A DNA stretch of 64,000 nucleotides from an uncultured Caryophanales bacterium (GTDB lineage Bacteria > Bacillota_I > Bacilli_A > Acholeplasmatales > Anaeroplasmataceae): NCBI GenBank assembly GCA_946405105.1, contig CAMJFY010000006.1:1-64000 (forward strand), in the 5' to 3' direction. Under the pieces are notes generated by a model. That model was not told where the DNA came from. It did not search any database and saw only the letters and a list, made by a program, of their open reading frames with translations. Position numbers and translations under genes: made by a program. Position 1 is the stretch's first letter, and each line of letters opens with the position of its first letter. Shown in pieces: positions 1-64,000 of this stretch.

Positions 1-2
1 AA

Positions 3-377
3 TATATTCTAGATATCTTAAATCAAAGACCATTTTTTGATGCTAGATTATATGATACAGATATAAGAGGTAAAATTGGACTTATAGAATCAACTACCTA
101 TAAGCTATATGGATATGTTGATTTATATGATGTTCATCAAATTACATATGAAGATTATGTAAAATGGCATATTACAGATGATTATAATCTAGATGTTGTT
201 AATGAAAAGCTCAGCAAAGATTATATGATTAATAGAACTGCATATGCATATGATTTTAATGATATTGAATTATTGCATATTCCAAAGATGATTAATCCAG
301 TTAAATTAAATCACATTTGGGTTTCATTTGATGAGAATGAAGCTAATGGTGGATATATTCAACAAAGCTTATTCTAA
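3..377 (+). CDS. Probable ASCH-like domain protein, C-terminal part
   Basis: The reading frame is open from the first base of the window and ends at TAA 375-377, giving 124 residues of a protein whose N-terminus lies outside. The visible part contains a stretch reading [15 protein letters not shown] followed by [19 protein letters not shown] and, near the end, [10 protein letters not shown]. The pattern of a short barrel strand, a conserved G-x-IG-I-x-(S/D) turn and a late aromatic strand resembles ASCH domains, small barrel proteins thought to bind RNA or modified nucleotides. The family assignment is by eye only. The stop is followed directly by the Shine-Dalgarno of the DUF1653 gene, so the two are probably cotranscribed. 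Confidence 0.45.
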
Positions 378-387
378 GGAGAAGAAT

Positions 388-636
388 ATGAGAGAAATAG
401 TTATACATGGTATTTATAAGCATTTTAAGGGTGATAGATATCTTGTAGAGGATATCGCATTTGATAGTGAAACAAAAGAAAAAATGGTTGTTTATAGAAG
501 GCTATATGGTGATGGCTCACTTTGGGTAAGACAATTAGAAATGTTTCTAAGTGAGGTTGATCACATTAAATATCCTAATGTAAAACAAAAATATAGATTT
601 GAATTAGAAATAATTGAAAGCGTAGTGAAAAAATAG
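388..636 (+). CDS. DUF1653 family protein
   Basis: A small 82-residue protein of the DUF1653 family, whose biochemical role is unknown. The match rests on the order of conserved blocks: GIYKHFKG, a central [12 protein letters not shown], the [17 protein letters not shown]-like strand (here ending VRQLEMF) and a final acidic FLSEVD. The ATG at 388 is chosen because an AAGGAG sits at 376-381, seven bases ahead; a longer in-frame version starting at 328 would overlap the upstream gene and has no ribosome binding site. It overlaps the end of the upstream gene only at the Shine-Dalgarno. It ends inside a cre-like palindrome that belongs to the ccpA promoter region. Confidence 0.8.
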
Positions 637-649
637 TAAAACGTTTTCA
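636..649. promoter_or_regulatory. cre-like half-conserved palindrome before ccpA
   Basis: The sequence GTAAAACGTTTTCA spans the last base of the DUF1653 stop codon. It matches the catabolite-responsive-element pattern TGWAANCGNTNWCA at 12 of 14 positions, with the central CG intact. It lies about 20 bases ahead of the ccpA -35 hexamer. Binding by the CcpA-like protein is an inference. Confidence 0.4.
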
Positions 650-668
650 GGTATTTTATGAAAATGTA

Positions 669-697
669 TTGAAAACACGTTTTCATTATGTTATAAT
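669..697 (+). promoter_or_regulatory. ccpA promoter with overlapping LacI-type operator
   Basis: A -35 hexamer TTGAAA (669-674) and a -10 hexamer TATAAT (692-697) are separated by 17 bases. The palindrome TGAAAACACGTTTTCA (670-685, arms of seven bases around AC) covers the -35 and the spacer. That is the position expected for repression, and the symmetry is typical of LacI/CcpA-family operators. Autoregulation by the gene product is inferred. Confidence 0.65.
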
Positions 698-725
698 GCT
701 CTTGTCGTATTGGGGTGATTTATAA

Positions 726-1718
726 ATGGCGAACACAACAATTTATGATGTTGCAGGAGCAGCAAAGGTATCATTAGCTACAGTAAGTAGAGTAATGAAT
801 AATCCAGAAAAAGTTAATCCAGAAACTCGTGCAAGAGTTCTAAAGGTTATTAAGGAATTAGGCTATAGACCTAATGCAATCGCTAGAGGACTTGCAAGTA
901 GAAAATCAACTACTGTAGGAATTGTTATGGCTGATGTTTCAAGAGCAGCAACAGCACAATTACTAGGTGGTATTATTGATATAGCAAAGAAATATGACTA
1001 TGCTATGAAGGTTTTCTCAATGGCAGAGCATGAGGATATTAAAGAAGCAATCAGAACTGTAGTTGCTGAGCAGGTTGATGGTATTCTATTCTTAAATGAT
1101 GAATTAGAATCAGATCAAATGCATTCAGTTATTAACCAAATTCAGGATGCACAAATTCCTGTAGTTTTATGTAACGTTATCTATGATGACTTAGATGTTC
1201 CATCAGTTTCTATTGATTATGAAAAGGCAACTTATGAAATTACTAAGGAATTATTAGAGGCAGGAAGAAAGGATGTATACCTAGCTTCTACAGTAAGAAA
1301 ATATACTGTTAACCTACACAAGGTTAATGGATATGTTAAGGCAATGGAAGAAAAAGGCTTAGAGCCTTTAATTATAAGAACATCTGGTGATGTATCTATT
1401 AATACATTACATTTTGAGGAATTCATTAAGAATAAGAAATTTGATGCATTAATCTCAGTTAGAGATTCAATTGCTATCAGCTTTATGAATTGCGCAATCA
1501 AGGCTGGATTTAAGGTTCCAGAAGATGTTTCTGTTGTAGGTCTACAAAATACTAAATATGCAGTATTATCAAGACCAAATCTAACATGCGTTGATACACC
1601 AGTATATGATATTGGTGCTGTATCAATGAGATTATTAACAAAATATATGCAGCATGAAGAAGTTTCTGAATCTAAAATCTTGCTTCCATATAGAGTAGTT
1701 GAAAGAGAATCAAATTAA
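726..1718 (+). CDS. ccpA: LacI-family regulator, CcpA-like
   Basis: A 330-residue transcription regulator of the LacI/GalR family. Residues 3-25 form the helix-turn-helix (IYDVAGAAKVSLATVSRVMN), followed by the hinge helix region GYRPNAIARGLASRKSTTVG, which is very close to CcpA proteins. The remainder is a periplasmic-binding-protein-like effector domain, and its end (SRPNLTCVDTPVYDIGAVSMRLLTKYM) also fits CcpA, which controls carbon catabolite genes together with HPr-Ser-P. A GGGGTGA ribosome site is at 713-719. The gene has its own promoter with a palindrome over the -35, which suggests autoregulation. Another LacI-family specificity cannot be excluded, but length and conserved blocks favour CcpA. 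Confidence 0.8.
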   Translation: MANTTIYDVAGAAKVSLATVSRVMNNPEKVNPETRARVLKVIKELGYRPNAIARGLASRKSTTVGIVMADVSRAATAQLLGGIIDIAKKYDYAMKVFSMAEHEDIKEAIRTVVAEQVDGILFLNDELESDQMHSVINQIQDAQIPVVLCNVIYDDLDVPSVSIDYEKATYEITKELLEAGRKDVYLASTVRKYTVNLHKVNGYVKAMEEKGLEPLIIRTSGDVSINTLHFEEFIKNKKFDALISVRDSIAISFMNCAIKAGFKVPEDVSVVGLQNTKYAVLSRPNLTCVDTPVYDIGAVSMRLLTKYMQHEEVSESKILLPYRVVERESN

Positions 1719-1727
1719 TAACTCGAT

Positions 1728-1915
1728 GATAGATTATTAGTAGTATTTTAATTTAATTTTTAGAGAATCTATGGTTGGTGAAAATAGATAATGATTAAAA
1801 TATGAATTACACTTCTTGAGAGTATTATGTTTTAAGTGCTGTATTTAATTATACAGAATTAAGGTGGTACCGCGGTTTATTCGTCCTTAGGATTTTATCT
1901 TAAGGACTTTTTATT
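1728..1915 (+). ncRNA. T-box riboswitch (tyrosine) with terminator
   Basis: The leader of tyrS has the T-box hallmarks: an AGAGAATCTATGGTTGGTGAA Stem I block around 1761-1782, a specifier loop with the tyrosine codon TAC at 1808-1810, and the T-box sequence AAGGTGGTACCGCGG at 1861-1875. In that sequence TGGT (1865-1868) can pair with an ACCA tRNA end. A terminator helix follows, GTCCTTA 1883-1889 with TAAGGAC 1901-1907, then a T-run. Uncharged tRNA-Tyr would stabilise the antiterminator and allow tyrS expression. The 5-prime boundary is approximate because no clear promoter was found. Confidence 0.93.
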
Positions 1916-1942
1916 TTATTTATTTTAGGAGGAATTATTATT

Positions 1943-3166
1943 ATGGGTATTTATGAAGAATTAGAATGGAGAGGATTAATTAAGGATGTATCTGATCCAT
2001 CAATTAAAGAAAAATTAAATAAGGGTGGAATGACTTTCTATATTGGTACAGACCCAACAGGTGATTCACTTCACATTGGTCATTTCTCAAGCTTTTTAAT
2101 TTCTAAAAGATTAAAGGATGCTGGACATCACCCTATTTTATTAGTAGGTGGAGGTACTGGTTTAATTGGAGATCCAAAACCAGATGCTGAAAGACCTATG
2201 ATTACTTATGAAACAGTAGATCATAATTTCAATTGCTTAAAGGCTCAAGCTGAAAAGCTATTTGGCTTTGAGGTAGTTAATAATAGAGATTGGTTAGGAA
2301 AGATTAATATTATTGACTTCTTAAGAGATTATGGTAAATATTTCAATGTTAATTTAATGCTTCAAAAGGATATTGTTGCTAGACGTCTAGATTCAGGTAT
2401 TACATTTACTGAATTCTCTTATATGATTTTACAAGCATTAGATTTCTGGTATTTAAATAAGGAAAAGAATGTTACTTTACAAGTTGCTGGTCAAGACCAA
2501 TGGGGTAATATCACAGCTGGTATTGATTTAGTAAGAAGAAAAGAAGGCAAAGAGGTTTACGGATTTACAATGCCTTTATTAACTAAGTCAGATGGTACTA
2601 AGTTTGGTAAGACAAATGGTAAGGCTGTTTGGCTAGATGCTAAGAAGACTTCTCCATATGAAATGTATCAATTCTTTATCAACAGTGAGGATGCTAAGGT
2701 AATTGATTACTTAAAGTTCTTAACATTCTTATCTAAAGAAGAAATTGAAGTATTAGAAAAGAAGAATCTAGAGGCTCCACATTTAAGAGAGGCTCATAAG
2801 GCATTAGCTAGGGAAGTAATTACATTTATTCATGGTGAAGATGCTTATAACGAGGCTGTAAAGATCAGTGAAGCATTATTCTCTGGTGATATTAAATCAT
2901 TAACTGCAGATGAAATTGAAATGGGATTTGGTGATTTACCATCAGTTGAAGGAAAAGATGATTCAACATTAGTAGATACATTAATTGAAGCACGTCTTGC
3001 ATCATCAAAGAGAGAAGCAAGAGAATTTATTAAAAATGGTGCTGTTTTAGTTAATGGAGATAAGGTAACTGATATTGAAGCTAAGCTTGGAAAGAATGAC
3101 GCAATTGAAGGTAAATTTATCGTTCTAAGACGTGGTAAAAAGCTATACGCAATCGTAAAATATTAA
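1943..3166 (+). CDS. tyrS: Tyrosyl-tRNA synthetase
   Basis: A class I aminoacyl-tRNA synthetase that charges tRNA-Tyr in the cytoplasm. At 407 residues it is the usual bacterial TyrRS length. The HIGH motif is at residues 44-47, the KMSKS equivalent reads KFGKT near residue 225, and tyrosine-binding residues lie in the AGQDQWGN block. The C-terminal 60 residues form an S4 RNA-binding domain (LASSKREAREFIKNGAVLVNG). An AGGAGGAAT site at 1928-1936 sets the start. The upstream T-box carrying a TAC specifier independently confirms the amino-acid specificity. A terminator follows the gene, so it is probably a single-gene unit. Confidence 0.97.
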   Translation: MGIYEELEWRGLIKDVSDPSIKEKLNKGGMTFYIGTDPTGDSLHIGHFSSFLISKRLKDAGHHPILLVGGGTGLIGDPKPDAERPMITYETVDHNFNCLKAQAEKLFGFEVVNNRDWLGKINIIDFLRDYGKYFNVNLMLQKDIVARRLDSGITFTEFSYMILQALDFWYLNKEKNVTLQVAGQDQWGNITAGIDLVRRKEGKEVYGFTMPLLTKSDGTKFGKTNGKAVWLDAKKTSPYEMYQFFINSEDAKVIDYLKFLTFLSKEEIEVLEKKNLEAPHLREAHKALAREVITFIHGEDAYNEAVKISEALFSGDIKSLTADEIEMGFGDLPSVEGKDDSTLVDTLIEARLASSKREAREFIKNGAVLVNGDKVTDIEAKLGKNDAIEGKFIVLRRGKKLYAIVKY

Positions 3167-3180
3167 TTTATTAATAATGA

Positions 3181-3214
3181 GCCTTAATCTCAAAAATTAA
3201 GGCTTTTTTATTTT
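3181..3214 (+). terminator. Rho-independent terminator of tyrS
   Basis: GCCTTAAT (3181-3188) pairs perfectly with ATTAAGGC (3196-3203) around a seven-base loop and is followed by six T and TTTT after one A. Confidence 0.85.
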
Positions 3215-3230
3215 AGTAAAGCGCTTTACT
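3215..3230. promoter_or_regulatory. 16-bp perfect palindrome upstream of hydCBA
   Basis: AGTAAAGCGCTTTACT is a perfect 16-bp palindrome with a central CG. It ends 12 bases ahead of the hydCBA -35 hexamer. The inner ten bases match the core of a cre site, and the central CpG is typical of LacI-family operators. Its position upstream of -35 would suit an activator as well as a repressor. Confidence 0.55.
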
Positions 3231-3242
3231 AAAGCGTTTTTA

Positions 3243-3271
3243 TTGACATCTATTATTAAAAATAATAAAAT
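3243..3271 (+). promoter_or_regulatory. hydCBA promoter
   Basis: A consensus -35 TTGACA (3243-3248) and a -10 TAAAAT (3266-3271) are spaced by 17 bases. Transcription should start near 3278, about 70 bases before the hydC start codon. This rules out a coding start at 3243, because the -35 hexamer begins there. Confidence 0.75.
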
Positions 3272-3350
3272 GTGCTTAGGCAGTAAAAAAGAATTAAAAA
3301 AATTTAACAATATTTTTTTGTTAAAAGCAGTAAAAGAAAAGGGTGGAAAG

Positions 3351-3833
3351 ATGTTTTTAAGAAAAGAAGCAGTAGATCAAATTAAAGAGATCTGTGGACG
3401 TTATAAGGATGAGCCATCTCCTTTAATGTTAATCTTAGCTGATATCCAAAATGAGTATGGCTATTTACCACTTGAGGTTCAAGAGGTTGTTAGTCAAGAA
3501 ACAGGTATTCCTACAAGTGAGATTTATGGAGTTGTAACTTTTTATTCATTCTTCTCATTGCAACCAAAAGGAAGATATGTTATCGGTGTATGTATTGGTA
3601 CAGCATGTTATGTTAAAGGTGGTCAAAATGTATTAGATAAGTTCAGTGACTTATTAAATATCAAGGTTGGCCAAACTACAAAGGATGGATTATTTACACT
3701 AGATGGATTGAGATGTATTGGTGCATGTGGTATTGCTCCAGCTATTTCAATTAATGGAAAGGTATATCCAAAGGTAAAATTATCAGATGTACCTGAAATA
3801 ATAAAAGAATACAAGGAAAAGGGCATGGAGTAG
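3351..3833 (+). CDS. hydC: [FeFe]-hydrogenase subunit HydC (NuoE-like)
   Basis: A 160-residue thioredoxin-like [2Fe-2S] protein homologous to NuoE. An N-terminal helical bundle (MLILADIQNEYGYLP) precedes a ferredoxin-fold domain with cysteines spaced C-x4-C (CIGTAC) and C-x3-C (CIGAC), which bind one [2Fe-2S] cluster. In trimeric hydrogenases this subunit transfers electrons near the flavin subunit. The ATG at 3351 is preceded by GGGTGGAAAG; an in-frame extension back to 3243 runs into the promoter and is rejected. It is followed after three bases by hydB and then hydA, which identifies it as part of a hydrogenase and not Complex I. Confidence 0.9.
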   Translation: MFLRKEAVDQIKEICGRYKDEPSPLMLILADIQNEYGYLPLEVQEVVSQETGIPTSEIYGVVTFYSFFSLQPKGRYVIGVCIGTACYVKGGQNVLDKFSDLLNIKVGQTTKDGLFTLDGLRCIGACGIAPAISINGKVYPKVKLSDVPEIIKEYKEKGME

Positions 3834-3836
3834 TTT

Positions 3837-5735
3837 ATGGAAAAGTTAGTACAAATCAAAAACGAACAAGAACTAGATAAAAAAATTGCTGAATGCTTTG
3901 GTGTATTCAAAGGAAAATTAGATGGAACTGCTACATATCGTACTATTACTATCTGTGGTGGTACAGGATGTTTATCTAGTGATTCAAAAGCTATTTTAGA
4001 AGAATTTGAAAAAGAAATAAAAGAAAGAAAATTAGAAGGAAAGGTTAAAGTTAACAAGGTTGGTTGCTTCGGCTTCTGTTCACAAGGACCTTTCGTTAAA
4101 ATATATCCAGAAGATACTTTATATCATGGTGTAACTGTTGCTGATGTAAAGGATATTATGGATCAAGATATCGTTGGTAATACTATAGTTGAAAGATTAT
4201 TATATGTAGAACCAAATACAGGAAAGAAATGTAAGAGACAAGAAGATATTCCTTTCTATCAAAAGCAAATGAGAATTGCACTACATGGCTGTGGTGTAAT
4301 TAACCCAGAGGATATTGATGAGGCTTTAGGCTATGACGCATATAAGGGTTTAGTTAAAGCTCTACATATGTCTAGACAAGAAGTTGTAAATGAAGTATTA
4401 GCATCAGGATTAAGAGGCCGTGGTGGAGGAGGATTCCCTACTGGTAGAAAATGGCAATTTGCTCTTGATCAACAAAATGATGTTAAATATGTTGTTTGTA
4501 ATGGTGACGAGGGTGACCCAGGTGCATTCATGGATAGATCAATCCTTGAAGGTAACCCACTAAATGTAATTGAAGGTATGCTTATTGCTGGTTATGCAAT
4601 TGGCGCATCTGATGGTTATTTCTATGTAAGAGCTGAATACCCAGTTGCTGTTTCAAGATTAAGAATCGCAATTGAACAAGCAGAAAAGCTTGGTTTACTT
4701 GGTGATAACATTTTAGGTACAGGCTTTAACTTCCATGTACATATCAGACTTGGTGCTGGTGCATTCGTTTGTGGTGAGGAGACTGCTCTACTTAACTCAA
4801 TTGAAGGTAAGAGAGGTATGCCAAGACCACGTCCACCTTTCCCAGCTGTAAAGGGATTATGGGGTAAGCCTACAATTATTAATAACGTTGAAACTTTAGC
4901 AAATATTCCTTACATTTTAAGAGAAGGTGCTGCTAAATTTGCTGCTGTTGGTACTGAAAAATCTAAGGGTACTAAGGTATTCGCATTAGGTGGTAAGGTT
5001 AAGAATGTTGGTCTAGTAGAAGTACCTATGGGAACAACATTAAGAGAATTAGTTTATGACATTGGTGGAGGTATCCCTAATGATAAGCAATTCCAAGCAA
5101 TTCAAACTGGTGGTCCATCAGGAGGATGCTTAACTGTTAATGACCTTGATACTCCAATCGATTATGATAACCTAATCGCTAAGGGCTCAATGATGGGTTC
5201 TGGTGGTGCCATTGTTATGGATGAGGATAACTGTATGGTTGACGTTGCTAAATTCTATTTAGGATTTATTTGTGACGAATCATGTGGTAAGTGCTCTCAA
5301 TGTAGAATTGGTACTAAGAGATTATTAGAAATATTAGATAGAATTACTGATGGTAAGGGTGAAATGGAAGATATTGAAAAGCTTCAAGCTTTATCTAATT
5401 CACTTCAAGTTGGTTCACTTTGTGGTTTAGGACAAACTGCAGCTAACCCAGTATTATCTACTTTATCTAAATTCCGTGAAGTATACGAAAGACATATTAT
5501 TGATAAGAAATGTGATGCAGGAGTTTGTAAGAATCTAATGCAGTTCTCAATTGTTAAAGATAAGTGTATTGGATGTGGACTATGTGCTAGAAACTGTCCT
5601 GTTGATGCAATTCATCCAACTGACTATATTGCTCCTGGTAAGAAGAAACCAGCTATGGCAATTGATCAAGCTAAGTGTATCAAGTGTGGTACATGTGTTG
5701 CTGGATGTAAATTTGGTGCAATAATTAAAGGATAG
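3837..5735 (+). CDS. hydB: [FeFe]-hydrogenase flavoprotein subunit HydB (NuoF-like)
   Basis: A 632-residue NAD(H)-binding flavoprotein. Domain order: an N-terminal thioredoxin-like [2Fe-2S] domain (CGGTGC and CFGFC), a NuoF core with the NADH/FMN motifs GRGGGGFPTGRKW and GDEGDPGAFMDRS, an SLBB region, a [4Fe-4S] site CGKCSQC plus a later cysteine in SLCGLG, and a C-terminal pair of [4Fe-4S] ferredoxin motifs (CIGCGLCARNCP and CIKCGTCVAGC). This architecture is that of HydB from electron-bifurcating or confurcating hydrogenases, which couple NADH and ferredoxin to H2. It is cytoplasmic. The gene begins three bases after hydC and is followed ten bases later by hydA. Confidence 0.94.
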   Translation: MEKLVQIKNEQELDKKIAECFGVFKGKLDGTATYRTITICGGTGCLSSDSKAILEEFEKEIKERKLEGKVKVNKVGCFGFCSQGPFVKIYPEDTLYHGVTVADVKDIMDQDIVGNTIVERLLYVEPNTGKKCKRQEDIPFYQKQMRIALHGCGVINPEDIDEALGYDAYKGLVKALHMSRQEVVNEVLASGLRGRGGGGFPTGRKWQFALDQQNDVKYVVCNGDEGDPGAFMDRSILEGNPLNVIEGMLIAGYAIGASDGYFYVRAEYPVAVSRLRIAIEQAEKLGLLGDNILGTGFNFHVHIRLGAGAFVCGEETALLNSIEGKRGMPRPRPPFPAVKGLWGKPTIINNVETLANIPYILREGAAKFAAVGTEKSKGTKVFALGGKVKNVGLVEVPMGTTLRELVYDIGGGIPNDKQFQAIQTGGPSGGCLTVNDLDTPIDYDNLIAKGSMMGSGGAIVMDEDNCMVDVAKFYLGFICDESCGKCSQCRIGTKRLLEILDRITDGKGEMEDIEKLQALSNSLQVGSLCGLGQTAANPVLSTLSKFREVYERHIIDKKCDAGVCKNLMQFSIVKDKCIGCGLCARNCPVDAIHPTDYIAPGKKKPAMAIDQAKCIKCGTCVAGCKFGAIIKG

Positions 5736-5745
5736 GAGTGATAAT

Positions 5746-7527
5746 ATGGCAATAGTAAATATTAAAATTGAAGGTCATGATTATCAGGTTGATGATTCAT
5801 TGACATTATTACAAGCAGCTAGAAAATGTGGATATCAAATTCCTTCTCTATGTTCATGGATGGATGGAAGATGTTCACTTGCTTCATGCCGTGTATGCCT
5901 TGTTAAGGTTAAAGGCGAAAGAAGATTAGTTCCAAGCTGTGCTTACCCTATTAGAGAGGGCTTAGAGGTATCTATTACTGACCCAATGGCAGTAGATGCA
6001 AGAAGAACTAGTGTTGAATTATTATTATCTAATCACTCAATGAACTGCCAAGCTTGTGAAAAGAATGGTAAGTGTGAGTTATTAGAGGTTTCTAGATTAG
6101 TTGGTGCTAGAGAAGGTATGTATGAGGGTGCTAAAACTCCAGCTACATATGATGATTTAGCTCCAGCATTAGTAAGAGATACATCAAAATGTATCCTATG
6201 CGGTAGATGTATTGAAACATGTAAAGAAGTTCAAGGTATTGGTATCCTTGGATTTGAAAACAGAGGATTCAAGACTATCGTTGCTCCAAGTGAAAATAGA
6301 TCATTTGCTCAAGTACCATGTATTCAATGTGGTCAATGTGTAAATGTATGTCCTACAGGTGCATTACAAGAGCATTCAGAAATTGAAAAGCTAGATGATG
6401 CATTTAGACATGGAAAGATTGTTATCGTTCAAACAGCTCCAGCTGTAAGAGCTGCAATCGCTGAGGAATTCGGTGAGAAGATTGGTACATCTGGAACAGG
6501 TAAAATGGTAGCTGCATTACACAGATTAGGATTCTATAGAGTATTTGATACTAACTTTGGTGCTGACTTAACAATTATGGAAGAAGCAAACGAGTGGATT
6601 CATAGATTATCAACTAAGGCTGTATCACCTATGATTACTTCATGTTCTCCAGGTTGGATTAATTATATTGAATATTATTATCCTGAGCTATTACCACATC
6701 TATCAAGCTGTAAGAGCCCACATGAGATGGTAGGAGCTATTATTAAATCATATTATGCAGAAAAACATAACATTGATAGATCAAAGATTTGTGTTGTATC
6801 TATCATGCCATGTGTTGCAAAGAAATATGAGAACAAGCGTCCTCAAAACGCTGTTGATGGTATCGCAGACGTTGATGTTGTATTAACAACAAGAGAATTA
6901 GCTAAGCTAATTAGACGTGCTGGTATTACTTGGAAGAAGCTTCCAGATGAAGAATTTGATAACGACCTACTTGGTGAATATACAGGTGCTGGTGTTATCT
7001 TTGGTGCATCAGGAGGAGTTATGGAGGCAGCTGTAAGAACTGCATACCATATCATTACAGGTGCTGAATTAGAACCAATTGATTTATTACCAGTTAGAGG
7101 ATTCAAGGGTATTAAGGAAGCTAGCTTAACAATAGCTGGAAAGAAATATAATATTGCAGTAGCTTCAAGCATGAAGAATGCTAAGATTTTATTAGACGAA
7201 ATTAAAGCTGGTAAATCTAAATATCATTTCATCGAAATCATGGGATGCCCTGGTGGATGTATTAATGGTGGTGGACAACCATTCGTTAAAGAAATATTCT
7301 TACCAAATGAAGATGATGATATTATGCAAACTTACATGGCTAAGCGTGCAAAAGTATTATATGATGAGGATTTATCTAAGAAGGTTAGACGTTCTCATTT
7401 AAATAAGGATGTTCAAGCATTATATAAGAATTTCTTAGGTGAACCAGGTTCACATAAGGCTCATAAGTATTTACATACTTCATATAATGATAAGCGTGAA
7501 AAATATCCAAAGATTAACAATGATTAA
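5746..7527 (+). CDS. hydA: [FeFe]-hydrogenase catalytic subunit HydA
   Basis: A 593-residue H2-forming subunit. It starts with a [2Fe-2S] ferredoxin domain (Cys 36, 48, 51, 65), then a His-Cys3 [4Fe-4S] motif (HSMNCQACEKNGKC, about 97-110) and two [4Fe-4S] motifs (about 149-159 and 192-202). H-cluster motifs follow: L1 TSCSPGW at 298-304, L2 MPCVAKK at 354-360 and L3 MGCPGGCINGGGQP at about 499-512. L1 has Ser in place of the second Cys of the prototype TSCCPGW. A C-terminal tail holding GSHKAHKYLHTSY is usual for trimeric enzymes. GGAGTGATA at 5735-5743 is the ribosome site. The maturases HydE, HydF and HydG are not in this window. Confidence 0.96.
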   Translation: MAIVNIKIEGHDYQVDDSLTLLQAARKCGYQIPSLCSWMDGRCSLASCRVCLVKVKGERRLVPSCAYPIREGLEVSITDPMAVDARRTSVELLLSNHSMNCQACEKNGKCELLEVSRLVGAREGMYEGAKTPATYDDLAPALVRDTSKCILCGRCIETCKEVQGIGILGFENRGFKTIVAPSENRSFAQVPCIQCGQCVNVCPTGALQEHSEIEKLDDAFRHGKIVIVQTAPAVRAAIAEEFGEKIGTSGTGKMVAALHRLGFYRVFDTNFGADLTIMEEANEWIHRLSTKAVSPMITSCSPGWINYIEYYYPELLPHLSSCKSPHEMVGAIIKSYYAEKHNIDRSKICVVSIMPCVAKKYENKRPQNAVDGIADVDVVLTTRELAKLIRRAGITWKKLPDEEFDNDLLGEYTGAGVIFGASGGVMEAAVRTAYHIITGAELEPIDLLPVRGFKGIKEASLTIAGKKYNIAVASSMKNAKILLDEIKAGKSKYHFIEIMGCPGGCINGGGQPFVKEIFLPNEDDDIMQTYMAKRAKVLYDEDLSKKVRRSHLNKDVQALYKNFLGEPGSHKAHKYLHTSYNDKREKYPKINND

Positions 7528-7537
7528 TTAAACAAAT

Positions 7538-7566
7538 AAAAGGCTGAGAAATCAGCCTTTTTTTGT
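7538..7566 (+). terminator. Terminator of hydCBA
   Basis: AGGCTGA (7541-7547), loop GAAA, TCAGCCT (7552-7558), then a run of seven T. The 18-base hairpin is the exact reverse complement of the hairpin at 8580-8597. Confidence 0.88.
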
Positions 7567-7609
7567 TATTGAATATATAATATAATTTAATTATAAGGAT
7601 GGTGCTATT

Positions 7610-8575
7610 ATGAATTTTGGAATAATTGGTTTAGGTAATATCGCTAATAAATTCGCAACAACACTAAATAAATTAAATGAAACATTATATGCAGTAGGCT
7701 CAAGAGATATTAATAAGGCTAAAGAATTTGCAGAAAAATATAATTCATCAAAATATTATGGATCATATGAAGAATTATTGAATGATCCTAATATTGATGT
7801 TATTTATATCGCAACACCCAATAATATGCATTATAAAAATGCAGTAGATGCCTTATATCATAATAAGCATGTAATATGTGAAAAGCCATTTACTACAAAT
7901 CCTACTGAAGCAATTGAATTATATAATCTAGCTAAAAAGCTTAATTTGTTCATAATGGAGGCATTATGGATTGAATTCCTTCCAATGTATAAGAAGCTAG
8001 GAGAACTACTAAAAGCTAATTATATCGGCAAAATAGAGTCAATAAGCGTATCTTATGGGTTTGATACTAACCCTACAAGAAAGATTAGAAAATTTGATTC
8101 TAAATTAGCAGGAGGAGCATTATTAGATATTGGTATCTATAATTTAGGATTATTAGATATGATTATTGATTCAGAAGTAGATAGCTTTACATCTAATTAT
8201 AGATTAAATGAATATAATACAGATGAATATAGTAAAATCAATTTAGTATATAAAAATGGCATTAAGGCAACCTCTATAACATCTATTGGTGAAGATATTA
8301 AAAGAGAAGTATATATTAATGGAACAAATGGAATAATATATATTCCTGATTTCCAGCATGCTGAAAAATTTATTGTTAAAAAGGATATAGATGAAGAATA
8401 TGATTTTCCATTTGAAATAAATGGATTTGAATATCAAATAAGAGAAGCTATTAATTGTATTAATAATAGGAAAAATGAAACATCTATTTATCCAGCTAAT
8501 AGGTCTATTAGATTAATGAAGCTATTATATGATATTAGAATGAGCTGGAATATGAAATTTATATTTGAAGAATAA
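7610..8575 (+). CDS. Gfo/Idh/MocA family oxidoreductase
   Basis: A 321-residue NAD(P)-dependent dehydrogenase. The N-terminal Rossmann fold begins FGIIGLGNIANKF, and the family signature EKP is in HVICEKPFTTNP near residue 90. The C-terminal half is the mixed alpha/beta substrate-binding domain, including GGALLDIGIYNL near residue 170. Members oxidise or reduce sugars, inositols or related polyols; the substrate here cannot be told from sequence. An AAGGATGG ribosome site is at 7595-7602, and a TATAAT at 7581-7586 may be its -10 element. It stands alone between two terminators that are inverted copies of each other, so it is an independent unit. Confidence 0.85.
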   Translation: MNFGIIGLGNIANKFATTLNKLNETLYAVGSRDINKAKEFAEKYNSSKYYGSYEELLNDPNIDVIYIATPNNMHYKNAVDALYHNKHVICEKPFTTNPTEAIELYNLAKKLNLFIMEALWIEFLPMYKKLGELLKANYIGKIESISVSYGFDTNPTRKIRKFDSKLAGGALLDIGIYNLGLLDMIIDSEVDSFTSNYRLNEYNTDEYSKINLVYKNGIKATSITSIGEDIKREVYINGTNGIIYIPDFQHAEKFIVKKDIDEEYDFPFEINGFEYQIREAINCINNRKNETSIYPANRSIRLMKLLYDIRMSWNMKFIFEE

Positions 8576-8576
8576 A

Positions 8577-8602
8577 TAAAGGCTGATTTCTCAGCCTTTT
8601 TA
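8577..8602 (+). terminator. Terminator of the Gfo/Idh gene
   Basis: AGGCTGA (8580-8586), loop TTTC, TCAGCCT (8591-8597), then TTTT. It lies between convergent genes and has A-rich sequence on its left, so it could also act leftward. Confidence 0.8.
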
Positions 8603-8609
8603 ATTGCAT

Positions 8610-8640
8610 AAAAAAAGAGAATCTCTTTCGAAATTCTCTA
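8610..8640 (-). terminator. Terminator of gdhA
   Basis: Read on the minus strand, AGAGAAT (8639-8633) pairs with ATTCTCT (8622-8616) around a ten-base loop and is followed by a T-run (A-run at 8610-8616 on the plus strand). Confidence 0.75.
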
Positions 8641-8651
8641 ATTTTTATTTA

Positions 8652-10016
<1,365 letters not shown>

Positions 10017-10022
10017 TTATTT

Positions 10023-10043
10023 TTGTGATTATCAATTTCACAA
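10023..10043. promoter_or_regulatory. Inverted repeat TTGTGA-N9-TCACAA in the gdhA leader
   Basis: TTGTGA at 10023-10028 and TCACAA at 10038-10043 form a six-base inverted repeat with nine bases between. It lies just downstream of the inferred gdhA transcription start. The half-sites equal those of Rex operators, but Rex normally has six bases between them, so the binding protein is open. Confidence 0.4.
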
Positions 10044-10052
10044 GACAAGCCC

Positions 10053-10081
10053 ATTTTATAAAAAATCTATCAAAAATTCAA
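10053..10081 (-). promoter_or_regulatory. gdhA promoter
   Basis: On the minus strand, -35 TTGAAT (10081-10076) and -10 TAAAAT (10058-10053) have a 17-base spacer. The start of transcription would be near 10046, giving a leader of about 48 bases. Confidence 0.6.
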
Positions 10082-10185
10082 TACTTTTATCGAAAAAAAT
10101 TTTAAAATTTTAACACTTTACAAAATTTTATAAGTCAAAAATGCCTTTTTTTGAATTTTTTGAATTTTATTCGGCAAAAATTATG

Positions 10186-10194
10186 TGCTATAAT
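10186..10194 (+). promoter_or_regulatory. Extended -10 promoter of gph
   Basis: TGCTATAAT is an extended -10 element (TGN followed by TATAAT, 10189-10194). There is no good -35 hexamer at the usual distance, which is acceptable for extended -10 promoters. It lies 22 bases before the gph start. Confidence 0.5.
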
Positions 10195-10215
10195 TTATTG
10201 AAAAAGGTGATAATA

Positions 10216-10875
10216 ATGATAAAAACAGTAATTTTTGACCTAGATGGAACCATTTTAGATACTATTTATGACCTAAATGCGGCTTTAAATCATACTTTTG
10301 CCGAATTTAATTTGTCAAAAGTAAGTGTTCAAAAAACTAGGGATAATTTAGGTAATGGAATAAAGAGATTAATAGCTGATTCATTAGAATCAAATAATGA
10401 TAATCTATCTATTGATAACCTATTTAATATATTTATGGATTATTATTATAATAATGTTGATGTTTATACAAAGCCATTTGATGGTATTCCTGAATTATTA
10501 AAAGATTTAAAGAAAAAAGGATTCAAGCTTGCGGTAATATCTAATAAAAATATTAAACCTTTATCCTTATTAATAAATAATCATTATCCTAATATATTTA
10601 ATTCTGTTTATGGAGATGGTATGGGATATAAAAGAAAGCCTGACCCTGAGGTAGTATTAAAATGCTTAGAGGATCTAGACACAAAGCCAGCAGAGGCAAT
10701 TTATGTTGGAGATAGTGATATAGATGTTCAAACAGTTAAAAATGTTGGCTGTCATGGTGTATTTGTATCCTACGGATATAGAAGAAAAGAATTATTAGTT
10801 GAAAATGGGGCAAAAATAATCTGTGATAGTGTCAAAGAATTAAAAGAATATTTAAGTAATTTCAATTGTAATTAA
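10216..10875 (+). CDS. gph: HAD-family phosphatase, phosphoglycolate phosphatase-like
   Basis: A 219-residue haloacid-dehalogenase-fold phosphatase. Motif I is FDLDGTILDT at residues 6-15 (nucleophile Asp and acid/base Asp), motif II contains ISNKN near residue 115, and motif III/IV are KRKPDPEV and VGDSDIDVQTVKNVG. The helical cap of type C1 between motifs I and II is seen in Gph and PpaX phosphatases, so either phosphoglycolate or pyrophosphate is a possible substrate. The ATG at 10216 follows AAAAAGGTGA; the longer open frame from 10141 would run across the promoter and is not used. The ytxK-like gene follows 39 bases downstream and has its own promoter. Confidence 0.8.
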   Translation: MIKTVIFDLDGTILDTIYDLNAALNHTFAEFNLSKVSVQKTRDNLGNGIKRLIADSLESNNDNLSIDNLFNIFMDYYYNNVDVYTKPFDGIPELLKDLKKKGFKLAVISNKNIKPLSLLINNHYPNIFNSVYGDGMGYKRKPDPEVVLKCLEDLDTKPAEAIYVGDSDIDVQTVKNVGCHGVFVSYGYRRKELLVENGAKIICDSVKELKEYLSNFNCN

Positions 10876-10894
10876 AATATATTTTTGATATAAT
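10866..10894 (+). promoter_or_regulatory. Promoter of the ytxK-ackA unit
   Basis: -35 TTGTAA (10866-10871), 17-base spacer, -10 TATAAT (10889-10894) with an upstream TGA extension. It starts inside the last codons of gph. Confidence 0.6.
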
Positions 10895-10914
10895 ACTTTG
10901 TGGTGATTATAAGT

Positions 10915-11850
10915 ATGCAAGATGTCAAGATAAACAATCTAGAATTATTCTTTGATTGTGTTGATGAATCTAATAATTTTTTATATGAAGTATTTAGAAA
11001 ACCATATTTTGAATTAATAGAAATGACAGTTAAAAATATTTTAGCTGGAGAAGTACTAACTGAATTTGATAATCCATCAGATTTAAAGAAGCTTAAAAAG
11101 ATTTATGCAAAAATCAAGAATGTTGATTTTTCTGTCGAGGATGTTAGAAAGGCAATGCAATCAATAATCTTAAGAGGCTTTAAGGAGATGAGAATACCAA
11201 ATGGTAATACAACCCCAGATACAATTGGTATTTTTATGGCATACCTTATTACTAAAATATGTCCACAGAAGAATCTATCAATAGTAGATCCACTTTGCGG
11301 TACTGGAAATTTATTATTCACTATTTCTAATTATTTAGATAAAGATTTAGAATTATATGCTTGTGATAATGATTTATGGATGACTAAGCTAACATCTATG
11401 ATGTCTGATTTACTTAATTGTAGAACAGAAATATTTTTACAGGATACATTAAATCTTAATCTATCTAATATGGATGCGGTTGTATTTGATATGCCTCATT
11501 CAGATTATAAGGATAATAAATATTTCCCTTATGATGCAATCTTACATTATAAGAATATGTTAAAGGAAAATGGATGTATAATAGGAATGGTTGAAAATGA
11601 TTTTTTCAACTATGATGCTAATCAGGAATTTAAAAAACAGCTATTAGACGATATGACAATTATAGGTCTAACAGAATTACCTGATGAGATGTTTAAGGCT
11701 GGAAAGCCTAAAATCATTTTAGTTCTTCAAAAGAAAAAATTAAAAGAAGGAACAAAATGCTTTATGGTCAAGCTACCTAATTTCACTGATGTTCATGCAT
11801 TTAATGATGCATTAACAGATATTGAAATGTGGTTTGAGAAGAATAAATAA
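10915..11850 (+). CDS. ytxK: YtxK-like SAM-dependent DNA methyltransferase homologue
   Basis: A 311-residue protein of the N6-adenine methyltransferase fold. The SAM-binding motif I reads VDPLCGTGNLL near residue 125. The usual catalytic motif (N/D)PP(Y/F) is replaced by FDMPHSDY, as in YtxK proteins where this site is also altered, so DNA methylation activity is doubtful. In Bacillus, ytxK lies directly before ackA and the same order is seen here with 20 bases between, which supports the name. The ATG at 10915 is preceded by TGGTGAT; an upstream in-frame ATG-like extension of five codons lacks a ribosome site. No partner restriction enzyme is present nearby. Confidence 0.75.
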   Translation: MQDVKINNLELFFDCVDESNNFLYEVFRKPYFELIEMTVKNILAGEVLTEFDNPSDLKKLKKIYAKIKNVDFSVEDVRKAMQSIILRGFKEMRIPNGNTTPDTIGIFMAYLITKICPQKNLSIVDPLCGTGNLLFTISNYLDKDLELYACDNDLWMTKLTSMMSDLLNCRTEIFLQDTLNLNLSNMDAVVFDMPHSDYKDNKYFPYDAILHYKNMLKENGCIIGMVENDFFNYDANQEFKKQLLDDMTIIGLTELPDEMFKAGKPKIILVLQKKKLKEGTKCFMVKLPNFTDVHAFNDALTDIEMWFEKNK

Positions 11851-11870
11851 ATATTTAAGGAGAAATAATT

Positions 11871-13073
11871 ATGGCAAAAATAATGGCAGTTAACGCTGGT
11901 TCATCATCTATCAAATTCCAATTATTAGAGATGCCAGAGGAAAAGGTAATAGCTTCAGGAGTAATGGAAAGAATTGGTCTTGCTGAAGGTATTTTCACTT
12001 TAAAATATAATGGTAAGAAGGAAGAAACTAATCCAGTATTACCTACACATGCTGAAGGAGTTCAACTTTTATTAGATACATTACTAGACAAGGGAATCGT
12101 TAAATCATTAAACGAGATTTCTGGTGTTGGTCACCGTGTAGTACAAGGTGGAGAATATTTCAAGGATTCAACTTTAGTTGATGGTCCTGATGGAACAGTA
12201 GTTAAGAAGATTGCTGAATTAGCTGATTTAGCACCACTTCATAATCCTGCTCATATCATTGGTATTAAGGCTTTCTATAAGGCTTTACCTAACGTTCCTG
12301 AGGTAGTTGTATTTGATACAGTATTCCATCAAACAATGCCTGAAGAGGCTTATATGTATGCTACACCATATGAGTGGTATGAAAAATACGGAATCAGAAA
12401 ATATGGTGCACATGGTACATCTCATAAGTTCGTATCTCAAAGATGTGCAGAAGTTATGGGTAAGAAGCTAGAAGATACTAAGATTATTGTTTGCCATTTA
12501 GGTAATGGAGCATCTATTTCTGCAGTTGAAGGTGGAAAATGTAAGGATACTTCAATGGGTCTTACACCACTTGAGGGTATTCCTATGGGAACAAGAAGTG
12601 GTAATCTAGATCCAACTGTTGTTTCTTATATTTGTGAAAAAGAAAACAAGACTGCAGCAGAGGTTGTTAACATTTTAAATAAGAAGTCTGGATATTTAGG
12701 TATGTCTGGTCGTTCAAACGATGCTAGAGATGTAACTCAAGGTATGAACGATGGTGATCATAGATGTAAGCTTACATTCGATGTTCAAGCTAAGAGAATC
12801 GTTGACTATATCGCTTCATATTATGTATACATGGGCGGATGTGATGCAATTTGCTTCACAGCTGGTATGGGTGAAAACTTAAAGCATTTAAGATTAAATA
12901 TCGCTAAGCGTCTTGGCGTTTTAGGTGTAAAGATTGATGAAAAATTAAATGATACTTTCTCTGATGAAAGAATTATTTCTACACCAGATTCTAAGATTAA
13001 GCTATATATTATCCCTACAAATGAAGAGGTAATGATTGCTAGAGATACTTTAAGAGTAGCTAATATAAAGTAA
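11871..13073 (+). CDS. ackA: Acetate kinase
   Basis: A 400-residue enzyme that converts acetyl phosphate and ADP to acetate and ATP, the last step of fermentative acetate formation. ASKHA-fold signatures are clear: MAVNAGSSSIKFQLL at the N-terminus, the catalytic-arginine block around GHRVVQGGEYF, the HNPAHIIGI and FDTVFHQTMP blocks, HLGNGASISAV (phosphate binding) and FTAGMGEN near the end. The length is standard. An AAGGAGAAA site precedes the ATG. The phosphotransacetylase gene is not in this window. Acetate formation fits the H2-evolving hydrogenase encoded 4 kb upstream. Confidence 0.98.
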   Translation: MAKIMAVNAGSSSIKFQLLEMPEEKVIASGVMERIGLAEGIFTLKYNGKKEETNPVLPTHAEGVQLLLDTLLDKGIVKSLNEISGVGHRVVQGGEYFKDSTLVDGPDGTVVKKIAELADLAPLHNPAHIIGIKAFYKALPNVPEVVVFDTVFHQTMPEEAYMYATPYEWYEKYGIRKYGAHGTSHKFVSQRCAEVMGKKLEDTKIIVCHLGNGASISAVEGGKCKDTSMGLTPLEGIPMGTRSGNLDPTVVSYICEKENKTAAEVVNILNKKSGYLGMSGRSNDARDVTQGMNDGDHRCKLTFDVQAKRIVDYIASYYVYMGGCDAICFTAGMGENLKHLRLNIAKRLGVLGVKIDEKLNDTFSDERIISTPDSKIKLYIIPTNEEVMIARDTLRVANIK

Positions 13074-13089
13074 TAAAAATTAGAAAAAG

Positions 13090-13117
13090 GCACTAATTTA
13101 GAATTAGTGCTTTTTTA
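13090..13117 (+). terminator. Terminator of ackA
   Basis: GCACTAATT (13090-13098) pairs with AATTAGTGC (13102-13110) around a three-base loop, followed by seven T. Confidence 0.9.
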
Positions 13118-13171
13118 TATAATAAAAAAAAGATATAATAGAAGTGTATTTATAATTAAGAAGGAAGTATT

Positions 13172-14074
13172 ATGAAATCAAAGATTAAGATTATTATAAT
13201 ATCAGCGTTATTAATAGTAAGTGGTGTTCTATTCGGTGTGTTGGCACATAATGGTGTTAAAAAGCCACCATTGAGATTTGATGGCGATATTGATGAAACA
13301 ACTGATGTAATTATTATTGATGATGAGGATGAAATTAAAGCTATTGATGATTATACAGTTAAAGAAGTATTAGGTATTGCACTTGGAAAAGTTACAACAT
13401 GTAATGCCTTTGAGGTAAGAACTACAGGAACATCTACAGCATCAGGTGTTAATGTTAAGATAGCAAATTATCGTATTGTAAAAAATAATGAAGCATTTAT
13501 CGAATGTGTTTCAAAAAGTAGTTTCCTAGATATGGGAACTGCTGGTTCACAAAGATTCTTTTCTAATGGTCAAGTTGCATTAAGAAAGACATCTACTGTT
13601 AGCAATGATGATGTCCCTGTCGCAACATTCGATAATGACAATGTAGAAGTAGTAACTGACGAAGAATATAAAAATAGATATGGTTGGTTACCATATCAAA
13701 TGAATGGTTATATTATTAGTCAAGAAACATATTTAGAAGATCCTACTATGACTAAAAATGATGACAATACATATACAATATTAGTTAAGTTAGATCCTAC
13801 TAGTAATGCAGCATTTTATTATAAGCGTGAAGTAGCAACTAATGCTAATGCTACAAAGGAACCAGTATTCAAAGAAATTCAGTTTGAAATAAAAATTGAT
13901 AGCAACTTCGTTATTACCGAAGTAAAAACACATGAAAAATATGATGTTACTGTTAATGTTATTTGGGAAATGACACAAGAAACAGTTACTGAATGTGTTG
14001 ATACATATAATTATAATAATGTTTCATTTGATGAGACTTTATATAATTATTACAAAGGAAAACTATCAGCATAA
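13172..14074 (+). CDS. Membrane-anchored extracytoplasmic protein, function unknown
   Basis: A 300-residue protein I do not recognise. Residues 5-26 form one hydrophobic segment (IIIISALLIVSGVLFGVLA) after a lysine-rich start, acting either as an uncleaved signal anchor or a signal peptide. There is no lipobox cysteine. Next comes an acidic stretch (DDEDEIKAIDD) and then a predicted beta-rich extracellular part with many Thr, Asn and Val residues. AAGAAGGAAG precedes the ATG, and a TATAAT sits at 13134-13139 just after the ackA terminator. The HD-domain gene follows after 21 bases, so the two may be cotranscribed. It could be a surface or lipid-interacting protein, but there is no direct evidence. 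Confidence 0.6.
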   Translation: MKSKIKIIIISALLIVSGVLFGVLAHNGVKKPPLRFDGDIDETTDVIIIDDEDEIKAIDDYTVKEVLGIALGKVTTCNAFEVRTTGTSTASGVNVKIANYRIVKNNEAFIECVSKSSFLDMGTAGSQRFFSNGQVALRKTSTVSNDDVPVATFDNDNVEVVTDEEYKNRYGWLPYQMNGYIISQETYLEDPTMTKNDDNTYTILVKLDPTSNAAFYYKREVATNANATKEPVFKEIQFEIKIDSNFVITEVKTHEKYDVTVNVIWEMTQETVTECVDTYNYNNVSFDETLYNYYKGKLSA

Positions 14075-14095
14075 ATTATAGGGAGGTAGTAGTTT

Positions 14096-14719
14096 ATGGA
14101 ATATACAAAAATAATGCAATATATCAAAAAGACATTAGAAGATAATGATGCCATTTTAGATAAAAGACATAATCTATCTTTTAGAAATAGATATGAGCAC
14201 TCAGTTAGAGTATTCAAATGGGTAAAGAGACTAAGTGTTGATTATGATGATTTTGATTATGATGTTGCCCTAACTGCTGCCCTATTTCATGATGTAGGCT
14301 ATGCCTATGGTAAGGGAGAACACCATATTGGTTCATCTAAAATATTCTTAGAATATGCCAAAAATGAAGGCTATAGTCAAGATTTTATTGATAAAGTTAA
14401 CTATATTATTATTAATCACTCAGAAAAGAAAATGCTAAAGACTAGCAAGAATCATGAATTTATTGTAGTTCTAGAGGCTGACCTTTTAGATGAGGAAGGA
14501 TCTTTAGGAATTGTATGGGATCTATTATCTGCAGGTCAAAAAAATCCTGATAGTTATCTAGAAGCTATTGGTGAAATTAAAAAGCATTCAAGCCATATTT
14601 TATCCCAAGATTATATGGTTACTCCTACCGCAATAAAGGTATGGGATGAAAAGAAAACATTAGTTAAAGATTTTATTTCACAGCTATATGAAGATTTATT
14701 TTATGAGGAGGAAGAATAA
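14096..14719 (+). CDS. HD-domain phosphohydrolase, uncharacterised
   Basis: A 207-residue cytoplasmic protein with an HD-superfamily metal-binding core. The first histidine is in YEHSVRVFKWVKRL (about residue 35), the HD pair in ALFHDVGYAYG (about 65), further histidines in EHHIGSSKIF and INHSEKK, and the late aspartate in VLEADLLDEEGSLG. This set is that of HD hydrolases acting on nucleotides or phosphorylated metabolites; the substrate is unknown. GGGAGG at 14079-14084 is the ribosome site. Its stop overlaps the start of the nitroreductase gene by one base, so the two are translationally coupled. Confidence 0.75.
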   Translation: MEYTKIMQYIKKTLEDNDAILDKRHNLSFRNRYEHSVRVFKWVKRLSVDYDDFDYDVALTAALFHDVGYAYGKGEHHIGSSKIFLEYAKNEGYSQDFIDKVNYIIINHSEKKMLKTSKNHEFIVVLEADLLDEEGSLGIVWDLLSAGQKNPDSYLEAIGEIKKHSSHILSQDYMVTPTAIKVWDEKKTLVKDFISQLYEDLFYEEEE

Positions 14720-15231
14720 TGAATTCAAAAAAAACATTTGATGAGGTTATTACTGAAAGATTTTCTTGTAGAAATTTTACTGCAGAAAGAATTACTACAG
14801 AAGAATTAAATTATATTTTAGAGGCTGGAAGATTAGCACCAACTGCTAAAAATAAGCAGCCTGAAAGAATAATTGTAATCGAAAATGAAAGCTTATTAGA
14901 AAGATTAAAAGAAGCAACTCCTTGTACATTTGATGCTAAAACTGTATTAGTGGTATGTTATGACAAGAATGAATGCTGGATTAGAAGCAGTGATGCTAAA
15001 TATCATGGCGAAATTGATGCCACTATTTGTGCAACAAATATGATGCTTGCGACTTACGCAATCAATTTAGGTACTACATTTGTTTGTGCATTTAACAATG
15101 AAATATTAAAATCAATATTAGATATTCCTTCAAATATTGAGCCTATTTGTTTATTACCTATAGGATATCCGAAGGAAATTAAGCCACATAATACAAGAGT
15201 GGAATTAGAGGAATTAGTAAGTTATAAATAG
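14719..15231 (+). CDS. Nitroreductase-family FMN oxidoreductase
   Basis: A 170-residue protein of the nitroreductase fold. It has the N-terminal FMN phosphate-binding block [14 protein letters not shown] with the conserved Arg-Ser/Cys-x-Arg pattern (RFSCRNF), the [15 protein letters not shown]-like block ([13 protein letters not shown]), and the C-terminal LPIGYPKE, a typical end motif. It would reduce quinones, nitro compounds or flavins using NAD(P)H. The start overlaps the HD gene stop by one base. trmFO begins nine bases after its stop, so these genes form one run. The physiological substrate cannot be predicted. Confidence 0.85.
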
Positions 15232-15239
15232 AGGTTTTT

Positions 15240-16538
15240 ATGGAAATTAACATTATCGGAGCTGGCCTTGCAGGATGTGAGGCCGTTTGGTATTTATCTA
15301 AGAAGGGACATAAAATTAAATTATATGAAATGCGTCCAAAGAAGATGACACCAGCTCATAAGACTGAAAAATTTGCAGAATTAGTTTGTTCAAATTCACT
15401 AAGAAGTGATTCAATGGAAAATGCCTGCGGAATATTAAAAAAAGAAATGGAAATGCTTGATTCCTTAATTATTAAGGCTGCAAGATTAAACCATGTTGAG
15501 GCCGGAGGAGCTTTAGCTGTAGATAGAGAAGGCTATAGTGAATATGTTACAAATGTAATTAAATCATTACCAAATGTTGAAATTATTTATGATGAGGTAG
15601 ATAAGATAGATGTTAATATTCCAACTATTATTGCTACAGGACCTTTAACATCATCACCACTTTGTGAAGAAATTAAAAGATTATTCGGTTGTGATGATTT
15701 TTATTTTTTTGATGCACAAGCACCAATTATTTATGCTGATTCAATAGACTATAATAAGGTCTATTTAAAGAGTAGATATGATAAAGGAGAAGCATCATAT
15801 TATAATTGTCCAATGACAAAAGAAGAATTTGATAAATTTTATGATGCATTAATAAATGCTGAGGGAGTAGAGCCAAAGGATTTTGAATTAAAGGTATTTG
15901 AAGGCTGTATGCCAGTTGAAATTATGGCAAAAAGAGGACCTCAAACCTTAACATTTGGACCAATGAAGCCAGTAGGCCTAATGACACCAGATGGAAAGAA
16001 GCCATATGCTGTAGTTCAATTAAGACAAGATGATGCAGCTAAAACTATGTATAACCTAGTTGGCTTCCAAACACATTTAAAATTCCCAGAACAAAAAAGA
16101 GTATTTCAAATGATTCCAGGCCTAGAAAATTGTAGATTTGCTAAATATGGAAGAATGCATAAAAATACTTATATTAACGCTCCAGAAATTTTAAATTCAA
16201 CATATCAAACTAAAAAATATCCAAATATATTCTTCGCAGGACAAATAAGTGGAGTAGAGGGCTATGTTGAAAGTGCTGCTTCAGGCATTTATGCTGCAAT
16301 AAATATGGATAGATATTTAACTGGAAAGGAATTAATCACATTACCAGGATCAACAGTAATGGGATCAATGTCTTTATATATATGTAATGCTGCAAAGGAA
16401 GGCTTCCAACCAATGAATGCCAACTTTGGTATTATGAAGGATTTAGATATCCCTCATAAAAAGCACGAAAGAAAGGCATTATATGCTAAAAGAGCATTAG
16501 AGGATATGGAGAAGGAGGTTATTAAGATTGATAAGTGA
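15240..16538 (+). CDS. trmFO: Methylenetetrahydrofolate-tRNA m5U54 methyltransferase TrmFO
   Basis: A 432-residue folate- and FAD-dependent enzyme that makes 5-methyluridine at position 54 of tRNA. The N-terminal dinucleotide-binding motif is [15 protein letters not shown]. The TrmFO blocks [11 protein letters not shown], the cysteine-containing [25 protein letters not shown] and [18 protein letters not shown] are all present, and the length is standard. The gene ends in TGA inside the start region of xerC. The gid(trmFO)-codV(xerC) order is conserved in Firmicutes. Confidence 0.97.
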
Positions 16539-17469
16539 TGAAGAAGCATTAAATGAATTTATTGTTAATTTAAGAGATGTTAAGAATTATTCATCTAATA
16601 CTATTGATTCATATAATAATGACATCCTAGAATTTAAAAGCTTCCTTAAAACTGAAGGAATGGCAAAGGGTCTAATGTTTATAAGAAATCAAAAGGTTGC
16701 TCAAAATTATGTTTCTTATTTATCAAAAAAGGGCTTAGCCTCAACATCAATCCATAGAAAAATATCTTCTTTATCTAGCTTTTATGATTTTTTAGTAAAT
16801 GAAGAAATGTTTTCTACAAATTTCTTTAAGGATTTAGAGGAGCCAAAGATTCCTAAAAGATTACCGAAGGTAATAACTAATGATGAAATACAAATGCTTA
16901 TGGATTCTTGTGATAAAGAAAATAAGCTAGGCTATAGAAATTATTGTATTCTTGGCTGTCTTTTTGGGTGTGGATTAAGAGTTAGTGAATTATGTAATAT
17001 GGAAATAAAAGATATTGATTTTGTTGAAAGAACAATCAAAATCAATGGTAAAGGAAATAAAGATAGAATTGTAATAATGTATGATGAACTTGCAAAATCA
17101 TTAAAGCATTACATTTCTACATTTAGAGTTGATTTATTATATAATTCAAAAAGCACAGAAAATAGACATGTATTTTTAAATAAAAATGGTACTACCCTAA
17201 CAAGAGTAGGAGTACGAAAAATATTAGAAAAGACAGTATCTGATTGTGGTGAAACATTCCATATATCACCACATATGCTAAGACATAGCTTTGCGACTGC
17301 CTTATTAAATAGAGGAATGGATTTAAGATATGTTCAAGAATTATTAGGACATGAATCATTATCTACAACTCAAATATATACACATGTTGGATATGAAACA
17401 ATTAAAAAGAGCTATACTATAGCTCATCCAAGAGCAATGAAATTAAATGAAAAGAAGGATAAAAAGTAG
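16528..17469 (+). CDS. xerC: Tyrosine recombinase XerC-like
   Basis: A 313-residue site-specific recombinase with an N-terminal SAM-like core-binding domain and a C-terminal catalytic domain. Catalytic residues are visible: Arg in [10 protein letters not shown], His-x-x-Arg in [11 protein letters not shown], His in [11 protein letters not shown] and the nucleophile Tyr in IYTH. It most likely resolves chromosome dimers, as CodV/XerC does, because it follows trmFO as in Bacillus. Translation appears to start at TTG 16528, with AAGGAGGT at 16512-16519 eight bases ahead; no ATG or GTG in the same frame is close, and the frame overlaps trmFO by 11 bases. No phage genes adjoin it, so it is not a prophage integrase. 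Confidence 0.88.
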
Positions 17470-17486
17470 ATAATTATTTATTTTTC

Positions 17487-17515
17487 TTGATATAGATTAA
17501 GTAATTTGATATAAT
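17487..17515 (+). promoter_or_regulatory. Promoter of lipoprotein gene 17545
   Basis: -35 TTGATA (17487-17492), 17-base spacer ending in TGA, -10 TATAAT (17510-17515). Confidence 0.65.
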
Positions 17516-17544
17516 TGTTTCGTTCAAAGGAAAAGGTGATTTTT

Positions 17545-18351
17545 GTGAAAAAATTATTTGGATTATTAGGAATGGCCTTTGTTGGTTTAGCAGCTTTAAC
17601 ATCTTGTAAAAGTAATAAGGATTTAACTACTTTAAGAATTGATGAGGTTTCTGATACTAATAAGGCAAACTATAGAATAAATTTTGATGCTGATAATGGA
17701 GATGAAAGCATTAGACTTTTCAATTCTGAGAGAAGCGCAAAGACAACAAGCTATTATGATGTTTATATCTCAAAGGATTACAAAGATAATCTATTATCTT
17801 ATACAATTTCATTAACTGAATTAATGGAAAAGGATGAATCATTAGAGAAGAAGATTAATAAGAAGAAATTTAAATCTATAATTTTCCCATCATTATTCTT
17901 CTCAAATACAGGTACTGAATTATATTCTGATGAGCAAACAGCATTTATTAAAGAAATTTATAATTCTAAATATGGTATTAATTCAACATTTAAGGATGAA
18001 TCAAAGAATATTGTAAAGAATTATGATTTCGGATTTGATATTGATGCTAAGGCGGCATGGGATAGAACATTTAAGACTAATTATGTTACTGAAGCTTACC
18101 TAGCTGGTAATAAAGATATTACATTTAATGTTATCTATTTACCTATTTTCTTAAGAAGAGTTTATAAGGGTAGCACTATTGTTGAAAAATATACATTCTT
18201 ACCTATTAGTGAAGCAGCTTTATTAGATGGAAAGAAAATTGTTGCTCCAAAGGTAAAGGGTGAAAAATATTCATTAGAGGATTATTCAATTACTGCAAAT
18301 ACTGCAGTATTCACATTCTCTGATACTGATCATTTATTAGTAATGGACTAA
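17545..18351 (+). CDS. Lipoprotein of unknown function
   Basis: A 268-residue protein with a bacterial lipoprotein signal: KKLF, a hydrophobic core, and lipobox LTSC at about residues 18-21, so it should be anchored to the outer face of the membrane. I do not recognise the remainder, which is rich in Lys, Asp and Thr and has no catalytic motif. The start is taken as GTG 17545 because AAAAGGTGA lies at 17531-17539; an in-frame ATG at 17515 overlaps the -10 hexamer and is unlikely. It has its own promoter, and a hairpin with T-run overlaps its stop. A second lipoprotein gene follows. Confidence 0.6.
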   Translation: MKKLFGLLGMAFVGLAALTSCKSNKDLTTLRIDEVSDTNKANYRINFDADNGDESIRLFNSERSAKTTSYYDVYISKDYKDNLLSYTISLTELMEKDESLEKKINKKKFKSIIFPSLFFSNTGTELYSDEQTAFIKEIYNSKYGINSTFKDESKNIVKNYDFGFDIDAKAAWDRTFKTNYVTEAYLAGNKDITFNVIYLPIFLRRVYKGSTIVEKYTFLPISEAALLDGKKIVAPKVKGEKYSLEDYSITANTAVFTFSDTDHLLVMD

Positions 18352-18378
18352 GATTTATTCTTAGTCTTTTTCTTTTTA
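18346..18378 (+). terminator. Terminator overlapping the lipoprotein stop codon
   Basis: GACTAAG (18346-18352, including the TAA stop) pairs with CTTAGTC (18360-18366), followed by a T-rich tract. Confidence 0.7.
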
Positions 18379-18430
18379 TTTGACTATTGATATAAATATC
18401 AATTAAAATTAAATAAGGGAGTGATATTTA

Positions 18431-19288
18431 ATGAAAAAGAAAGTATTTATAGCTTCAATAATTTGTTTTATAGTTTTATTATTATCTTCTTGTAAATCTA
18501 AAAAAGATGATGGGAATGATCAAACAAACGCTCCTGAAGGTGTTGTGGTTGGAGGAATGGGAGATGCTGAAGGTATTTTTGATCAAACAGATGATGATTA
18601 TACTTTGAAACTACAAAGAGGTACATATGATGGTTTTTCATGGACATGGACTGATACAGAAACACTTTCTGTTTCACCTATTGTACCTGGTGATTCAGCA
18701 TTCTTTAGAATTGCTATAATGACATCTAAAAATATAAATCTAAAAATGAATTTTTCAGGTTTTTATTCTTATGTTGGAGACTATATTGGAGTATCAAATC
18801 AATATGTAACATTTGGCGGATCAAAAAAATATGATATCGTGAACAATAAAGTACAAGTAACTGAGGGTGACTCAGCAAAGACTTTATATAATATTTCAGG
18901 ATCAACTGTTTCATTAGCTGATTATAAGGTAGAAGATGTTTTTAGATTTTATGATTACGGAATATGTAATACAGATGATGATTCAATTGTATCTGGCAAA
19001 CCTGGCATAAAAGTGTACTATGATAATGTACCAATGGATAATAATGTTTTAGGTGATGGAATTACACCATCTACCTTAGATAATGCTTCAGCTAATTATG
19101 ATGTTAGATTGTGGGGAGATCAAAATGTCGCATTTGCATATTTCGCACTAGAATTAAATATTGCAGCTGTAAGAACTAATTATTCATATACGCATGATGG
19201 AGAAACAATTACATGTTTTGATTCGCACTTATATACAGCACAGTATTTAAACATTAAAAGAATAAATATCGAAGAAGTTAATAATTAA
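18431..19288 (+). CDS. Lipoprotein of unknown function
   Basis: A 285-residue predicted lipoprotein. A KKK start, a hydrophobic stretch of about 15 residues and lipobox LSSC near residue 21 are followed by a polar linker (KSKKDDGNDQTN). The body is unrecognised; its Gly, Asp, Tyr and Trp content suggests a secreted beta-rich fold. A ribosome site AAGGGAG lies at 18415-18421. It is flanked by terminators on both sides, so it is probably transcribed alone, although no convincing promoter was found in the 79-base gap. Confidence 0.6.
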   Translation: MKKKVFIASIICFIVLLLSSCKSKKDDGNDQTNAPEGVVVGGMGDAEGIFDQTDDDYTLKLQRGTYDGFSWTWTDTETLSVSPIVPGDSAFFRIAIMTSKNINLKMNFSGFYSYVGDYIGVSNQYVTFGGSKKYDIVNNKVQVTEGDSAKTLYNISGSTVSLADYKVEDVFRFYDYGICNTDDDSIVSGKPGIKVYYDNVPMDNNVLGDGITPSTLDNASANYDVRLWGDQNVAFAYFALELNIAAVRTNYSYTHDGETITCFDSHLYTAQYLNIKRINIEEVNN

Positions 19289-19296
19289 GATAATTA

Positions 19297-19326
19297 GGTC
19301 GTATGAATTAGTCATATGGCCTTTTT
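19297..19326 (+). terminator. Terminator after lipoprotein gene
   Basis: A ten-pair stem with G-U pairs, 19297-19306 with 19312-19321, followed by five T. Confidence 0.6.
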
Positions 19327-19371
19327 ATAATAATCTATTATTATAGCAAATATTTAATTTTAAAATTTATA

Positions 19372-19400
19372 TTGAAAAATTGAAATCTTTATGTTATTAT
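19372..19400 (+). promoter_or_regulatory. rpsB promoter
   Basis: -35 TTGAAA (19372-19377), 17-base spacer, -10 TATTAT (19395-19400). Transcription would start near 19407, leaving a leader of about 117 bases. Confidence 0.55.
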
Positions 19401-19406
19401 TGAAAA

Positions 19407-19523
19407 GGCACAAAAATACACATGCTGTTGGAGCAAGCCGTCGTGTGCAAGTAAAATTGATGGAGGCTTGTGTTGAAGATAGCAGAGGACATAACAAAAA
19501 TAAAATATGGAGGAAATTAAAAA
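19407..19523 (+). ncRNA. Structured rpsB leader with possible pseudoknot
   Basis: CACATG (19419-19424) can pair with CGTGTG (19442-19447) using one G-U pair, leaving a 17-base loop. In that loop CAAGCC (19434-19439) is complementary to GGCTTG (19465-19470) downstream, which would make an H-type pseudoknot. Leaders of ribosomal protein genes often bind their own product for feedback control. The pairing is seen in the sequence; the S2 control role is inferred. Confidence 0.5.
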
Positions 19524-20393
19524 ATGTCTGAATCAGTAGTTTCAATGAAACAATTATTAGAGTCAGGTGTTCATTTTGGACATGCTACTCGTAGATGGAA
19601 CCCTAAAATGGCTAAGTACATCTTCACTGCAAGAAATGGTATTTATATCATTGACTTACAAAAAACAGCAAATGAAATCGAAAAGGCTTATGCTGCATTA
19701 TTAGAAATCGCTAAGAATGAAGGTAAGGTATTATTTGTTGGTACTAAGAAGCAAGCTCAAGAAGTAGTTAAGGAAGAGGCTGAAAGATCTGGTCAATACT
19801 ACGTTAACCAAAGATGGTTAGGTGGTACATTAACTAACTTCAAGACAATCAGAAAGAGAATTAAGAAGTTACAAGACTTATACAAGATGGAAGAAGATGG
19901 CGAATTCGCTAAGCTTCCAAAGAAGGAAGTAATCAAATTAATCGCTGAAAGAGATAAGTTAGAAAAGTTCTTAGGCGGTATTAAGGAAATGAAGAAGCTT
20001 CCTGATGCTTTATTCATTGTTGACCCTAGAAAGGAACACAATGCAATTTTAGAAGCTAGAAAGTTAAACATCCCAGTATTCGGTATCGTTGATACAAACT
20101 GTGATCCTGATGATGTTGATTATGTTATTCCAGCAAACGATGATGCTATCCGTGCTGTTAAGCTAGTTACATGGGTTATGGCTAATGCTGTAATCGAAGC
20201 TAACGGTGGTGTAGTTGAAAAGTTTGATGATGAAAAGGAGCAAGTAAATCTTGGTGATGAAATCGCTAAGGAAGCTCCAAAGAAAGATGTAAAGGAAGAT
20301 AAACCAGCTAAGAAGCCTGCTCAAAAGAAGCCAGCTGCTAAGAAGCCTGCAGCTAAGAAGGCTGAAGAAAAAGTAGAAGCAAAAGCTGAGTAA
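19524..20393 (+). CDS. rpsB: 30S ribosomal protein S2
   Basis: A 289-residue small-subunit protein. The first 230 residues are standard S2: [22 protein letters not shown], the FVGTKKQAQ block, [14 protein letters not shown] and the [21 protein letters not shown] block. The last 50 residues are an added tail with Lys-Pro-Ala repeats ([14 protein letters not shown]), which is absent from Bacillus or E. coli S2 but seen in some low-GC relatives. GGAGGAAATT at 19509-19518 is the ribosome site. The usual partner tsf follows after 15 bases. A long structured leader precedes it. Confidence 0.97.
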
Positions 20394-20408
20394 TTGGAGG
20401 ATACAATA

Positions 20409-21317
20409 ATGGCAAATATTACTGCATCAATGATTAAAGAATTACGTGAAAAAACTTCTGCTGGTATGCTTGATTGTAAAAAAGCATTAACTGCAACAGA
20501 CGGAGATATGGAAGCAGCAATCACTTGGTTACGTGAAAGAGGTATTGCAAAGGCTGTTAAGAAAGCATCTGCAGTAGCTGCTGAAGGTTTATGTTCATAT
20601 GCAATTAAAGGCAATAAGGCTGTTTTATTTGAATTAAATTCACAAACAGACTTCGTTGCTCAAAATGCTAAATTCACTGATTTATTAGCAAAAGTTGGTG
20701 AAATCCTAGTTAATTCAAATGCAACAAATGATGAAGAAGCATTAAAGGTTGAAGCTGAAGGTAAGACTTTAGAGACAATTATTCTTGAAGCTTCTGGTGT
20801 AATCGGTGAAAAGATTTCTTTACGTCGTGTTACAGTTATCAATAAGAATGCTGATGAAGTATTCGGTGCTTATAAGCATATGGGTGGCCGTATTGTTACT
20901 TTAGCAGTATTAAAGGGTTCTGATGAGGTTGTAGCAAAGGATGTTGCTATGCATGTTGCTGCATTAAGCCCTAGATTCGTATCAAAGAATGATATTCCTG
21001 CTGACGTTGTAGCAAAGGAAAGAGAAGTTATTTTAGCTGCTGCATTAAATGAAAATGCACAAAGTGCTAAACCAAAGCCTGAAAATATTATCGCTGATAA
21101 GATTGTTCCAGGTCGTCTTGAAAAGAACTTAAAGGAAATTTGCTTATTATCTCAAGCATTCGTTAAGAATCCTGATCAAACTGTAGAAGCATACGTTCAA
21201 GGTGCTAAGAGTGAAGTTGTTACATTCATTCGTCTAGAAGTTGGAGAAGGAATTGAAAAAGTAGAGTCTGATTTTGCCGCTGAGGTTGCAGCACAAGCTG
21301 GACAATTCAACAAGTAA
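20409..21317 (+). CDS. tsf: Translation elongation factor Ts
   Basis: A 302-residue nucleotide exchange factor for EF-Tu. It begins ITASMIKELREKTSAGMLDCKKAL, the UBA-like N-terminal signature, followed by the core TDFVAQN block and the two dimerisation domains. The ATG at 20409 is chosen because TTGGAGGA (20394-20401) is the Shine-Dalgarno; reading that TTG as a start would add five residues without a site of its own. It forms one transcript with rpsB. A terminator-like hairpin follows before pyrH. Confidence 0.97.
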   Translation: MANITASMIKELREKTSAGMLDCKKALTATDGDMEAAITWLRERGIAKAVKKASAVAAEGLCSYAIKGNKAVLFELNSQTDFVAQNAKFTDLLAKVGEILVNSNATNDEEALKVEAEGKTLETIILEASGVIGEKISLRRVTVINKNADEVFGAYKHMGGRIVTLAVLKGSDEVVAKDVAMHVAALSPRFVSKNDIPADVVAKEREVILAAALNENAQSAKPKPENIIADKIVPGRLEKNLKEICLLSQAFVKNPDQTVEAYVQGAKSEVVTFIRLEVGEGIEKVESDFAAEVAAQAGQFNK

Positions 21318-21322
21318 TTATT

Positions 21323-21357
21323 ATAGGGGGATACTATGCTTATTCCCCTATTTTTTT
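21323..21357 (+). terminator. Terminator or attenuator between tsf and pyrH
   Basis: ATAGGGGGA (21323-21331) pairs with TTCCCCTAT (21343-21351), with a T-run to 21357. The pyrH ribosome site begins immediately after. No promoter for pyrH was seen, so partial read-through is likely. Confidence 0.75.
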
Positions 21358-21374
21358 AAAAGGAGAATACAATT

Positions 21375-22085
21375 ATGTACAAGAGAATCTTATTAAAATT
21401 AAGTGGTGAAGCATTAAAGGGAGATACACCTTTTGGTATTGATCCTAAGACAGTTGCTTCAATCGCTGAACAAATCAAAGAAGTTCAAGAATTAGGTGTT
21501 GAAGTAGGTATCGTAGTTGGTGGTGGAAATATCTGGCGTGGTAAGACTGCATCAGAGCTAGGTATGGATAGAGCACAAGCTGACTATATGGGTATGCTTG
21601 CTACAATTATGAATGGTCTTGCTGTTCAAGATTCATTAGAGCATTTAGGAGTTCCAACAAGAGTAATGACTGCAATTAACTGTAATCAGGTTGCAGAGCC
21701 TTATGTTAGAAGAAGAGCTATTAGACACCTTGAAAAGGGTAGAGTTTGTATCTTTGTTGGTGGACTAGGAAACCCTTATTTCTCAACAGATACTGCTTGC
21801 GTATTAAGAGCTACTGAAATTGGTGCTGAGGTTGTATTAATGGCTAAGAATGCTACTGAGGGTGTATATGATTCTGATCCAAGAAAGAATCCTCAGGCTA
21901 AGATGTATGAGGAATTAACATTCTCAGAAATCTTAAACAAGAATTTAGCAGTTATGGATTCTACAGCTGCATCTTTATGTAAAGATAACAACTTAAATTT
22001 AATTGTATTTAACATGAATAATAGAGGAAACATTAGAAGAGTAGTTCAAGGTGAAAAAATTGGTACTCTTGTAAAGGTTAAATAA
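21375..22085 (+). CDS. pyrH: UMP kinase
   Basis: A 236-residue amino-acid-kinase-fold enzyme that phosphorylates UMP to UDP. Signature blocks are [40 protein letters not shown] and the [20 protein letters not shown] substrate block. The C-terminus ends with the usual [30 protein letters not shown] at 21357-21366 is the ribosome site. It lies between tsf and frr, which is the conserved bacterial order. Confidence 0.97.
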
Positions 22086-22101
22086 GAAGGGGGATAAAGA
22101 A

Positions 22102-22653
22102 ATGGAAGAATTAGAAATGGTCCTATTAGAGGGCGAAGAAAAAATGGATAAAGCAATCGCTTCATATGAGCGTGAGCTTGCAACAGTTAGAACTGGTAGA
22201 GCATCTGCAAGTCTATTAGATACTATTAATATTGATTATTATGGTGTTCCAACACCTGTTAAACAAATTTCATCAATTACTATTCCTGAGGCTAACCAAT
22301 TATACATTAAGCCTTATGATAAGTCTTCAATCAAGGCTATTGAATCTGCAATTTTTGCATCACCTTTAGGATTAACTCCTCAAAGCGATGGTAACGGAAT
22401 CAGATTAATATTACCTAAGATGACAGAAGAAAGACGTCGCGAATTAGTTAAGCAAGTTGGCAAGATGGAAGAAACTGCAAAGGTTGCTGTAAGAAACGTA
22501 AGACGTGATTTAAATGATGATATTAAGAAATTAGAGCTTCCAGAGGATAACGAAAAGGAATCTTTAGAGGATGTTCAAAAGCTAACTGACAAGAAGATAG
22601 CTGAAATTGAAGAAAAAACAAAGAAGAAATCAGAAGACTTAATGTCTTTCTAA
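22102..22653 (+). CDS. frr: Ribosome recycling factor
   Basis: A 183-residue factor that separates post-termination ribosomes with EF-G. The tRNA-mimic helical bundle blocks are present: MDKAIASYERELATVRTGRAS, TPVKQISSITIPEANQLYIKPYDKS and the C-terminal KLPEDN-like ELPEDNEKE. GAAGGGGGA precedes the start. The next gene is usually uppS, but here a terminator and then cdsA follow. Confidence 0.97.
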   Translation: MEELEMVLLEGEEKMDKAIASYERELATVRTGRASASLLDTINIDYYGVPTPVKQISSITIPEANQLYIKPYDKSSIKAIESAIFASPLGLTPQSDGNGIRLILPKMTEERRRELVKQVGKMEETAKVAVRNVRRDLNDDIKKLELPEDNEKESLEDVQKLTDKKIAEIEEKTKKKSEDLMSF

Positions 22654-22670
22654 TTTGATTTTTTGCTAAG

Positions 22671-22703
22671 AATCCATCACTATTATAGTGCTGGATTTTT
22701 TTT
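22671..22703 (+). terminator. Terminator of frr
   Basis: A 12-base stem AATCCATCACTA (22671-22682) with TAGTGCTGGATT (22686-22697), one mismatch, then eight T. Confidence 0.85.
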
Positions 22704-22711
22704 ATTCATTT

Positions 22712-22720
22712 TGATATAAT
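22712..22720 (+). promoter_or_regulatory. Extended -10 promoter of the cdsA operon
   Basis: TGATATAAT provides an extended -10 (TATAAT 22715-22720). No -35 match is seen because the frr terminator occupies that place. The start of transcription would be near 22727. Confidence 0.5.
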
Positions 22721-22728
22721 AAAATAGT

Positions 22729-22746
22729 ATACTTGTATACAAGTAT
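22729..22746. promoter_or_regulatory. 18-bp perfect palindrome over the cdsA transcription start
   Basis: ATACTTGTATACAAGTAT is a perfect 18-bp inverted repeat beginning about two bases after the inferred start of transcription and ending 15 bases before the cdsA ATG. The position fits a repressor operator. The TTGTATACAA core is similar in style to GntR-family operators; the regulator is unknown. Confidence 0.55.
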
Positions 22747-22761
22747 TTAGAGAGGTTTATT

Positions 22762-23721
22762 ATGAAAAAGAGGATTATTACAGCAATTGTCTTAGCTTTA
22801 ATATTAGTACCTGTCATTTTGGTAAGAGAGCTTATCAGAGTTTTCGATGTATTAGCTATTGTTATTGCTGTTGCAGCATCATTTGAATTAGTAAATATGT
22901 ATTCAAAAGAAAAGCCAGTTCATATTGCTATGAAGCTGATAAATTGTTTTTTAACTATTTTACTAATGTTTTCAATCATAAATCATTTTAGTGAATATTG
23001 TGAACAATCATTAATGGTTCAATTATTAACTCTAATTCATATGGACACATTCTTAAGTCCGGCTGTTGCTTTAATCACAAGCTTCATAATAATTATGGCT
23101 ATAATGGTTATTAATCCATCATATACAATGGCTGATGTAGGTAAATTCTTTATTTCAATTATTTACGTTGGTGTATGTGCTGGTGCCGTAACTATCTTAA
23201 GATATTTTGGTATTAGATTTATTGTTTATTTATTATTAATTACAGTATGTACTGATGTATTCGCATTAGTATTTGGTATGTCATTTGGAAAGCACAAGAT
23301 GGCACCTGTTACATCTCCTAAGAAAACATGGGAGGGCGCAATTGGTGGTACATCAGTTGCGGTATTAGTTGGTACACTTGTTATTTTCTTATATCCACAT
23401 ATCGCTGTTTATTTCCATAACATCACAGATGGAGAGAAATTCGAATTCTTTGATGAAATATTTAGATATCGTGAATTTACAGTAGTAGGAAAGATTGCAT
23501 TTGGAATAACATTAACATTATTCCTATCAATATGCTCACAAGTTGGAGATTTACTTGCATCTAAGCTAAAGAGAACTTATGGTATTAAAGATTATTCTAA
23601 TATATTCCCAGGACATGGTGGTGTATTAGATCGTTTTGATTCATTATTCTTTGCATCTGCAGTATTCTTATTATTCCTATTAATTGAAACTAACATATTC
23701 CCATGGCCTTTTGCAGCCTAA
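22762..23721 (+). CDS. cdsA: Phosphatidate cytidylyltransferase
   Basis: A 319-residue integral membrane enzyme that makes CDP-diacylglycerol from phosphatidate and CTP, the branch point of phospholipid synthesis. About eight hydrophobic segments are visible. The CdsA signature is at the C-terminal side, with CTDVFALVFGMSFGKHKMAP, TSPKKTWEGAIGG and GDLLASKLKRTYGIKDYSNIFPGHGG, ending with the catalytic DRFDS. AGAGAGG precedes the ATG. dxr and rseP follow, as in Bacillus, but uppS is not in its usual place. Confidence 0.95.
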   Translation: MKKRIITAIVLALILVPVILVRELIRVFDVLAIVIAVAASFELVNMYSKEKPVHIAMKLINCFLTILLMFSIINHFSEYCEQSLMVQLLTLIHMDTFLSPAVALITSFIIIMAIMVINPSYTMADVGKFFISIIYVGVCAGAVTILRYFGIRFIVYLLLITVCTDVFALVFGMSFGKHKMAPVTSPKKTWEGAIGGTSVAVLVGTLVIFLYPHIAVYFHNITDGEKFEFFDEIFRYREFTVVGKIAFGITLTLFLSICSQVGDLLASKLKRTYGIKDYSNIFPGHGGVLDRFDSLFFASAVFLLFLLIETNIFPWPFAA

Positions 23722-23734
23722 AAAGGAGGCTATT

Positions 23735-24877
23735 ATGAAAGGTGTATATATCGTTGGAGCTTCAGGCTCTATAGGTACTCAAACATTAGACGTTATTAGA
23801 GAATATAGCAATGAATTTAAGGTTATAGGCTTATCTTTAGGACATGATTTAAAAAAGGCTAAAGAAATAATAGAAGAATTCAAGCCTGAAATTATCTGTC
23901 TTAGAAATAAAGAAGAAATAGAATTATCATATAAGCCAATTATTGTTTATGGTGATGAAGGATTATTAAAAATTGCTTCCTATAAGAAATTAAAGGAAGA
24001 AATATTTGTTAATGCCTTAGTTGGTATTTCAGGATTAATGCCAACTGTAGTAGCAATAAATAATAAGAAGGATATTGCATTAGCTAATAAAGAAACATTA
24101 GTTGTTGCAGGAGATATCATTAAATCATTAATACACGATAATAATGTTAAATTAACACCAATAGATTCAGAGCATTCTGCAATATTAGAATGCTTACAGG
24201 GTGAAAATAAATCTGAAGTTAAAAGATTAATTATTACTGCATCTGGTGGTTCATTTAGAGATAGAACAAGAGAAGAGCTTTATGGTGTAACAAAGGAAAT
24301 GGCACTTAAGCATCCAAATTGGTCTATGGGCTCTAAGATCACAATCGATAGTGCAACTATGATGAATAAGGGCTTTGAGGTTATTGAGGCTCATCATTTA
24401 TTTGATATTCCATATGAGCAAATTGATACAATATTACACCCTGAATCAATCATCCATTCAATGGTAGAATATGAAGATGGTGTAATTAAGGCAGCAATTG
24501 GTAGTGCTGATATGCATACACCTATTGCTTATGCCCTAAGATATCCAAAACATGAAATAATTAGGAATAAGCCATTAGATTTAATTGGATTAAGCCTTCA
24601 TTTAGATTATTTAAGCAAGGATAGATACCCATGCTTAGAATATGCATATTATGCAGCTAAAAGAGGCGGAGTATATCCTGCAGTATTAAATGCGGCAAAT
24701 GAAGCTGCAGTTTATTTATTTTTAAATGATAAGATTGAATTCTTAGATATTGAACAAATCATTTATGATGAAATTCATAATGATAAATATGAAAGATATC
24801 AATATGATCTTGATTCAATCATTAGAGTCAGCAATCAAATCATAAGTAGTATTAAAGAAAGGTATGGAGTAAAATAA
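23735..24877 (+). CDS. dxr: 1-deoxy-D-xylulose 5-phosphate reductoisomerase
   Basis: A 380-residue NADPH-dependent enzyme that forms 2-C-methyl-D-erythritol 4-phosphate, the committed step of the non-mevalonate isoprenoid pathway. NADPH motif GASGSIGTQT begins at residue 7. Metal and substrate blocks ANKETLVVAG, TPIDSEHSAI, HPNWSMGSKITIDSATMMNKGFE and AANEAAV are all present. The ATG at 23735 follows AAAAGGAGGC; the longer frame from 23684 overlaps cdsA and lacks a site. The stop overlaps the rseP start by one base. Confidence 0.96.
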   Translation: MKGVYIVGASGSIGTQTLDVIREYSNEFKVIGLSLGHDLKKAKEIIEEFKPEIICLRNKEEIELSYKPIIVYGDEGLLKIASYKKLKEEIFVNALVGISGLMPTVVAINNKKDIALANKETLVVAGDIIKSLIHDNNVKLTPIDSEHSAILECLQGENKSEVKRLIITASGGSFRDRTREELYGVTKEMALKHPNWSMGSKITIDSATMMNKGFEVIEAHHLFDIPYEQIDTILHPESIIHSMVEYEDGVIKAAIGSADMHTPIAYALRYPKHEIIRNKPLDLIGLSLHLDYLSKDRYPCLEYAYYAAKRGGVYPAVLNAANEAAVYLFLNDKIEFLDIEQIIYDEIHNDKYERYQYDLDSIIRVSNQIISSIKERYGVK

Positions 24878-26622
24878 TGTTTTTAGCACTTACAGGTTTT
24901 CCACTTGTTTTACTTTCCATTATTGCATTTATAATAATCATCGGATTGATTATTTGTATTCATGAACTTGGTCATTACTATTTTGCTAAAAAGGCAGGCA
25001 TTCTATGTCATGAATTCTCATTTGGTATGGGACCTGCATTATTTAAAAAGCAAATTGGTGAAACTACATTTTGTATTCGTCTAATTCCACTTGGTGGATA
25101 TGTATCAATGGCAGGAGAGGAATCAACTGCTGAATTCACAAAGGTAGGCACTGAGGTGGGCTTAAATTTCACCGGAGATTCAGTTTCTGAGATTATCCTA
25201 GATGATAATCGTCAAGCTGAAATAAGAGGCAAAATAAAGGCAGCAGACCTAGAGGGTAAGGATGGAAGTCCTTTATATATAACTCTTGATTTAGGAATGC
25301 AAGATCATTATTTTCCTGTTAATAGAGATGCATTATATGTATTTGAAAATAATAAAACATTACAAATAGAACCATATGATAGATCATTTGATTCTAAAAC
25401 TATTTGGCAAAGATTTATAACTTTATTTGCCGGACCTATGAACAATTTCATTTTAGCAATTTTTATTTATTTAATTGTTGCTTTCTGTTCAGGAGTTCCT
25501 AATAATAGTTCATCAAAGATTGGTTCAATTTCTGGAAACAATTATCCATCATATGGTGTATTAGAAAAGGGAGATATCATTAAATCTATTAATGGTAATG
25601 GTGTTTCATCTTGGACAGAATTTGATACAGTAGTTGAAAAAGAATATGAAACTACAACAACAATTAATATTGTAGTTGATAGAAAGGGCGAAGAAAAATC
25701 ATTTGAAATTGAAGCCTTATCAATTATCCAATCCGTAGGTATTTCTAACGTTGGCGCTAAAAACCTAAAGCCAATTACAGAAGAGGATGGATATAAATAT
25801 AAAGATTCAAATGGTGTTGAGCAACCAATAACTCATGGTCTATTACTTGGAACAACAAGCTATAGAAGCAAGAGTATGGATGCCCCTGAAAAATCAATTA
25901 TCACTAAGGTAAAGATACAATATGATAAAAAAGATTCTGAAAGATTATTTAATGAAGCATCTCATGAAGAAATTTATGAAGTAAATAGCTGGATAGATTT
26001 AATTAATATTTTTAAAGAAATTAAGAGCCAAGCTAAGGTTTCATTTGTTGATTTTTATAGAATAAATGATAATGGCACATCTAGAAATGCAGATGATGAT
26101 TACTATGAATTAATTGAAGAATCTAAACAAACAACTACATATACTGATGAGGTTTTAACAAGCCAAAATGTATATAAGATTAGAAATCTAATTGGTATTT
26201 CACCAACTACAAAATTTGATTTCATTGGTTCAATAGTTAATGCATTTAAACAATTTGGTTCAGATTTTACATTAGTATTTAGAACATTAAAGTTATTAAT
26301 TGCTCCATCAGGAGTAAGACAAATTGGTGTAAACAATTTATCAGGCTTTGTTGGAATATTTAGCTTAATAGAAAAATATATAGGAAATGGTATTTTACCA
26401 TTAATGGCCTTTGCCGCAATGCTATCAGTAAATATTGGTATAATGAATTTATTACCAATCCCTGCTCTAGATGGTGGTAGAATAGTATTCTTATTAGTAG
26501 AGGCTATAACTAAGAAGAAGCCATCTAAGAAGATTGAATCAGTTATTAATACAGTATTCTTTATTTTATTAATGATTTTATTTGTTTATATAACAATTCA
26601 CGATATTATTAGATTATTCTAA
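24877..26622 (+). CDS. rseP: RseP/RasP-type site-2 membrane metalloprotease
   Basis: A 581-residue M50 intramembrane protease. The zinc motif HELGH (residues about 29-33) lies in the first membrane helix, with the second zinc ligand in NLLPIPALDGGR near residue 528. A PDZ domain follows the second membrane segment (about 210-270). Compared with Bacillus RasP, at about 420 residues, it has roughly 160 additional residues between the PDZ and the third membrane segment (about 290-450), with no recognised fold. Such proteases cleave anti-sigma factors or signal-peptide remnants. It is coupled to dxr by a one-base overlap. Confidence 0.92.
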   Translation: MFLALTGFPLVLLSIIAFIIIIGLIICIHELGHYYFAKKAGILCHEFSFGMGPALFKKQIGETTFCIRLIPLGGYVSMAGEESTAEFTKVGTEVGLNFTGDSVSEIILDDNRQAEIRGKIKAADLEGKDGSPLYITLDLGMQDHYFPVNRDALYVFENNKTLQIEPYDRSFDSKTIWQRFITLFAGPMNNFILAIFIYLIVAFCSGVPNNSSSKIGSISGNNYPSYGVLEKGDIIKSINGNGVSSWTEFDTVVEKEYETTTTINIVVDRKGEEKSFEIEALSIIQSVGISNVGAKNLKPITEEDGYKYKDSNGVEQPITHGLLLGTTSYRSKSMDAPEKSIITKVKIQYDKKDSERLFNEASHEEIYEVNSWIDLINIFKEIKSQAKVSFVDFYRINDNGTSRNADDDYYELIEESKQTTTYTDEVLTSQNVYKIRNLIGISPTTKFDFIGSIVNAFKQFGSDFTLVFRTLKLLIAPSGVRQIGVNNLSGFVGIFSLIEKYIGNGILPLMAFAAMLSVNIGIMNLLPIPALDGGRIVFLLVEAITKKKPSKKIESVINTVFFILLMILFVYITIHDIIRLF

Positions 26623-26632
26623 GGAGTAAACT

Positions 26633-28123
26633 ATGAAATATAAAAATCCCATTATATTAGGAGATTATAGTGATCCTGATGTAATAAGATACAAAGATTC
26701 ATTTTATCTTATATCTTCATCATTTAATCACACTCCTATAATCCCAATATTAAAAAGTAAAAATTTAGTTGATTGGAAGCTAATTAGATATGTAGATGAC
26801 AAATTACCTTTTGATAGATTTAAAGATGTTTGTCATGGTGAAGGAGTATGGGCTCCATCTATTAGATTTCATAATGGGTATTTTTATATTGCAGTACCAT
26901 TTCCTGATGAAGGAATATGGATTTATAGAACAGATGATATTGAGAATGGTAAATTTGAATGCTGGCCTTTGATTGAAGGAAGAGGATATGAAGATCCATG
27001 TCCTATTTGGACAAATGATGGAAGATGTTTCGTAGTTTTCGCATTTGTTAAATCAAGAATTGGATTTAATTCATGTCTAGCTATTCATGAGGTAACACCT
27101 GATTTAAAATCTACTATTACAAAGGATTATAAGATAATATTTGATGGACATAATACTCAGCCTACAATAGAAGGACCTAAATTCTATTATAGAAATGATA
27201 TGTATTATATTTTAGCTCCTGCAGGCTCAGTTAAAACAGGCTGGCAGACAGCATTAAGATCAAAAGAAATTTATGGACCATACGAAGAAAAAATCATAAT
27301 GGCTCAAAACGATTCTCCAACTAATGGACCTCACCAAGGTGCATTAGTAGATCTAAAGGATGGAAGAGATGTATTCATTCATTTCCAGGATTTAAGAGCG
27401 TATGGAAGAATTGTTCACCTACAGCCTGTAACATGGCACAATAATTGGCCTATAATTGGTCGTGCAAATGATTTATTATTAAATGGCTCACCTGTAATAG
27501 AAAATGATTATTTTATTGAAAATAAATCAAATTATAAGCTAGAATCATCTGATTCATTTAAATATAAATTAAGCTTAATGTGGCAAACACCTGCAAACAT
27601 TAATAAAGAATTTTATTCATTTAATAATGGATTAGAATTAAAATGCTTATATCATGATGAATCATCATATAAAGCATTAAATAAATATCCATATACATTA
27701 TTAGCAAAGCTATGCTATAAATCATTTAAGATTAAAACTGAATTAGAATTAAATCTTAAAAATAATGGCGATATTGCAGGTCTTGTATTAATGGGTCAGG
27801 AATATCATTATATTTGTGTAGAAATTGTTAATAATGATAAGCATATTAGAATTAAAAAAGGTTCATTTAATAATGAATTAGATGAAATAATATATGATGA
27901 AATTATTAATGATAACAATATCATATTTAATCTAAAATATGATTATCCTAATACATATATGTTAGGATTTAATAACAAATATATTAAACAAAAATTTATA
28001 GCTTATCCAGGTAGATGGATAGGTGCTAAATATGGAATATTTGCAGAAGGTAAAGTAAATGGTGGCTCTGCAGTATTCAAATACTTTAAAGTAACGGAAG
28101 TGAGAATAGATGAAGGAAAATGA
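26633..28123 (+). CDS. Glycoside hydrolase family 43 (xylosidase/arabinofuranosidase)
   Basis: A 496-residue five-blade beta-propeller glycosidase. The GH43 catalytic base is the Asp of GDYSDPDVIRY near the N-terminus, the pKa-modulating Asp is in YEDPCPIW, and the acid Glu in TIEGPKFYYR. The C-terminal half is a beta-sandwich (AGLVLMGQEYHYI and the final GGSAVFKYFKV) as in GH43 subfamilies with a concanavalin-like module. No signal peptide is seen, so it would act on imported oligosaccharides. AAGGAGTAA precedes the start, and it overlaps the following methyltransferase gene by 14 bases. Its place between rseP and the rRNA methyltransferase gene is unexpected. Confidence 0.9.
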   Translation: MKYKNPIILGDYSDPDVIRYKDSFYLISSSFNHTPIIPILKSKNLVDWKLIRYVDDKLPFDRFKDVCHGEGVWAPSIRFHNGYFYIAVPFPDEGIWIYRTDDIENGKFECWPLIEGRGYEDPCPIWTNDGRCFVVFAFVKSRIGFNSCLAIHEVTPDLKSTITKDYKIIFDGHNTQPTIEGPKFYYRNDMYYILAPAGSVKTGWQTALRSKEIYGPYEEKIIMAQNDSPTNGPHQGALVDLKDGRDVFIHFQDLRAYGRIVHLQPVTWHNNWPIIGRANDLLLNGSPVIENDYFIENKSNYKLESSDSFKYKLSLMWQTPANINKEFYSFNNGLELKCLYHDESSYKALNKYPYTLLAKLCYKSFKIKTELELNLKNNGDIAGLVLMGQEYHYICVEIVNNDKHIRIKKGSFNNELDEIIYDEIINDNNIIFNLKYDYPNTYMLGFNNKYIKQKFIAYPGRWIGAKYGIFAEGKVNGGSAVFKYFKVTEVRIDEGK

Positions 28124-29468
28124 TGAATTTATTCTTGATATAAAAAGATTAGGAATAAATGGAGAAGGAATAGGCTTTTATAATAAATTAACTATTTTCG
28201 TTGATGATGCAATTCCTGGTGAAGGTCATAATGTAAAAATAGAAAAGCTTGAAAAGAATTTAGGTTATGCTAAATCTTTAGAAATTAAGCATAGATCACC
28301 AGATAGAATAGAACCACTTTGTAAACATTATTATGAATGTGGTGGATGTCAGGTAATGCATATTAATTATGAAAAGATGCTAGAATATAAAAGAGATTTA
28401 GTTATAGAAGCAATTAAGAAATATACAAAATTAAATCCTAAATCATTTGAAATATATCCAACTATTCCATCTGATAAAACAACAGGATATAGAAATAGAT
28501 CTATATTACCTATAAAAGAAGGATTAGATACTAATTTACATGTATGTATGATTAAAAAGAATTCTAATTATTTAACTGCAATAGATACATGTGTAATTCA
28601 AGATCCATTAATTAATGAAATAAATGATAAAATAATAGCTATAACTAATAAGATGCATTTAAAGGCTTATGTTCAAAAATATAATAGAGGCTTATTACGT
28701 TTTATTTCCATTAGAGTTAATAGAAAGAATGAAGCACTAGTAACTCTAATCTGTGGTGAGAAAAACGCAAAAATAAAGGAATTAGCTAAGGAAGTATCAA
28801 AGATTCCTGGAGTAAAAGGAGTGTATGAGAACTTCAATTTAGAAAAGAAAGCTATTAATCCATTTGGAGAAGAAACTAATCATTTATTTGGTGATGAATA
28901 TATTATTGAAAATCTAGGAGATATTCAATATAAAATTTATCCAACAACATTCTTCCAATTAAATACATTACAAGCTGAAAAGCTAGTTGATACAGTAAAA
29001 AAGGTATCTAAGCTATCAAGAAATGAAATAGTAATTGATGCTTATTGTGGTGTAGGCGCAATTGGTCTATATCTAGCTAATAGTGTTAAAACTGTAATAG
29101 GTATTGAAAATAACAAAAGTGCTGTTTTAGCTGCCAAAGATAACGCAGCTCTAAATAAAATTAAAAACGCAAGCTTTTATCAAGGTGATGCAGTTAATTT
29201 AATTCCAAAGATTATTGAAGAGAATAAGAATGAAAAAGAATTTACTTTAATTGTAGATCCTCCTAGAACAGGATTAGATAAGAAATTAATTGAATGTATT
29301 AATAATTCAGGAATAAGAAGAATTATTTATATTTCATGTAATCCCGCAACACTTGCTAAAGATATTGATTTATTAAGTTCAAATTATAAAGTAAATTTAA
29401 TGAATCCATTAGATTTATTCCCATACACTTCACATACAGAATGTATTACAGTATTAAGTAAGAAATAA
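28110..29468 (+). CDS. rlmCD: 23S rRNA (uracil-C5) methyltransferase, RlmCD/RumA family
   Basis: A 452-residue SAM-dependent m5U methyltransferase. It has an N-terminal TRAM domain (DIKRLGINGEGIGFYNK), a [4Fe-4S] cysteine cluster (CKHYYECGGCQ plus Cys in DTCVIQ), a SAM motif DAYCGVGAIGLYLA, the DPPRTGLDKK block, the nucleophile in YISCNPATLAKD and the end motif HTECI. Gram-positive members methylate 23S rRNA U747 and U1939. GGAAGTGAG at 28096-28104 is the probable ribosome site. The start overlaps the GH43 gene, so they are cotranscribed. Confidence 0.93.
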   Translation: MKENDEFILDIKRLGINGEGIGFYNKLTIFVDDAIPGEGHNVKIEKLEKNLGYAKSLEIKHRSPDRIEPLCKHYYECGGCQVMHINYEKMLEYKRDLVIEAIKKYTKLNPKSFEIYPTIPSDKTTGYRNRSILPIKEGLDTNLHVCMIKKNSNYLTAIDTCVIQDPLINEINDKIIAITNKMHLKAYVQKYNRGLLRFISIRVNRKNEALVTLICGEKNAKIKELAKEVSKIPGVKGVYENFNLEKKAINPFGEETNHLFGDEYIIENLGDIQYKIYPTTFFQLNTLQAEKLVDTVKKVSKLSRNEIVIDAYCGVGAIGLYLANSVKTVIGIENNKSAVLAAKDNAALNKIKNASFYQGDAVNLIPKIIEENKNEKEFTLIVDPPRTGLDKKLIECINNSGIRRIIYISCNPATLAKDIDLLSSNYKVNLMNPLDLFPYTSHTECITVLSKK

Positions 29469-29473
29469 AAATT

Positions 29474-29497
29474 AAAAAGCCCTTGTGGGCTTTTTTT
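29474..29497 (+). terminator. Terminator between convergent genes
   Basis: AAAGCCC (29476-29482), loop TTGT, GGGCTTT (29487-29493), then T. The left side is A-rich, so it may also serve the minus-strand TraX gene. Confidence 0.85.
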
Positions 29498-30230
29498 ACA
29501 TTCCTTCCTTAATTAAATATAATATTCCAATATGTAATGGATAGAAGATATAGAATAAATATTTAAGATTCACTTTTCCTTTTGTATCATTATATAAAAG
29601 AATAAATATTCCTGCAAAATATCCATATACCTGAATATATAAATCTGTATTAATTTTAAACCAGAATATAGATATTACCATACATATTGTATATGTAATG
29701 AGATATGCTATAAGCTTAACTATATTTTTATATCTATAATCATATTTATTACTGTAATTAATTAGTGATAATACAAATGGAATTAATATAGAAAATAGCT
29801 GAAATTCTATGTAATTAAAATACATGAATACTAATAAAGATATTGAATAAATAACAAATATTATTATTGATAGAATAAGTAATTTATTTTTCTTTAGAAT
29901 GATATTATCTCTGATTTTATCAAATAAAAATATTAATATTAATGACAAAGAAAATGATATTAATATATTTAAATTAATTGTCTTTGTTGCTGCAAAGACA
30001 ATCATTGATATTAATATGCCTAAAACTAAAATAGATGCTAAATAAACTGGTTTATTCTTCGAATAATAAGCGCCTTCGGCAATCATAAATGCGAATATAG
30101 GCATAGCTAATCTTCCGATTATTCTTAAGGCAATAATATCAGGAAAAAGGAAGAAGCCTAAATGATCTATTAACATGAATATACAACCAAGTATTTTTAA
30201 TTGGTTACCATTAAGTAATTTCTTTGTCAT
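29496..30230 (-). CDS. TraX-family membrane protein
   Basis: A 244-residue protein with about eight hydrophobic helices. The N-terminal block LKILGCIFMLIDHLGFFLFP followed by LRIIGRLAMPIFAFMIAEGAYYSKN is characteristic of the TraX family (Pfam PF05857), a membrane acyltransferase-like group first named in F-plasmid pilin acetylation. Chromosomal members in Firmicutes have no known role, and nothing around it suggests conjugation. AGAAGGAAA precedes the ATG on the minus strand. It shares a strand with the next membrane protein gene but an intervening terminator separates them. Confidence 0.8.
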   Translation of the reverse strand: MTKKLLNGNQLKILGCIFMLIDHLGFFLFPDIIALRIIGRLAMPIFAFMIAEGAYYSKNKPVYLASILVLGILISMIVFAATKTINLNILISFSLSLILIFLFDKIRDNIILKKNKLLILSIIIFVIYSISLLVFMYFNYIEFQLFSILIPFVLSLINYSNKYDYRYKNIVKLIAYLITYTICMVISIFWFKINTDLYIQVYGYFAGIFILLYNDTKGKVNLKYLFYIFYPLHIGILYLIKEGM

Positions 30231-30264
30231 ATTAATTATTTCCTTCTAAAATAATTATAACATG

Positions 30265-30300
30265 AATAAAAAATAGCGAAACAATTAATCTTGTTTCGCT
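30265..30300 (-). terminator. Terminator of the YwaF-like gene
   Basis: A ten-base perfect stem on the minus strand (30300-30291 with 30284-30275) has its T-run at 30274-30268. The hairpin loop holds the stop codon region of the 30285-30971 gene. Confidence 0.75.
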
Positions 30301-30971
30301 TTCTTTTTTCTATTTAATTCAATTATAAGCATTGATATGAAATATACAGTTATATAAATTGGAAGCATCACTATGAAATATAGTGGTGTACCTGAAATGG
30401 CTGGATTAAATAAATAGAATGCATGATCTACCTGACAAACAAATATTAAGAAGAAGCCTGTACCAATATAAACAATTCCAAATGGGATTTGAAGCCATGA
30501 TTTCTTAATAGTTAAATCTACATATTTAAATACAAATACAGATATTAATGCATAAAAAGTAATTGTATGATGTAAGAAGCTTGTTATACATCCTAATTCA
30601 AATATTGAACGATAGCTTTCAACAAAATCAGGATATGCAAGTGTAGTTATCATACCAATTAAAGTAATTAGCCAGATAGCCTGTAATATATTATTGTTTT
30701 TCTTATAAAATAATAATGAAATAGCCATTAAAAAGCTAGACATACCACAAAATGAGCTAGGTATTAAATAAAATCCCCAATTTTCTTCTAATGCAGTAGC
30801 AATTCTATTTAATATAATTACTATTAATCCGATTAATCCTATTAGCCTAAACATGATTTCAATTTGATTATCATTTTTAAGTTTCAATTTTAGAATAATC
30901 ATTAATGGGATTAATATTACTGCGCATATAATCAAATAGAGAATATGTTCTAAACCCCAAATTTCAAGCAT
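30285..30971 (-). CDS. YwaF-like integral membrane protein
   Basis: A 228-residue protein with six or seven hydrophobic segments and a lysine-rich C-terminus (ELNRKKKAKQD). The blocks EENWGFYLIPSSFCGMSSFLMA, LAYPDFVESYRSIFE and SFLHHTITFYALISVF match the general pattern of the TIGR02206/YwaF family, which has no known function, but the match is by eye. The start is ATG at 30969-30971, although the ribosome site is weak (GTGAGAAAG). It is transcribed towards the TraX gene and away from the cyclic-di-GMP pair. Confidence 0.6.
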   Translation of the reverse strand: MLEIWGLEHILYLIICAVILIPLMIILKLKLKNDNQIEIMFRLIGLIGLIVIILNRIATALEENWGFYLIPSSFCGMSSFLMAISLLFYKKNNNILQAIWLITLIGMITTLAYPDFVESYRSIFELGCITSFLHHTITFYALISVFVFKYVDLTIKKSWLQIPFGIVYIGTGFFLIFVCQVDHAFYLFNPAISGTPLYFIVMLPIYITVYFISMLIIELNRKKKAKQD

Positions 30972-31035
30972 ACTTTCTCACCCAGTGATTATTATATTAC
31001 ATAATAATCGTATTTGTCATTAAATATTAAAAATA

Positions 31036-31064
31036 TTGAAAAAATATTAAAAATGGCTTATTAT
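31036..31064 (+). promoter_or_regulatory. Promoter of the cyclic-di-GMP gene pair
   Basis: -35 TTGAAA (31036-31041), 17-base spacer, -10 TATTAT (31059-31064). A further -10-like TATATT overlaps it, so the exact start is uncertain. Confidence 0.45.
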
Positions 31065-31112
31065 TATATTATAGATATTCGACTTTTTAAATTTTAATAG
31101 TGTGGTGGTTTT

Positions 31113-33788
31113 ATGAACAGTTCAAAATTAGTAAGGAAGTACATGCAGTATAGTAAGATATTATTAGCATCTATTAATGTCAAAAAGAAGACAGTAGACG
31201 TTTTTGATGGTGTCGAAAATAAATTATTTGATTATAAAGATTATATTTTATTTTTTGCTAATTATTTTGATTTAATTCCAGATTTTATAGATAAGGGATT
31301 GATATTCTTAGACAGTATTAATTTAAATAGTGATTCTTTTGATGCAACTGTTGAATACAAAAAGGTAAGTGGCAAAACTATAAATTTTCATTATTGCATT
31401 ATTAAGCAAACTGAAGATGAATATTTCTTATCAGTTAAGGAAGAAGACGAAGAAGAATTAGAAACTGATAAGATGACTAAGGCAGTTTCTGAAGCTTATA
31501 TTGAAAATAGAGCTAAAAATAATGCTTTAACAAAAACCCCATACGTATTAGTAATGGTAGATATTGATAATTTTAAATTAATTAATGATGAATATGGTCA
31601 ATCATTAGGAGATATGATTTTAATTGAATTAGTATCTAATGCTAAAACTATTTTAGGCAATAAAGGAGCTATTGCTAGAATAGGTGGAGATAGATTCTTA
31701 ATTATTTATGATATTGAAGATAATTATGATACAGTTCATGATTTCTTATTTAATTTAAAGCTTGACTTACAGGATTTACCATCATGTAAGGCAAGAAGTA
31801 TTTGGATTACAATCACACTTGGATCTGCCCAATTCCCATCTGATGGAAATTATGAATTATTGTTATTAAAGTGTCAAAAGGCAATAATTAGAGGAAAGAA
31901 TAAGGGTAGAGATTGCTTTGTCATGTATATTGAGGAAAAATGTGGTAAGGTATCATTGAATGATAAGATCACTGATGAGGTTAAAAAAATTGATACTGTC
32001 TCAACTAAAAATGACGTTTATTCGTTAATTAGTAGTGTCACTCAGCTATTACAAAATGAGAAGGATACTGATTCGGCAGTTGATGAAGCCATCAATATGA
32101 TTGGTAATTATTTCTATATTGATAGAATATCAGTAGCGAGACTAAACATAAAAACACATACAATTAGGAAAAAACATATCTGGTTTAACCCCAAAAGTAG
32201 TGTTAAATACGATCCTCAATGTAATGATGCCCTAATAGAAAAATGGGCAAAGGTATTAGGCAATAAATATTATATTATGATTGATGATACTAAAGAATTA
32301 CCTGATGATTATGCGGTTAAAGACAGCTTTGTTGCTGACCACACTACAGCAACAATGGCTTTTGAGCTATTAGTTAGTGGAAGAACATTTGGATTAATAA
32401 GATTTGATATGACTACAGGTGCTAGACATTGGCAATCTGGTGATTTCCAAATTTTCATGTTATTATCACAGCTATTTGCATCATTTTTCCAAAAGAATTA
32501 TTTAAAGGATACAAATTATAAAACTTTCTATTTAGATCCTAAATTTGAATGCTATAACTTTACTAAGATGTTTAGTGACGCAGGAGAAAAGATAATTAAT
32601 TCTAATATCCAGGATTATACTATTATTGAATCAACTATTAGAAACATAATTAGATATCGCTCAATTATTGGCGAAAAGAAAATGTTTGATATAGTTAGAT
32701 TAATTGTCAATGTATTAGAAAAATATGATTGTATATATGGAAAGAAGCACGAAGGTCCTTTCGTAATTTTTATTGAAGGACATAATAAGGAGCTTGTAGA
32801 AAAAATAATTGATGATATATATAAATTATTAGATGAATTTACTGAATCAATTAATGTATTAAATTTAGAGCTTCAAACTGGTGCTTATTTTGCTAATTCT
32901 TTAAAGGATAGCTTAATAGAAGCTACAGGTAATGCTAATCTAACAAGAGTATTAAATAAAACAAATGATGTTCTATATTATTCAGAAGAAATTAAAAATA
33001 GAGCATTATTCAAAACTGAAATGCTACTTAGAATAGATGAAGCACTAGATAATAATGAATTCTTATTATATTTACAGCCTAAAATGTCAACTGATGGTGA
33101 AAAATTAATTGGTGCTGAGGCATTAACTAGATGGAAATATAAAGGAGAAACATTATTATTCCCTGATCAATTTATTCCATTATTTGAGGAACAAGGCGTA
33201 ATTGATAAGCTAGATTTCTCAGTATTTGAAAATGTATGTAAATATCAAAAGGAATTAATAGAAGAAGGATATACTCCTGTACCTATTTCTGTTAATGTAT
33301 CAAGATACATTGTAGATCTTGATTCATATCTAATTGAATTAGAAAAAATAAGAAAGAAATATAAAATTGATCCAAAGCTAATTGAAATAGAAATAACAGA
33401 AGGTATGTTCTATGAAAATTCATTATTAATTTTCGGATTTATTGATAAGCTTCATAAGCATGGCTATAAGGTATCAATGGATGACTTTGGAGCTGGTTAT
33501 TCTAATTTAGTTGCGATGGCTAAATTAAATTTCGATGTTATAAAATTTGATAAGAGTTTCTGTTTAGATTTAAGCAATGTAAATGTTAAATTGATGCTAG
33601 ATAAATTAATTGAATTGATTAAGATGATGAAGATGAAAACTATTTGTGAGGGTGTAGAAACAAAAGAAAATGTTGATTACCTTACAAAGATAGGCTGCGA
33701 TTCAATTCAAGGTTATTATTACAGTAAGCCAATTCCTTGTTTAGAATTTAAGGAAAAATATTTTGTTAAAAAGGTAAATGGCAAATAG
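31113..33788 (+). CDS. GGDEF-EAL protein, probable c-di-GMP phosphodiesterase
   Basis: An 891-residue cytoplasmic signalling protein. After an N-terminal PAS-like region there is a GGDEF domain (about 130-275) whose active-site motif reads GGDRF, so cyclase activity is doubtful. A GAF-like region (about 310-460) and a second, strongly degenerate cyclase-like region follow. The C-terminal EAL domain (about 640-885) appears intact: GAEALTRW, NVS, EITEG, DDFGAGYS, the lysine in VIKFDKSF, CEGVET and QGYYYSKP. It should therefore hydrolyse c-di-GMP to pGpG, with the GGDRF domain perhaps sensing GTP. The next gene encodes an intact cyclase and starts two bases after this stop. Confidence 0.9.
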   Translation: MNSSKLVRKYMQYSKILLASINVKKKTVDVFDGVENKLFDYKDYILFFANYFDLIPDFIDKGLIFLDSINLNSDSFDATVEYKKVSGKTINFHYCIIKQTEDEYFLSVKEEDEEELETDKMTKAVSEAYIENRAKNNALTKTPYVLVMVDIDNFKLINDEYGQSLGDMILIELVSNAKTILGNKGAIARIGGDRFLIIYDIEDNYDTVHDFLFNLKLDLQDLPSCKARSIWITITLGSAQFPSDGNYELLLLKCQKAIIRGKNKGRDCFVMYIEEKCGKVSLNDKITDEVKKIDTVSTKNDVYSLISSVTQLLQNEKDTDSAVDEAINMIGNYFYIDRISVARLNIKTHTIRKKHIWFNPKSSVKYDPQCNDALIEKWAKVLGNKYYIMIDDTKELPDDYAVKDSFVADHTTATMAFELLVSGRTFGLIRFDMTTGARHWQSGDFQIFMLLSQLFASFFQKNYLKDTNYKTFYLDPKFECYNFTKMFSDAGEKIINSNIQDYTIIESTIRNIIRYRSIIGEKKMFDIVRLIVNVLEKYDCIYGKKHEGPFVIFIEGHNKELVEKIIDDIYKLLDEFTESINVLNLELQTGAYFANSLKDSLIEATGNANLTRVLNKTNDVLYYSEEIKNRALFKTEMLLRIDEALDNNEFLLYLQPKMSTDGEKLIGAEALTRWKYKGETLLFPDQFIPLFEEQGVIDKLDFSVFENVCKYQKELIEEGYTPVPISVNVSRYIVDLDSYLIELEKIRKKYKIDPKLIEIEITEGMFYENSLLIFGFIDKLHKHGYKVSMDDFGAGYSNLVAMAKLNFDVIKFDKSFCLDLSNVNVKLMLDKLIELIKMMKMKTICEGVETKENVDYLTKIGCDSIQGYYYSKPIPCLEFKEKYFVKKVNGK

Positions 33789-33790
33789 TA

Positions 33791-35185
33791 ATGAAAGAGA
33801 AAAAAGGTATTAGAATTGTTACTATATTCGTTCCAGCAGCCGTAGCAATTTTATTATTATATGTGCTTATTGTAATATGTACTTATTTCATCAATACAGC
33901 ATCAACAAAAACAATTAATGTATTAAATAGAACATCAGAATCAATTACAGATATATCAGATTTACAATCAAGAAATAATAAGCTATATCAAACATCATAT
34001 TCATTTATTAATAAGCCATATCTTGAAACAGAAAATGTTGTTAATGTTGTTCCATTAAAGGAATATGTAAGAGAGCTTGAAACATCAAGATCTTCAAATG
34101 AAATATTAGAAGATATTCAAAATCAAGACCTAAGTGATGAAATCAAAGATTCAATTAAAAAAAATGTGAATATAGGTAGAGAATTATTTGATACTCAAAG
34201 ACATGCCTTATATTTAATTAAAGCTGCTTTTGAAGCAGATGGTTCAGTTGATAAAACAACAGATAGCTATGCTGAATATTTAGAATGCATGAAAAAAATT
34301 GAAGTCTTCAATTTACCTGCAGACGAACAACCTATTCCTTATCAAGGAAAATATGGTACAGCAATTAGATTATTCGCAGCAGAATATAACCAAAAGAATG
34401 GTAAACTATCTTCAGATTTAAGAGCTGATAGTATAGCTATCACAGAACATGCTAATCAAGCTCAAAAATCATTAACAAATCAAATTAAAACATTTAGATT
34501 AATATTGTGGGTATCACTTGCATTAATTTTATTAGCTAATTTTATATGTTTATTTATTGTTGTATTTATGCTAGTAGTACCAATCGTAAGATATGCTAAA
34601 AAGATTGATGATAATGAGAGACTTGATGAACATATTGGATTATATGAATCTAAGAGATTAGCAACTGCTTATAATGCACTTTTAGATAGACATAATGAAT
34701 TTGAAAATGAATTAAGAGAGGTTGCTGAAGAAGATGCGTTAACAGGACTTCCTAATCGTTATAGCTACAATAAATTCTTAAGTACTCCAATTCAAGATGA
34801 AAAGAGAGTTTGCATATTTGTATTTGATGTTAATAATTTAAAATATGTAAATGATAATTTCGGTCATGCTAAGGGTGATGAATTAATTAAGAAGGCATCT
34901 GAATGTATAACTCAATGCTTCGTAATTGATGATCATACAATCAATTGTTATAGAATTGGTGGAGATGAATTCGTTGCAGTATTAATTAATTTATATGAAG
35001 AAGATATTCCTGCATTAATAACAAAATTCAAAACTATGCAAACAGTTAAAAATGTTAGCATTGCTGTTGGTTATTCATATTCAAATGATGTTAAAGAAAT
35101 TGGATATGAAAAATTGTTTATAGAAGCTGACCAAAAGATGTATGATAACAAAAAAGAAATGAAGCAAAATGAAACTACAAATTAA
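33791..35185 (+). CDS. Membrane diguanylate cyclase (GGDEF)
   Basis: A 464-residue protein. Membrane helix 1 (about 9-32), an extracellular sensor region of about 190 residues rich in helices, membrane helix 2 (about 235-262) and a cytoplasmic GGDEF domain (about 310-455). The catalytic motif is complete (YRIGGDEFVAV), and the substrate block DALTGLPNRYSYNK is present. No RxxD inhibitory site is found at the usual place before GGDEF, so product inhibition may be absent. The extracellular domain is not recognised. It is probably cotranscribed with the EAL gene, giving opposing activities in one operon. Confidence 0.92.
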   Translation: MKEKKGIRIVTIFVPAAVAILLLYVLIVICTYFINTASTKTINVLNRTSESITDISDLQSRNNKLYQTSYSFINKPYLETENVVNVVPLKEYVRELETSRSSNEILEDIQNQDLSDEIKDSIKKNVNIGRELFDTQRHALYLIKAAFEADGSVDKTTDSYAEYLECMKKIEVFNLPADEQPIPYQGKYGTAIRLFAAEYNQKNGKLSSDLRADSIAITEHANQAQKSLTNQIKTFRLILWVSLALILLANFICLFIVVFMLVVPIVRYAKKIDDNERLDEHIGLYESKRLATAYNALLDRHNEFENELREVAEEDALTGLPNRYSYNKFLSTPIQDEKRVCIFVFDVNNLKYVNDNFGHAKGDELIKKASECITQCFVIDDHTINCYRIGGDEFVAVLINLYEEDIPALITKFKTMQTVKNVSIAVGYSYSNDVKEIGYEKLFIEADQKMYDNKKEMKQNETTN

Positions 35186-35204
35186 TAAATTATAGCAAAA
35201 GTAG

Positions 35205-35240
35205 GACCTAGATTATATCTAGGTCTTATTCTTTAATTTT
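35205..35240 (+). terminator. Terminator of the c-di-GMP pair
   Basis: GACCTAGAT (35205-35213) pairs with ATCTAGGTC (35217-35225), followed by a T-rich tract broken by A and C. Confidence 0.75.
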
Positions 35241-35241
35241 A

Positions 35242-35270
35242 TTGACTGACATATAAAAAATTGATATAAT
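35242..35270 (+). promoter_or_regulatory. Strong promoter of gene 35306
   Basis: -35 TTGACT (35242-35247), 17-base spacer ending in TGA, -10 TATAAT (35265-35270). Near-consensus, suggesting high expression. Confidence 0.7.
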
Positions 35271-35305
35271 TTATTTATAGATTTTAGTTTAGTGAGGTTT
35301 TAAAT

Positions 35306-36049
35306 ATGGCACAAGAAATTTCTCTTTCTTTATTTGAAAGAAATGCGAAAATTTTCAATAGAAAAGGATTAAGAAGAACTTTTAGTTCAATATATACACA
35401 TTCAAATGAATATGTTCCTGTTGTACCACTAAGTGCAAGAAAAGAAGTTGTATTAGAGGTTACACTTGATAAGAATTCTGCTGATACATATCAACAATTT
35501 TTAAAAGATAATGGATTTATTGTATTAGGAGATAAGAACTTTTTCCATTTAGAAAATGCAGTAAAAGATTTTGATCAAAATCCAACTCCATATCAACAAC
35601 AAAAAGAAGCAATTGATAAGGTAAGAACAGATGTAGATAATTTAAAGAAGGATGTTAAGCCTTATAACGAAGTTAAGGATGAAGATGTTATATTCTATTT
35701 CCTTCCATATAATGATGTTGTTAAAACATTATTTGAATTCATTGGTGCATACAAGGATAAGATTTCTGAATTTGCTAAAAAGGAAGATATCACTATCATG
35801 ATGAAGATTAGTGGATATTGTAACCAAATCGATGGATTCTTCGGATTCAATTTCTTCGATGCTGATCAAGGAGATAAGGAAGTAGTAGTTGATTATGCTT
35901 CTAAAATTAATGTAAAGGTTGATTTTAGAGATAGATTCCAGGTATTCGCTGCAGGAACATTACTTGCAGGTGTTGGTGATGACCTAGAAGAATTATCTGC
36001 AATGAACACTTCAATTATTGCTGAAAATTTAAAATACACTCAAGAATAA
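35306..36049 (+). CDS. Cytosolic protein of unknown function
   Basis: A 247-residue soluble protein I do not recognise. It has no signal peptide or membrane segment. Residues 85-125 contain a short lysine- and aspartate-rich helical stretch (KVRTDVDNLKKDVKP) that could form a coiled coil; the C-terminal half has mixed strands and helices (FYFLPYNDVVKTLFEFIGAYKDK, VVVDYASKINVKVDF). A GTGAGG site at 35292-35297 precedes the ATG. It has its own near-consensus promoter and a strong terminator, so it is an isolated, probably well-expressed gene. Nothing nearby gives a hint of function. Confidence 0.6.
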   Translation: MAQEISLSLFERNAKIFNRKGLRRTFSSIYTHSNEYVPVVPLSARKEVVLEVTLDKNSADTYQQFLKDNGFIVLGDKNFFHLENAVKDFDQNPTPYQQQKEAIDKVRTDVDNLKKDVKPYNEVKDEDVIFYFLPYNDVVKTLFEFIGAYKDKISEFAKKEDITIMMKISGYCNQIDGFFGFNFFDADQGDKEVVVDYASKINVKVDFRDRFQVFAAGTLLAGVGDDLEELSAMNTSIIAENLKYTQE

Positions 36050-36057
36050 AAAAAGAT

Positions 36058-36086
36058 GGCTATTCCAAAACGGAATAGCCTTTTTT
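36058..36086 (+). terminator. Terminator of gene 35306
   Basis: GGCTATTCC (36058-36066), loop AAAAC, GGAATAGCC (36072-36080), then six T. Confidence 0.9.
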
Positions 36087-36089
36087 ATA

Positions 36090-36129
36090 TAAAAGAAAAG
36101 AGCTTAAAGCTCTTTAAAGCCTTAAGCTC
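36090..36129 (-). terminator. Probable terminator of the minus-strand gene 36132-36923
   Basis: GAGCTTAA (36100-36107) and TTAAGCTC (36122-36129) form a perfect eight-base stem just after the stop. The T-run on the minus strand comes from the A-rich sequence at 36090-36099. A shorter alternative hairpin (36097-36115) is also possible. Confidence 0.55.
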
Positions 36130-36131
36130 AA

Positions 36132-36923
36132 TTAGTCTGAATAAATTCCTCCAGCTTTAGCATCTGGGTTATATTCATCAAATGTATATTGTAAAATATA
36201 AATTCTTGTTTTTTGACCATTGTTTTGATAATTAAATTCAATATATAAGAATAAGTCAGGAGCACTAACCTTTTGTGGAACTGGCCATGTATTAGCTTTT
36301 GCTGGGAAATAATCTAGACCAGAAATAGTAGAAGTGAATGTAGCACCTGTATAATCAGTTTCATCAACACCTGGAGTAATTGTACTTTGAGAAATATTAT
36401 TACTTACTTGATACATACAAAAGCCAACCCAATTTGCTGCGAAGCAAGAAGTAAGCTTTATATCTTTTTTATTTTCATTACTAAATGGTACTAATGTTTT
36501 AACGCCTAATTCTTCAGTAGTACTATCATTCCATTTTAAATCAAAATTGAATTGAGCACTATCAGAACCAGAATGTGTATTAGTATATGAATTACATTTA
36601 ATTTCAACATCGAAAAGCTTGAAATCTTTTCCCTTCATTTTATAAACAGTAGTAGTATCACTCTTTGTATTAATATCAATTATACCTGAAGGAAGTTGAG
36701 TTGATAATCTTGACATTTGCTTTTCTTTAACTTTTTCAGAGTCGGATGAAGCAGTTTTATAATATGTTAAGAATGGAGTAACCTTATTAGCATTCCAAGT
36801 TGAAGAATAACTATAAATAGGGAAGAATATTAGAAATAGAATTCCTATTGCAGCTAATACTATAATAATTGATAGAGGATTTCTACCAAAATGAAATGAT
36901 ATATTTACTTGATTGTTTTTCAT
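36132..36923 (-). CDS. Single-pass membrane protein, function unknown
   Basis: A 263-residue protein with an N-terminal cytoplasmic stretch, one membrane helix (about 17-39, PLSIIIVLAAIGILFLIFFPI) and a long extracellular part. The outer part has many Thr, Ser, Asn and Tyr residues and predicted strands; I recognise no family. The ATG at 36923 is preceded by GAGGTG five bases away; an in-frame GTG two codons earlier overlaps that site and is unlikely. It stands alone on the minus strand between gene 35306 and rny. Confidence 0.55.
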   Translation of the reverse strand: MKNNQVNISFHFGRNPLSIIIVLAAIGILFLIFFPIYSYSSTWNANKVTPFLTYYKTASSDSEKVKEKQMSRLSTQLPSGIIDINTKSDTTTVYKMKGKDFKLFDVEIKCNSYTNTHSGSDSAQFNFDLKWNDSTTEELGVKTLVPFSNENKKDIKLTSCFAANWVGFCMYQVSNNISQSTITPGVDETDYTGATFTSTISGLDYFPAKANTWPVPQKVSAPDLFLYIEFNYQNNGQKTRIYILQYTFDEYNPDAKAGGIYSD

Positions 36924-37041
36924 AAGCACCTCAAAAATCTTTTAATAAATTAACAATATTATAACAAAAAAAGCATAGAAATGAAATATATTTTTAATAT
37001 AAATATACTTAAAATTAATATTATTAAATGCCTATTTTTCA

Positions 37042-37071
37042 TTGACTATTTATATATAAATAAAGTATAAT
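37042..37071 (+). promoter_or_regulatory. rny promoter
   Basis: -35 TTGACT (37042-37047), 18-base spacer, -10 TATAAT (37066-37071). Just after it AGTAGT (37077-37082) and ACTACT (37091-37096) form a small inverted repeat in the leader. Confidence 0.6.
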
Positions 37072-37130
37072 TAAAGAGTAGTTTGTTTATACTACTATAA
37101 AATATTTAATATAATAATTCGGAGGCAAAA

Positions 37131-38723
37131 ATGTTATTTTTAGAAGCAAACGCTACTCCTGTTATTATTTTGGGTGTTGTTTTAGCCGTACTTGGTGTCA
37201 TTGCAATCGTTGCAGCAATCTTCTTATTTCTTAAGTCAAAGAAGAATGCAAAGCTTGTAGAAGAGAGCAAGGTAGAGGCTGATAAGATTATTGCAGCTGC
37301 TGAAAAAGAAGCTGAAATGAAAAAGAAAGAATCAATTAATGAAGCTAAATTGGAGATTGCAGAATTAAAACAATCTGCTGAGAATGATATTAAGGAGAGA
37401 AAAAATGTTGTTGTTGAGCTTGAAAATAAGCTTAATCAACGTGAGGATACTTTAGATCGTCGTAGTCAAAATCTTGATAGACGTGAAGAAATTCTTAATT
37501 CTAAAGAGCAAAAAATTGATGATAAAAAATTAGAATTAGAACAACAAAATAATAAAGTTGAAGCAATCTTAAAGCAACAAGAACAAAAGCTTGTTGAAAT
37601 TTCAGGTTTAAAGCGTGAAGAAGCTCGTAAGATTATCATGGAGGATGTTCATGAGCGTATGAAGCAAGAAATTGCTACATATATTAAAGACGAGGAAGAA
37701 AAAGCTAAATTTGAGGTTAAGTCTAAAGCTAAAAATGTATTAGCATTAGCTATTCAAAAATATGCTGGTGAAACTGCTGGTGAATCAACTGTTACTACAG
37801 TATCTTTACCTGTTGAAGAAATGAAGGGTAGAATTATCGGACGTGAAGGAAGAAACATTCGTACTATTGAATCTTTAACTGGTGTAGATTTAATTATTGA
37901 TGATACTCCTGAAGCAGTTGTATTATCTGGATTTGATCCAGTAAGAAGAGAAATAGCTAAGAGATCTCTTGAGATATTAGTATCTGATGGTAGAATCCAT
38001 CCAGGTAGAATTGAAGAGGTTGTTGAAAGATGTCGTAATGATGTCGAAATGGTTATTCGTGAGATGGGTGAGGATGCAGTATTTAAGACTGGTATAGGTA
38101 AAATTCATCCAGATCTAGTAAAATTATTAGGTAGATTACATTTCCGTACAAGTTATGGTCAAAATGTATTAAATCACTCAATTGAAACAGCAATGATAGC
38201 TGGTAAGCTAGCTGCTGAAATCGGTGAGAATGAAACAATCGCTAGACGTGCTGGTTTATTACATGATATCGGTAAAGCATGTGATCATGAAATCGAAGGA
38301 AGCCATGTTGAAATTGGTGTTGAATTAGCTAATAAGTATCATGAACCAAAAGAAGTAGTTGATGCAATTGCTTCACATCATGAGGATGTAGCTCCTAAAA
38401 CAATTATTGCTGTATTAGTAGCTGCTGCAGATGCATTATCATCTGCTAGACCTGGTGCTAGAAGTGATTCATTAGAAAACTATACTAAGCGTCTTGAAAA
38501 CCTTGAAGCTATTTCTAATAACATTAAGGGTGTTCAATCAAGTTATGCAATTCAAGCTGGTCGTGAGGTACGTGTTATCGTTAATCCAGATGAGATTGAT
38601 GATTTATCAACTTTCTCTATTGCAAGACAAATAAAGGAAGAAATTGAAGAAAAATTACAATATCCTGGTACAATCAAGGTAACTGTAATTCGTGAAACAA
38701 GAGCGACTGATGTTGCAAAATAA
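37131..38723 (+). CDS. rny: Ribonuclease Y
   Basis: A 530-residue membrane-anchored endoribonuclease that starts mRNA decay in Firmicutes. In order: N-terminal membrane helix (about 10-34), a long charged coiled coil (about 40-190), a KH RNA-binding domain ([15 protein letters not shown]) and an HD domain with [15 protein letters not shown], followed by HHEDVAP. GGAGGCAAAA precedes the ATG. It is followed by ymdB and miaB, as in Bacillus. It has its own promoter with a short inverted repeat in the leader. Confidence 0.97.
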
Positions 38724-38734
38724 TTATTAATATT

Positions 38735-38756
38735 AGAGTGAGTCATCTCACTCTTT
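38735..38756 (+). terminator. Weak hairpin between rny and ymdB
   Basis: AGAGTGA (38735-38741) pairs with TCACTCT (38748-38754); the following tract is only TTTATTATTT. It probably gives partial termination or processing. Confidence 0.45.
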
Positions 38757-38775
38757 ATTATTTAAAGGAGGTCCC

Positions 38776-39546
38776 ATGAGAATCTTATATTTTGGAGATA
38801 TAGTCGGAGATGATACATTAAAAATCTTTGAGGACTATTTAGAGGACATCAAAAAAGAATATAAAATTAATCTAGTTTTAGCAAATGCTGAAAACCTTAC
38901 TGGAGGTAAGGGCCTAAGCTTTAAGCATTATAAGGCTTTAAAGAAGCTTGGCTTTGCAGGATTATCAATGGGAAACCATACATTCTCAAAAAGAGAAATT
39001 AGAGATTACATGGATGACGCAACAATAGTTAAGCCTGCAAACCTTAATTCAGAAGAAGGTAAAGATATTTTATATATCAAATATAACGATAAAACAATCG
39101 CTATGGTAAATTTATTAGGTAGAGTATATTCTAATACTCCACTTGATTGTCCATTTAAAACTATGGATGCTTTATTAGATGAAATAGAGGCTGACTATAT
39201 TTTAGTTGATTTCCATGGTGATGCTACATCTGAGAAGAAGGCCTTCTTTTATGATTTTGCAGGAAAGGTTACTGCAATTGTTGGAACACATACACATGTT
39301 CAAACAGCTGATGAAGAAGTATATAAAAATACTTGCTATATCACTGACATGGGAATGTGTGGACCTGAAAAATCAATTATCGGTGACGATGTTGATATGA
39401 TTATTAAGAGATTTAGAACTGGTGTGTTTGAGCCACTAGTTGTAAGTAGTGATAAAAATTACATTTTAAATGGTGTAATTTTAGATATTAATGATAATGG
39501 AAATAGTATTACTAGATTCCAGAAGAAACTTGTTTTAAATGATTAA
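38776..39546 (+). CDS. ymdB: YmdB-family metallophosphoesterase
   Basis: A 256-residue metal-dependent phosphodiesterase. Metal-binding blocks are FGDIVGDD at the N-terminus, ANAENLTGG, SMGNHTFSKREI and, near the C-terminus, VGTHTHVQTADEE. The Bacillus protein hydrolyses 2',3'-cyclic AMP and affects biofilm and motility choices. The location next to rny agrees with the Bacillus order. AAAGGAGG is the ribosome site. Confidence 0.94.
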   Translation: MRILYFGDIVGDDTLKIFEDYLEDIKKEYKINLVLANAENLTGGKGLSFKHYKALKKLGFAGLSMGNHTFSKREIRDYMDDATIVKPANLNSEEGKDILYIKYNDKTIAMVNLLGRVYSNTPLDCPFKTMDALLDEIEADYILVDFHGDATSEKKAFFYDFAGKVTAIVGTHTHVQTADEEVYKNTCYITDMGMCGPEKSIIGDDVDMIIKRFRTGVFEPLVVSSDKNYILNGVILDINDNGNSITRFQKKLVLND

Positions 39547-39560
39547 TTGGTGAATAATTT

Positions 39561-40997
39561 ATGAAAAATAAAATAAACATCAGCATGCCTTCATTAAAGG
39601 ATGCAAAGCTAAGAAGAAATATTGATGTATCTACAGTTAGATATGTTATAAATGATAAATATGATAATATTGGTAAGGGTAAAAGCTATTATATCTTTAC
39701 ATATGGCTGTCAGGGTAATGAAGCTGATAGTGAGGTTATGGCTGGTATATTAGAATCTATTGGCTATACAAAATCAACTGACCCTATGAATTCTGATTTA
39801 GTATTATTAAATACATGTGCAATCAGAGAAAACGCAGAACAAAGAATTTGGGGTGTATTAGGCCAATTAAAGGGAAGAAAAAGAGAACACCCTGATATGC
39901 TAGTTGGTATTTGTGGATGTATGCCACAAGAAGAAAACGCAACAAAGAAAATAATCGAATCATATGATGTAGATATTATCTTTGGTACACATAATAGACA
40001 CCATCTACCTGAATTAATTGCTAAAGCATATGAATCAAAAGCTAAGGTAGTTGAAGTATTATCTAACGAAGGATTAATCCTTGAGGATGCACCTAAGATT
40101 AGAGAATCTAAGCATAAGGCATGGGTTAATATTATGTTTGGATGTGATGAATTTTGTACTTATTGTATAGTTCCTTATACAAGAGGTAGAGAAAGATCAA
40201 GATCTAAAGAAGATATTATTAATGAAGTAAAAGATTTAGTTAAAAAAGGCTATAAAGAAGTTACTTTATTAGGCCAAAATGTTAATGCTTATGGTAAAGA
40301 TTTAGGTGAAGATTACACATTTGGTGATCTATTATATGACCTAGATAAAACAGGCATTGAAAGAATTAGATATACAACATCTCATCCAAGAGATTTAGAT
40401 GAAAAAACTATGCTTGCTATGAGAGATTGCAAGAGTGTTATGCCACATCTACACCTACCTGTACAATCAGGTGATAATGATATTCTAAAAATAATGAATA
40501 GAAAATATACATATGAAGGATACATGGAAAAAATTAATAGATTAAAAGAACTTGTTCCCGATATTTCTATTACAACAGATATCATTGTTGGTTTTCCTAA
40601 TGAAACAGAGGAGCAATTTCAAAATACATTAAAGCTTGTTAGAGAGGTAGGATTCGAAGGAGCATTTACATTCATTTATTCTCCAAGAGAAGGTACACCT
40701 GCAGCTAAAATGAAGGATGATGTTTCTGAAGAAGAAAAGCATGATAGATTAAATAGATTAATTGAATTAACTAACCAAGGCTACCTAAAGGGACATGAAA
40801 GATTTGTTGGTAAAGTAGTAGAGGTATTAGTTGATGATGTATCTAAAAATGGTGAAGGAATGATGTGTGGCTATAGTAAGCATTTAAAGCTAACTCATTT
40901 CAAATCAGATGATAAATCATTAATTGGTAAAATAGTTAAGGTTAAGGTAACTGAAGCGAAAACATGGTTTATGATAGGTGATTTAGTTGAAGACTAA
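39561..40997 (+). CDS. miaB: tRNA-i6A37 methylthiotransferase
   Basis: A 478-residue radical-SAM enzyme that adds methylthio to isopentenyl-adenosine at tRNA position 37. The N-terminal UPF0004 domain binds a cluster via Cys in YGCQGNEADSE, NTCAIRENAE and GICGCMPQ. The radical SAM motif is CDEFCTYCIVPYTRGRERSR, and a C-terminal TRAM domain ends the protein. An N-terminal extension of about 50 residues is usual for Gram-positive members. TTGGTGAAT at 39546-39554 precedes the ATG. It overlaps the ymcA-like gene by 11 bases. Confidence 0.96.
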   Translation: MKNKINISMPSLKDAKLRRNIDVSTVRYVINDKYDNIGKGKSYYIFTYGCQGNEADSEVMAGILESIGYTKSTDPMNSDLVLLNTCAIRENAEQRIWGVLGQLKGRKREHPDMLVGICGCMPQEENATKKIIESYDVDIIFGTHNRHHLPELIAKAYESKAKVVEVLSNEGLILEDAPKIRESKHKAWVNIMFGCDEFCTYCIVPYTRGRERSRSKEDIINEVKDLVKKGYKEVTLLGQNVNAYGKDLGEDYTFGDLLYDLDKTGIERIRYTTSHPRDLDEKTMLAMRDCKSVMPHLHLPVQSGDNDILKIMNRKYTYEGYMEKINRLKELVPDISITTDIIVGFPNETEEQFQNTLKLVREVGFEGAFTFIYSPREGTPAAKMKDDVSEEEKHDRLNRLIELTNQGYLKGHERFVGKVVEVLVDDVSKNGEGMMCGYSKHLKLTHFKSDDKSLIGKIVKVKVTEAKTWFMIGDLVED

Positions 40998-41319
40998 GGA
41001 TGAAATAATTGCTTATTTTAATAATCTAGAAGAGGTTAAAAGAATAAAGGAATTAGAGCCTTATATTAAAAACAATCCCGAAATAAGCGCTAAATTCAAA
41101 GAATTAAAGTCAATTCAAAAGAAAATGGTAGCAGCTAAGGAGTTTGACCAAATAAATCAATATAGCGTCTATAAGAAGCAATATGATGATATTAAAAATG
41201 AATTATTTGACCTACCATTTGTTGAAGAATACCTAGAGCTAGTTGATTATGTTAATAATATATTAAAGAATCTAGCAGAAGGAATAAATTATTTAATTGA
41301 TAAGGAAATAAATGGATAA
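40987..41319 (+). CDS. ymcA: YlbF/YmcA-family protein (RicA-like)
   Basis: A 110-residue all-helical protein of the YlbF/YmcA group. In Bacillus, ymcA (ricA) lies directly downstream of miaB and works with YlbF and YaaT to control RNase Y processing; here the same order is kept next to rny. The central block IQKKMVAAKEFDQINQYSVYKKQYDDIKNEL is typical for length and composition. The start is a TTG at 40987, preceded by AGGTGA, and overlaps miaB by 11 bases; no in-frame ATG is near. There are no cysteines, so an Fe-S role through this subunit is not supported. Confidence 0.75.
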   Translation: MKTKDEIIAYFNNLEEVKRIKELEPYIKNNPEISAKFKELKSIQKKMVAAKEFDQINQYSVYKKQYDDIKNELFDLPFVEEYLELVDYVNNILKNLAEGINYLIDKEING

Positions 41320-41540
41320 TGATTACTACAATATTAATAATAATTGGAGTAGCAATGGGCTTCTTTTTCCTAGCCTATGTATTTGTTTTATTAATTGATC
41401 ATTTCTCTGAGGTTGATGGATATGAAAATCCAAAGGATCCATTAAAAATATTAAGAAAAATATTTGGATATGGCTTTATAATTTTATTAATTATCTTTTT
41501 CCTAATAAACTTTTTAGGGTGGATAGGTGTAATAAATTAA
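41319..41540 (+). CDS. Small two-helix membrane protein
   Basis: A 73-residue protein with two hydrophobic segments (about 3-25 and 50-70) separated by a polar loop with DHFSEVDGYENPKD. I do not recognise a family. The start overlaps the ymcA-like stop by one base, so it is translated as part of the miaB operon. A terminator follows seven bases after the stop. Confidence 0.6.
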   Translation: MITTILIIIGVAMGFFFLAYVFVLLIDHFSEVDGYENPKDPLKILRKIFGYGFIILLIIFFLINFLGWIGVIN

Positions 41541-41547
41541 TTAATAT

Positions 41548-41578
41548 AGGATGAAAATGTTTCATCCTTTATTTTTTT
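41548..41578 (+). terminator. Terminator of the rny-ymdB-miaB run
   Basis: AGGATGAAA (41548-41556), a three-base loop, TTTCATCCT (41560-41568), then TTATTTTTTT. Confidence 0.9.
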
Positions 41579-41582
41579 GTGT

Positions 41583-41588
41583 TATAAT
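41583..41588 (+). promoter_or_regulatory. -10 element of the HD-GYP gene
   Basis: TATAAT at 41583-41588 without a recognisable -35, since the upstream terminator lies there. The 73-base leader holds a 13-base direct repeat (41603-41615 and 41627-41639). Confidence 0.4.
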
Positions 41589-41602
41589 ATAACAAATATA
41601 TG

Positions 41603-41639
41603 ATCTATTATTAAAATTGATATACAATCTATTATTAAA
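41603..41639. repeat. Direct repeat in the HD-GYP gene leader
   Basis: ATCTATTATTAAA occurs at 41603-41615 and again at 41627-41639, 24 bases apart. The spacing is close to two helical turns, so two copies of one protein could bind on the same DNA face, but AT-rich chance similarity is possible. Confidence 0.5.
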
Positions 41640-41660
41640 TTTGAAAGTGAGGTGTTGCTT

Positions 41661-44600
41661 ATGAAAAGAAAAATGTTTTTATTCTTAGGAATAATATTTT
41701 TATTTATGCTTTCTTTTACAATAACTAATGCCGACACCTTTGCTGGATCTTATTTAAGTGATAAAGCAGAAACACCTGTAGCACTAAATAACACAGGTGC
41801 TAGATCTATTTGTCAAACTGATGATGGATTTGTATGGATTGGTCAATTTGCTGGTTTAAATAGATATGATTCAAAAGAATTAGTATCATTTAATAGCTAT
41901 CAAAATTCTAGTGGTGAAGAAGTAACAATTGAAAATGTAAGATTATTAGCTAACTATGGTAATACATTATTCCTAGTTTGTTCATGTGGACTTTTAAAAT
42001 ATGAAAATAATAAATTTATTGAAATAAATTTTGGTGGTGAAACTCCTAACATTAGTAATTTAATAATAAAGAACGATAAATTATATATTTGTTCTATAAA
42101 TGGATTACATATTTATGATATTAAAACAAATAAATTAGAACATGATTCTGATCATTATGAAAATGTTGCATCAATTGCTATAAATGATAAAAAAATATAT
42201 TTATTAAAGAATAATGCTGTATATGATTATGATAATAATTTGATTTATGAAGGAGATCCTATAAATTCAATTTATTGTTTCGATGACAAATTAGCTATAG
42301 CAACAAAAACAGGAATTATATTTTTCTATGATACTAAAGCTAATACTATGTTATCAAAAAGCATTACTTTAAGAACCGTATCAGATCAAAAAGGTGATAT
42401 GGTACATAAATTTGTTTATTCAGCTGCTGACAAAGATTTATTTGCAGCCTGTGAAAAAGGCTTATATTCAATTAATACAGTAACATTAGAAGCAAGCTAT
42501 GCAAAGAAGCTAGAAAACAATAGTAAGCTAGTTGATATAATGATAGATTATGAAGGCGATTTATGGATTGCATCATATATCACAGGTGTATCTATTATTT
42601 CTCAATCTTCATTAGTTGATTTATTATTTGATGTTGATTCTAAGATTATTCCTAGCAATCAAATAGTTTATGCAATTTTAAGAGATGGTAATAACATCTA
42701 TTTAGCTACTGGTGCTGGTATATTTGTATATGATTTAACATCTGGTACAATAAATACTTCACATCCGCTAAATGTCGCAATCAACGAAATAATTGAATAT
42801 GATGAAGAAAAGAAAAAAGAAATTGAAGATTTAGAAAAGAGAAAAGTAGGATTCGCATTAAATTATGATGCCCTATTAAATGGTGAAATTGTTTTTGCTG
42901 ATGAAGAAAATACTGAATTAAAAGAAAATGATGTTGTATTTGTATTAAATGATAGTACTGGTGATAATATTGAATATTATGAATATCGTTTAAATGAAGC
43001 AGAAACAGATTATTATTTTAGATTAGTTAATACAACTCCTAAATCAAAGGTTGTTATTACTAATATTCTTAAAAAGAAGGATAACCAAGATGATCCTGAT
43101 GTTATTATTGGACATAAATGTGAATATGATGTAAGAATTCCTTGGTATGATGTTAGAGATGTTGAAAAATATAAAGGTAAAATTTATTTTGCAACATATG
43201 GTAGTGGATTATTTGAATATGATCCTGTAACTGAAGAATTCCATCAATATCGTGGTACTGATATTAATCCAGATGATCCAACAGTTAATAGTTCTGGTTA
43301 TTATGCAGTAGCACAAAGATGCTTAAAGGCATATGATGATTATTTATTCATTGGTACTGCAACAACATCAATTATAAGATTTGATGGTTCTAATTTCATT
43401 TATAATGCTGATATTCCAGTATCTGGTGGTCAAATATTATATATTGATGAATCTGATTTTGGAAAAATAACATTTGTTGTCAGCGGAAATGGTATTTATA
43501 CAATTAATGACAAACTAGAAAATGATTCAATGGAATCAATTCCAGGTATAGAAGAATCAACATCTGGAATATTAAAGTGTTATCAGGATGAAAATTATTT
43601 CTATTATAATATTTATGGTCGTTTATTCGCTGTTGATACAAGAGACAATACTACTAAAGAAATAAAGATTCCATTTGTTAATAGTTCAATTACTGAAATC
43701 AATAAGGTAAAGATTACAGATGATAATGGTGATATTTCATATAAATATGTAATAGCATCAGAAAAACAAGTATATATCATTAATGATTTATTAGCTGATG
43801 TATTAGAATATGAATTCTATGATTCATCTAATGGTTTAAAGAGCCCTATTAAGGGTAATTCATCTGGTTATTATGATGAAAGAGATAATATTTATTATTT
43901 CCAAAGCCAAGATGGTGTATTTACTTATGATTTTATTAACAAAGAGGAAACAAGAGTACCTCTTAAGATTGAAGTAAATTCAGTTAGAATAGATGATAAG
44001 GTATTCTTCGGAGATCAAATTAAAGCTGGTAAGAATACAGATCGTATAACATTTAATATTTCAACATTTAGCTTTAAGCCAACAAAGGGTTATAAGATTT
44101 ATTATAAGCTTGATGGTGTAGATAAGGATTATATTGAAGCAGATCAAAATACATCAAGTGTAAGCTATACAAATCTAAGCGGTGGTAAATATAAATTCCA
44201 TGTTTATGTTATTGATGAATTAAATCAAACAAGTAATGTTGTTGAAATAAACCTTGTTAAAGCTAAGCATTTATATGAATATCCAGCATTCTGGATTATT
44301 ATCGTAATAGTTGCTGGTATAATAATTGCAGGCTTGAACTTATATTTCATTAGATATAGAATTAAGAAAGCAGTTGAAAGAGAAAATGAATATAAGGCAA
44401 TCACTCTAGAATCAATCGAAGCAATCGCCAGAACGATCGATGCCAAGGATACCTACACTAATGGTCATTCTAAGCGAGTAGGTATCTATTCAAGAGAAAT
44501 TGCGAAAGCATTAAATCTATCTGATGAAGAAGTAGAAAATATTTATTATATTGCCTTACTACATGATATTGGTAAGATAGCAATTCCTGGTAATATCTTA

Positions 44601-44996
44601 AATAAGCCAGGTAGATTAACTGATGAAGAATTTGAAATAATGAAATCTCATACAACTGCAGGTGCGAAGATACTTGAAGGTATTTCAACAATACCTGATA
44701 TTGTAGCCGGTGCTAAATATCACCATGAAAAATATGGTGGTGGAGGATACCCTACAGGAATTAAGGGCGAAGAAATACCATTTATCGCAAGAATCATTTG
44801 TTGTGCAGACTGTTATGATGCCATGGCAACAAAGAGAGTTTATAAGGATCCTTATCCAAAGGAGAAAATTATATCTGAATTTGAAAGATGTAAAGAAATT
44901 CAATTTGATCCTAAGATTGCTGATGTCGTAATTAAGCTAATTAAAGAAGACAGATTAAGAGCAGGACAGGAAGAAAAGAAAGAAGAAGCAAAATAA
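41661..44996 (+). CDS. Propeller sensor with HD-GYP c-di-GMP phosphodiesterase
   Basis: A 1111-residue transmembrane signalling protein. It has a cleavable-looking signal peptide (KRKMFLFLGIIFLFMLSFTITNA), extracellular beta-propeller repeats of the two-component-propeller type (first copy ICQTDDGFVWIGQFAGLNRYD), a Y_Y_Y-like Ig domain (about 775-860), one membrane helix (about 875-898) and a cytoplasmic HD-GYP domain (about 915-1095). Key HD-GYP residues are intact: HDIGKIAIP, HH in AKYHHEKY, GGGGYPTG and CADCYDAM. The architecture is that of hybrid histidine kinases with an HD-GYP output replacing the kinase. GTGAGGTG at 41647-41654 sets the ATG at 41661. Confidence 0.92.
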   Translation: MKRKMFLFLGIIFLFMLSFTITNADTFAGSYLSDKAETPVALNNTGARSICQTDDGFVWIGQFAGLNRYDSKELVSFNSYQNSSGEEVTIENVRLLANYGNTLFLVCSCGLLKYENNKFIEINFGGETPNISNLIIKNDKLYICSINGLHIYDIKTNKLEHDSDHYENVASIAINDKKIYLLKNNAVYDYDNNLIYEGDPINSIYCFDDKLAIATKTGIIFFYDTKANTMLSKSITLRTVSDQKGDMVHKFVYSAADKDLFAACEKGLYSINTVTLEASYAKKLENNSKLVDIMIDYEGDLWIASYITGVSIISQSSLVDLLFDVDSKIIPSNQIVYAILRDGNNIYLATGAGIFVYDLTSGTINTSHPLNVAINEIIEYDEEKKKEIEDLEKRKVGFALNYDALLNGEIVFADEENTELKENDVVFVLNDSTGDNIEYYEYRLNEAETDYYFRLVNTTPKSKVVITNILKKKDNQDDPDVIIGHKCEYDVRIPWYDVRDVEKYKGKIYFATYGSGLFEYDPVTEEFHQYRGTDINPDDPTVNSSGYYAVAQRCLKAYDDYLFIGTATTSIIRFDGSNFIYNADIPVSGGQILYIDESDFGKITFVVSGNGIYTINDKLENDSMESIPGIEESTSGILKCYQDENYFYYNIYGRLFAVDTRDNTTKEIKIPFVNSSITEINKVKITDDNGDISYKYVIASEKQVYIINDLLADVLEYEFYDSSNGLKSPIKGNSSGYYDERDNIYYFQSQDGVFTYDFINKEETRVPLKIEVNSVRIDDKVFFGDQIKAGKNTDRITFNISTFSFKPTKGYKIYYKLDGVDKDYIEADQNTSSVSYTNLSGGKYKFHVYVIDELNQTSNVVEINLVKAKHLYEYPAFWIIIVIVAGIIIAGLNLYFIRYRIKKAVERENEYKAITLESIEAIARTIDAKDTYTNGHSKRVGIYSREIAKALNLSDEEVENIYYIALLHDIGKIAIPGNILNKPGRLTDEEFEIMKSHTTAGAKILEGISTIPDIVAGAKYHHEKYGGGGYPTGIKGEEIPFIARIICCADCYDAMATKRVYKDPYPKEKIISEFERCKEIQFDPKIADVVIKLIKEDRLRAGQEEKKEEAK

Positions 44997-45017
44997 AATA
45001 AAAGGAGGCATGATAAA

Positions 45018-46349
45018 ATGAATAAAGCTATTAAATCAATAATAACATTATTATTTGTTGGAATAATCATGCCTCTTTTATGTATTAATTTATTTGCTGA
45101 AGCAGGATATGATGAAGATTTATTTAATTCATCAAATACATATAATCTAGGTGTTTCAAAAAATGATAATTATTATAAATTTTCATTTGATAAAAATAAT
45201 AAAAATAATAATGCAGTTGATACAAATGCATCTATTACTTTCCTAACACATGGATTATCAGGCTCAGCTCATGATTATGCGATTGATAAAATTACTAATT
45301 CATTTGGATATTCAGAATATTCAATAATTACTAAACTAAAGAACAAACAAGATAGTAATATTTATCATGTTGAATTTAGTGCTCCATTTAAATTTGATAT
45401 TTATAAATTAACATGGAGTGAGAATTTTGCTGAAGAAAAAATAAGTCATATTACAGATATTTCAAAGCATTCAATTGTAATTTTTAGTGGCTATAGCACA
45501 ACTAGTGGAAATGATTTTATTTATTCTCAATTTAATATGATGGCATCATATATAATTAATGATGTTAAAAATCTAAAATCTGGTGTTTTACCAAAGGTAA
45601 ATCTTATCGGATTCTCTAGAGGTGGATTGACTAATATGCAATATGCCCTAGATCATCCAGATATTGTTAAATCAATATTTTCTTTTGATACTCCATATTT
45701 CGCTCCAATAGAAGCTTTAATTAATTATTCAATTTATGAAGATGGTAGTGGAGTAGTAGAAAATGGTGGTATTAAAGATCTAGGTAATAACGATATTTAT
45801 ATGTCATATTACAATAGATGGAATGATAATTATGAATTATATGATGATATTTTTGTTGGTACAATCGGATTATATCAAGAATTACCAATGATTTTATATC
45901 AGCTATTATATAACTCTATTCAAATGTATGAAAATCAAACTAATCAAGATTTTATAGATTTTTTCACTTATATTTTCTTAACATTATTTTCAAGATTCTT
46001 CTATGAAGCAATTAATGCTGCAGAGGTAACTAATTTAATTAGTAGAAATTTATATACAGATGAAGGAAAACAAGCTGTTAAGAAATTCTTAACTGAGCTA
46101 GAAATAAATAAGAGATCTAGTATAACACTATATTTTGATGGATTAGTAGATTTAGATGCTCAAATTGGTAAAGATAATATTAATGGATATGAATATAAAG
46201 GATTTGATAGATTCGTTCATGAAATAACATATGATGATTATTATATATATCCATATACTACAAGAACAAGAATGGTTGTTACACATGCGATAGCTCCGTA
46301 TGTAACAGAAGCTATCAATTATGTTCTATCTAATATTTCAATGCAATAA
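45018..46349 (+). CDS. Secreted alpha/beta hydrolase, lipase-like
   Basis: A 443-residue exported protein. An N-terminal signal peptide (SIITLLFVGIIMPLLCINLFAEA) is followed by an alpha/beta-hydrolase core. The oxyanion block LTHGLSGSAHDY and the nucleophile elbow GFSRGG (Ser200) followed by ALDHPDIVKSIFSFDTPY are characteristic. A late histidine in VVTHAIAPYV may complete the triad. Substrates could be lipids or acyl esters. AAAGGAGG at 45002-45009 is the ribosome site. It starts 21 bases after the HD-GYP gene and is probably cotranscribed with it. Confidence 0.8.
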   Translation: MNKAIKSIITLLFVGIIMPLLCINLFAEAGYDEDLFNSSNTYNLGVSKNDNYYKFSFDKNNKNNNAVDTNASITFLTHGLSGSAHDYAIDKITNSFGYSEYSIITKLKNKQDSNIYHVEFSAPFKFDIYKLTWSENFAEEKISHITDISKHSIVIFSGYSTTSGNDFIYSQFNMMASYIINDVKNLKSGVLPKVNLIGFSRGGLTNMQYALDHPDIVKSIFSFDTPYFAPIEALINYSIYEDGSGVVENGGIKDLGNNDIYMSYYNRWNDNYELYDDIFVGTIGLYQELPMILYQLLYNSIQMYENQTNQDFIDFFTYIFLTLFSRFFYEAINAAEVTNLISRNLYTDEGKQAVKKFLTELEINKRSSITLYFDGLVDLDAQIGKDNINGYEYKGFDRFVHEITYDDYYIYPYTTRTRMVVTHAIAPYVTEAINYVLSNISMQ

Positions 46350-46386
46350 AAAAACATATCACGAAAATGTGATATGTTTTTTATTT
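46345..46386. terminator. Bidirectional terminator
   Basis: A 12-base perfect stem (46351-46362 with 46369-46380) lies between convergent genes. It has A-run on the left and T-run on the right, so it can terminate in both directions. Confidence 0.85.
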
Positions 46387-46387
46387 A

Positions 46388-47014
46388 TTATTCAGCGTCT
46401 TTCTTTTCAAGTACTACAATAGTAGGCATAGTAATGAAAGTAGCTAATGCTGAGAAGATTGCAAATACAATTAGAATAATACCGAAGATAACAAATCTAG
46501 CATCCATGCTGATAACTGGATCATTACCTAGCATTAAAGCTCCTAAAATAATTGCAACTGCACCAATAACGATTGATACAACTCCTGAAATAACTGCAGA
46601 TTTTACATTCTTCTTAATGATTCCAAATACGATAGTTAAAATACCATCTACAGCAATAATGGAACCAGCAACAACTAATACATAAGGAACAAATCCTAAT
46701 AAAATAGAAATTAATTCAGCTCCTAAATATTTTTCTGCTACAAAGAAGATACCAGCAGCTAATGTAATTGTTGCGATAGCAGCAATAGCACCAAAGCTCT
46801 TATCACCCTTAGAAATAATTGCAGCAACTAAAGCAAGAATAATTACTAATGCGGCAACAACTAATAGGGCAACACCAATAGTAATTGAGATTCCTTCATA
46901 AGCCTTAAGCTTGTCTTCGCCCTTAACAGCACCAGCAACGATACATAGGATACCAACAATTAGAAGCACTAACGCAGAAACCCACTTACTAATATTCTTT
47001 TTTACAAATTCCAT
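46388..47014 (-). CDS. DUF308-like small membrane protein
   Basis: A 208-residue hydrophobic protein with six predicted helices in three pairs, rich in Ala, Ile, Val and Gly. The pattern of repeated helix-turn units (FVPYVLVVAGSIIAVDGILTIVFG and SIVIGAVAIILGALML) resembles DUF308/HdeD-type membrane proteins, whose function is poorly known. AAGGAGAATAAA precedes the ATG on the minus strand. The leader has a palindrome TGTGATT-A-AATCACA between the inferred start of transcription and the ribosome site. Confidence 0.65.
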   Translation of the reverse strand: MEFVKKNISKWVSALVLLIVGILCIVAGAVKGEDKLKAYEGISITIGVALLVVAALVIILALVAAIISKGDKSFGAIAAIATITLAAGIFFVAEKYLGAELISILLGFVPYVLVVAGSIIAVDGILTIVFGIIKKNVKSAVISGVVSIVIGAVAIILGALMLGNDPVISMDARFVIFGIILIVFAIFSALATFITMPTIVVLEKKDAE

Positions 47015-47028
47015 TTTATTCTCCTTCC

Positions 47029-47043
47029 TGTGATTAAATCACA
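47029..47043. promoter_or_regulatory. Palindrome in the leader of the DUF308-like gene
   Basis: TGTGATT (47029-47035) and AATCACA (47037-47043) are perfect arms around one A. It lies just after the inferred transcription start of the minus-strand gene. The half-site TGTGA is also found in the inverted repeat ahead of gdhA. Confidence 0.45.
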
Positions 47044-47053
47044 ATCCTTGATT

Positions 47054-47062
47054 ATTATATCA
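47054..47062 (-). promoter_or_regulatory. Extended -10 promoter of the DUF308-like gene
   Basis: On the minus strand TGATATAAT gives an extended -10 (TATAAT 47059-47054). No clear -35 is seen. Confidence 0.45.
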
Positions 47063-47063
47063 C

Positions 47064-47095
47064 AAAAAAAGGAAATATTAAATTATAATATTTCC
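47064..47095 (-). terminator. Terminator of the U32 gene, overlapping its stop
   Basis: On the minus strand GGAAATATT (47095-47087) pairs with AATATTTCC (47079-47071), followed by seven T (A-run 47064-47070). The stop codon of the U32 gene (47083-47085) lies in the loop. Confidence 0.8.
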
Positions 47096-49284
47096 CTTTT
47101 AAAATATCCTCTTGTTTGTTTTTCTGAATCAAAATATTTTTTATTTGATCCATTAAGCTTTTCTTTATATTGATTAACTATTTTAATAACTTCATCATAT
47201 GATTCATTTGTAAATTGTAATCTAAATCTATTTACATAAGGTAATAATAAATCTAATTCATCTATTAAATTTAGAGGCTTTTCATTGATGATATGAGTAA
47301 TACAATTATCATCATGATATATCTCGAAAGAAGCAATCTCATCTTTTAGCTTATAGCTATTTTGATTGCATTTTCCACATTCTCCATATCGTCTTAATGG
47401 ACAATATTTTAATGTCATTAGATTTTGTTTTCCATATGTAATAAGCTCTAGATTTGGATTATCACCATATTTTAATTTATATTGATTTACTATATCTTTA
47501 ATACTCTTAAATGATGCTTCATATGATAATGTTACATATTTAACACCTTGTTTATGTAATTCATATACAGCTTTACTATTAATAACATTAAAAGAATAAT
47601 CAGATATTAATTCTTTATCATTATATTTATAAATACCACCATAATTTCCAATTAATGCATATTTATCATCAATGTCTTTAAGCTTTCCAACATATGGTGC
47701 ATAATTTTTATAATAAACGATATTAATTCCTGAATCCTTTAATGCCTTATATTGCTCTTCAGTTTTACAGAAGGCAGTAATAGTAATATCATCTAAATCA
47801 TAATTAGTTTTTTCAATATTTTGATCTATATTATTTAATTTTCTTTCATGTTGCATATATGAATTAATATTATTAAATAAATCACGTCTTGCTTCATTAA
47901 TTCCTGCAATTGTAATAAATATATTATTTGGTAGCCTATTATTTATAGCCTTTAAATAGAATGATGTATCATTAAGCTTTTTTAATTGTCTAAATAATGT
48001 ATCATCATCAATAGGCTTTGATTTAGCTTCTTGAATAATTTGAGTAGAAGAACCAATAAATTCTTTATTATCAAGGATTGTTTTTATGATAAGCTTATCA
48101 TTGATTTTTCCATATATATCTAATATTAATGGTCTTTTAAATTTATCATCATATGAAATATCAATAGTAGAATCAATCATTTTATATATTTTAGAATTAT
48201 TATTCATATTCTTATAAATATTTAAATAAACATGATTTTTATCTGCTTTAATTATTTCATCTACATTGAAATAATAATCTTCATTATTATTAATAATTTT
48301 GATTCTATCATTAATATTTAAAGGCTTAATTAATTCAACTAATGTTAAATTATCTTTTTTGCCTTTAACATAGCCAATTAGCTCACCTTCATTATTTCTT
48401 TTAGAAATATCTACTATTTTTCCTTTATCCTCATTGAAGATAAATCCATTTGTATAATTTCTATGGAATATTTTATTTAAAGAAGTAGGCTCATATTTAT
48501 AATCATCTATTTTATTTCTATATTCAGAAGTAATTATTTTTACATATTCAGGGTTTTTCATTCTACCCTCAAGCTTTAATGAATTAGCTCCTGCATCTAT
48601 AATCTTTTTAATATTATCAGATGTATTTAAATCTCTCATAGAAAGGAAGTAGCCCTTTTTATCCATTGGCTCTCCATTTTTTAGTAATGTATATTCCCTT
48701 CTACAATTTTGGCTACATCTACCCCTATTTCCACTCCTTAGTGTAAGAAGTGATGACATTAGACATCCACCACTATATGATACACATAGTGCGCCATGGC
48801 CAAATATTTCTAATTCAATATTTGTTTTATTTTTAATTTCTTTTATTTCATCAATTGTATTTTCTCTTGCTAGAACTAATCTTTTAGCTCCTAGCTTTTC
48901 AAAGAAGTAGGCATCCTCAAGGCATTTAGCACCTGCCTGAGTTGAAATATGTGCCTCCATTCCAGGTAAATTATTAATAACATATGTAATAAGCGCGAAG
49001 TCAGCTAAAATAAGGCCATCAACACCAAGCTTATATAGCTCATTTACGAAATTAATACAGTCATCTAATTCATTTTCTTTGATAATAGTATTAACAGTAA
49101 CATAAATCTTTTTATTAAGACTATGAGCTAATATTAATAATTCTTTTAGTTCATCAAGTGTTAAATTTTTAGCATATGCCCTTGCTCCAAATTTTTGGGC
49201 AGCACAGTAAATAGCATCACAGCCATTATATAGGGCAACCTTTGCACTCTCTAAATCTCCAGCTGGAGATAATAGTTCTATCAT
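47083..49284 (-). CDS. Peptidase U32 family protein, large RlhA/YdcP-like form
   Basis: A 733-residue protein. The N-terminal 280 residues are a U32 domain: MIELLSPAGDLESAKVAL, YCAAQKFGARAYAKN, MEAHISTQAGAK, FGHGALCVSYSGGCLMSSLL and GRCSQNCRREYTL with its cysteines. The second half matches the layout of long U32 proteins with a DUF3656-type extension, ending with cysteines in CPLRRYGECGKCNQN. The E. coli protein RlhA, a long U32 member, hydroxylates a 23S rRNA cytidine, while shorter forms act in tRNA uridine hydroxylation, so RNA modification is more likely than proteolysis. TTGGTGATA precedes the ATG. It is transcribed alone. Confidence 0.88.
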   Translation of the reverse strand: MIELLSPAGDLESAKVALYNGCDAIYCAAQKFGARAYAKNLTLDELKELLILAHSLNKKIYVTVNTIIKENELDDCINFVNELYKLGVDGLILADFALITYVINNLPGMEAHISTQAGAKCLEDAYFFEKLGAKRLVLARENTIDEIKEIKNKTNIELEIFGHGALCVSYSGGCLMSSLLTLRSGNRGRCSQNCRREYTLLKNGEPMDKKGYFLSMRDLNTSDNIKKIIDAGANSLKLEGRMKNPEYVKIITSEYRNKIDDYKYEPTSLNKIFHRNYTNGFIFNEDKGKIVDISKRNNEGELIGYVKGKKDNLTLVELIKPLNINDRIKIINNNEDYYFNVDEIIKADKNHVYLNIYKNMNNNSKIYKMIDSTIDISYDDKFKRPLILDIYGKINDKLIIKTILDNKEFIGSSTQIIQEAKSKPIDDDTLFRQLKKLNDTSFYLKAINNRLPNNIFITIAGINEARRDLFNNINSYMQHERKLNNIDQNIEKTNYDLDDITITAFCKTEEQYKALKDSGINIVYYKNYAPYVGKLKDIDDKYALIGNYGGIYKYNDKELISDYSFNVINSKAVYELHKQGVKYVTLSYEASFKSIKDIVNQYKLKYGDNPNLELITYGKQNLMTLKYCPLRRYGECGKCNQNSYKLKDEIASFEIYHDDNCITHIINEKPLNLIDELDLLLPYVNRFRLQFTNESYDEVIKIVNQYKEKLNGSNKKYFDSEKQTRGYFKREIL

Positions 49285-49359
49285 AATATCACCAACGAAA
49301 TTTTAACACAATTTCACTTAATAATAAAGTGACTAAAACTTAAATAAATTGAAAAAGTA

Positions 49360-49368
49360 TGATATAAT
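49360..49368 (+). promoter_or_regulatory. Extended -10 promoter of the 49386-54050 operon
   Basis: TGATATAAT gives an extended -10 (TATAAT 49363-49368); TTAAAT at 49340-49345 is a weak -35 at 17 bases. Confidence 0.5.
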
Positions 49369-49385
49369 TAGTTTGGTGAATTTTT

Positions 49386-50246
49386 ATGAAGCAAAAGAAG
49401 GATAGGTTTAAGGATTATATTAAAAAATACCTAATCAATAATAATGAAGAATTTAAAACATTATTATCTTATAAAAATTTAAAGAAGAATAATCAATCAT
49501 ATAAATATTTAACAAATAAGATATATTCATTAAGATTTATCCTTGATCCCAAATATGTGGATAAGATACTTTGTGATCAATTCACTGAAGCATATAGAGT
49601 CGAGGATTTCGAAATATGCTATGATGTATTAACCTATATTTATAAATATTATTTCTTTGAAATAGAATTAAGATATGCTGATTTCCCAGAAAAGCTATAT
49701 CGTAAATTTATGGTTCCTTTTAGAAATGATATGCAGGAGCTAATAACATCTATTATTGTTTTAATTAGAGCTAGTGGTAATCATTTAACTAATATTACAT
49801 TAGATAATATGGAATTAATCACAGGTGCTGAAAAGGTAGATGGATTATTAGAATTCAAAGATAGTGTAGATTATGCATCTAAATATCCTACATATTATCT
49901 ATTAGAAAAAAAATCAGGTAAGCTATATTATGATTATGCTGATGGATATGAATTCTCATTAGTGGCTAAAAAGCCAGTACCACTAGATGATAATTTATGC
50001 CAAAGCAATTTATTATTATTAGATTCAACTGGTTATGGTATATATGAGGATAATAGATTAATATTAAATGAATATTTAAGTCAGCCTAAGGCTTATAATA
50101 ATTATGAAAGAAAGCTAGTAAAGGATATGATTCCTTTTAATTTTGAAGAGGCTGATGAAGATAGTTTAATTTTAAAATTTGAATCAGAATTTAAAAGAAT
50201 TAGCCAAATGTATTCATTTGATAATACAGATGGTGAGGTGCATTAA
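49386..50246 (+). CDS. Protein of unknown function, first gene of a protease operon
   Basis: A 286-residue cytoplasmic protein I do not recognise. It begins with many lysines (KQKKDRFKDYIKKYL) and has no membrane segment or signal peptide. The middle is helical (CYDVLTYIYKYYFFEIELRYADF) and the later part contains strands with charged loops. TTTGGTGAAT at 49372-49381 precedes the ATG. The M6 lipoprotein gene starts one base after its stop, so it belongs to a four-gene run with two extracellular proteases. A role in their regulation or assembly is only a guess. Confidence 0.55.
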   Translation: MKQKKDRFKDYIKKYLINNNEEFKTLLSYKNLKKNNQSYKYLTNKIYSLRFILDPKYVDKILCDQFTEAYRVEDFEICYDVLTYIYKYYFFEIELRYADFPEKLYRKFMVPFRNDMQELITSIIVLIRASGNHLTNITLDNMELITGAEKVDGLLEFKDSVDYASKYPTYYLLEKKSGKLYYDYADGYEFSLVAKKPVPLDDNLCQSNLLLLDSTGYGIYEDNRLILNEYLSQPKAYNNYERKLVKDMIPFNFEEADEDSLILKFESEFKRISQMYSFDNTDGEVH

Positions 50247-50247
50247 A

Positions 50248-51921
50248 ATGAAAAAGAAGTTTGTTTTTATTTTTTTAGCATTGGCTTTAATACCAATATT
50301 AGCGTCATGTACATATATTAGATCATTAATGAATTTGGCAGCTAATAAAAAGGAATATCCAAATAAGCCAATAACTGTTAATTATTATGTAGATGAAGAA
50401 ATTTATAAAACTGAAACAACTAACAAGAGAAAAGAATTCACATATCCAGATAATCCATCAAAGGATGAATTAAATTTTGGTGGCTGGACATATAAAGAAT
50501 CATATCAAACATTAGATCCTGAAGATTTTTTATATGATGATGTAGATTCAATAGATTTATATGCATATTTCTCTAAGGGGACACACTTTAGTGATAATTT
50601 AGCATATAATGGACCACAAATATCTAAGGGTGTATTACCTTCATTTGGCTCACCCAAGGTATTAGTAGTACCAGTTGATCTAGGTGGAAAAACAACAAGC
50701 GCTATGATTGATAATATTGAAAAAGCATTTTCTGGTGATCCAGAAGAACTAGGATATGAATCAGTAACAAGTTATTATCAAAAATCAAGTAAAGGTAAAT
50801 TGAATTTATCATTTGAGGTTGCTGATACATGGTTTAGACCTAGTAAAAATGCATCATATTATAAAGATTATAATGCTTCAACTGATAAATATAATGAAGC
50901 AGGATCAGGATTAATATTACATGAATTTTTAGAAGAAAATAATTCAAAATATGATTTTAGTGATTATGATTATGATGGTGATGGATATATCGATTCAGTA
51001 TGGATGATATATAATGTTCCACAAAATTATGATAATACTGTTTTTTATTGGGCATATGTAACAATGACACTTAATAATTCTAAGAAATATGATAATGTGT
51101 ATGCTAGATATTATGGCTTTGCAAGCTATTATTTCATGTTTGAAAAGGAATATGAAACACCACAAAGACAACTAGAATTATATGATATGACAAATATCAA
51201 TATTGATGCTCATACATATATTCATGAAACAGGACATTTATTAGGCCTTGATGATTATTATGATTCAGATGCATCTAAGGGTCCAGCTGGTGGTATTTAT
51301 ACTGCAGGTATGATGGATGCAAACCGTGGTGATTTATCATCAATTGATAAATTATTATTAGGTTGGATAGATTCATATGTTATTTATACTAATAGTAACA
51401 AAACAATTACTATTAATTCATTTGCAAGCTCAAATGATGTGATATTAGTCTCTAGGGTAAAGCCTTCATCAATATATTCTGAATATTTCTTAATTGATTT
51501 ATATAATACTGAGGGCTTCGTATCTCAGGATAATGAAATAGAAGAGCCTAGTGATATAATAAAAGCTGACGCTATGGTTCATGGAAAAACATATAGAAAT
51601 TATGGTTTAAGAATATTACATATTGATGCATCATTAACTAATGTATATGAGGGTCAAACATATGATGAGCCAGTAAAATTTGCATATAATAATTCAAATA
51701 CTAAAAAGCTATTTGTAGATACAGTTTTAAATAATTCATCATATGCAACTCAAAAAATTAATGATATAAATAAGAGATTAATGAATTATTTTGGATTATA
51801 TAGTTTAACAGGAAATTATACTTTAAATTATAAAATGACAAATAATACTAATATTTTCTTTGGTATTACAATCAACAGCATTTCAAAGGATAGTGCGACA
51901 ATAACATTTAATTATAATTAG
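50248..51921 (+). CDS. M6-like metalloprotease lipoprotein
   Basis: A 557-residue surface lipoprotein. The signal ends with lipobox LASC near residue 18. An InlB-B-repeat-like module follows (about 35-110, with GGWT), then a zinc metalloprotease domain. The zinc motif is HETGHLLGLDD with ligands His326 and His330 and catalytic Glu327; the acidic YDSDASKGP loop follows. The M6 (immune inhibitor A) group is the best fit. The ATG at 50248 follows GAGGTG; a longer frame from 50179 overlaps the preceding gene. It starts one base after that gene. Confidence 0.85.
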   Translation: MKKKFVFIFLALALIPILASCTYIRSLMNLAANKKEYPNKPITVNYYVDEEIYKTETTNKRKEFTYPDNPSKDELNFGGWTYKESYQTLDPEDFLYDDVDSIDLYAYFSKGTHFSDNLAYNGPQISKGVLPSFGSPKVLVVPVDLGGKTTSAMIDNIEKAFSGDPEELGYESVTSYYQKSSKGKLNLSFEVADTWFRPSKNASYYKDYNASTDKYNEAGSGLILHEFLEENNSKYDFSDYDYDGDGYIDSVWMIYNVPQNYDNTVFYWAYVTMTLNNSKKYDNVYARYYGFASYYFMFEKEYETPQRQLELYDMTNINIDAHTYIHETGHLLGLDDYYDSDASKGPAGGIYTAGMMDANRGDLSSIDKLLLGWIDSYVIYTNSNKTITINSFASSNDVILVSRVKPSSIYSEYFLIDLYNTEGFVSQDNEIEEPSDIIKADAMVHGKTYRNYGLRILHIDASLTNVYEGQTYDEPVKFAYNNSNTKKLFVDTVLNNSSYATQKINDINKRLMNYFGLYSLTGNYTLNYKMTNNTNIFFGITINSISKDSATITFNYN

Positions 51922-51929
51922 AGGTTTTT

Positions 51930-53603
51930 ATGAAGTTTAAAAGATTTGTCTCATTACTATTATTATCAGTGTTTTTATTATTTGCCACTACATCTTGTAA
52001 AAGTGGTGACAAAATAAGTGTTAAATCAGAAAAAACACCATTTGTTAATTATAGTACAGATTATCAAATGAAAACTGAATATATGAATACATATTTCATA
52101 GATGGTGGTGAAACAAGATATGTTGATGCGACAAATTTTATGAAAGCATTAAAAGGCTTTTATATGACATCATATATTAGAAAAACATCAATGCTATTTT
52201 CAAATAATCTATCATTCTATTGTTTTGTAAATACAGGTAAGAGTGTTACTAAAACAAGTGTAACATTTAGCTGGGATGATAATACAATTTCTGTAAGTGA
52301 TAGCTTATTTTTCAATTTAATTAATATGTCTAGTACTACAAATTATTCTAGATTATTAAATGAAAAAGATGTAGAAAAGACTGATGAGAAAACATTAGTT
52401 TTTGATTTAGATAAATATGGATATGATATATATTATAAAAATGGTAAATGTTTAGTTCCTTTTAGTATAATGAATATTATTTTCTGTTCAAATGATTATT
52501 ATAATATTTATTATGATGGAACAAAATATTTTGGTGTTACATATGATATTTCATCATATGATAGAGAATCAATTATTAGATTAAAAACTTGTAATCTTAA
52601 TAATAAGGCCCAAACAGAAGAATTAAGATTAGAAACATATAATTGTTTAAGATTTGTATTAGATTATTATTATGGTTTAAAGCAATATAAAGGAATTGAT
52701 GATATTGAAGCTGACCTAGCTCCATATAAAGATGATATGTTATCATTAGATCCGGAAGTTAATAAGCAAGCATATTATAGTTATTTCATTAATCATTTAG
52801 ATGAATTACATACAAGAATCGGATCTTATTCATTCTATTATGATCCAACAGCAATGACTGACAATTGGGATACTGAAAAAACTAGTGAATCAAGAAGAAA
52901 ATATACACAGGTAGAAACTCAATTAAAAGAATTATCTAGCTCATGTTATTCTGGTGAAAATACATATAGAATAAGTGGTAATACGGCAGTTATTTATTTA
53001 AAGAATTTTACTACAGGAACTGATGAACAAACATCTGGCTCTGAAGCATATAAATATGATTCATATGAATTTGTTAAATATGCCTTAGATAGAATAGCTA
53101 CTGAAGGAAGTAGTGTTACAAAGGTTGTCCTAGATTTAAGCCAAAATGGCGGTGGAAATATGGGAGCCCTAATGAGAGTATTAGGATTCTTATCAAATAA
53201 TTCTATAAAATATTATAATTATAATTATTTATTTCAAAATTCTGTATCAGCATTATATGATGTTGATATAGATAATGATGGTGATTTTACAGATAATGAT
53301 GCGTATACACAATATAATTGGTATATATTATCAAGCTATAATACATTTAGTGCTGCCAACAGCTTTGTGGCAATGTCAAAATCTCTAGGAGCAACTATTA
53401 TTGGTCAAAAGAGCGGTGGTGGAATGTGTTCTGTTTTACCGATTATTTTACCAGACCAAACAACAATAGAGATTAGCTCAAATAATGCACAAATGGCCGA
53501 ATTAAATGGCGAATTTAGAATGATAGAGGGCGGAATAGAGCCTGATATTAGTATTGAATATGAAAAATTTTATGATATTAATTATTTAAATTCAATTTTA
53601 TAG
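51930..53603 (+). CDS. S41-family serine protease lipoprotein
   Basis: A 557-residue lipoprotein with lipobox TTSC near residue 23. The N-terminal 230 residues have no recognised family. The C-terminal half is an S41 tail-specific protease domain: VVLDLSQNGGGNMGALM, the nucleophile Ser474 in NTFSAANSF, and GATIIGQKSGGG. No PDZ domain is seen, which makes it closer to the short S41 proteins than to CtpA. TAGAGG at 51921-51926 is the ribosome site. It lies nine bases after the M6 gene and is followed 15 bases later by a UPF0158 gene. Confidence 0.85.
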   Translation: MKFKRFVSLLLLSVFLLFATTSCKSGDKISVKSEKTPFVNYSTDYQMKTEYMNTYFIDGGETRYVDATNFMKALKGFYMTSYIRKTSMLFSNNLSFYCFVNTGKSVTKTSVTFSWDDNTISVSDSLFFNLINMSSTTNYSRLLNEKDVEKTDEKTLVFDLDKYGYDIYYKNGKCLVPFSIMNIIFCSNDYYNIYYDGTKYFGVTYDISSYDRESIIRLKTCNLNNKAQTEELRLETYNCLRFVLDYYYGLKQYKGIDDIEADLAPYKDDMLSLDPEVNKQAYYSYFINHLDELHTRIGSYSFYYDPTAMTDNWDTEKTSESRRKYTQVETQLKELSSSCYSGENTYRISGNTAVIYLKNFTTGTDEQTSGSEAYKYDSYEFVKYALDRIATEGSSVTKVVLDLSQNGGGNMGALMRVLGFLSNNSIKYYNYNYLFQNSVSALYDVDIDNDGDFTDNDAYTQYNWYILSSYNTFSAANSFVAMSKSLGATIIGQKSGGGMCSVLPIILPDQTTIEISSNNAQMAELNGEFRMIEGGIEPDISIEYEKFYDINYLNSIL

Positions 53604-53618
53604 TTTAGAGGTGAGATT

Positions 53619-54050
53619 ATGGCTGTTAAGCTTTCAGTTGTATTAGAAGGATTAAAGTGGGTTTGTGGACACGATACAGTCTATGTAAATATTGAAAAGA
53701 ATACATTAATAAATGTTGCAGATCCAACAATGTCTGATATTCCATCTGATCATGTTTTAGATGAATTAGAAGAACATAAAAATGAATATATCGAGCTTCC
53801 TTCATATAAGCAAATTGACACTAAAAAAATAGTTAAAGATTATATTAATAGCTTTGATGAAGGTGCAGTAAAGCAAAGATTAGAAAAAGCATTATCTGGA
53901 CCATTCTGGTATCGTAGATTTTTAAAGCAAATTGAAATATTTGAATATAAAGATAATTGGTATAATTTTAGATCTAAATCCTTAAAGCAAATAGCTATTA
54001 ATTTCTTAAATCTAAAAAGAATTGAATATGTAGATGATATCGCATATTAA
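53619..54050 (+). CDS. UPF0158 family protein
   Basis: A 143-residue cytoplasmic protein. The blocks ELPSYKQIDTKKIVKDYINSF, LSGPFWYRRFLKQIE and NWYNFRSKSLKQIAINFL match UPF0158, a family of unknown function. GAGGTGAG precedes the ATG. It ends the protease run and is followed by a strong terminator. Confidence 0.8.
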   Translation: MAVKLSVVLEGLKWVCGHDTVYVNIEKNTLINVADPTMSDIPSDHVLDELEEHKNEYIELPSYKQIDTKKIVKDYINSFDEGAVKQRLEKALSGPFWYRRFLKQIEIFEYKDNWYNFRSKSLKQIAINFLNLKRIEYVDDIAY

Positions 54051-54055
54051 TAATG

Positions 54056-54080
54056 AGTGCTACTTCGGTAGCACTTTTTG
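54056..54080 (+). terminator. Terminator of the protease operon
   Basis: AGTGCTAC (54056-54063), tetraloop TTCG, GTAGCACT (54068-54075), then TTTTT. Confidence 0.92.
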
Positions 54081-54093
54081 TTTTACTAATCAT

Positions 54094-54112
54094 AGATTAT
54101 ATAATATAATCT
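54094..54112. promoter_or_regulatory. Palindrome over the -10 of the GNAT gene
   Basis: AGATTATAT (54094-54102) and ATATAATCT (54104-54112) are perfect arms around one A, with TATAAT (54105-54110) inside. It may be an operator or simple AT-rich symmetry. Confidence 0.4.
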
Positions 54113-54132
54113 AATTAAAGAGGGTGCGTATC

Positions 54133-54852
54133 TTGAAATTGAATAAGTATGAATTACTAAACAGAAGTTATTCATTCATTTCATTTGAGAATTTAGCCTT
54201 AACGATTGCGGTAAAAAATATAGGGGATAATACTATACATTTCATTACCTTCAATGATGTTAAAAATGTCATTGGTGAGGTTAATAATACTGATAAGACT
54301 ATTACAGAGGCTAAGGTAGATGAAAATGGCAACAAATTAATAGAGCTAATTGTTGATAATAAGGCGCTAAAGCTTGAATATACAAATTATTCAGTATGCT
54401 CAATAAAAGTATTTGAAAATTATTTTGCCTTATACGAGGATGAATTAATTGAGATGAGTGGAGAGTGGGAGAAGGAATTCTCATCACATGGTTATTTACA
54501 AAATGAAACTAAAGATTTAGAAAATCAAAGATTAATCATCGCAATGGATACTGAAACTAATAAGCTTGTTGGATATTTATATGGTCATAAATATAAAACA
54601 AGAAATGCTTCAGCAACTATTCCTGAAGATTCTAAAGTTTTTGAGCTAGAAGAAATTTTTGTCAAAAAGGAATATAGATCTAGAGGTATTGGTACAACTA
54701 TGTTTAATGCCATAGAGGATAAGATGAAGCAAGAAGGAGTATCATATATAACCCTAACAACTAAAACAAAGGATTATAAAAAGATATTTAATTTCTATAT
54801 CGATGAGCTAGGAATGAGCTTTTGGCATGCAAGATTATTTAAGCAAATTTAG
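54133..54852 (+). CDS. GNAT-family N-acetyltransferase
   Basis: A 239-residue protein with a C-terminal GNAT domain (about 95-235). Acetyl-CoA-binding motif A is ELEEIFVKKEYRSRGIGTTMF. The first 90 residues form an additional N-terminal region of unknown role. The start is probably TTG at 54133, since GAGGGTG (54120-54126) lies six bases ahead; a GTG at 54124 overlaps that site. The acceptor substrate cannot be predicted. A palindrome covers the -10 element of its promoter. The gene lies directly upstream of the lipid synthesis cluster but is separated by 137 bases and another promoter. Confidence 0.8.
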   Translation: MKLNKYELLNRSYSFISFENLALTIAVKNIGDNTIHFITFNDVKNVIGEVNNTDKTITEAKVDENGNKLIELIVDNKALKLEYTNYSVCSIKVFENYFALYEDELIEMSGEWEKEFSSHGYLQNETKDLENQRLIIAMDTETNKLVGYLYGHKYKTRNASATIPEDSKVFELEEIFVKKEYRSRGIGTTMFNAIEDKMKQEGVSYITLTTKTKDYKKIFNFYIDELGMSFWHARLFKQI

Positions 54853-54855
54853 TGC

Positions 54856-54876
54856 GTAATAATATACTATTATTAC
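54856..54876. promoter_or_regulatory. 21-bp palindrome ahead of the lipid cluster promoter
   Basis: GTAATAATA (54856-54864) and TATTATTAC (54868-54876) are perfect nine-base arms around TAC. It lies 15 bases upstream of the acpP -35. There is no T-run, so it is not a simple terminator, and a regulatory site for the cluster is more likely. The regulator is unknown. Confidence 0.5.
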
Positions 54877-54891
54877 AAAAGCTTATTATTC

Positions 54892-54920
54892 TTTACAACT
54901 TGATTTTTATTTGATATAAT
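54892..54920 (+). promoter_or_regulatory. Promoter of the fatty acid synthesis cluster
   Basis: -35 TTTACA (54892-54897), 17-base spacer ending in TGA, -10 TATAAT (54915-54920). Transcription would start near 54927. Confidence 0.65.
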
Positions 54921-54989
54921 GATACTGGTTTTATTTTGGCATTTATGCTGAAAATAAAAGATTTTTATGTAATTAGAGAGGGAAAAATA

Positions 54990-55232
54990 ATGAAAGACAC
55001 AGAAATCAAACAACAATTAAAAGACTTTTTTGTTAATGAATTAGGCGTAGATGCTAATGAATTACAATATGACACAATTTTATTCAATGAAGGAATTGGT
55101 CTAGACTCAATCGACTCAATCGAATTAGTTTCATTCATCGATGAAACATTTGGTGTTCAAACATCAGGAATTGATAGAGAGAACTTCAAGAACATTGATA
55201 CATTAGCAGCTTATATCGTTGCCCATATGTAA
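54990..55232 (+). CDS. acpP: Acyl carrier protein
   Basis: An 80-residue acidic four-helix carrier protein. The phosphopantetheine serine is Ser40 in GIGLDSIDSIELV; the motif is a DS-I type, not the DSL of most ACPs. The C-terminus ends with the usual hydrophobic helix (IDTLAAYIVAHM). The ATG at 54990 follows AGAGAGGG; a longer frame from 54936 would include the leader. It is the first gene of the cluster and is separated from the rest by a terminator-like hairpin, so it may be made in excess. Confidence 0.9.
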   Translation: MKDTEIKQQLKDFFVNELGVDANELQYDTILFNEGIGLDSIDSIELVSFIDETFGVQTSGIDRENFKNIDTLAAYIVAHM

Positions 55233-55240
55233 TTCTTATG

Positions 55241-55275
55241 ATTGCAAACTTGTATAAGCTTGCAATTATTTTTTA
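55241..55275 (+). terminator. Internal terminator/attenuator after acpP
   Basis: An 11-base stem with one G-U pair, 55241-55251 with 55256-55266, loop GTAT, then a T-rich tract. No promoter was seen between it and the next gene, so partial read-through is likely. Confidence 0.7.
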
Positions 55276-55304
55276 TAAATGAAATATTAGGAGTGATTAT
55301 TTAT

Positions 55305-57674
55305 ATGACAGATATTAAAAATCGTTGCGTTATTACTGGTTTAGGTATGATTAATGCTATCGGTAATAATGTTGATGAGTGCTTCACAAACGCTAAGAAT
55401 AGCGTTTCAGGTATTGAAGTAACTACATCAGTTGATACAAAGGATTGTTATGCAAATCTTGGTGCTGAGGTTAAGCATTTTGACCTAAGCACAATTAAGA
55501 ATACTGAAAATATGGATAGAGTATCTAAGTTTGCAATTAAAGCAGCAACAGAAGCTATGGCAGATGCAAAGCTAGAAGCATTCAATGATAATCCAAGAGT
55601 TTCAGTAATCATGGGTTCATGTGTTGGTGGTGCAGTATCTATTGCACATTATTATGAGAACAACCATGATGCTTCAGACATTGAAAAGATGCCTATTTCA
55701 AGAATTGCAAATGATGTTGCAGAATATTTCAAGGCTGGTGGTGTTGTTACAAATATCGCTAACGCTTGTGCTGCAGGTACAATTTCAATTGCTTATGCTT
55801 GTGATTTAATTAGATCAAACAAGGCTGATATAGTTTTAGCTGGTGGTACTGATTCATTCGCATCAGTTCCATATGCAGGATTCTTAGCATTACATGCTCT
55901 AGATTCTAATCCATGCTCACCATTTAACCATTGTACAGGTATTACACTTGGTGAAGGTTCTGGTGTAGTAGTAGTTGAATCATATGAGCACGCTATGGCA
56001 AGAAAGGCTAAAATTTATTGTGAGGTATTAGGCTCTGGTGTATCAAGTGATGCTCACCATATTACAGCTCCAAGAGAAGATGGCGAAGGACAAATGAACG
56101 CTATTAATTGGGCTATTAAGACATCTGGTATTAAGAAATCAGAAATTGGCTATATCAATGCTCATGGAACTGGTACAGCTAAGAATGATAATGCAGAATT
56201 CTTATCATTACATACAATCTTTGATGGTGAGAATAATGATTTATCTGTTTCATCAACAAAGGCAATGGTTGGTCACTGCTTAGGTGCTGCAGGAGCAATT
56301 GAAGCAGTATTTTCAATTAAGTGCTTAACTGAAAATGTAATCCTTCCTACTTTAAGATATACTGCTGAGGATTTAGAAAATCTAAAGGAAAAGGCAGGAA
56401 AAATTGATTTTATTCCAAATAAATCAAGAGAAAAGAAGCTAGAAACAGTAATGTCTAATTCATTCGCATTTGGTGGAAACAATGCATCAATTGTTTTCTC
56501 AAAGAATGAAGGAAACGTTAATGTTAAAACTGATAAGAAGAAAAAGATTGCCATTACAGGTTTAGGAATTGTTACTCCACTTGGAAATGGTATTGATAAT
56601 TATATTGAAAAGATTAATACATTCAAGCCAGAATCAACTTCAATTGCATCAGTAGTTGAAAGAAAAGATTATGATGAATTTGGTTTAGGTATGACATTTA
56701 GAAAGCATGATAATCTATCTAGACTTCAGGTTGTATCAGGAATGAATGCATTAAAGGATGCAAACTTTACTATTAATGATCAAACTGCAACAGAAATTGG
56801 TATCGTAGTTGGTACTAGTGAGGGCGCACTTGGAACATGCTTAAATTTCCAAGATAATATTACTGAAAAGGGTAACTGCAATGGTTCAGCATTCAATTTC
56901 CCTAACACAGTATACAACGCAGCTGGTGGATACTTATCAATTTGTTCAGGAATTAAAGGATATAACGTTACAGTAACAAATGGTGCTCAATCAGGTTTAG
57001 CATCTGTTGCTTACGCAATGGATATTTTAAGAAAGAATACTGAAAAAGCAATCCTAGCTACTGGTAGTGATGAAAATATCGAAATCATTAATACAATTTA
57101 TTCACAAGAAAATAAAATTGCTAGCACAGTAAATGAAGCATATTCTAAGAAGGATGGATTCACATTATCTGATGGATCTGTTTCAGTATTATTAGAGGAT
57201 GCTGATTATGCAGCAAGCCATAATGCACATATCTATGCTAAGGTTACAGGTTATGGTATGGCACATAAGAGTGTTGCATTCAACACAATTAAGGATTCTA
57301 ATGTAGCTTTAACTGAAGCTATCAACAGTGCATTAATGGATGCAGAAATTAAAGCATCTGATATTGATGCTGTAATCGGATTTGCTAATGGTGATAAGAC
57401 AATTGATGCAGAAGAGATCTTAGGTCTTAAAGGCTCATTTGATTTATCTAAGCTTCCAATTATTAACATTAAGAATAATATCGGTGAAGCAAGAAGTGCA
57501 GCTGCTACATTAGCTGTATCTCATGCTGCATTATTATTATCAAATAAATTACAAAAGACAAGCTGCTATGTAGCTAATAAGAAAACTGAAATTGAAGCTT
57601 CTAAGCTTAACAAGATTTTAGTTGTATCTTATGGCTTTGGTGGAAGCTATACAGCAGTAGTAGTTGAGAAATAA
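55305..57674 (+). CDS. Fused ketosynthase pair: active KS plus degenerate KS (CLF-like)
   Basis: A 789-residue protein of two tandem thiolase-fold ketosynthase units, where FabF is about 410. The first unit (1-400) keeps the triad: Cys155 in NACAAG, His287 in NAHGTGT and His324 in MVGHCLGAAG, with Lys319. The second unit (413-789) starts again with KIAITGLGIVTPLGNG but has Ala561 for Cys (NGAQSG), Asn695 for the first His (FANGDKT) and Glu728 for the second (NIGEAR); Lys723 remains. The second half is therefore inactive for condensation, like the chain-length factor partner of KS-alpha in type II polyketide synthases. GGAGTGATT precedes the ATG. Confidence 0.92.
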   Translation: MTDIKNRCVITGLGMINAIGNNVDECFTNAKNSVSGIEVTTSVDTKDCYANLGAEVKHFDLSTIKNTENMDRVSKFAIKAATEAMADAKLEAFNDNPRVSVIMGSCVGGAVSIAHYYENNHDASDIEKMPISRIANDVAEYFKAGGVVTNIANACAAGTISIAYACDLIRSNKADIVLAGGTDSFASVPYAGFLALHALDSNPCSPFNHCTGITLGEGSGVVVVESYEHAMARKAKIYCEVLGSGVSSDAHHITAPREDGEGQMNAINWAIKTSGIKKSEIGYINAHGTGTAKNDNAEFLSLHTIFDGENNDLSVSSTKAMVGHCLGAAGAIEAVFSIKCLTENVILPTLRYTAEDLENLKEKAGKIDFIPNKSREKKLETVMSNSFAFGGNNASIVFSKNEGNVNVKTDKKKKIAITGLGIVTPLGNGIDNYIEKINTFKPESTSIASVVERKDYDEFGLGMTFRKHDNLSRLQVVSGMNALKDANFTINDQTATEIGIVVGTSEGALGTCLNFQDNITEKGNCNGSAFNFPNTVYNAAGGYLSICSGIKGYNVTVTNGAQSGLASVAYAMDILRKNTEKAILATGSDENIEIINTIYSQENKIASTVNEAYSKKDGFTLSDGSVSVLLEDADYAASHNAHIYAKVTGYGMAHKSVAFNTIKDSNVALTEAINSALMDAEIKASDIDAVIGFANGDKTIDAEEILGLKGSFDLSKLPIINIKNNIGEARSAAATLAVSHAALLLSNKLQKTSCYVANKKTEIEASKLNKILVVSYGFGGSYTAVVVEK

Positions 57675-57688
57675 TATCGGAGGAAAAT

Positions 57689-58420
57689 ATGAAGGTTGCA
57701 ATTGTTACAGGTGCTTCAAGAGGAATCGGTAGAGCATGTGCTATTAAATTAGCTCAAGTTGGTTATACTGTAGTTATTAATTATGCTTCAAATGACGCAA
57801 AAGCTCAAGAAGTATTAGATTTAATCAAAGCTAATGGCGGCGATGGTATGCTATATAAGGCAAATGTTAGTAATTATGATGAAGTAAAACAAATGGTTAA
57901 AACTGTTTTTGATACTTATAAGCAAATTGATTTATTAGTAAATAATGCTGGTATAGTAAGAGATGAACCATTAATTGGTTTAAATAAAGAAAATCTAGAT
58001 ATGTGCTTTGATTTAAATGTAAAAGGATATTTCTATTGTGCTAAAGAAGTAGCTTTAAAAATGGCTAGAAAGAGATCAGGCGTTATTGTAAATATGTCTA
58101 GTGTATCTGGTACATATTCACTTCCTGGTCAAACTGTTTATAGTGCTACAAAGGGTGCAGTAAATCAATTTACAAAAACTCTTGCAAAAGAAATGGGCTC
58201 TCGTGGACTAAGAGTTAACGCAGTTGCTCCTGGATTTATTGAAACTGATATGATTGAAGCTGTAGATGAAGCAACAATGGCTAAATATTTAGAGGCTATT
58301 CCTCTAAGACGTCGTGGAAAAGTTGAAGAAGTTGCAAATCTTGTAGCTTTCTTAGCTTCAGATGATGCTTCATATATAACAGGACAAATTATTACATTAG
58401 ATGGAGGTTTATCTCTATAA
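57689..58420 (+). CDS. fabG: 3-oxoacyl-ACP reductase
   Basis: A 243-residue short-chain dehydrogenase that reduces 3-oxoacyl-ACP with NADPH. The cofactor motif GASRGIGRACA, NNAG, the catalytic serine in NMSSVSG, the YSATKG Tyr/Lys pair and the C-terminal GQIITLDGGLSL are the standard FabG set. CGGAGGAAA precedes the ATG. The stop overlaps the fabZ start by one base. Confidence 0.95.
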   Translation: MKVAIVTGASRGIGRACAIKLAQVGYTVVINYASNDAKAQEVLDLIKANGGDGMLYKANVSNYDEVKQMVKTVFDTYKQIDLLVNNAGIVRDEPLIGLNKENLDMCFDLNVKGYFYCAKEVALKMARKRSGVIVNMSSVSGTYSLPGQTVYSATKGAVNQFTKTLAKEMGSRGLRVNAVAPGFIETDMIEAVDEATMAKYLEAIPLRRRGKVEEVANLVAFLASDDASYITGQIITLDGGLSL

Positions 58421-58863
58421 TGCTAAATATTAATGATATTAACAAAAGAATTAAACAACGCCCACCATTCCAAATGATTGAGCGTGTTATAGATTGGACT
58501 CCAGGTGAGTCAGCAACTGGAATAAAAAATGTATGTATTAATGAACCATATTTCATGGGACATTTTCCAGATGCACCTATTATGCCTGGTGTATTAATTA
58601 TTGAGTCATGTGCTCAACTTTGCTCACTAGTATTCGATACTGAGGGTGGAAACCCTGATATCATTTATGTTTTATTAAAGGTAAATGATTTCAAATTTGT
58701 TAAGCCAGTTATTCCTGGAGATCAATTAGTAATAACTGTAACTAAGACAAAGATTATGGGACCTCTTGCAGTATTTGATGCAGTAGTAAAGGTAAACGAT
58801 GAAATCCGTTCTAAGGGTACAATGACATTTACAATGGTTGAAAAGGCTAAAATTTACGGATAA
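58420..58863 (+). CDS. fabZ: 3-hydroxyacyl-ACP dehydratase (FabZ)
   Basis: A 147-residue hot-dog-fold dehydratase. The active site has His48 in GHFPDAPIMPGVL and Glu62 in LIIESCAQL. The block RPPFQMIERV at the start is typical for FabZ. Translation is coupled to fabG through the one-base overlap of stop and start. It would remove water from 3-hydroxyacyl-ACP made by FabG. No isomerase signature is apparent, but an added FabA-like activity cannot be excluded. Confidence 0.95.
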   Translation: MLNINDINKRIKQRPPFQMIERVIDWTPGESATGIKNVCINEPYFMGHFPDAPIMPGVLIIESCAQLCSLVFDTEGGNPDIIYVLLKVNDFKFVKPVIPGDQLVITVTKTKIMGPLAVFDAVVKVNDEIRSKGTMTFTMVEKAKIYG

Positions 58864-58882
58864 AAATTAGGATGTGCTTGAT

Positions 58883-59611
58883 ATGAAGAAGATATTAGTA
58901 TTAAATGGTAGCCCTAAAAAAGAAAAATCATCAACATTAAATGTGACTAAAGCATTTGTTGATGGTATGCTATCAACAAATAAATATGAAACTGAATACG
59001 TTAATTTATCTGATTTAAATATCAAGCCATGCACAGGATGTCTATCTTGCTGGGGAAGAACAGAGGGTGAATGTGTTATTAAAAATGATGACATATTACC
59101 AATTAAGGAAAAGATTTTAAATGCGGATGTATTTATTGAATCATTCCCATTGTTTTTCTTTGGTATGCCAGGAACAATGAAGGTATTTACAGATAGAATG
59201 TTATCAATGATGAAAACATATAGAGGACAAAAATCACCTGAAAATGGTGAATCATTCCATGGTATTAGATATGAAAAGAATCCTCAATTTGTTGTTATTA
59301 CATCATGTGCATATACTGAATTTGGTCCAGTATATGAGCCATTAATTAGTCAATATGACTGTATTTGTGGAAAAGGCAATTATACAATGCTTTTTTCACC
59401 ACAATTAAAGACATTAATAGATTTAAAAAACGAATCTAAAATTAATAAATATTTACAAAAATTTTATGATGCTGGCGTTGAATTCGCCAATAATGGTTTT
59501 CTATCTAATGAAACATATGAATTATTAAAGAAACCACCTTTCTCAGAAGGAGCATATAAAATTTTCCTAGATAACTTCTGGAGAGAAGAGAAAGAAAAGG
59601 GAGGATGCTAA
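58883..59611 (+). CDS. Flavodoxin-fold iron-sulfur flavoprotein
   Basis: A 242-residue protein of the NADPH-dependent FMN reductase / iron-sulfur flavoprotein group. The FMN phosphate loop is LNGSPKKEKSST (residues 6-17). A compact cysteine motif C-x2-C-x2-C-x7-C (PCTGCLSCWGRTEGEC, about 52-67) is as in iron-sulfur flavoproteins with a [4Fe-4S] cluster. The flavin-stacking block ESFPLFFFGMPGTMKVFTDR follows. The ATG at 58883 is chosen over the GTG at 58874 because AGGATG lies at 58869-58874. It lies inside the lipid cluster, between fabZ and a second ACP gene, which hints at a redox role in the pathway, unproven. Confidence 0.85.
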   Translation: MKKILVLNGSPKKEKSSTLNVTKAFVDGMLSTNKYETEYVNLSDLNIKPCTGCLSCWGRTEGECVIKNDDILPIKEKILNADVFIESFPLFFFGMPGTMKVFTDRMLSMMKTYRGQKSPENGESFHGIRYEKNPQFVVITSCAYTEFGPVYEPLISQYDCICGKGNYTMLFSPQLKTLIDLKNESKINKYLQKFYDAGVEFANNGFLSNETYELLKKPPFSEGAYKIFLDNFWREEKEKGGC

Positions 59612-59613
59612 TT

Positions 59614-59844
59614 ATGTTTGAAGAAATCAAAAGATTATTAGTAGAATGTGCTCATGTTGATGAGGATGAGGTTACATTAGAAGCAAACCTTAAAAAGGAT
59701 TTAGGAATCGATAGCTTATACGCTGTTGAGTTAACACTTGAGCTTGAAGAACATTATGGTATTGCCATTGACTGGGAAGAAATGCAAGAGGTATATACTG
59801 TAGGAGATGTTGTTAAGCTAATTGAAGGAAAGGTACGTGGATAA
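59614..59844 (+). CDS. Second acyl carrier protein
   Basis: A 76-residue carrier protein with the phosphopantetheine serine in LGIDSLYAVELTLELE. Low similarity to the first ACP of this cluster beyond the fold pattern suggests different duties. The ATG at 59614 is nine bases after GGGAGG; an in-frame ATG at 59605 would sit directly on that site. It begins two bases after the flavoprotein stop and is followed by accB. Confidence 0.9.
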   Translation: MFEEIKRLLVECAHVDEDEVTLEANLKKDLGIDSLYAVELTLELEEHYGIAIDWEEMQEVYTVGDVVKLIEGKVRG

Positions 59845-59845
59845 T

Positions 59846-60268
59846 ATGGATTTTGAAAATTTAAAGAAGGCTATTCAGATTTTTAAAGAATCAGGATTAT
59901 CTTATATGGAATTTGAACAGGATGGTATGAGAGTAGCATTTGATAATAGAGTTTCTCAAAATACAGGTAATGTTGTTGTTGCTGCAGCTCAAAATGCTGA
60001 AGAAGTAAAATCGGAAAATTCAGTAGACAATAATTATTATGTTACATCACCATTAGTTGGTACATTCCATCAAGCACAGGCTGAAGGTAGCAAGCCTTTT
60101 GTTCAAGTTGGTCAAAAGGTTAAGAAAGGCGATAAGCTTTGTATTATAGAGGCAATGAAGGTTATGAACGAAATCACTGCTGATAAATCAGGAGAAATAA
60201 CTGATATTTTAGTTACTGAGGGTCAGATGGTTGAATTTGGTCAAAAGCTATTTGTTATAGGTGAATAA
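59846..60268 (+). CDS. accB: Biotin carboxyl carrier protein of acetyl-CoA carboxylase
   Basis: A 140-residue protein with an N-terminal helical region (NLKKAIQIFKESGLSYMEFEQDG), a linker, and a C-terminal biotinyl domain. The biotin lysine is in IEAMKVMNEI. It carries carboxybiotin between AccC and the AccA-AccD transferase. The ATG at 59846 comes one base after the ACP stop; a longer frame from 59822 overlaps that gene. Confidence 0.96.
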   Translation: MDFENLKKAIQIFKESGLSYMEFEQDGMRVAFDNRVSQNTGNVVVAAAQNAEEVKSENSVDNNYYVTSPLVGTFHQAQAEGSKPFVQVGQKVKKGDKLCIIEAMKVMNEITADKSGEITDILVTEGQMVEFGQKLFVIGE

Positions 60269-60269
60269 T

Positions 60270-61637
60270 ATGTTTAAAAAGATTTTAATTGCTAATCGTG
60301 GTGAGATTGCAGTACGTATTATTCGTGCCTGCAAGGAAATGGGAATTAAATCTGTTGCTGTATATTCAGAGGCTGATAAAAAAGCTCTACATACTGAGCT
60401 TGCAACAGAGACAGTTTGCATTGGTAAAGCACCATCTAGCGAATCATATCTAAATATGGAATCAATTATAAGTGCTGCGCTAGTTACAGGATGTGATGCT
60501 ATACATCCTGGTTTTGGCTTTTTATCTGAAAATCCACAATTTGCTAGAATGGTAGAAAAATGTGGATTAACATTTATTGGTCCAAACGCTGATGTTATGG
60601 AAAAAATGGGTAATAAGGCAGAAGCTATTCAAAGCATGAAGAATGCTGGTGTACCTATTGTACCAGGCTCTTATAAGGCTGTAACTATGGAAGAAGGACA
60701 CAAGATTGCTGATGAAATTGGCTATCCTGTTTTAATTAAGGCTTCTATGGGTGGAGGCGGAAAAGGAATCAAGAGAGTAAATAATACTAAAGATTTTGAT
60801 TCTTTATATGCTGAAGCTAAAGAAGAAGCTATTAAATTCTTTGCAAATGATGAAATTTATGTAGAGAAATTCATTGTTGCTCCAAAGCACATTGAGGTTC
60901 AGGTAATGTGTGATAAATTTGGTAATGTAATCCACTTATTTGAAAGAAATTGCTCAATGCAAAGAAGAAACCAAAAAATGCTAGAGGAGGCACCATGCCA
61001 ATCTATCAGCAAGGAATTAAAACAAAAGCTTTATGATTCTGCAATTAAAGCATGTAAGGCTGTTAATTATGATAGCGTAGGTACTATTGAATTCTTAGTT
61101 GATAAGGATGAAAATTATTATTTCATTGAAATGAACACAAGAATTCAGGTTGAGCATGCTGTAACAGAGGCTATAACAAATATTGATATTGTTAAGAATA
61201 TGATTAAGATTGCTTATGGTCTAAAGCTTGCTTACAAGCAAGAAGATGTTAAGCAATTAGGATATGCATTAGAATGTAGAATTACTGCAGAGGATGTAGA
61301 AAATGATTTTAGACCAAGTCCAGGTAAAATTAATTTCATGCATACTCCAGGTGGTATGGGTGTAAGAATCGATACTGCAGTTTATACAGGATATGAGATA
61401 TCACCATATTATGATTCTATGATTTTAAAGATTGTTGTTTCAGGACAATCAAGACTTGAATGTATAAGAAAGATGAGAGCTGCATTAGAGGAATTAATTA
61501 TTGAAGGTGTTAAAACTACAATTGAATTCCATTATGTATTGCTACATAATACTTCATTCATTTTAGGAAATTATGATACAACATGTGTAGAAACATTCTT
61601 AAAGGAGGTATTTGAAAATGCAAAGCGCCTTCGATAA
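60270..61637 (+). CDS. accC: Biotin carboxylase subunit of acetyl-CoA carboxylase
   Basis: A 455-residue ATP-grasp enzyme. The start KKILIANRGEIAVRIIRACKE is typical, the ATP-binding glycine loop is MGGGGKGIKRV, and the biotin and bicarbonate-binding blocks KHIEVQVMCDKFGN and EMNTRIQVEHAVTE are present. ATAGGTGAA at 60257-60265 is the ribosome site. It overlaps the accD start by 20 bases. Confidence 0.97.
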   Translation: MFKKILIANRGEIAVRIIRACKEMGIKSVAVYSEADKKALHTELATETVCIGKAPSSESYLNMESIISAALVTGCDAIHPGFGFLSENPQFARMVEKCGLTFIGPNADVMEKMGNKAEAIQSMKNAGVPIVPGSYKAVTMEEGHKIADEIGYPVLIKASMGGGGKGIKRVNNTKDFDSLYAEAKEEAIKFFANDEIYVEKFIVAPKHIEVQVMCDKFGNVIHLFERNCSMQRRNQKMLEEAPCQSISKELKQKLYDSAIKACKAVNYDSVGTIEFLVDKDENYYFIEMNTRIQVEHAVTEAITNIDIVKNMIKIAYGLKLAYKQEDVKQLGYALECRITAEDVENDFRPSPGKINFMHTPGGMGVRIDTAVYTGYEISPYYDSMILKIVVSGQSRLECIRKMRAALEELIIEGVKTTIEFHYVLLHNTSFILGNYDTTCVETFLKEVFENAKRLR

Positions 61638-62490
61638 AAGAAAAGAAGAATTAAAAGAATTTAGTGAAGCATTAGAAAAGCTTGATATTAGAAAAAAGGA
61701 TGAAACTGTTAAAAAGAGTGCTCCTGATGATCTAATGTGTAAGTGCGTAAAATGCGACAAAATATTATTAAAAGAAGAATTATTAAATAATTTATGTGTA
61801 TGTCCATATTGTAATAATCATCTTAGATTAAAGGCTAAGGATAGATTAAATCAAATTATGGATAACGGATATAAAATTATCTTTAATAATATAGATGAAA
61901 AATATTTAGATTTCCCTGATTATGAAAAAAAGCTTAATGAAGCAAAAGAACAGACAGGAAATGATGAATCAATAGTATGTGCTGAAGGTAAAATTAACGG
62001 AATTAAAGCTTTAGTTGGTGTTATGGATTCATATTTTATGATGGGTTCTATGGGAAGTGTATGTGGTGAAAAGGTTACATTAATGGCTGAATTAGCTATT
62101 AAGAAGAAGCTTCCACTTATTTTATTTACTTGTTCTGGTGGAGCTAGAATGCAAGAGGGAATTATTTCTTTAATGCAAATGGCAAAAACTAGTCAAGCAA
62201 TCGGTAAATTAAGAGAAAAGGGCTTATATATTGCAGTATTAACTGACCCAACAACTGGTGGTGTATCTGCATCATTTGCTGCCCTAGCTGATATTACATT
62301 AGCTGAGCCTAATGCCTTAATTGGATTTGCTGGTAAGAGAGTTATTGAAAGAACAATAAAAGAAGTATTACCAAAAGAATTCCAAACTGCTGAATTTAGC
62401 TTAGAAAAAGGATATATAGATAAAATTGTTAATAGAAAGGATTTAAAGGAGACTTTAGCTACGCTACTAAAGCTTCATAGGTATAACTAA
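61618..62490 (+). CDS. accD: Acetyl-CoA carboxylase carboxyltransferase beta subunit
   Basis: A 290-residue crotonase-fold subunit with an N-terminal C4 zinc ribbon (CKCVKCDKILLKEELLNNLC, then CPYC). The carboxyltransferase core holds the oxyanion blocks FTCSGGARMQEGI and DPTTGGVSASFA. The ATG at 61618 lies eight bases after AAAGGAGGT and is in frame with a TTG at 61612 that is too close to that site. Coupled with accC. Confidence 0.96.
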   Translation: MQSAFDKRKEELKEFSEALEKLDIRKKDETVKKSAPDDLMCKCVKCDKILLKEELLNNLCVCPYCNNHLRLKAKDRLNQIMDNGYKIIFNNIDEKYLDFPDYEKKLNEAKEQTGNDESIVCAEGKINGIKALVGVMDSYFMMGSMGSVCGEKVTLMAELAIKKKLPLILFTCSGGARMQEGIISLMQMAKTSQAIGKLREKGLYIAVLTDPTTGGVSASFAALADITLAEPNALIGFAGKRVIERTIKEVLPKEFQTAEFSLEKGYIDKIVNRKDLKETLATLLKLHRYN

Positions 62491-62491
62491 G

Positions 62492-63412
62492 ATGAGTAAG
62501 CTAGAAGAAAATCAAATTAAAATCCAAAATCTTGAACAAGAAATTTTATCATTAGATCCATCAGATTCTGAATTTAAAGCTAAAACAAAAGAATTAAATA
62601 AGCTTAAAAAGGAGACATATTCTAATTTAAGCCACTGGGATAGAGTTTTAATTGCTAGATCTGAATCTAGATTAAAGGCTACGGCCCTAGTTAATAAGCT
62701 ATTTACTGATTTTATTGAATTACATGGTGATCAGCTTTTTGCTGATGATCAATCAATTTTAGCTGGTATTGCCCTACTTGGTGATATGCCAGTTACAGTA
62801 TTAGCACAGGCAAAAGGAACTAATCTTACTGAATCATTAAAAAGAAATTTCGGTATGACATCTCCTGAAGGCTTTAGAAAAACATTAAGATTAGCTCGCG
62901 AGGCTGAAAAATTCAATAGACCAATTATCACTATTGTTGATACATCTGGTGCATATCCTGGAAAGGGTGCAGAAGAAAGAGGTCAATCACGTGCTATAGC
63001 TGAAAACCTAATGGAATTTTCAAAGCTAAGAGTTCCTGTAGTTGCTATAGTATTAAGTGAAGGTGGTTCAGGAGGAGCTTTAGCTCTAACTGTATCTGAT
63101 TACATCTTTATGTTTGAAAATGCTATTTATTCAGTATTATCTCCAGAAGGATTCTCTTCAATATTATTTAAAAATACTAAAACTGCAGAAGAATCTGCAG
63201 AAATCATGAAGCTAACATCTCATGATTTATTAGAAATGAATATTATTGATGAAATGGTTAAAGAGCCACTTGGTGGTATTAAAGCACCAACTGATGATTT
63301 TGTTAATGACTTAAGAGAAAAATTAATTAAGAAAATTAACGAATTAATGAAAGAATCTAAAGATAATTTAATTGAAAATAGATACAATAAGTTTAGAAAA
63401 ATAGGCTTATAA
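62492..63412 (+). CDS. accA: Acetyl-CoA carboxylase carboxyltransferase alpha subunit
   Basis: A 306-residue partner of AccD that forms malonyl-CoA. Blocks include the N-terminal helix-rich part (LEQEILSLDPSDSEF), FADDQSILAGIALLG, MTSPEGFRKTLRLA, DTSGAYPGKGAEERGQ and LSEGGSGGALALTV. It starts one base after the accD stop. The full accBCDA set is thus in one operon. Confidence 0.97.
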   Translation: MSKLEENQIKIQNLEQEILSLDPSDSEFKAKTKELNKLKKETYSNLSHWDRVLIARSESRLKATALVNKLFTDFIELHGDQLFADDQSILAGIALLGDMPVTVLAQAKGTNLTESLKRNFGMTSPEGFRKTLRLAREAEKFNRPIITIVDTSGAYPGKGAEERGQSRAIAENLMEFSKLRVPVVAIVLSEGGSGGALALTVSDYIFMFENAIYSVLSPEGFSSILFKNTKTAEESAEIMKLTSHDLLEMNIIDEMVKEPLGGIKAPTDDFVNDLREKLIKKINELMKESKDNLIENRYNKFRKIGL

Positions 63413-63427
63413 AATAGGAGTACAAAT

Positions 63428-64000
63428 ATGAAAATTGCTTTTTTATTTGCTGGTCAAGGTGCACAAGCAGTTGGAATGGGAAAAGATTTTTATGAAGAAT
63501 ATAACCTTGCAAAGGTTATTTATGATTCATTCCCAGAAATAAAAGAATTATGCTTTGAAGGACCTGCAGAAACATTAAATCAAACAGCATATGCTCAAAA
63601 GGCAATGCTATTAACATCATATACAATCGCTAAGGTATTAGAATCTAAAGGTATTACACCTGAATACGCTTGTGGTTTATCTTTAGGTGAATATAGTGCT
63701 CTAGCTTACGCAAATACTTGGAAGCTAGATGAAGCTATTGAAATTATTACTAATAGAGGAAATATTATGCAAAATGCCTTACCTCTTGGAACAACTAAAA
63801 TGGCTGCGGTTATTGGTTTAGATAGAGATACTATTTTAAATACAATTAAAAATGTTGATGGTATTTGTGAAATTGCAAATTACAACTGCCCTGGTCAAAT
63901 TGTTATTACAGGAGATAACAAGGGTGTAGATGCTGCAATGCCATTATTAACTGAAGCAGGAGCTAAAAGAGTATTACCTTTAAATGTTTCAGGTGCATTC
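63428..64000 (+). CDS. fabD: Malonyl-CoA:ACP transacylase, N-terminal part
   Basis: The first 191 residues of FabD, cut by the window end. The start MKIAFLFAGQGAQAVGMG and the nucleophile elbow GLSLGEYSAL (Ser85) are clear; the sequence stops at NVSGAF, just ahead of the position where the catalytic histidine normally follows. It loads malonyl groups onto an ACP for the ketosynthase. AGGAGTACAA is the ribosome site. A fabH or enoyl reductase gene may follow outside the window. Confidence 0.94.
   Translation, partial: MKIAFLFAGQGAQAVGMGKDFYEEYNLAKVIYDSFPEIKELCFEGPAETLNQTAYAQKAMLLTSYTIAKVLESKGITPEYACGLSLGEYSALAYANTWKLDEAIEIITNRGNIMQNALPLGTTKMAAVIGLDRDTILNTIKNVDGICEIANYNCPGQIVITGDNKGVDAAMPLLTEAGAKRVLPLNVSGAF

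Follow-up and report, generated by a model that had tools for sequence, protein, structure and literature searches.

In textbook type II FAS, elongation is carried out by homodimers of FabB or FabF, with FabH starting the chain. Pairs of a ketosynthase (KS) and a chain-length factor (CLF) work in other systems, and those of the actinorhodin and tetracenomycin polyketide synthases (PKSs) are established to prime themselves through malonyl decarboxylation (PMC12664062). The KS-CLF didomain itself is no novelty: PUFA synthases have one in PfaC, which belongs to a multidomain type I megasynthase and acts in late PUFA elongation (PMC12895367), and in the literature we searched, with most subscription papers outside the search, PUFA synthases were the only source of KS-CLF fusions. 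The CLF of the aryl polyene ApeO/ApeC pair is half-size, with a single thiolase fold domain (PMC8358021). Here we describe a KS-CLF didomain protein encoded among discrete fatty acid genes in a 64,000-nucleotide stretch of DNA from an uncultured Caryophanales bacterium, hereafter the window.

An active and a dead ketosynthase in one chain

The gene is a single stop-free frame with an ATG start preceded by AGGAG, and Pfam matches the ketoacyl-synthase N and C domains twice each on the 789-residue protein, in agreement with the two ketosynthase units that an earlier note on this DNA had read in the frame. Alignment with canonical FabFs showed C155, H287, K319 and H324 all present in unit 1, where the note had already placed Cys155, His287 and His324. 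In unit 2, A561 stands at the Cys, F693 at the equivalent of His287, K723 at the Lys and E728 at the second His. The note's Ala561, Lys723 and Glu728 therefore stand, but its Asn695 does not, as the first His aligns to Phe693, two residues earlier; the unit is dead either way. Intact Cys and His residues in this unit had been named as the finding that would speak against a dead partner, and both His positions are lost in the alignment. This confirms an active ketosynthase followed, in the same chain, by a second KS fold without the Cys and both His. The active half further carries AFGG as its gate loop and the motif HGTGT, while FabFs have GFGG and either HGTST or HGTAT.

The assignment of the gene to a fatty acid cluster also held, as it lies in an operon of 12 same-direction genes with short gaps or overlaps, encoding in order ACP, KS-CLF, FabG, FabZ, a flavoprotein, a second ACP, AccB, AccC, AccD, AccA, FabD and BirA (Table 1). 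The ACP, KS, KR, DH and MAT functions of a type II FAS are thus present as discrete proteins, along with malonyl-CoA supply. Using the dead half as query and one genome per species, we found 259 related loci, and over the best 80 of these the neighbours, in counts limited by contig ends, were FabG (70), the flavoprotein (65), FabZ (63), ACP (at least 54), FabD (38), a PlsC-like acyltransferase (34), AccD (27), AccA (26), a TetR-like regulator (17), a patatin-like protein (16) and PlsX (14). Between the first ACP gene and the KS-CLF gene, 55233-55304 holds an AT-rich hairpin followed by a T run, with a fold z-score of only -1.3, which could act as a partial terminator that raises the ACP1 message. 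A search of Rfam over 45000-64000 gave no match.

Table 1. Features of the operon (window positions, unless marked as contig positions)
Feature	Position	Strand	Evidence
Promoter-like site TTTACA-17-TATAAT, 11/12	54892..54920	+	Consensus scan; consensus match only
Acyl carrier protein 1	54990..55232 (likely start 54990; mechanical ORF from 54936)	+	Pfam PP-binding 1.7e-8; adjoins fusion in most loci
KS-CLF didomain protein, 789 aa	55305..57674	+	ORF, Pfam, alignment, AlphaFold2, tree, homologue columns
Active KS half, residues 1-405; C155, H287, K319, H324, gate F389	55305..56519	+	Alignment, tree, conservation columns
Dead CLF-like half, residues 411-789; A561, F693, K723, E728	56535..57671	+	Alignment, tree, conservation columns
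FabG-type 3-oxoacyl-ACP reductase	57689..58420	+	Pfam/NCBIfam; 70/80 loci
FabZ-type dehydratase	58420..58863	+	NF000582 131.8 bits, cut-off 113; 63/80 loci
Flavodoxin-fold FMN protein, Isf-type C-x2-C-x2-C-x7-C, candidate enoyl-ACP reductase	58874..59611	+	Domain, motif, fold matches
Acyl carrier protein 2	59605..59844	+	Pfam/NCBIfam
AccB, biotin carboxyl carrier protein	59822..60268	+	TIGR00531 127.5 bits, above cut-off
AccC, biotin carboxylase	60261..61637	+	TIGR00514 649 bits, above cut-off
AccD, carboxyltransferase beta	61612..62490	+	TIGR00515 338 bits, above cut-off
AccA, carboxyltransferase alpha	62492..63412	+	TIGR00513 343 bits, above cut-off
FabD-like malonyl transferase	63428..64000, continuing to contig base 64330	+	Translation; conserved beside cassette
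BirA-like gene	contig 64330-65019	+	Downstream of FabD
Strong terminator-like hairpin, after BirA	contig 65020-65045		Sequence scan

Conservation, fold and kinship of the two halves

When 60 related genomes were searched with the whole protein, the fusion turned up as a single frame in ~20 congeneric species (60-83% identity) and once in a sister genus. Likewise, among the best 80 of the 259 loci the halves nearly always form one open frame of ~785-830 aa, with shorter ones ending at contig edges, and the complete plasmid of Lachnospira eligens ATCC 27750 encodes a fusion of 64% identity. A false join is excluded by this recurrence of the single frame in the ~20 relatives, at nearly all the other loci and on the complete plasmid.

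Catalytic columns were compared over 76 full-length fused homologues. In unit 1, C155 and H287 occur in 76/76, and K319, H324 and F389 in 75/76, the remaining sequence having one X, so that the full Cys-His-His and Lys set of an active KS is kept. In unit 2 the Cys column holds A in 38, S in 12, P in 10, N in 7 and other residues including T, with Cys once; the first His column is F, L or M across the fusions, the second His is Glu (E728) in 76/76 beside the invariant Gly727 and Arg730, and Lys723 is kept in 63/76. The partner is thus a KS fold from which nucleophile and His pair have gone. The dead half of A. bactoclasticum (L061:1634-2773) has a Cys at the nucleophile column with the His pair lost, indicating that this column drifts freely.

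An assembly artefact or a decaying fabF duplicate could account for a second half that is dead and diverges faster, its mean column conservation being 0.63 against 0.76 for unit 1. However, the single frame recurs in isolates and in independent MAGs of several phyla, G727, E728 and R730 are invariant, and residues 521-560 of the dead half (GSAFxFPNTVYNAAGGYLSI...) are near-invariant, with a conservation of 0.88-0.89 (n=76 throughout). In ketosynthases the matching segment is the dimer interface, and in CLFs it helps to shape the tunnel of the partner. The sequences thus show strong constraint at the partner-facing segment, and a dead fold kept under such conservation points to a partner and not a relic. 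Furthermore, phylogeny sets the two halves in different ancient groups and not as recent duplicates. The chance of artefact or decay is accordingly negligible, conservation across the homologues having ruled it out; the sequencing error that the earlier note had allowed for does not explain a join that is intact in 76/76 full-length homologues.

AlphaFold2, run on 21 sequences, predicted one compact unit with a mean pLDDT of 83.4 and a pTM of 0.90. The best PDB match of the model was 6RIW, the PfaC KS-CLF didomain, over 913 columns with a TM of 0.76 by query length; single FabFs followed, each covering one half, with B. subtilis FabF at 39% identity in the structural match. This confident model, in which 6RIW is matched over both domains, supports the internal KS-CLF heterodimer that the earlier note had suggested looking for, and we infer that the two halves pack in this way.

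In a tree of 45 KS domains the active half clusters with PDB 9S5H chain B and the KS halves of fusions from Priestia, Pseudalkalibacillus and Streptomyces (98/93), and lies outside the separate clade formed by the FabFs (96/92); the dead halves have long branches, which makes their branching order less certain. The whole protein narrowly misses the curated cut-off of the FabF equivalog TIGR03150 (483.3 versus 493.75 bits). By sequence the dead half matches 9S5H chain C best, and the two have FPNTVxNA and the Glu at the second His in common. The tree, the HGTGT motif, the score below the cut-off and the chain C match all argue for a protein of the KS-CLF family over a duplicated FabF, and on this sequence evidence the active half counts as a KS-CLF-type KS and not as a modified FabF. 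The proposal that one chain joins a KS with a CLF-like dead KS is therefore borne out by predicted fold, tree and catalytic columns alike.

Far from being peculiar to the window's genome, the gene is old and widely shared; its named hosts include Anaeroplasma bactoclasticum ATCC 27112, Eubacterium, Lachnospiraceae, Ruminococcus, other Clostridia and Treponema. The window's genome itself belongs to the genus of A. bactoclasticum, since it has its GTDB genus in common with G018, in which the matches lie at the very positions seen in the A. bactoclasticum genome G062. A tree built from 78 fusions puts the Treponema copies in one clade, next to those of L. eligens and amid copies from Clostridia, and the Anaeroplasma copies in a second clade. 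A sample of 392 genomes from the GTDB phylum to which the window belongs (other phyla were sampled unevenly) showed the dead half in this genus only, a restriction consistent with gain by transfer, and the sequences make transfer of the cassette among gut anaerobes likely. The 627-kb plasmid of L. eligens ATCC 27750 (NC_012780) carries the cassette with FabD, AccD, the flavodoxin protein and PlsX, and ftsZ is on the same plasmid. Plasmid and phage collections yielded reference KSs, and no fusion copy was among the matches listed from the phage collection.

Sole ketosynthase status, initiation and enoyl reduction

In the window's genome the PF00109 profile matched only the two halves of the fusion, in keeping with the earlier suggestion that it replaces FabF in this lineage. 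The fusion is likewise the only KS in A. bactoclasticum and ~10 other Anaeroplasma and Clostridia genomes, and a whole-protein search of further Anaeroplasma relatives found the fusion only. The other cassette hosts tested, L. eligens relatives, Lachnospiraceae and Treponema among them, add a normal KS of 410-430 aa. Within the genus the type of FAS differs by species (G016, G023, G009 and G017): some have the fusion alone, some canonical FabF alone and some both, and in a few neither was detected.

FabH was found neither in the window's genome nor in its 96-100% complete relatives G006, G007, G014, G015 and G018, in searches where controls gave matches, and most sole-KS Clostridia lack it too; two sole-KS genomes, G081 and G086, and many two-KS genomes do have it. 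As the window's genome is 91% complete, one missing gene alone proves little, and the argument rests on the repeated absence across relatives. MadB-type initiation was rejected because a search for MadB did not find it. With neither enzyme found, initiation must come from elsewhere, and by analogy with PKSs the obvious candidate is the KS-CLF itself, which would decarboxylate malonyl-ACP. The same need for a starter source could be answered by a second half that acts as a KSQ-type malonyl-ACP decarboxylase and gives acetyl-ACP starters to the first half. In KSQ proteins the Cys is the main residue changed, and Gln replaces it there and in the actinorhodin CLF. However, over the 76 fusions both His are lost from the dead half (to F/L/M and the invariant Glu), and Gln lies one position past the Cys column in 66/76, not at the column itself, so the residues that would support decarboxylation are gone. 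We therefore rejected this role as very improbable.

For the last reductive step the operon offers its flavoprotein, in which C53, C56, C59 and C67 are invariant in 65 sequences as C-x2-C-x2-C-x7-C. A compact C-x2-C-x2-C-x5-7-C is the motif of iron-sulfur flavoproteins (Isf) (PMC3164229); the protein has both this motif and a flavodoxin-type fold, and cluster and FMN binding are predicted. Its nearest solved relative by sequence is FLR (7D38), a gut flavone ene-reductase (PMC7862272); by modelled fold, azoreductases and quinone reductases come first and FLR lower in the list. FabK-like genes are present in the window's genome, A. bactoclasticum and G015, and none was found in G006, G007, G014 or most sole-KS Clostridia. 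G014 has no FabI, as its only two SDR proteins are a classical YxxxK dehydrogenase and the FabG of the cassette. A search for FabV gave no match, though its control set was also silent. Its place in the operon, the lack of FabK and FabI in some hosts and its kinship with FLR, all indirect evidence, make the flavoprotein the best candidate enoyl-ACP reductase, a role for which the chances appear evenly balanced; in the window's genome and A. bactoclasticum it would be dispensable as a reductase, as both have FabK.

PlsX, which adjoins the cassette in 14 of the best 80 loci, is present in 13/13 genomes tested, and acyl-ACP can therefore feed phospholipid. Two PlsX genes occur in the window's genome (G000:C12:9967 and G000:C4:19998), with like pairs in other sole-KS genomes.

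We consider it likely that FabF and FabH have given way to a PKS-style KS-CLF didomain that probably primes itself. Like the KS-CLFs of type II PKSs, the KS half would make its own starter from malonyl-ACP by decarboxylation, and FabH would then be dispensable; the dead half would shape the tunnel and limit chain length, the Fe-S flavoprotein would reduce enoyl-ACP where FabK is missing, and acyl-ACP would exit via PlsX to phospholipid.

Sole-KS cells might, however, import their bulk fatty acids, the gate loop departs from that of FabF, and the KS half sits among natural-product KSs. The cassette could be a highly reducing type II PKS for a specialised acyl product, such as a polyene, a polyunsaturated or a lipid-linked chain, with bulk fatty acids made by a normal FAS or taken up from outside. 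Known polyene type II PKSs indeed have KS, CLF, ACP, FabG and FabZ as their minimal set, the KS half clusters with fusions from natural-product-like loci (Priestia, Pseudalkalibacillus and Streptomyces), and the occurrence of the cassette alongside a normal FabF in many Lachnospiraceae, Treponema and Ruminococcus genomes fits a specialised product. Nevertheless, Anaeroplasma and several Clostridia have no KS besides the fusion, the Anaeroplasma operon includes a complete acetyl-CoA carboxylase, FabD and BirA, PlsX adjoins the cassette in other lineages, and the reductase-like flavoprotein is a near-constant cassette member, and we regard a specialised PKS as unlikely.

Beyond replacement of FabF and FabH by the didomain, we tentatively raise the possibility, which we hold to be somewhat short of probable, of a new kind of bacterial discrete-enzyme FAS, in which a PKS-type, self-priming KS-CLF didomain performs initiation and all elongation in place of FabH, FabB and FabF, a Fe-S flavodoxin-type protein serves as enoyl-ACP reductase in place of FabI, FabK or FabV, and transfer has carried the system among gut Clostridia, Treponema and Anaeroplasma. 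In animal-gut bacteria, one cultured species among them, initiation and elongation alike appear to fall to a polyketide-style KS-CLF didomain. This makes it testable whether a CLF sets membrane acyl length, whether KS-CLF self-priming replaces FabH and whether a Fe-S flavoprotein acts as enoyl-ACP reductase, and it gives structural studies a small KS-CLF that is naturally a single chain.

Comparison with known systems

A KS-CLF didomain as the sole condensing enzyme of a discrete-enzyme FAS was not found in the literature searched (most subscription papers being outside it), and the fused gene cassette of gut Clostridia, Treponema and Anaeroplasma is apparently undescribed. The PfaC KS-CLF (6RIW) is alike in having an active KS and then a dead CLF in one chain, but identity is ~17%, and the present protein stands alone among single-domain type II FAS genes and not within the chain of a multidomain Pfa megasynthase. 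It also differs from the aryl polyene KS-CLF in having a full-length second half, which aligns to the entire KS profile.

FabF (KAS II) has the same fold, the Cys-His-His-Lys set and probably the same role, that of an elongating KS, but is a homodimer with two active sites, whereas here the active half lies outside the FabF clade and scores below the TIGR03150 cut-off. With the KS-alpha/CLF of type II PKSs (actinorhodin type; ishigamide Iga11/Iga12) the fusion has in common HG[TS]GT in the KS, a dead partner, a heterodimeric logic (predicted for the fusion) and probably acetate priming with no need of a separate initiation KS. There, however, the two are separate proteins with no ACC operon, and the CLF has its His changed to Asp or Arg and another motif at the Cys site.

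Chains B and C of PDB 9S5H/9S5I are likewise a KS and a dead KS, of which B groups with the active half and C is the best match of the dead half, but these are two unfused chains. The fused KS-KS proteins of Priestia megaterium pBM500 (L152:10016-12445), Pseudalkalibacillus hwajinpoensis (L153:9989-12283) and Streptomyces sp. NBC_00536 (L155:5998-8361) have the same order of halves, an AFGGNN-type gate loop and a dead second half. They differ in their identity of ~30% and in their setting, plasmid clusters with MFS, thioesterase or FabH-like genes, and are apparently undescribed single-chain KS-CLFs of natural-product-like loci.
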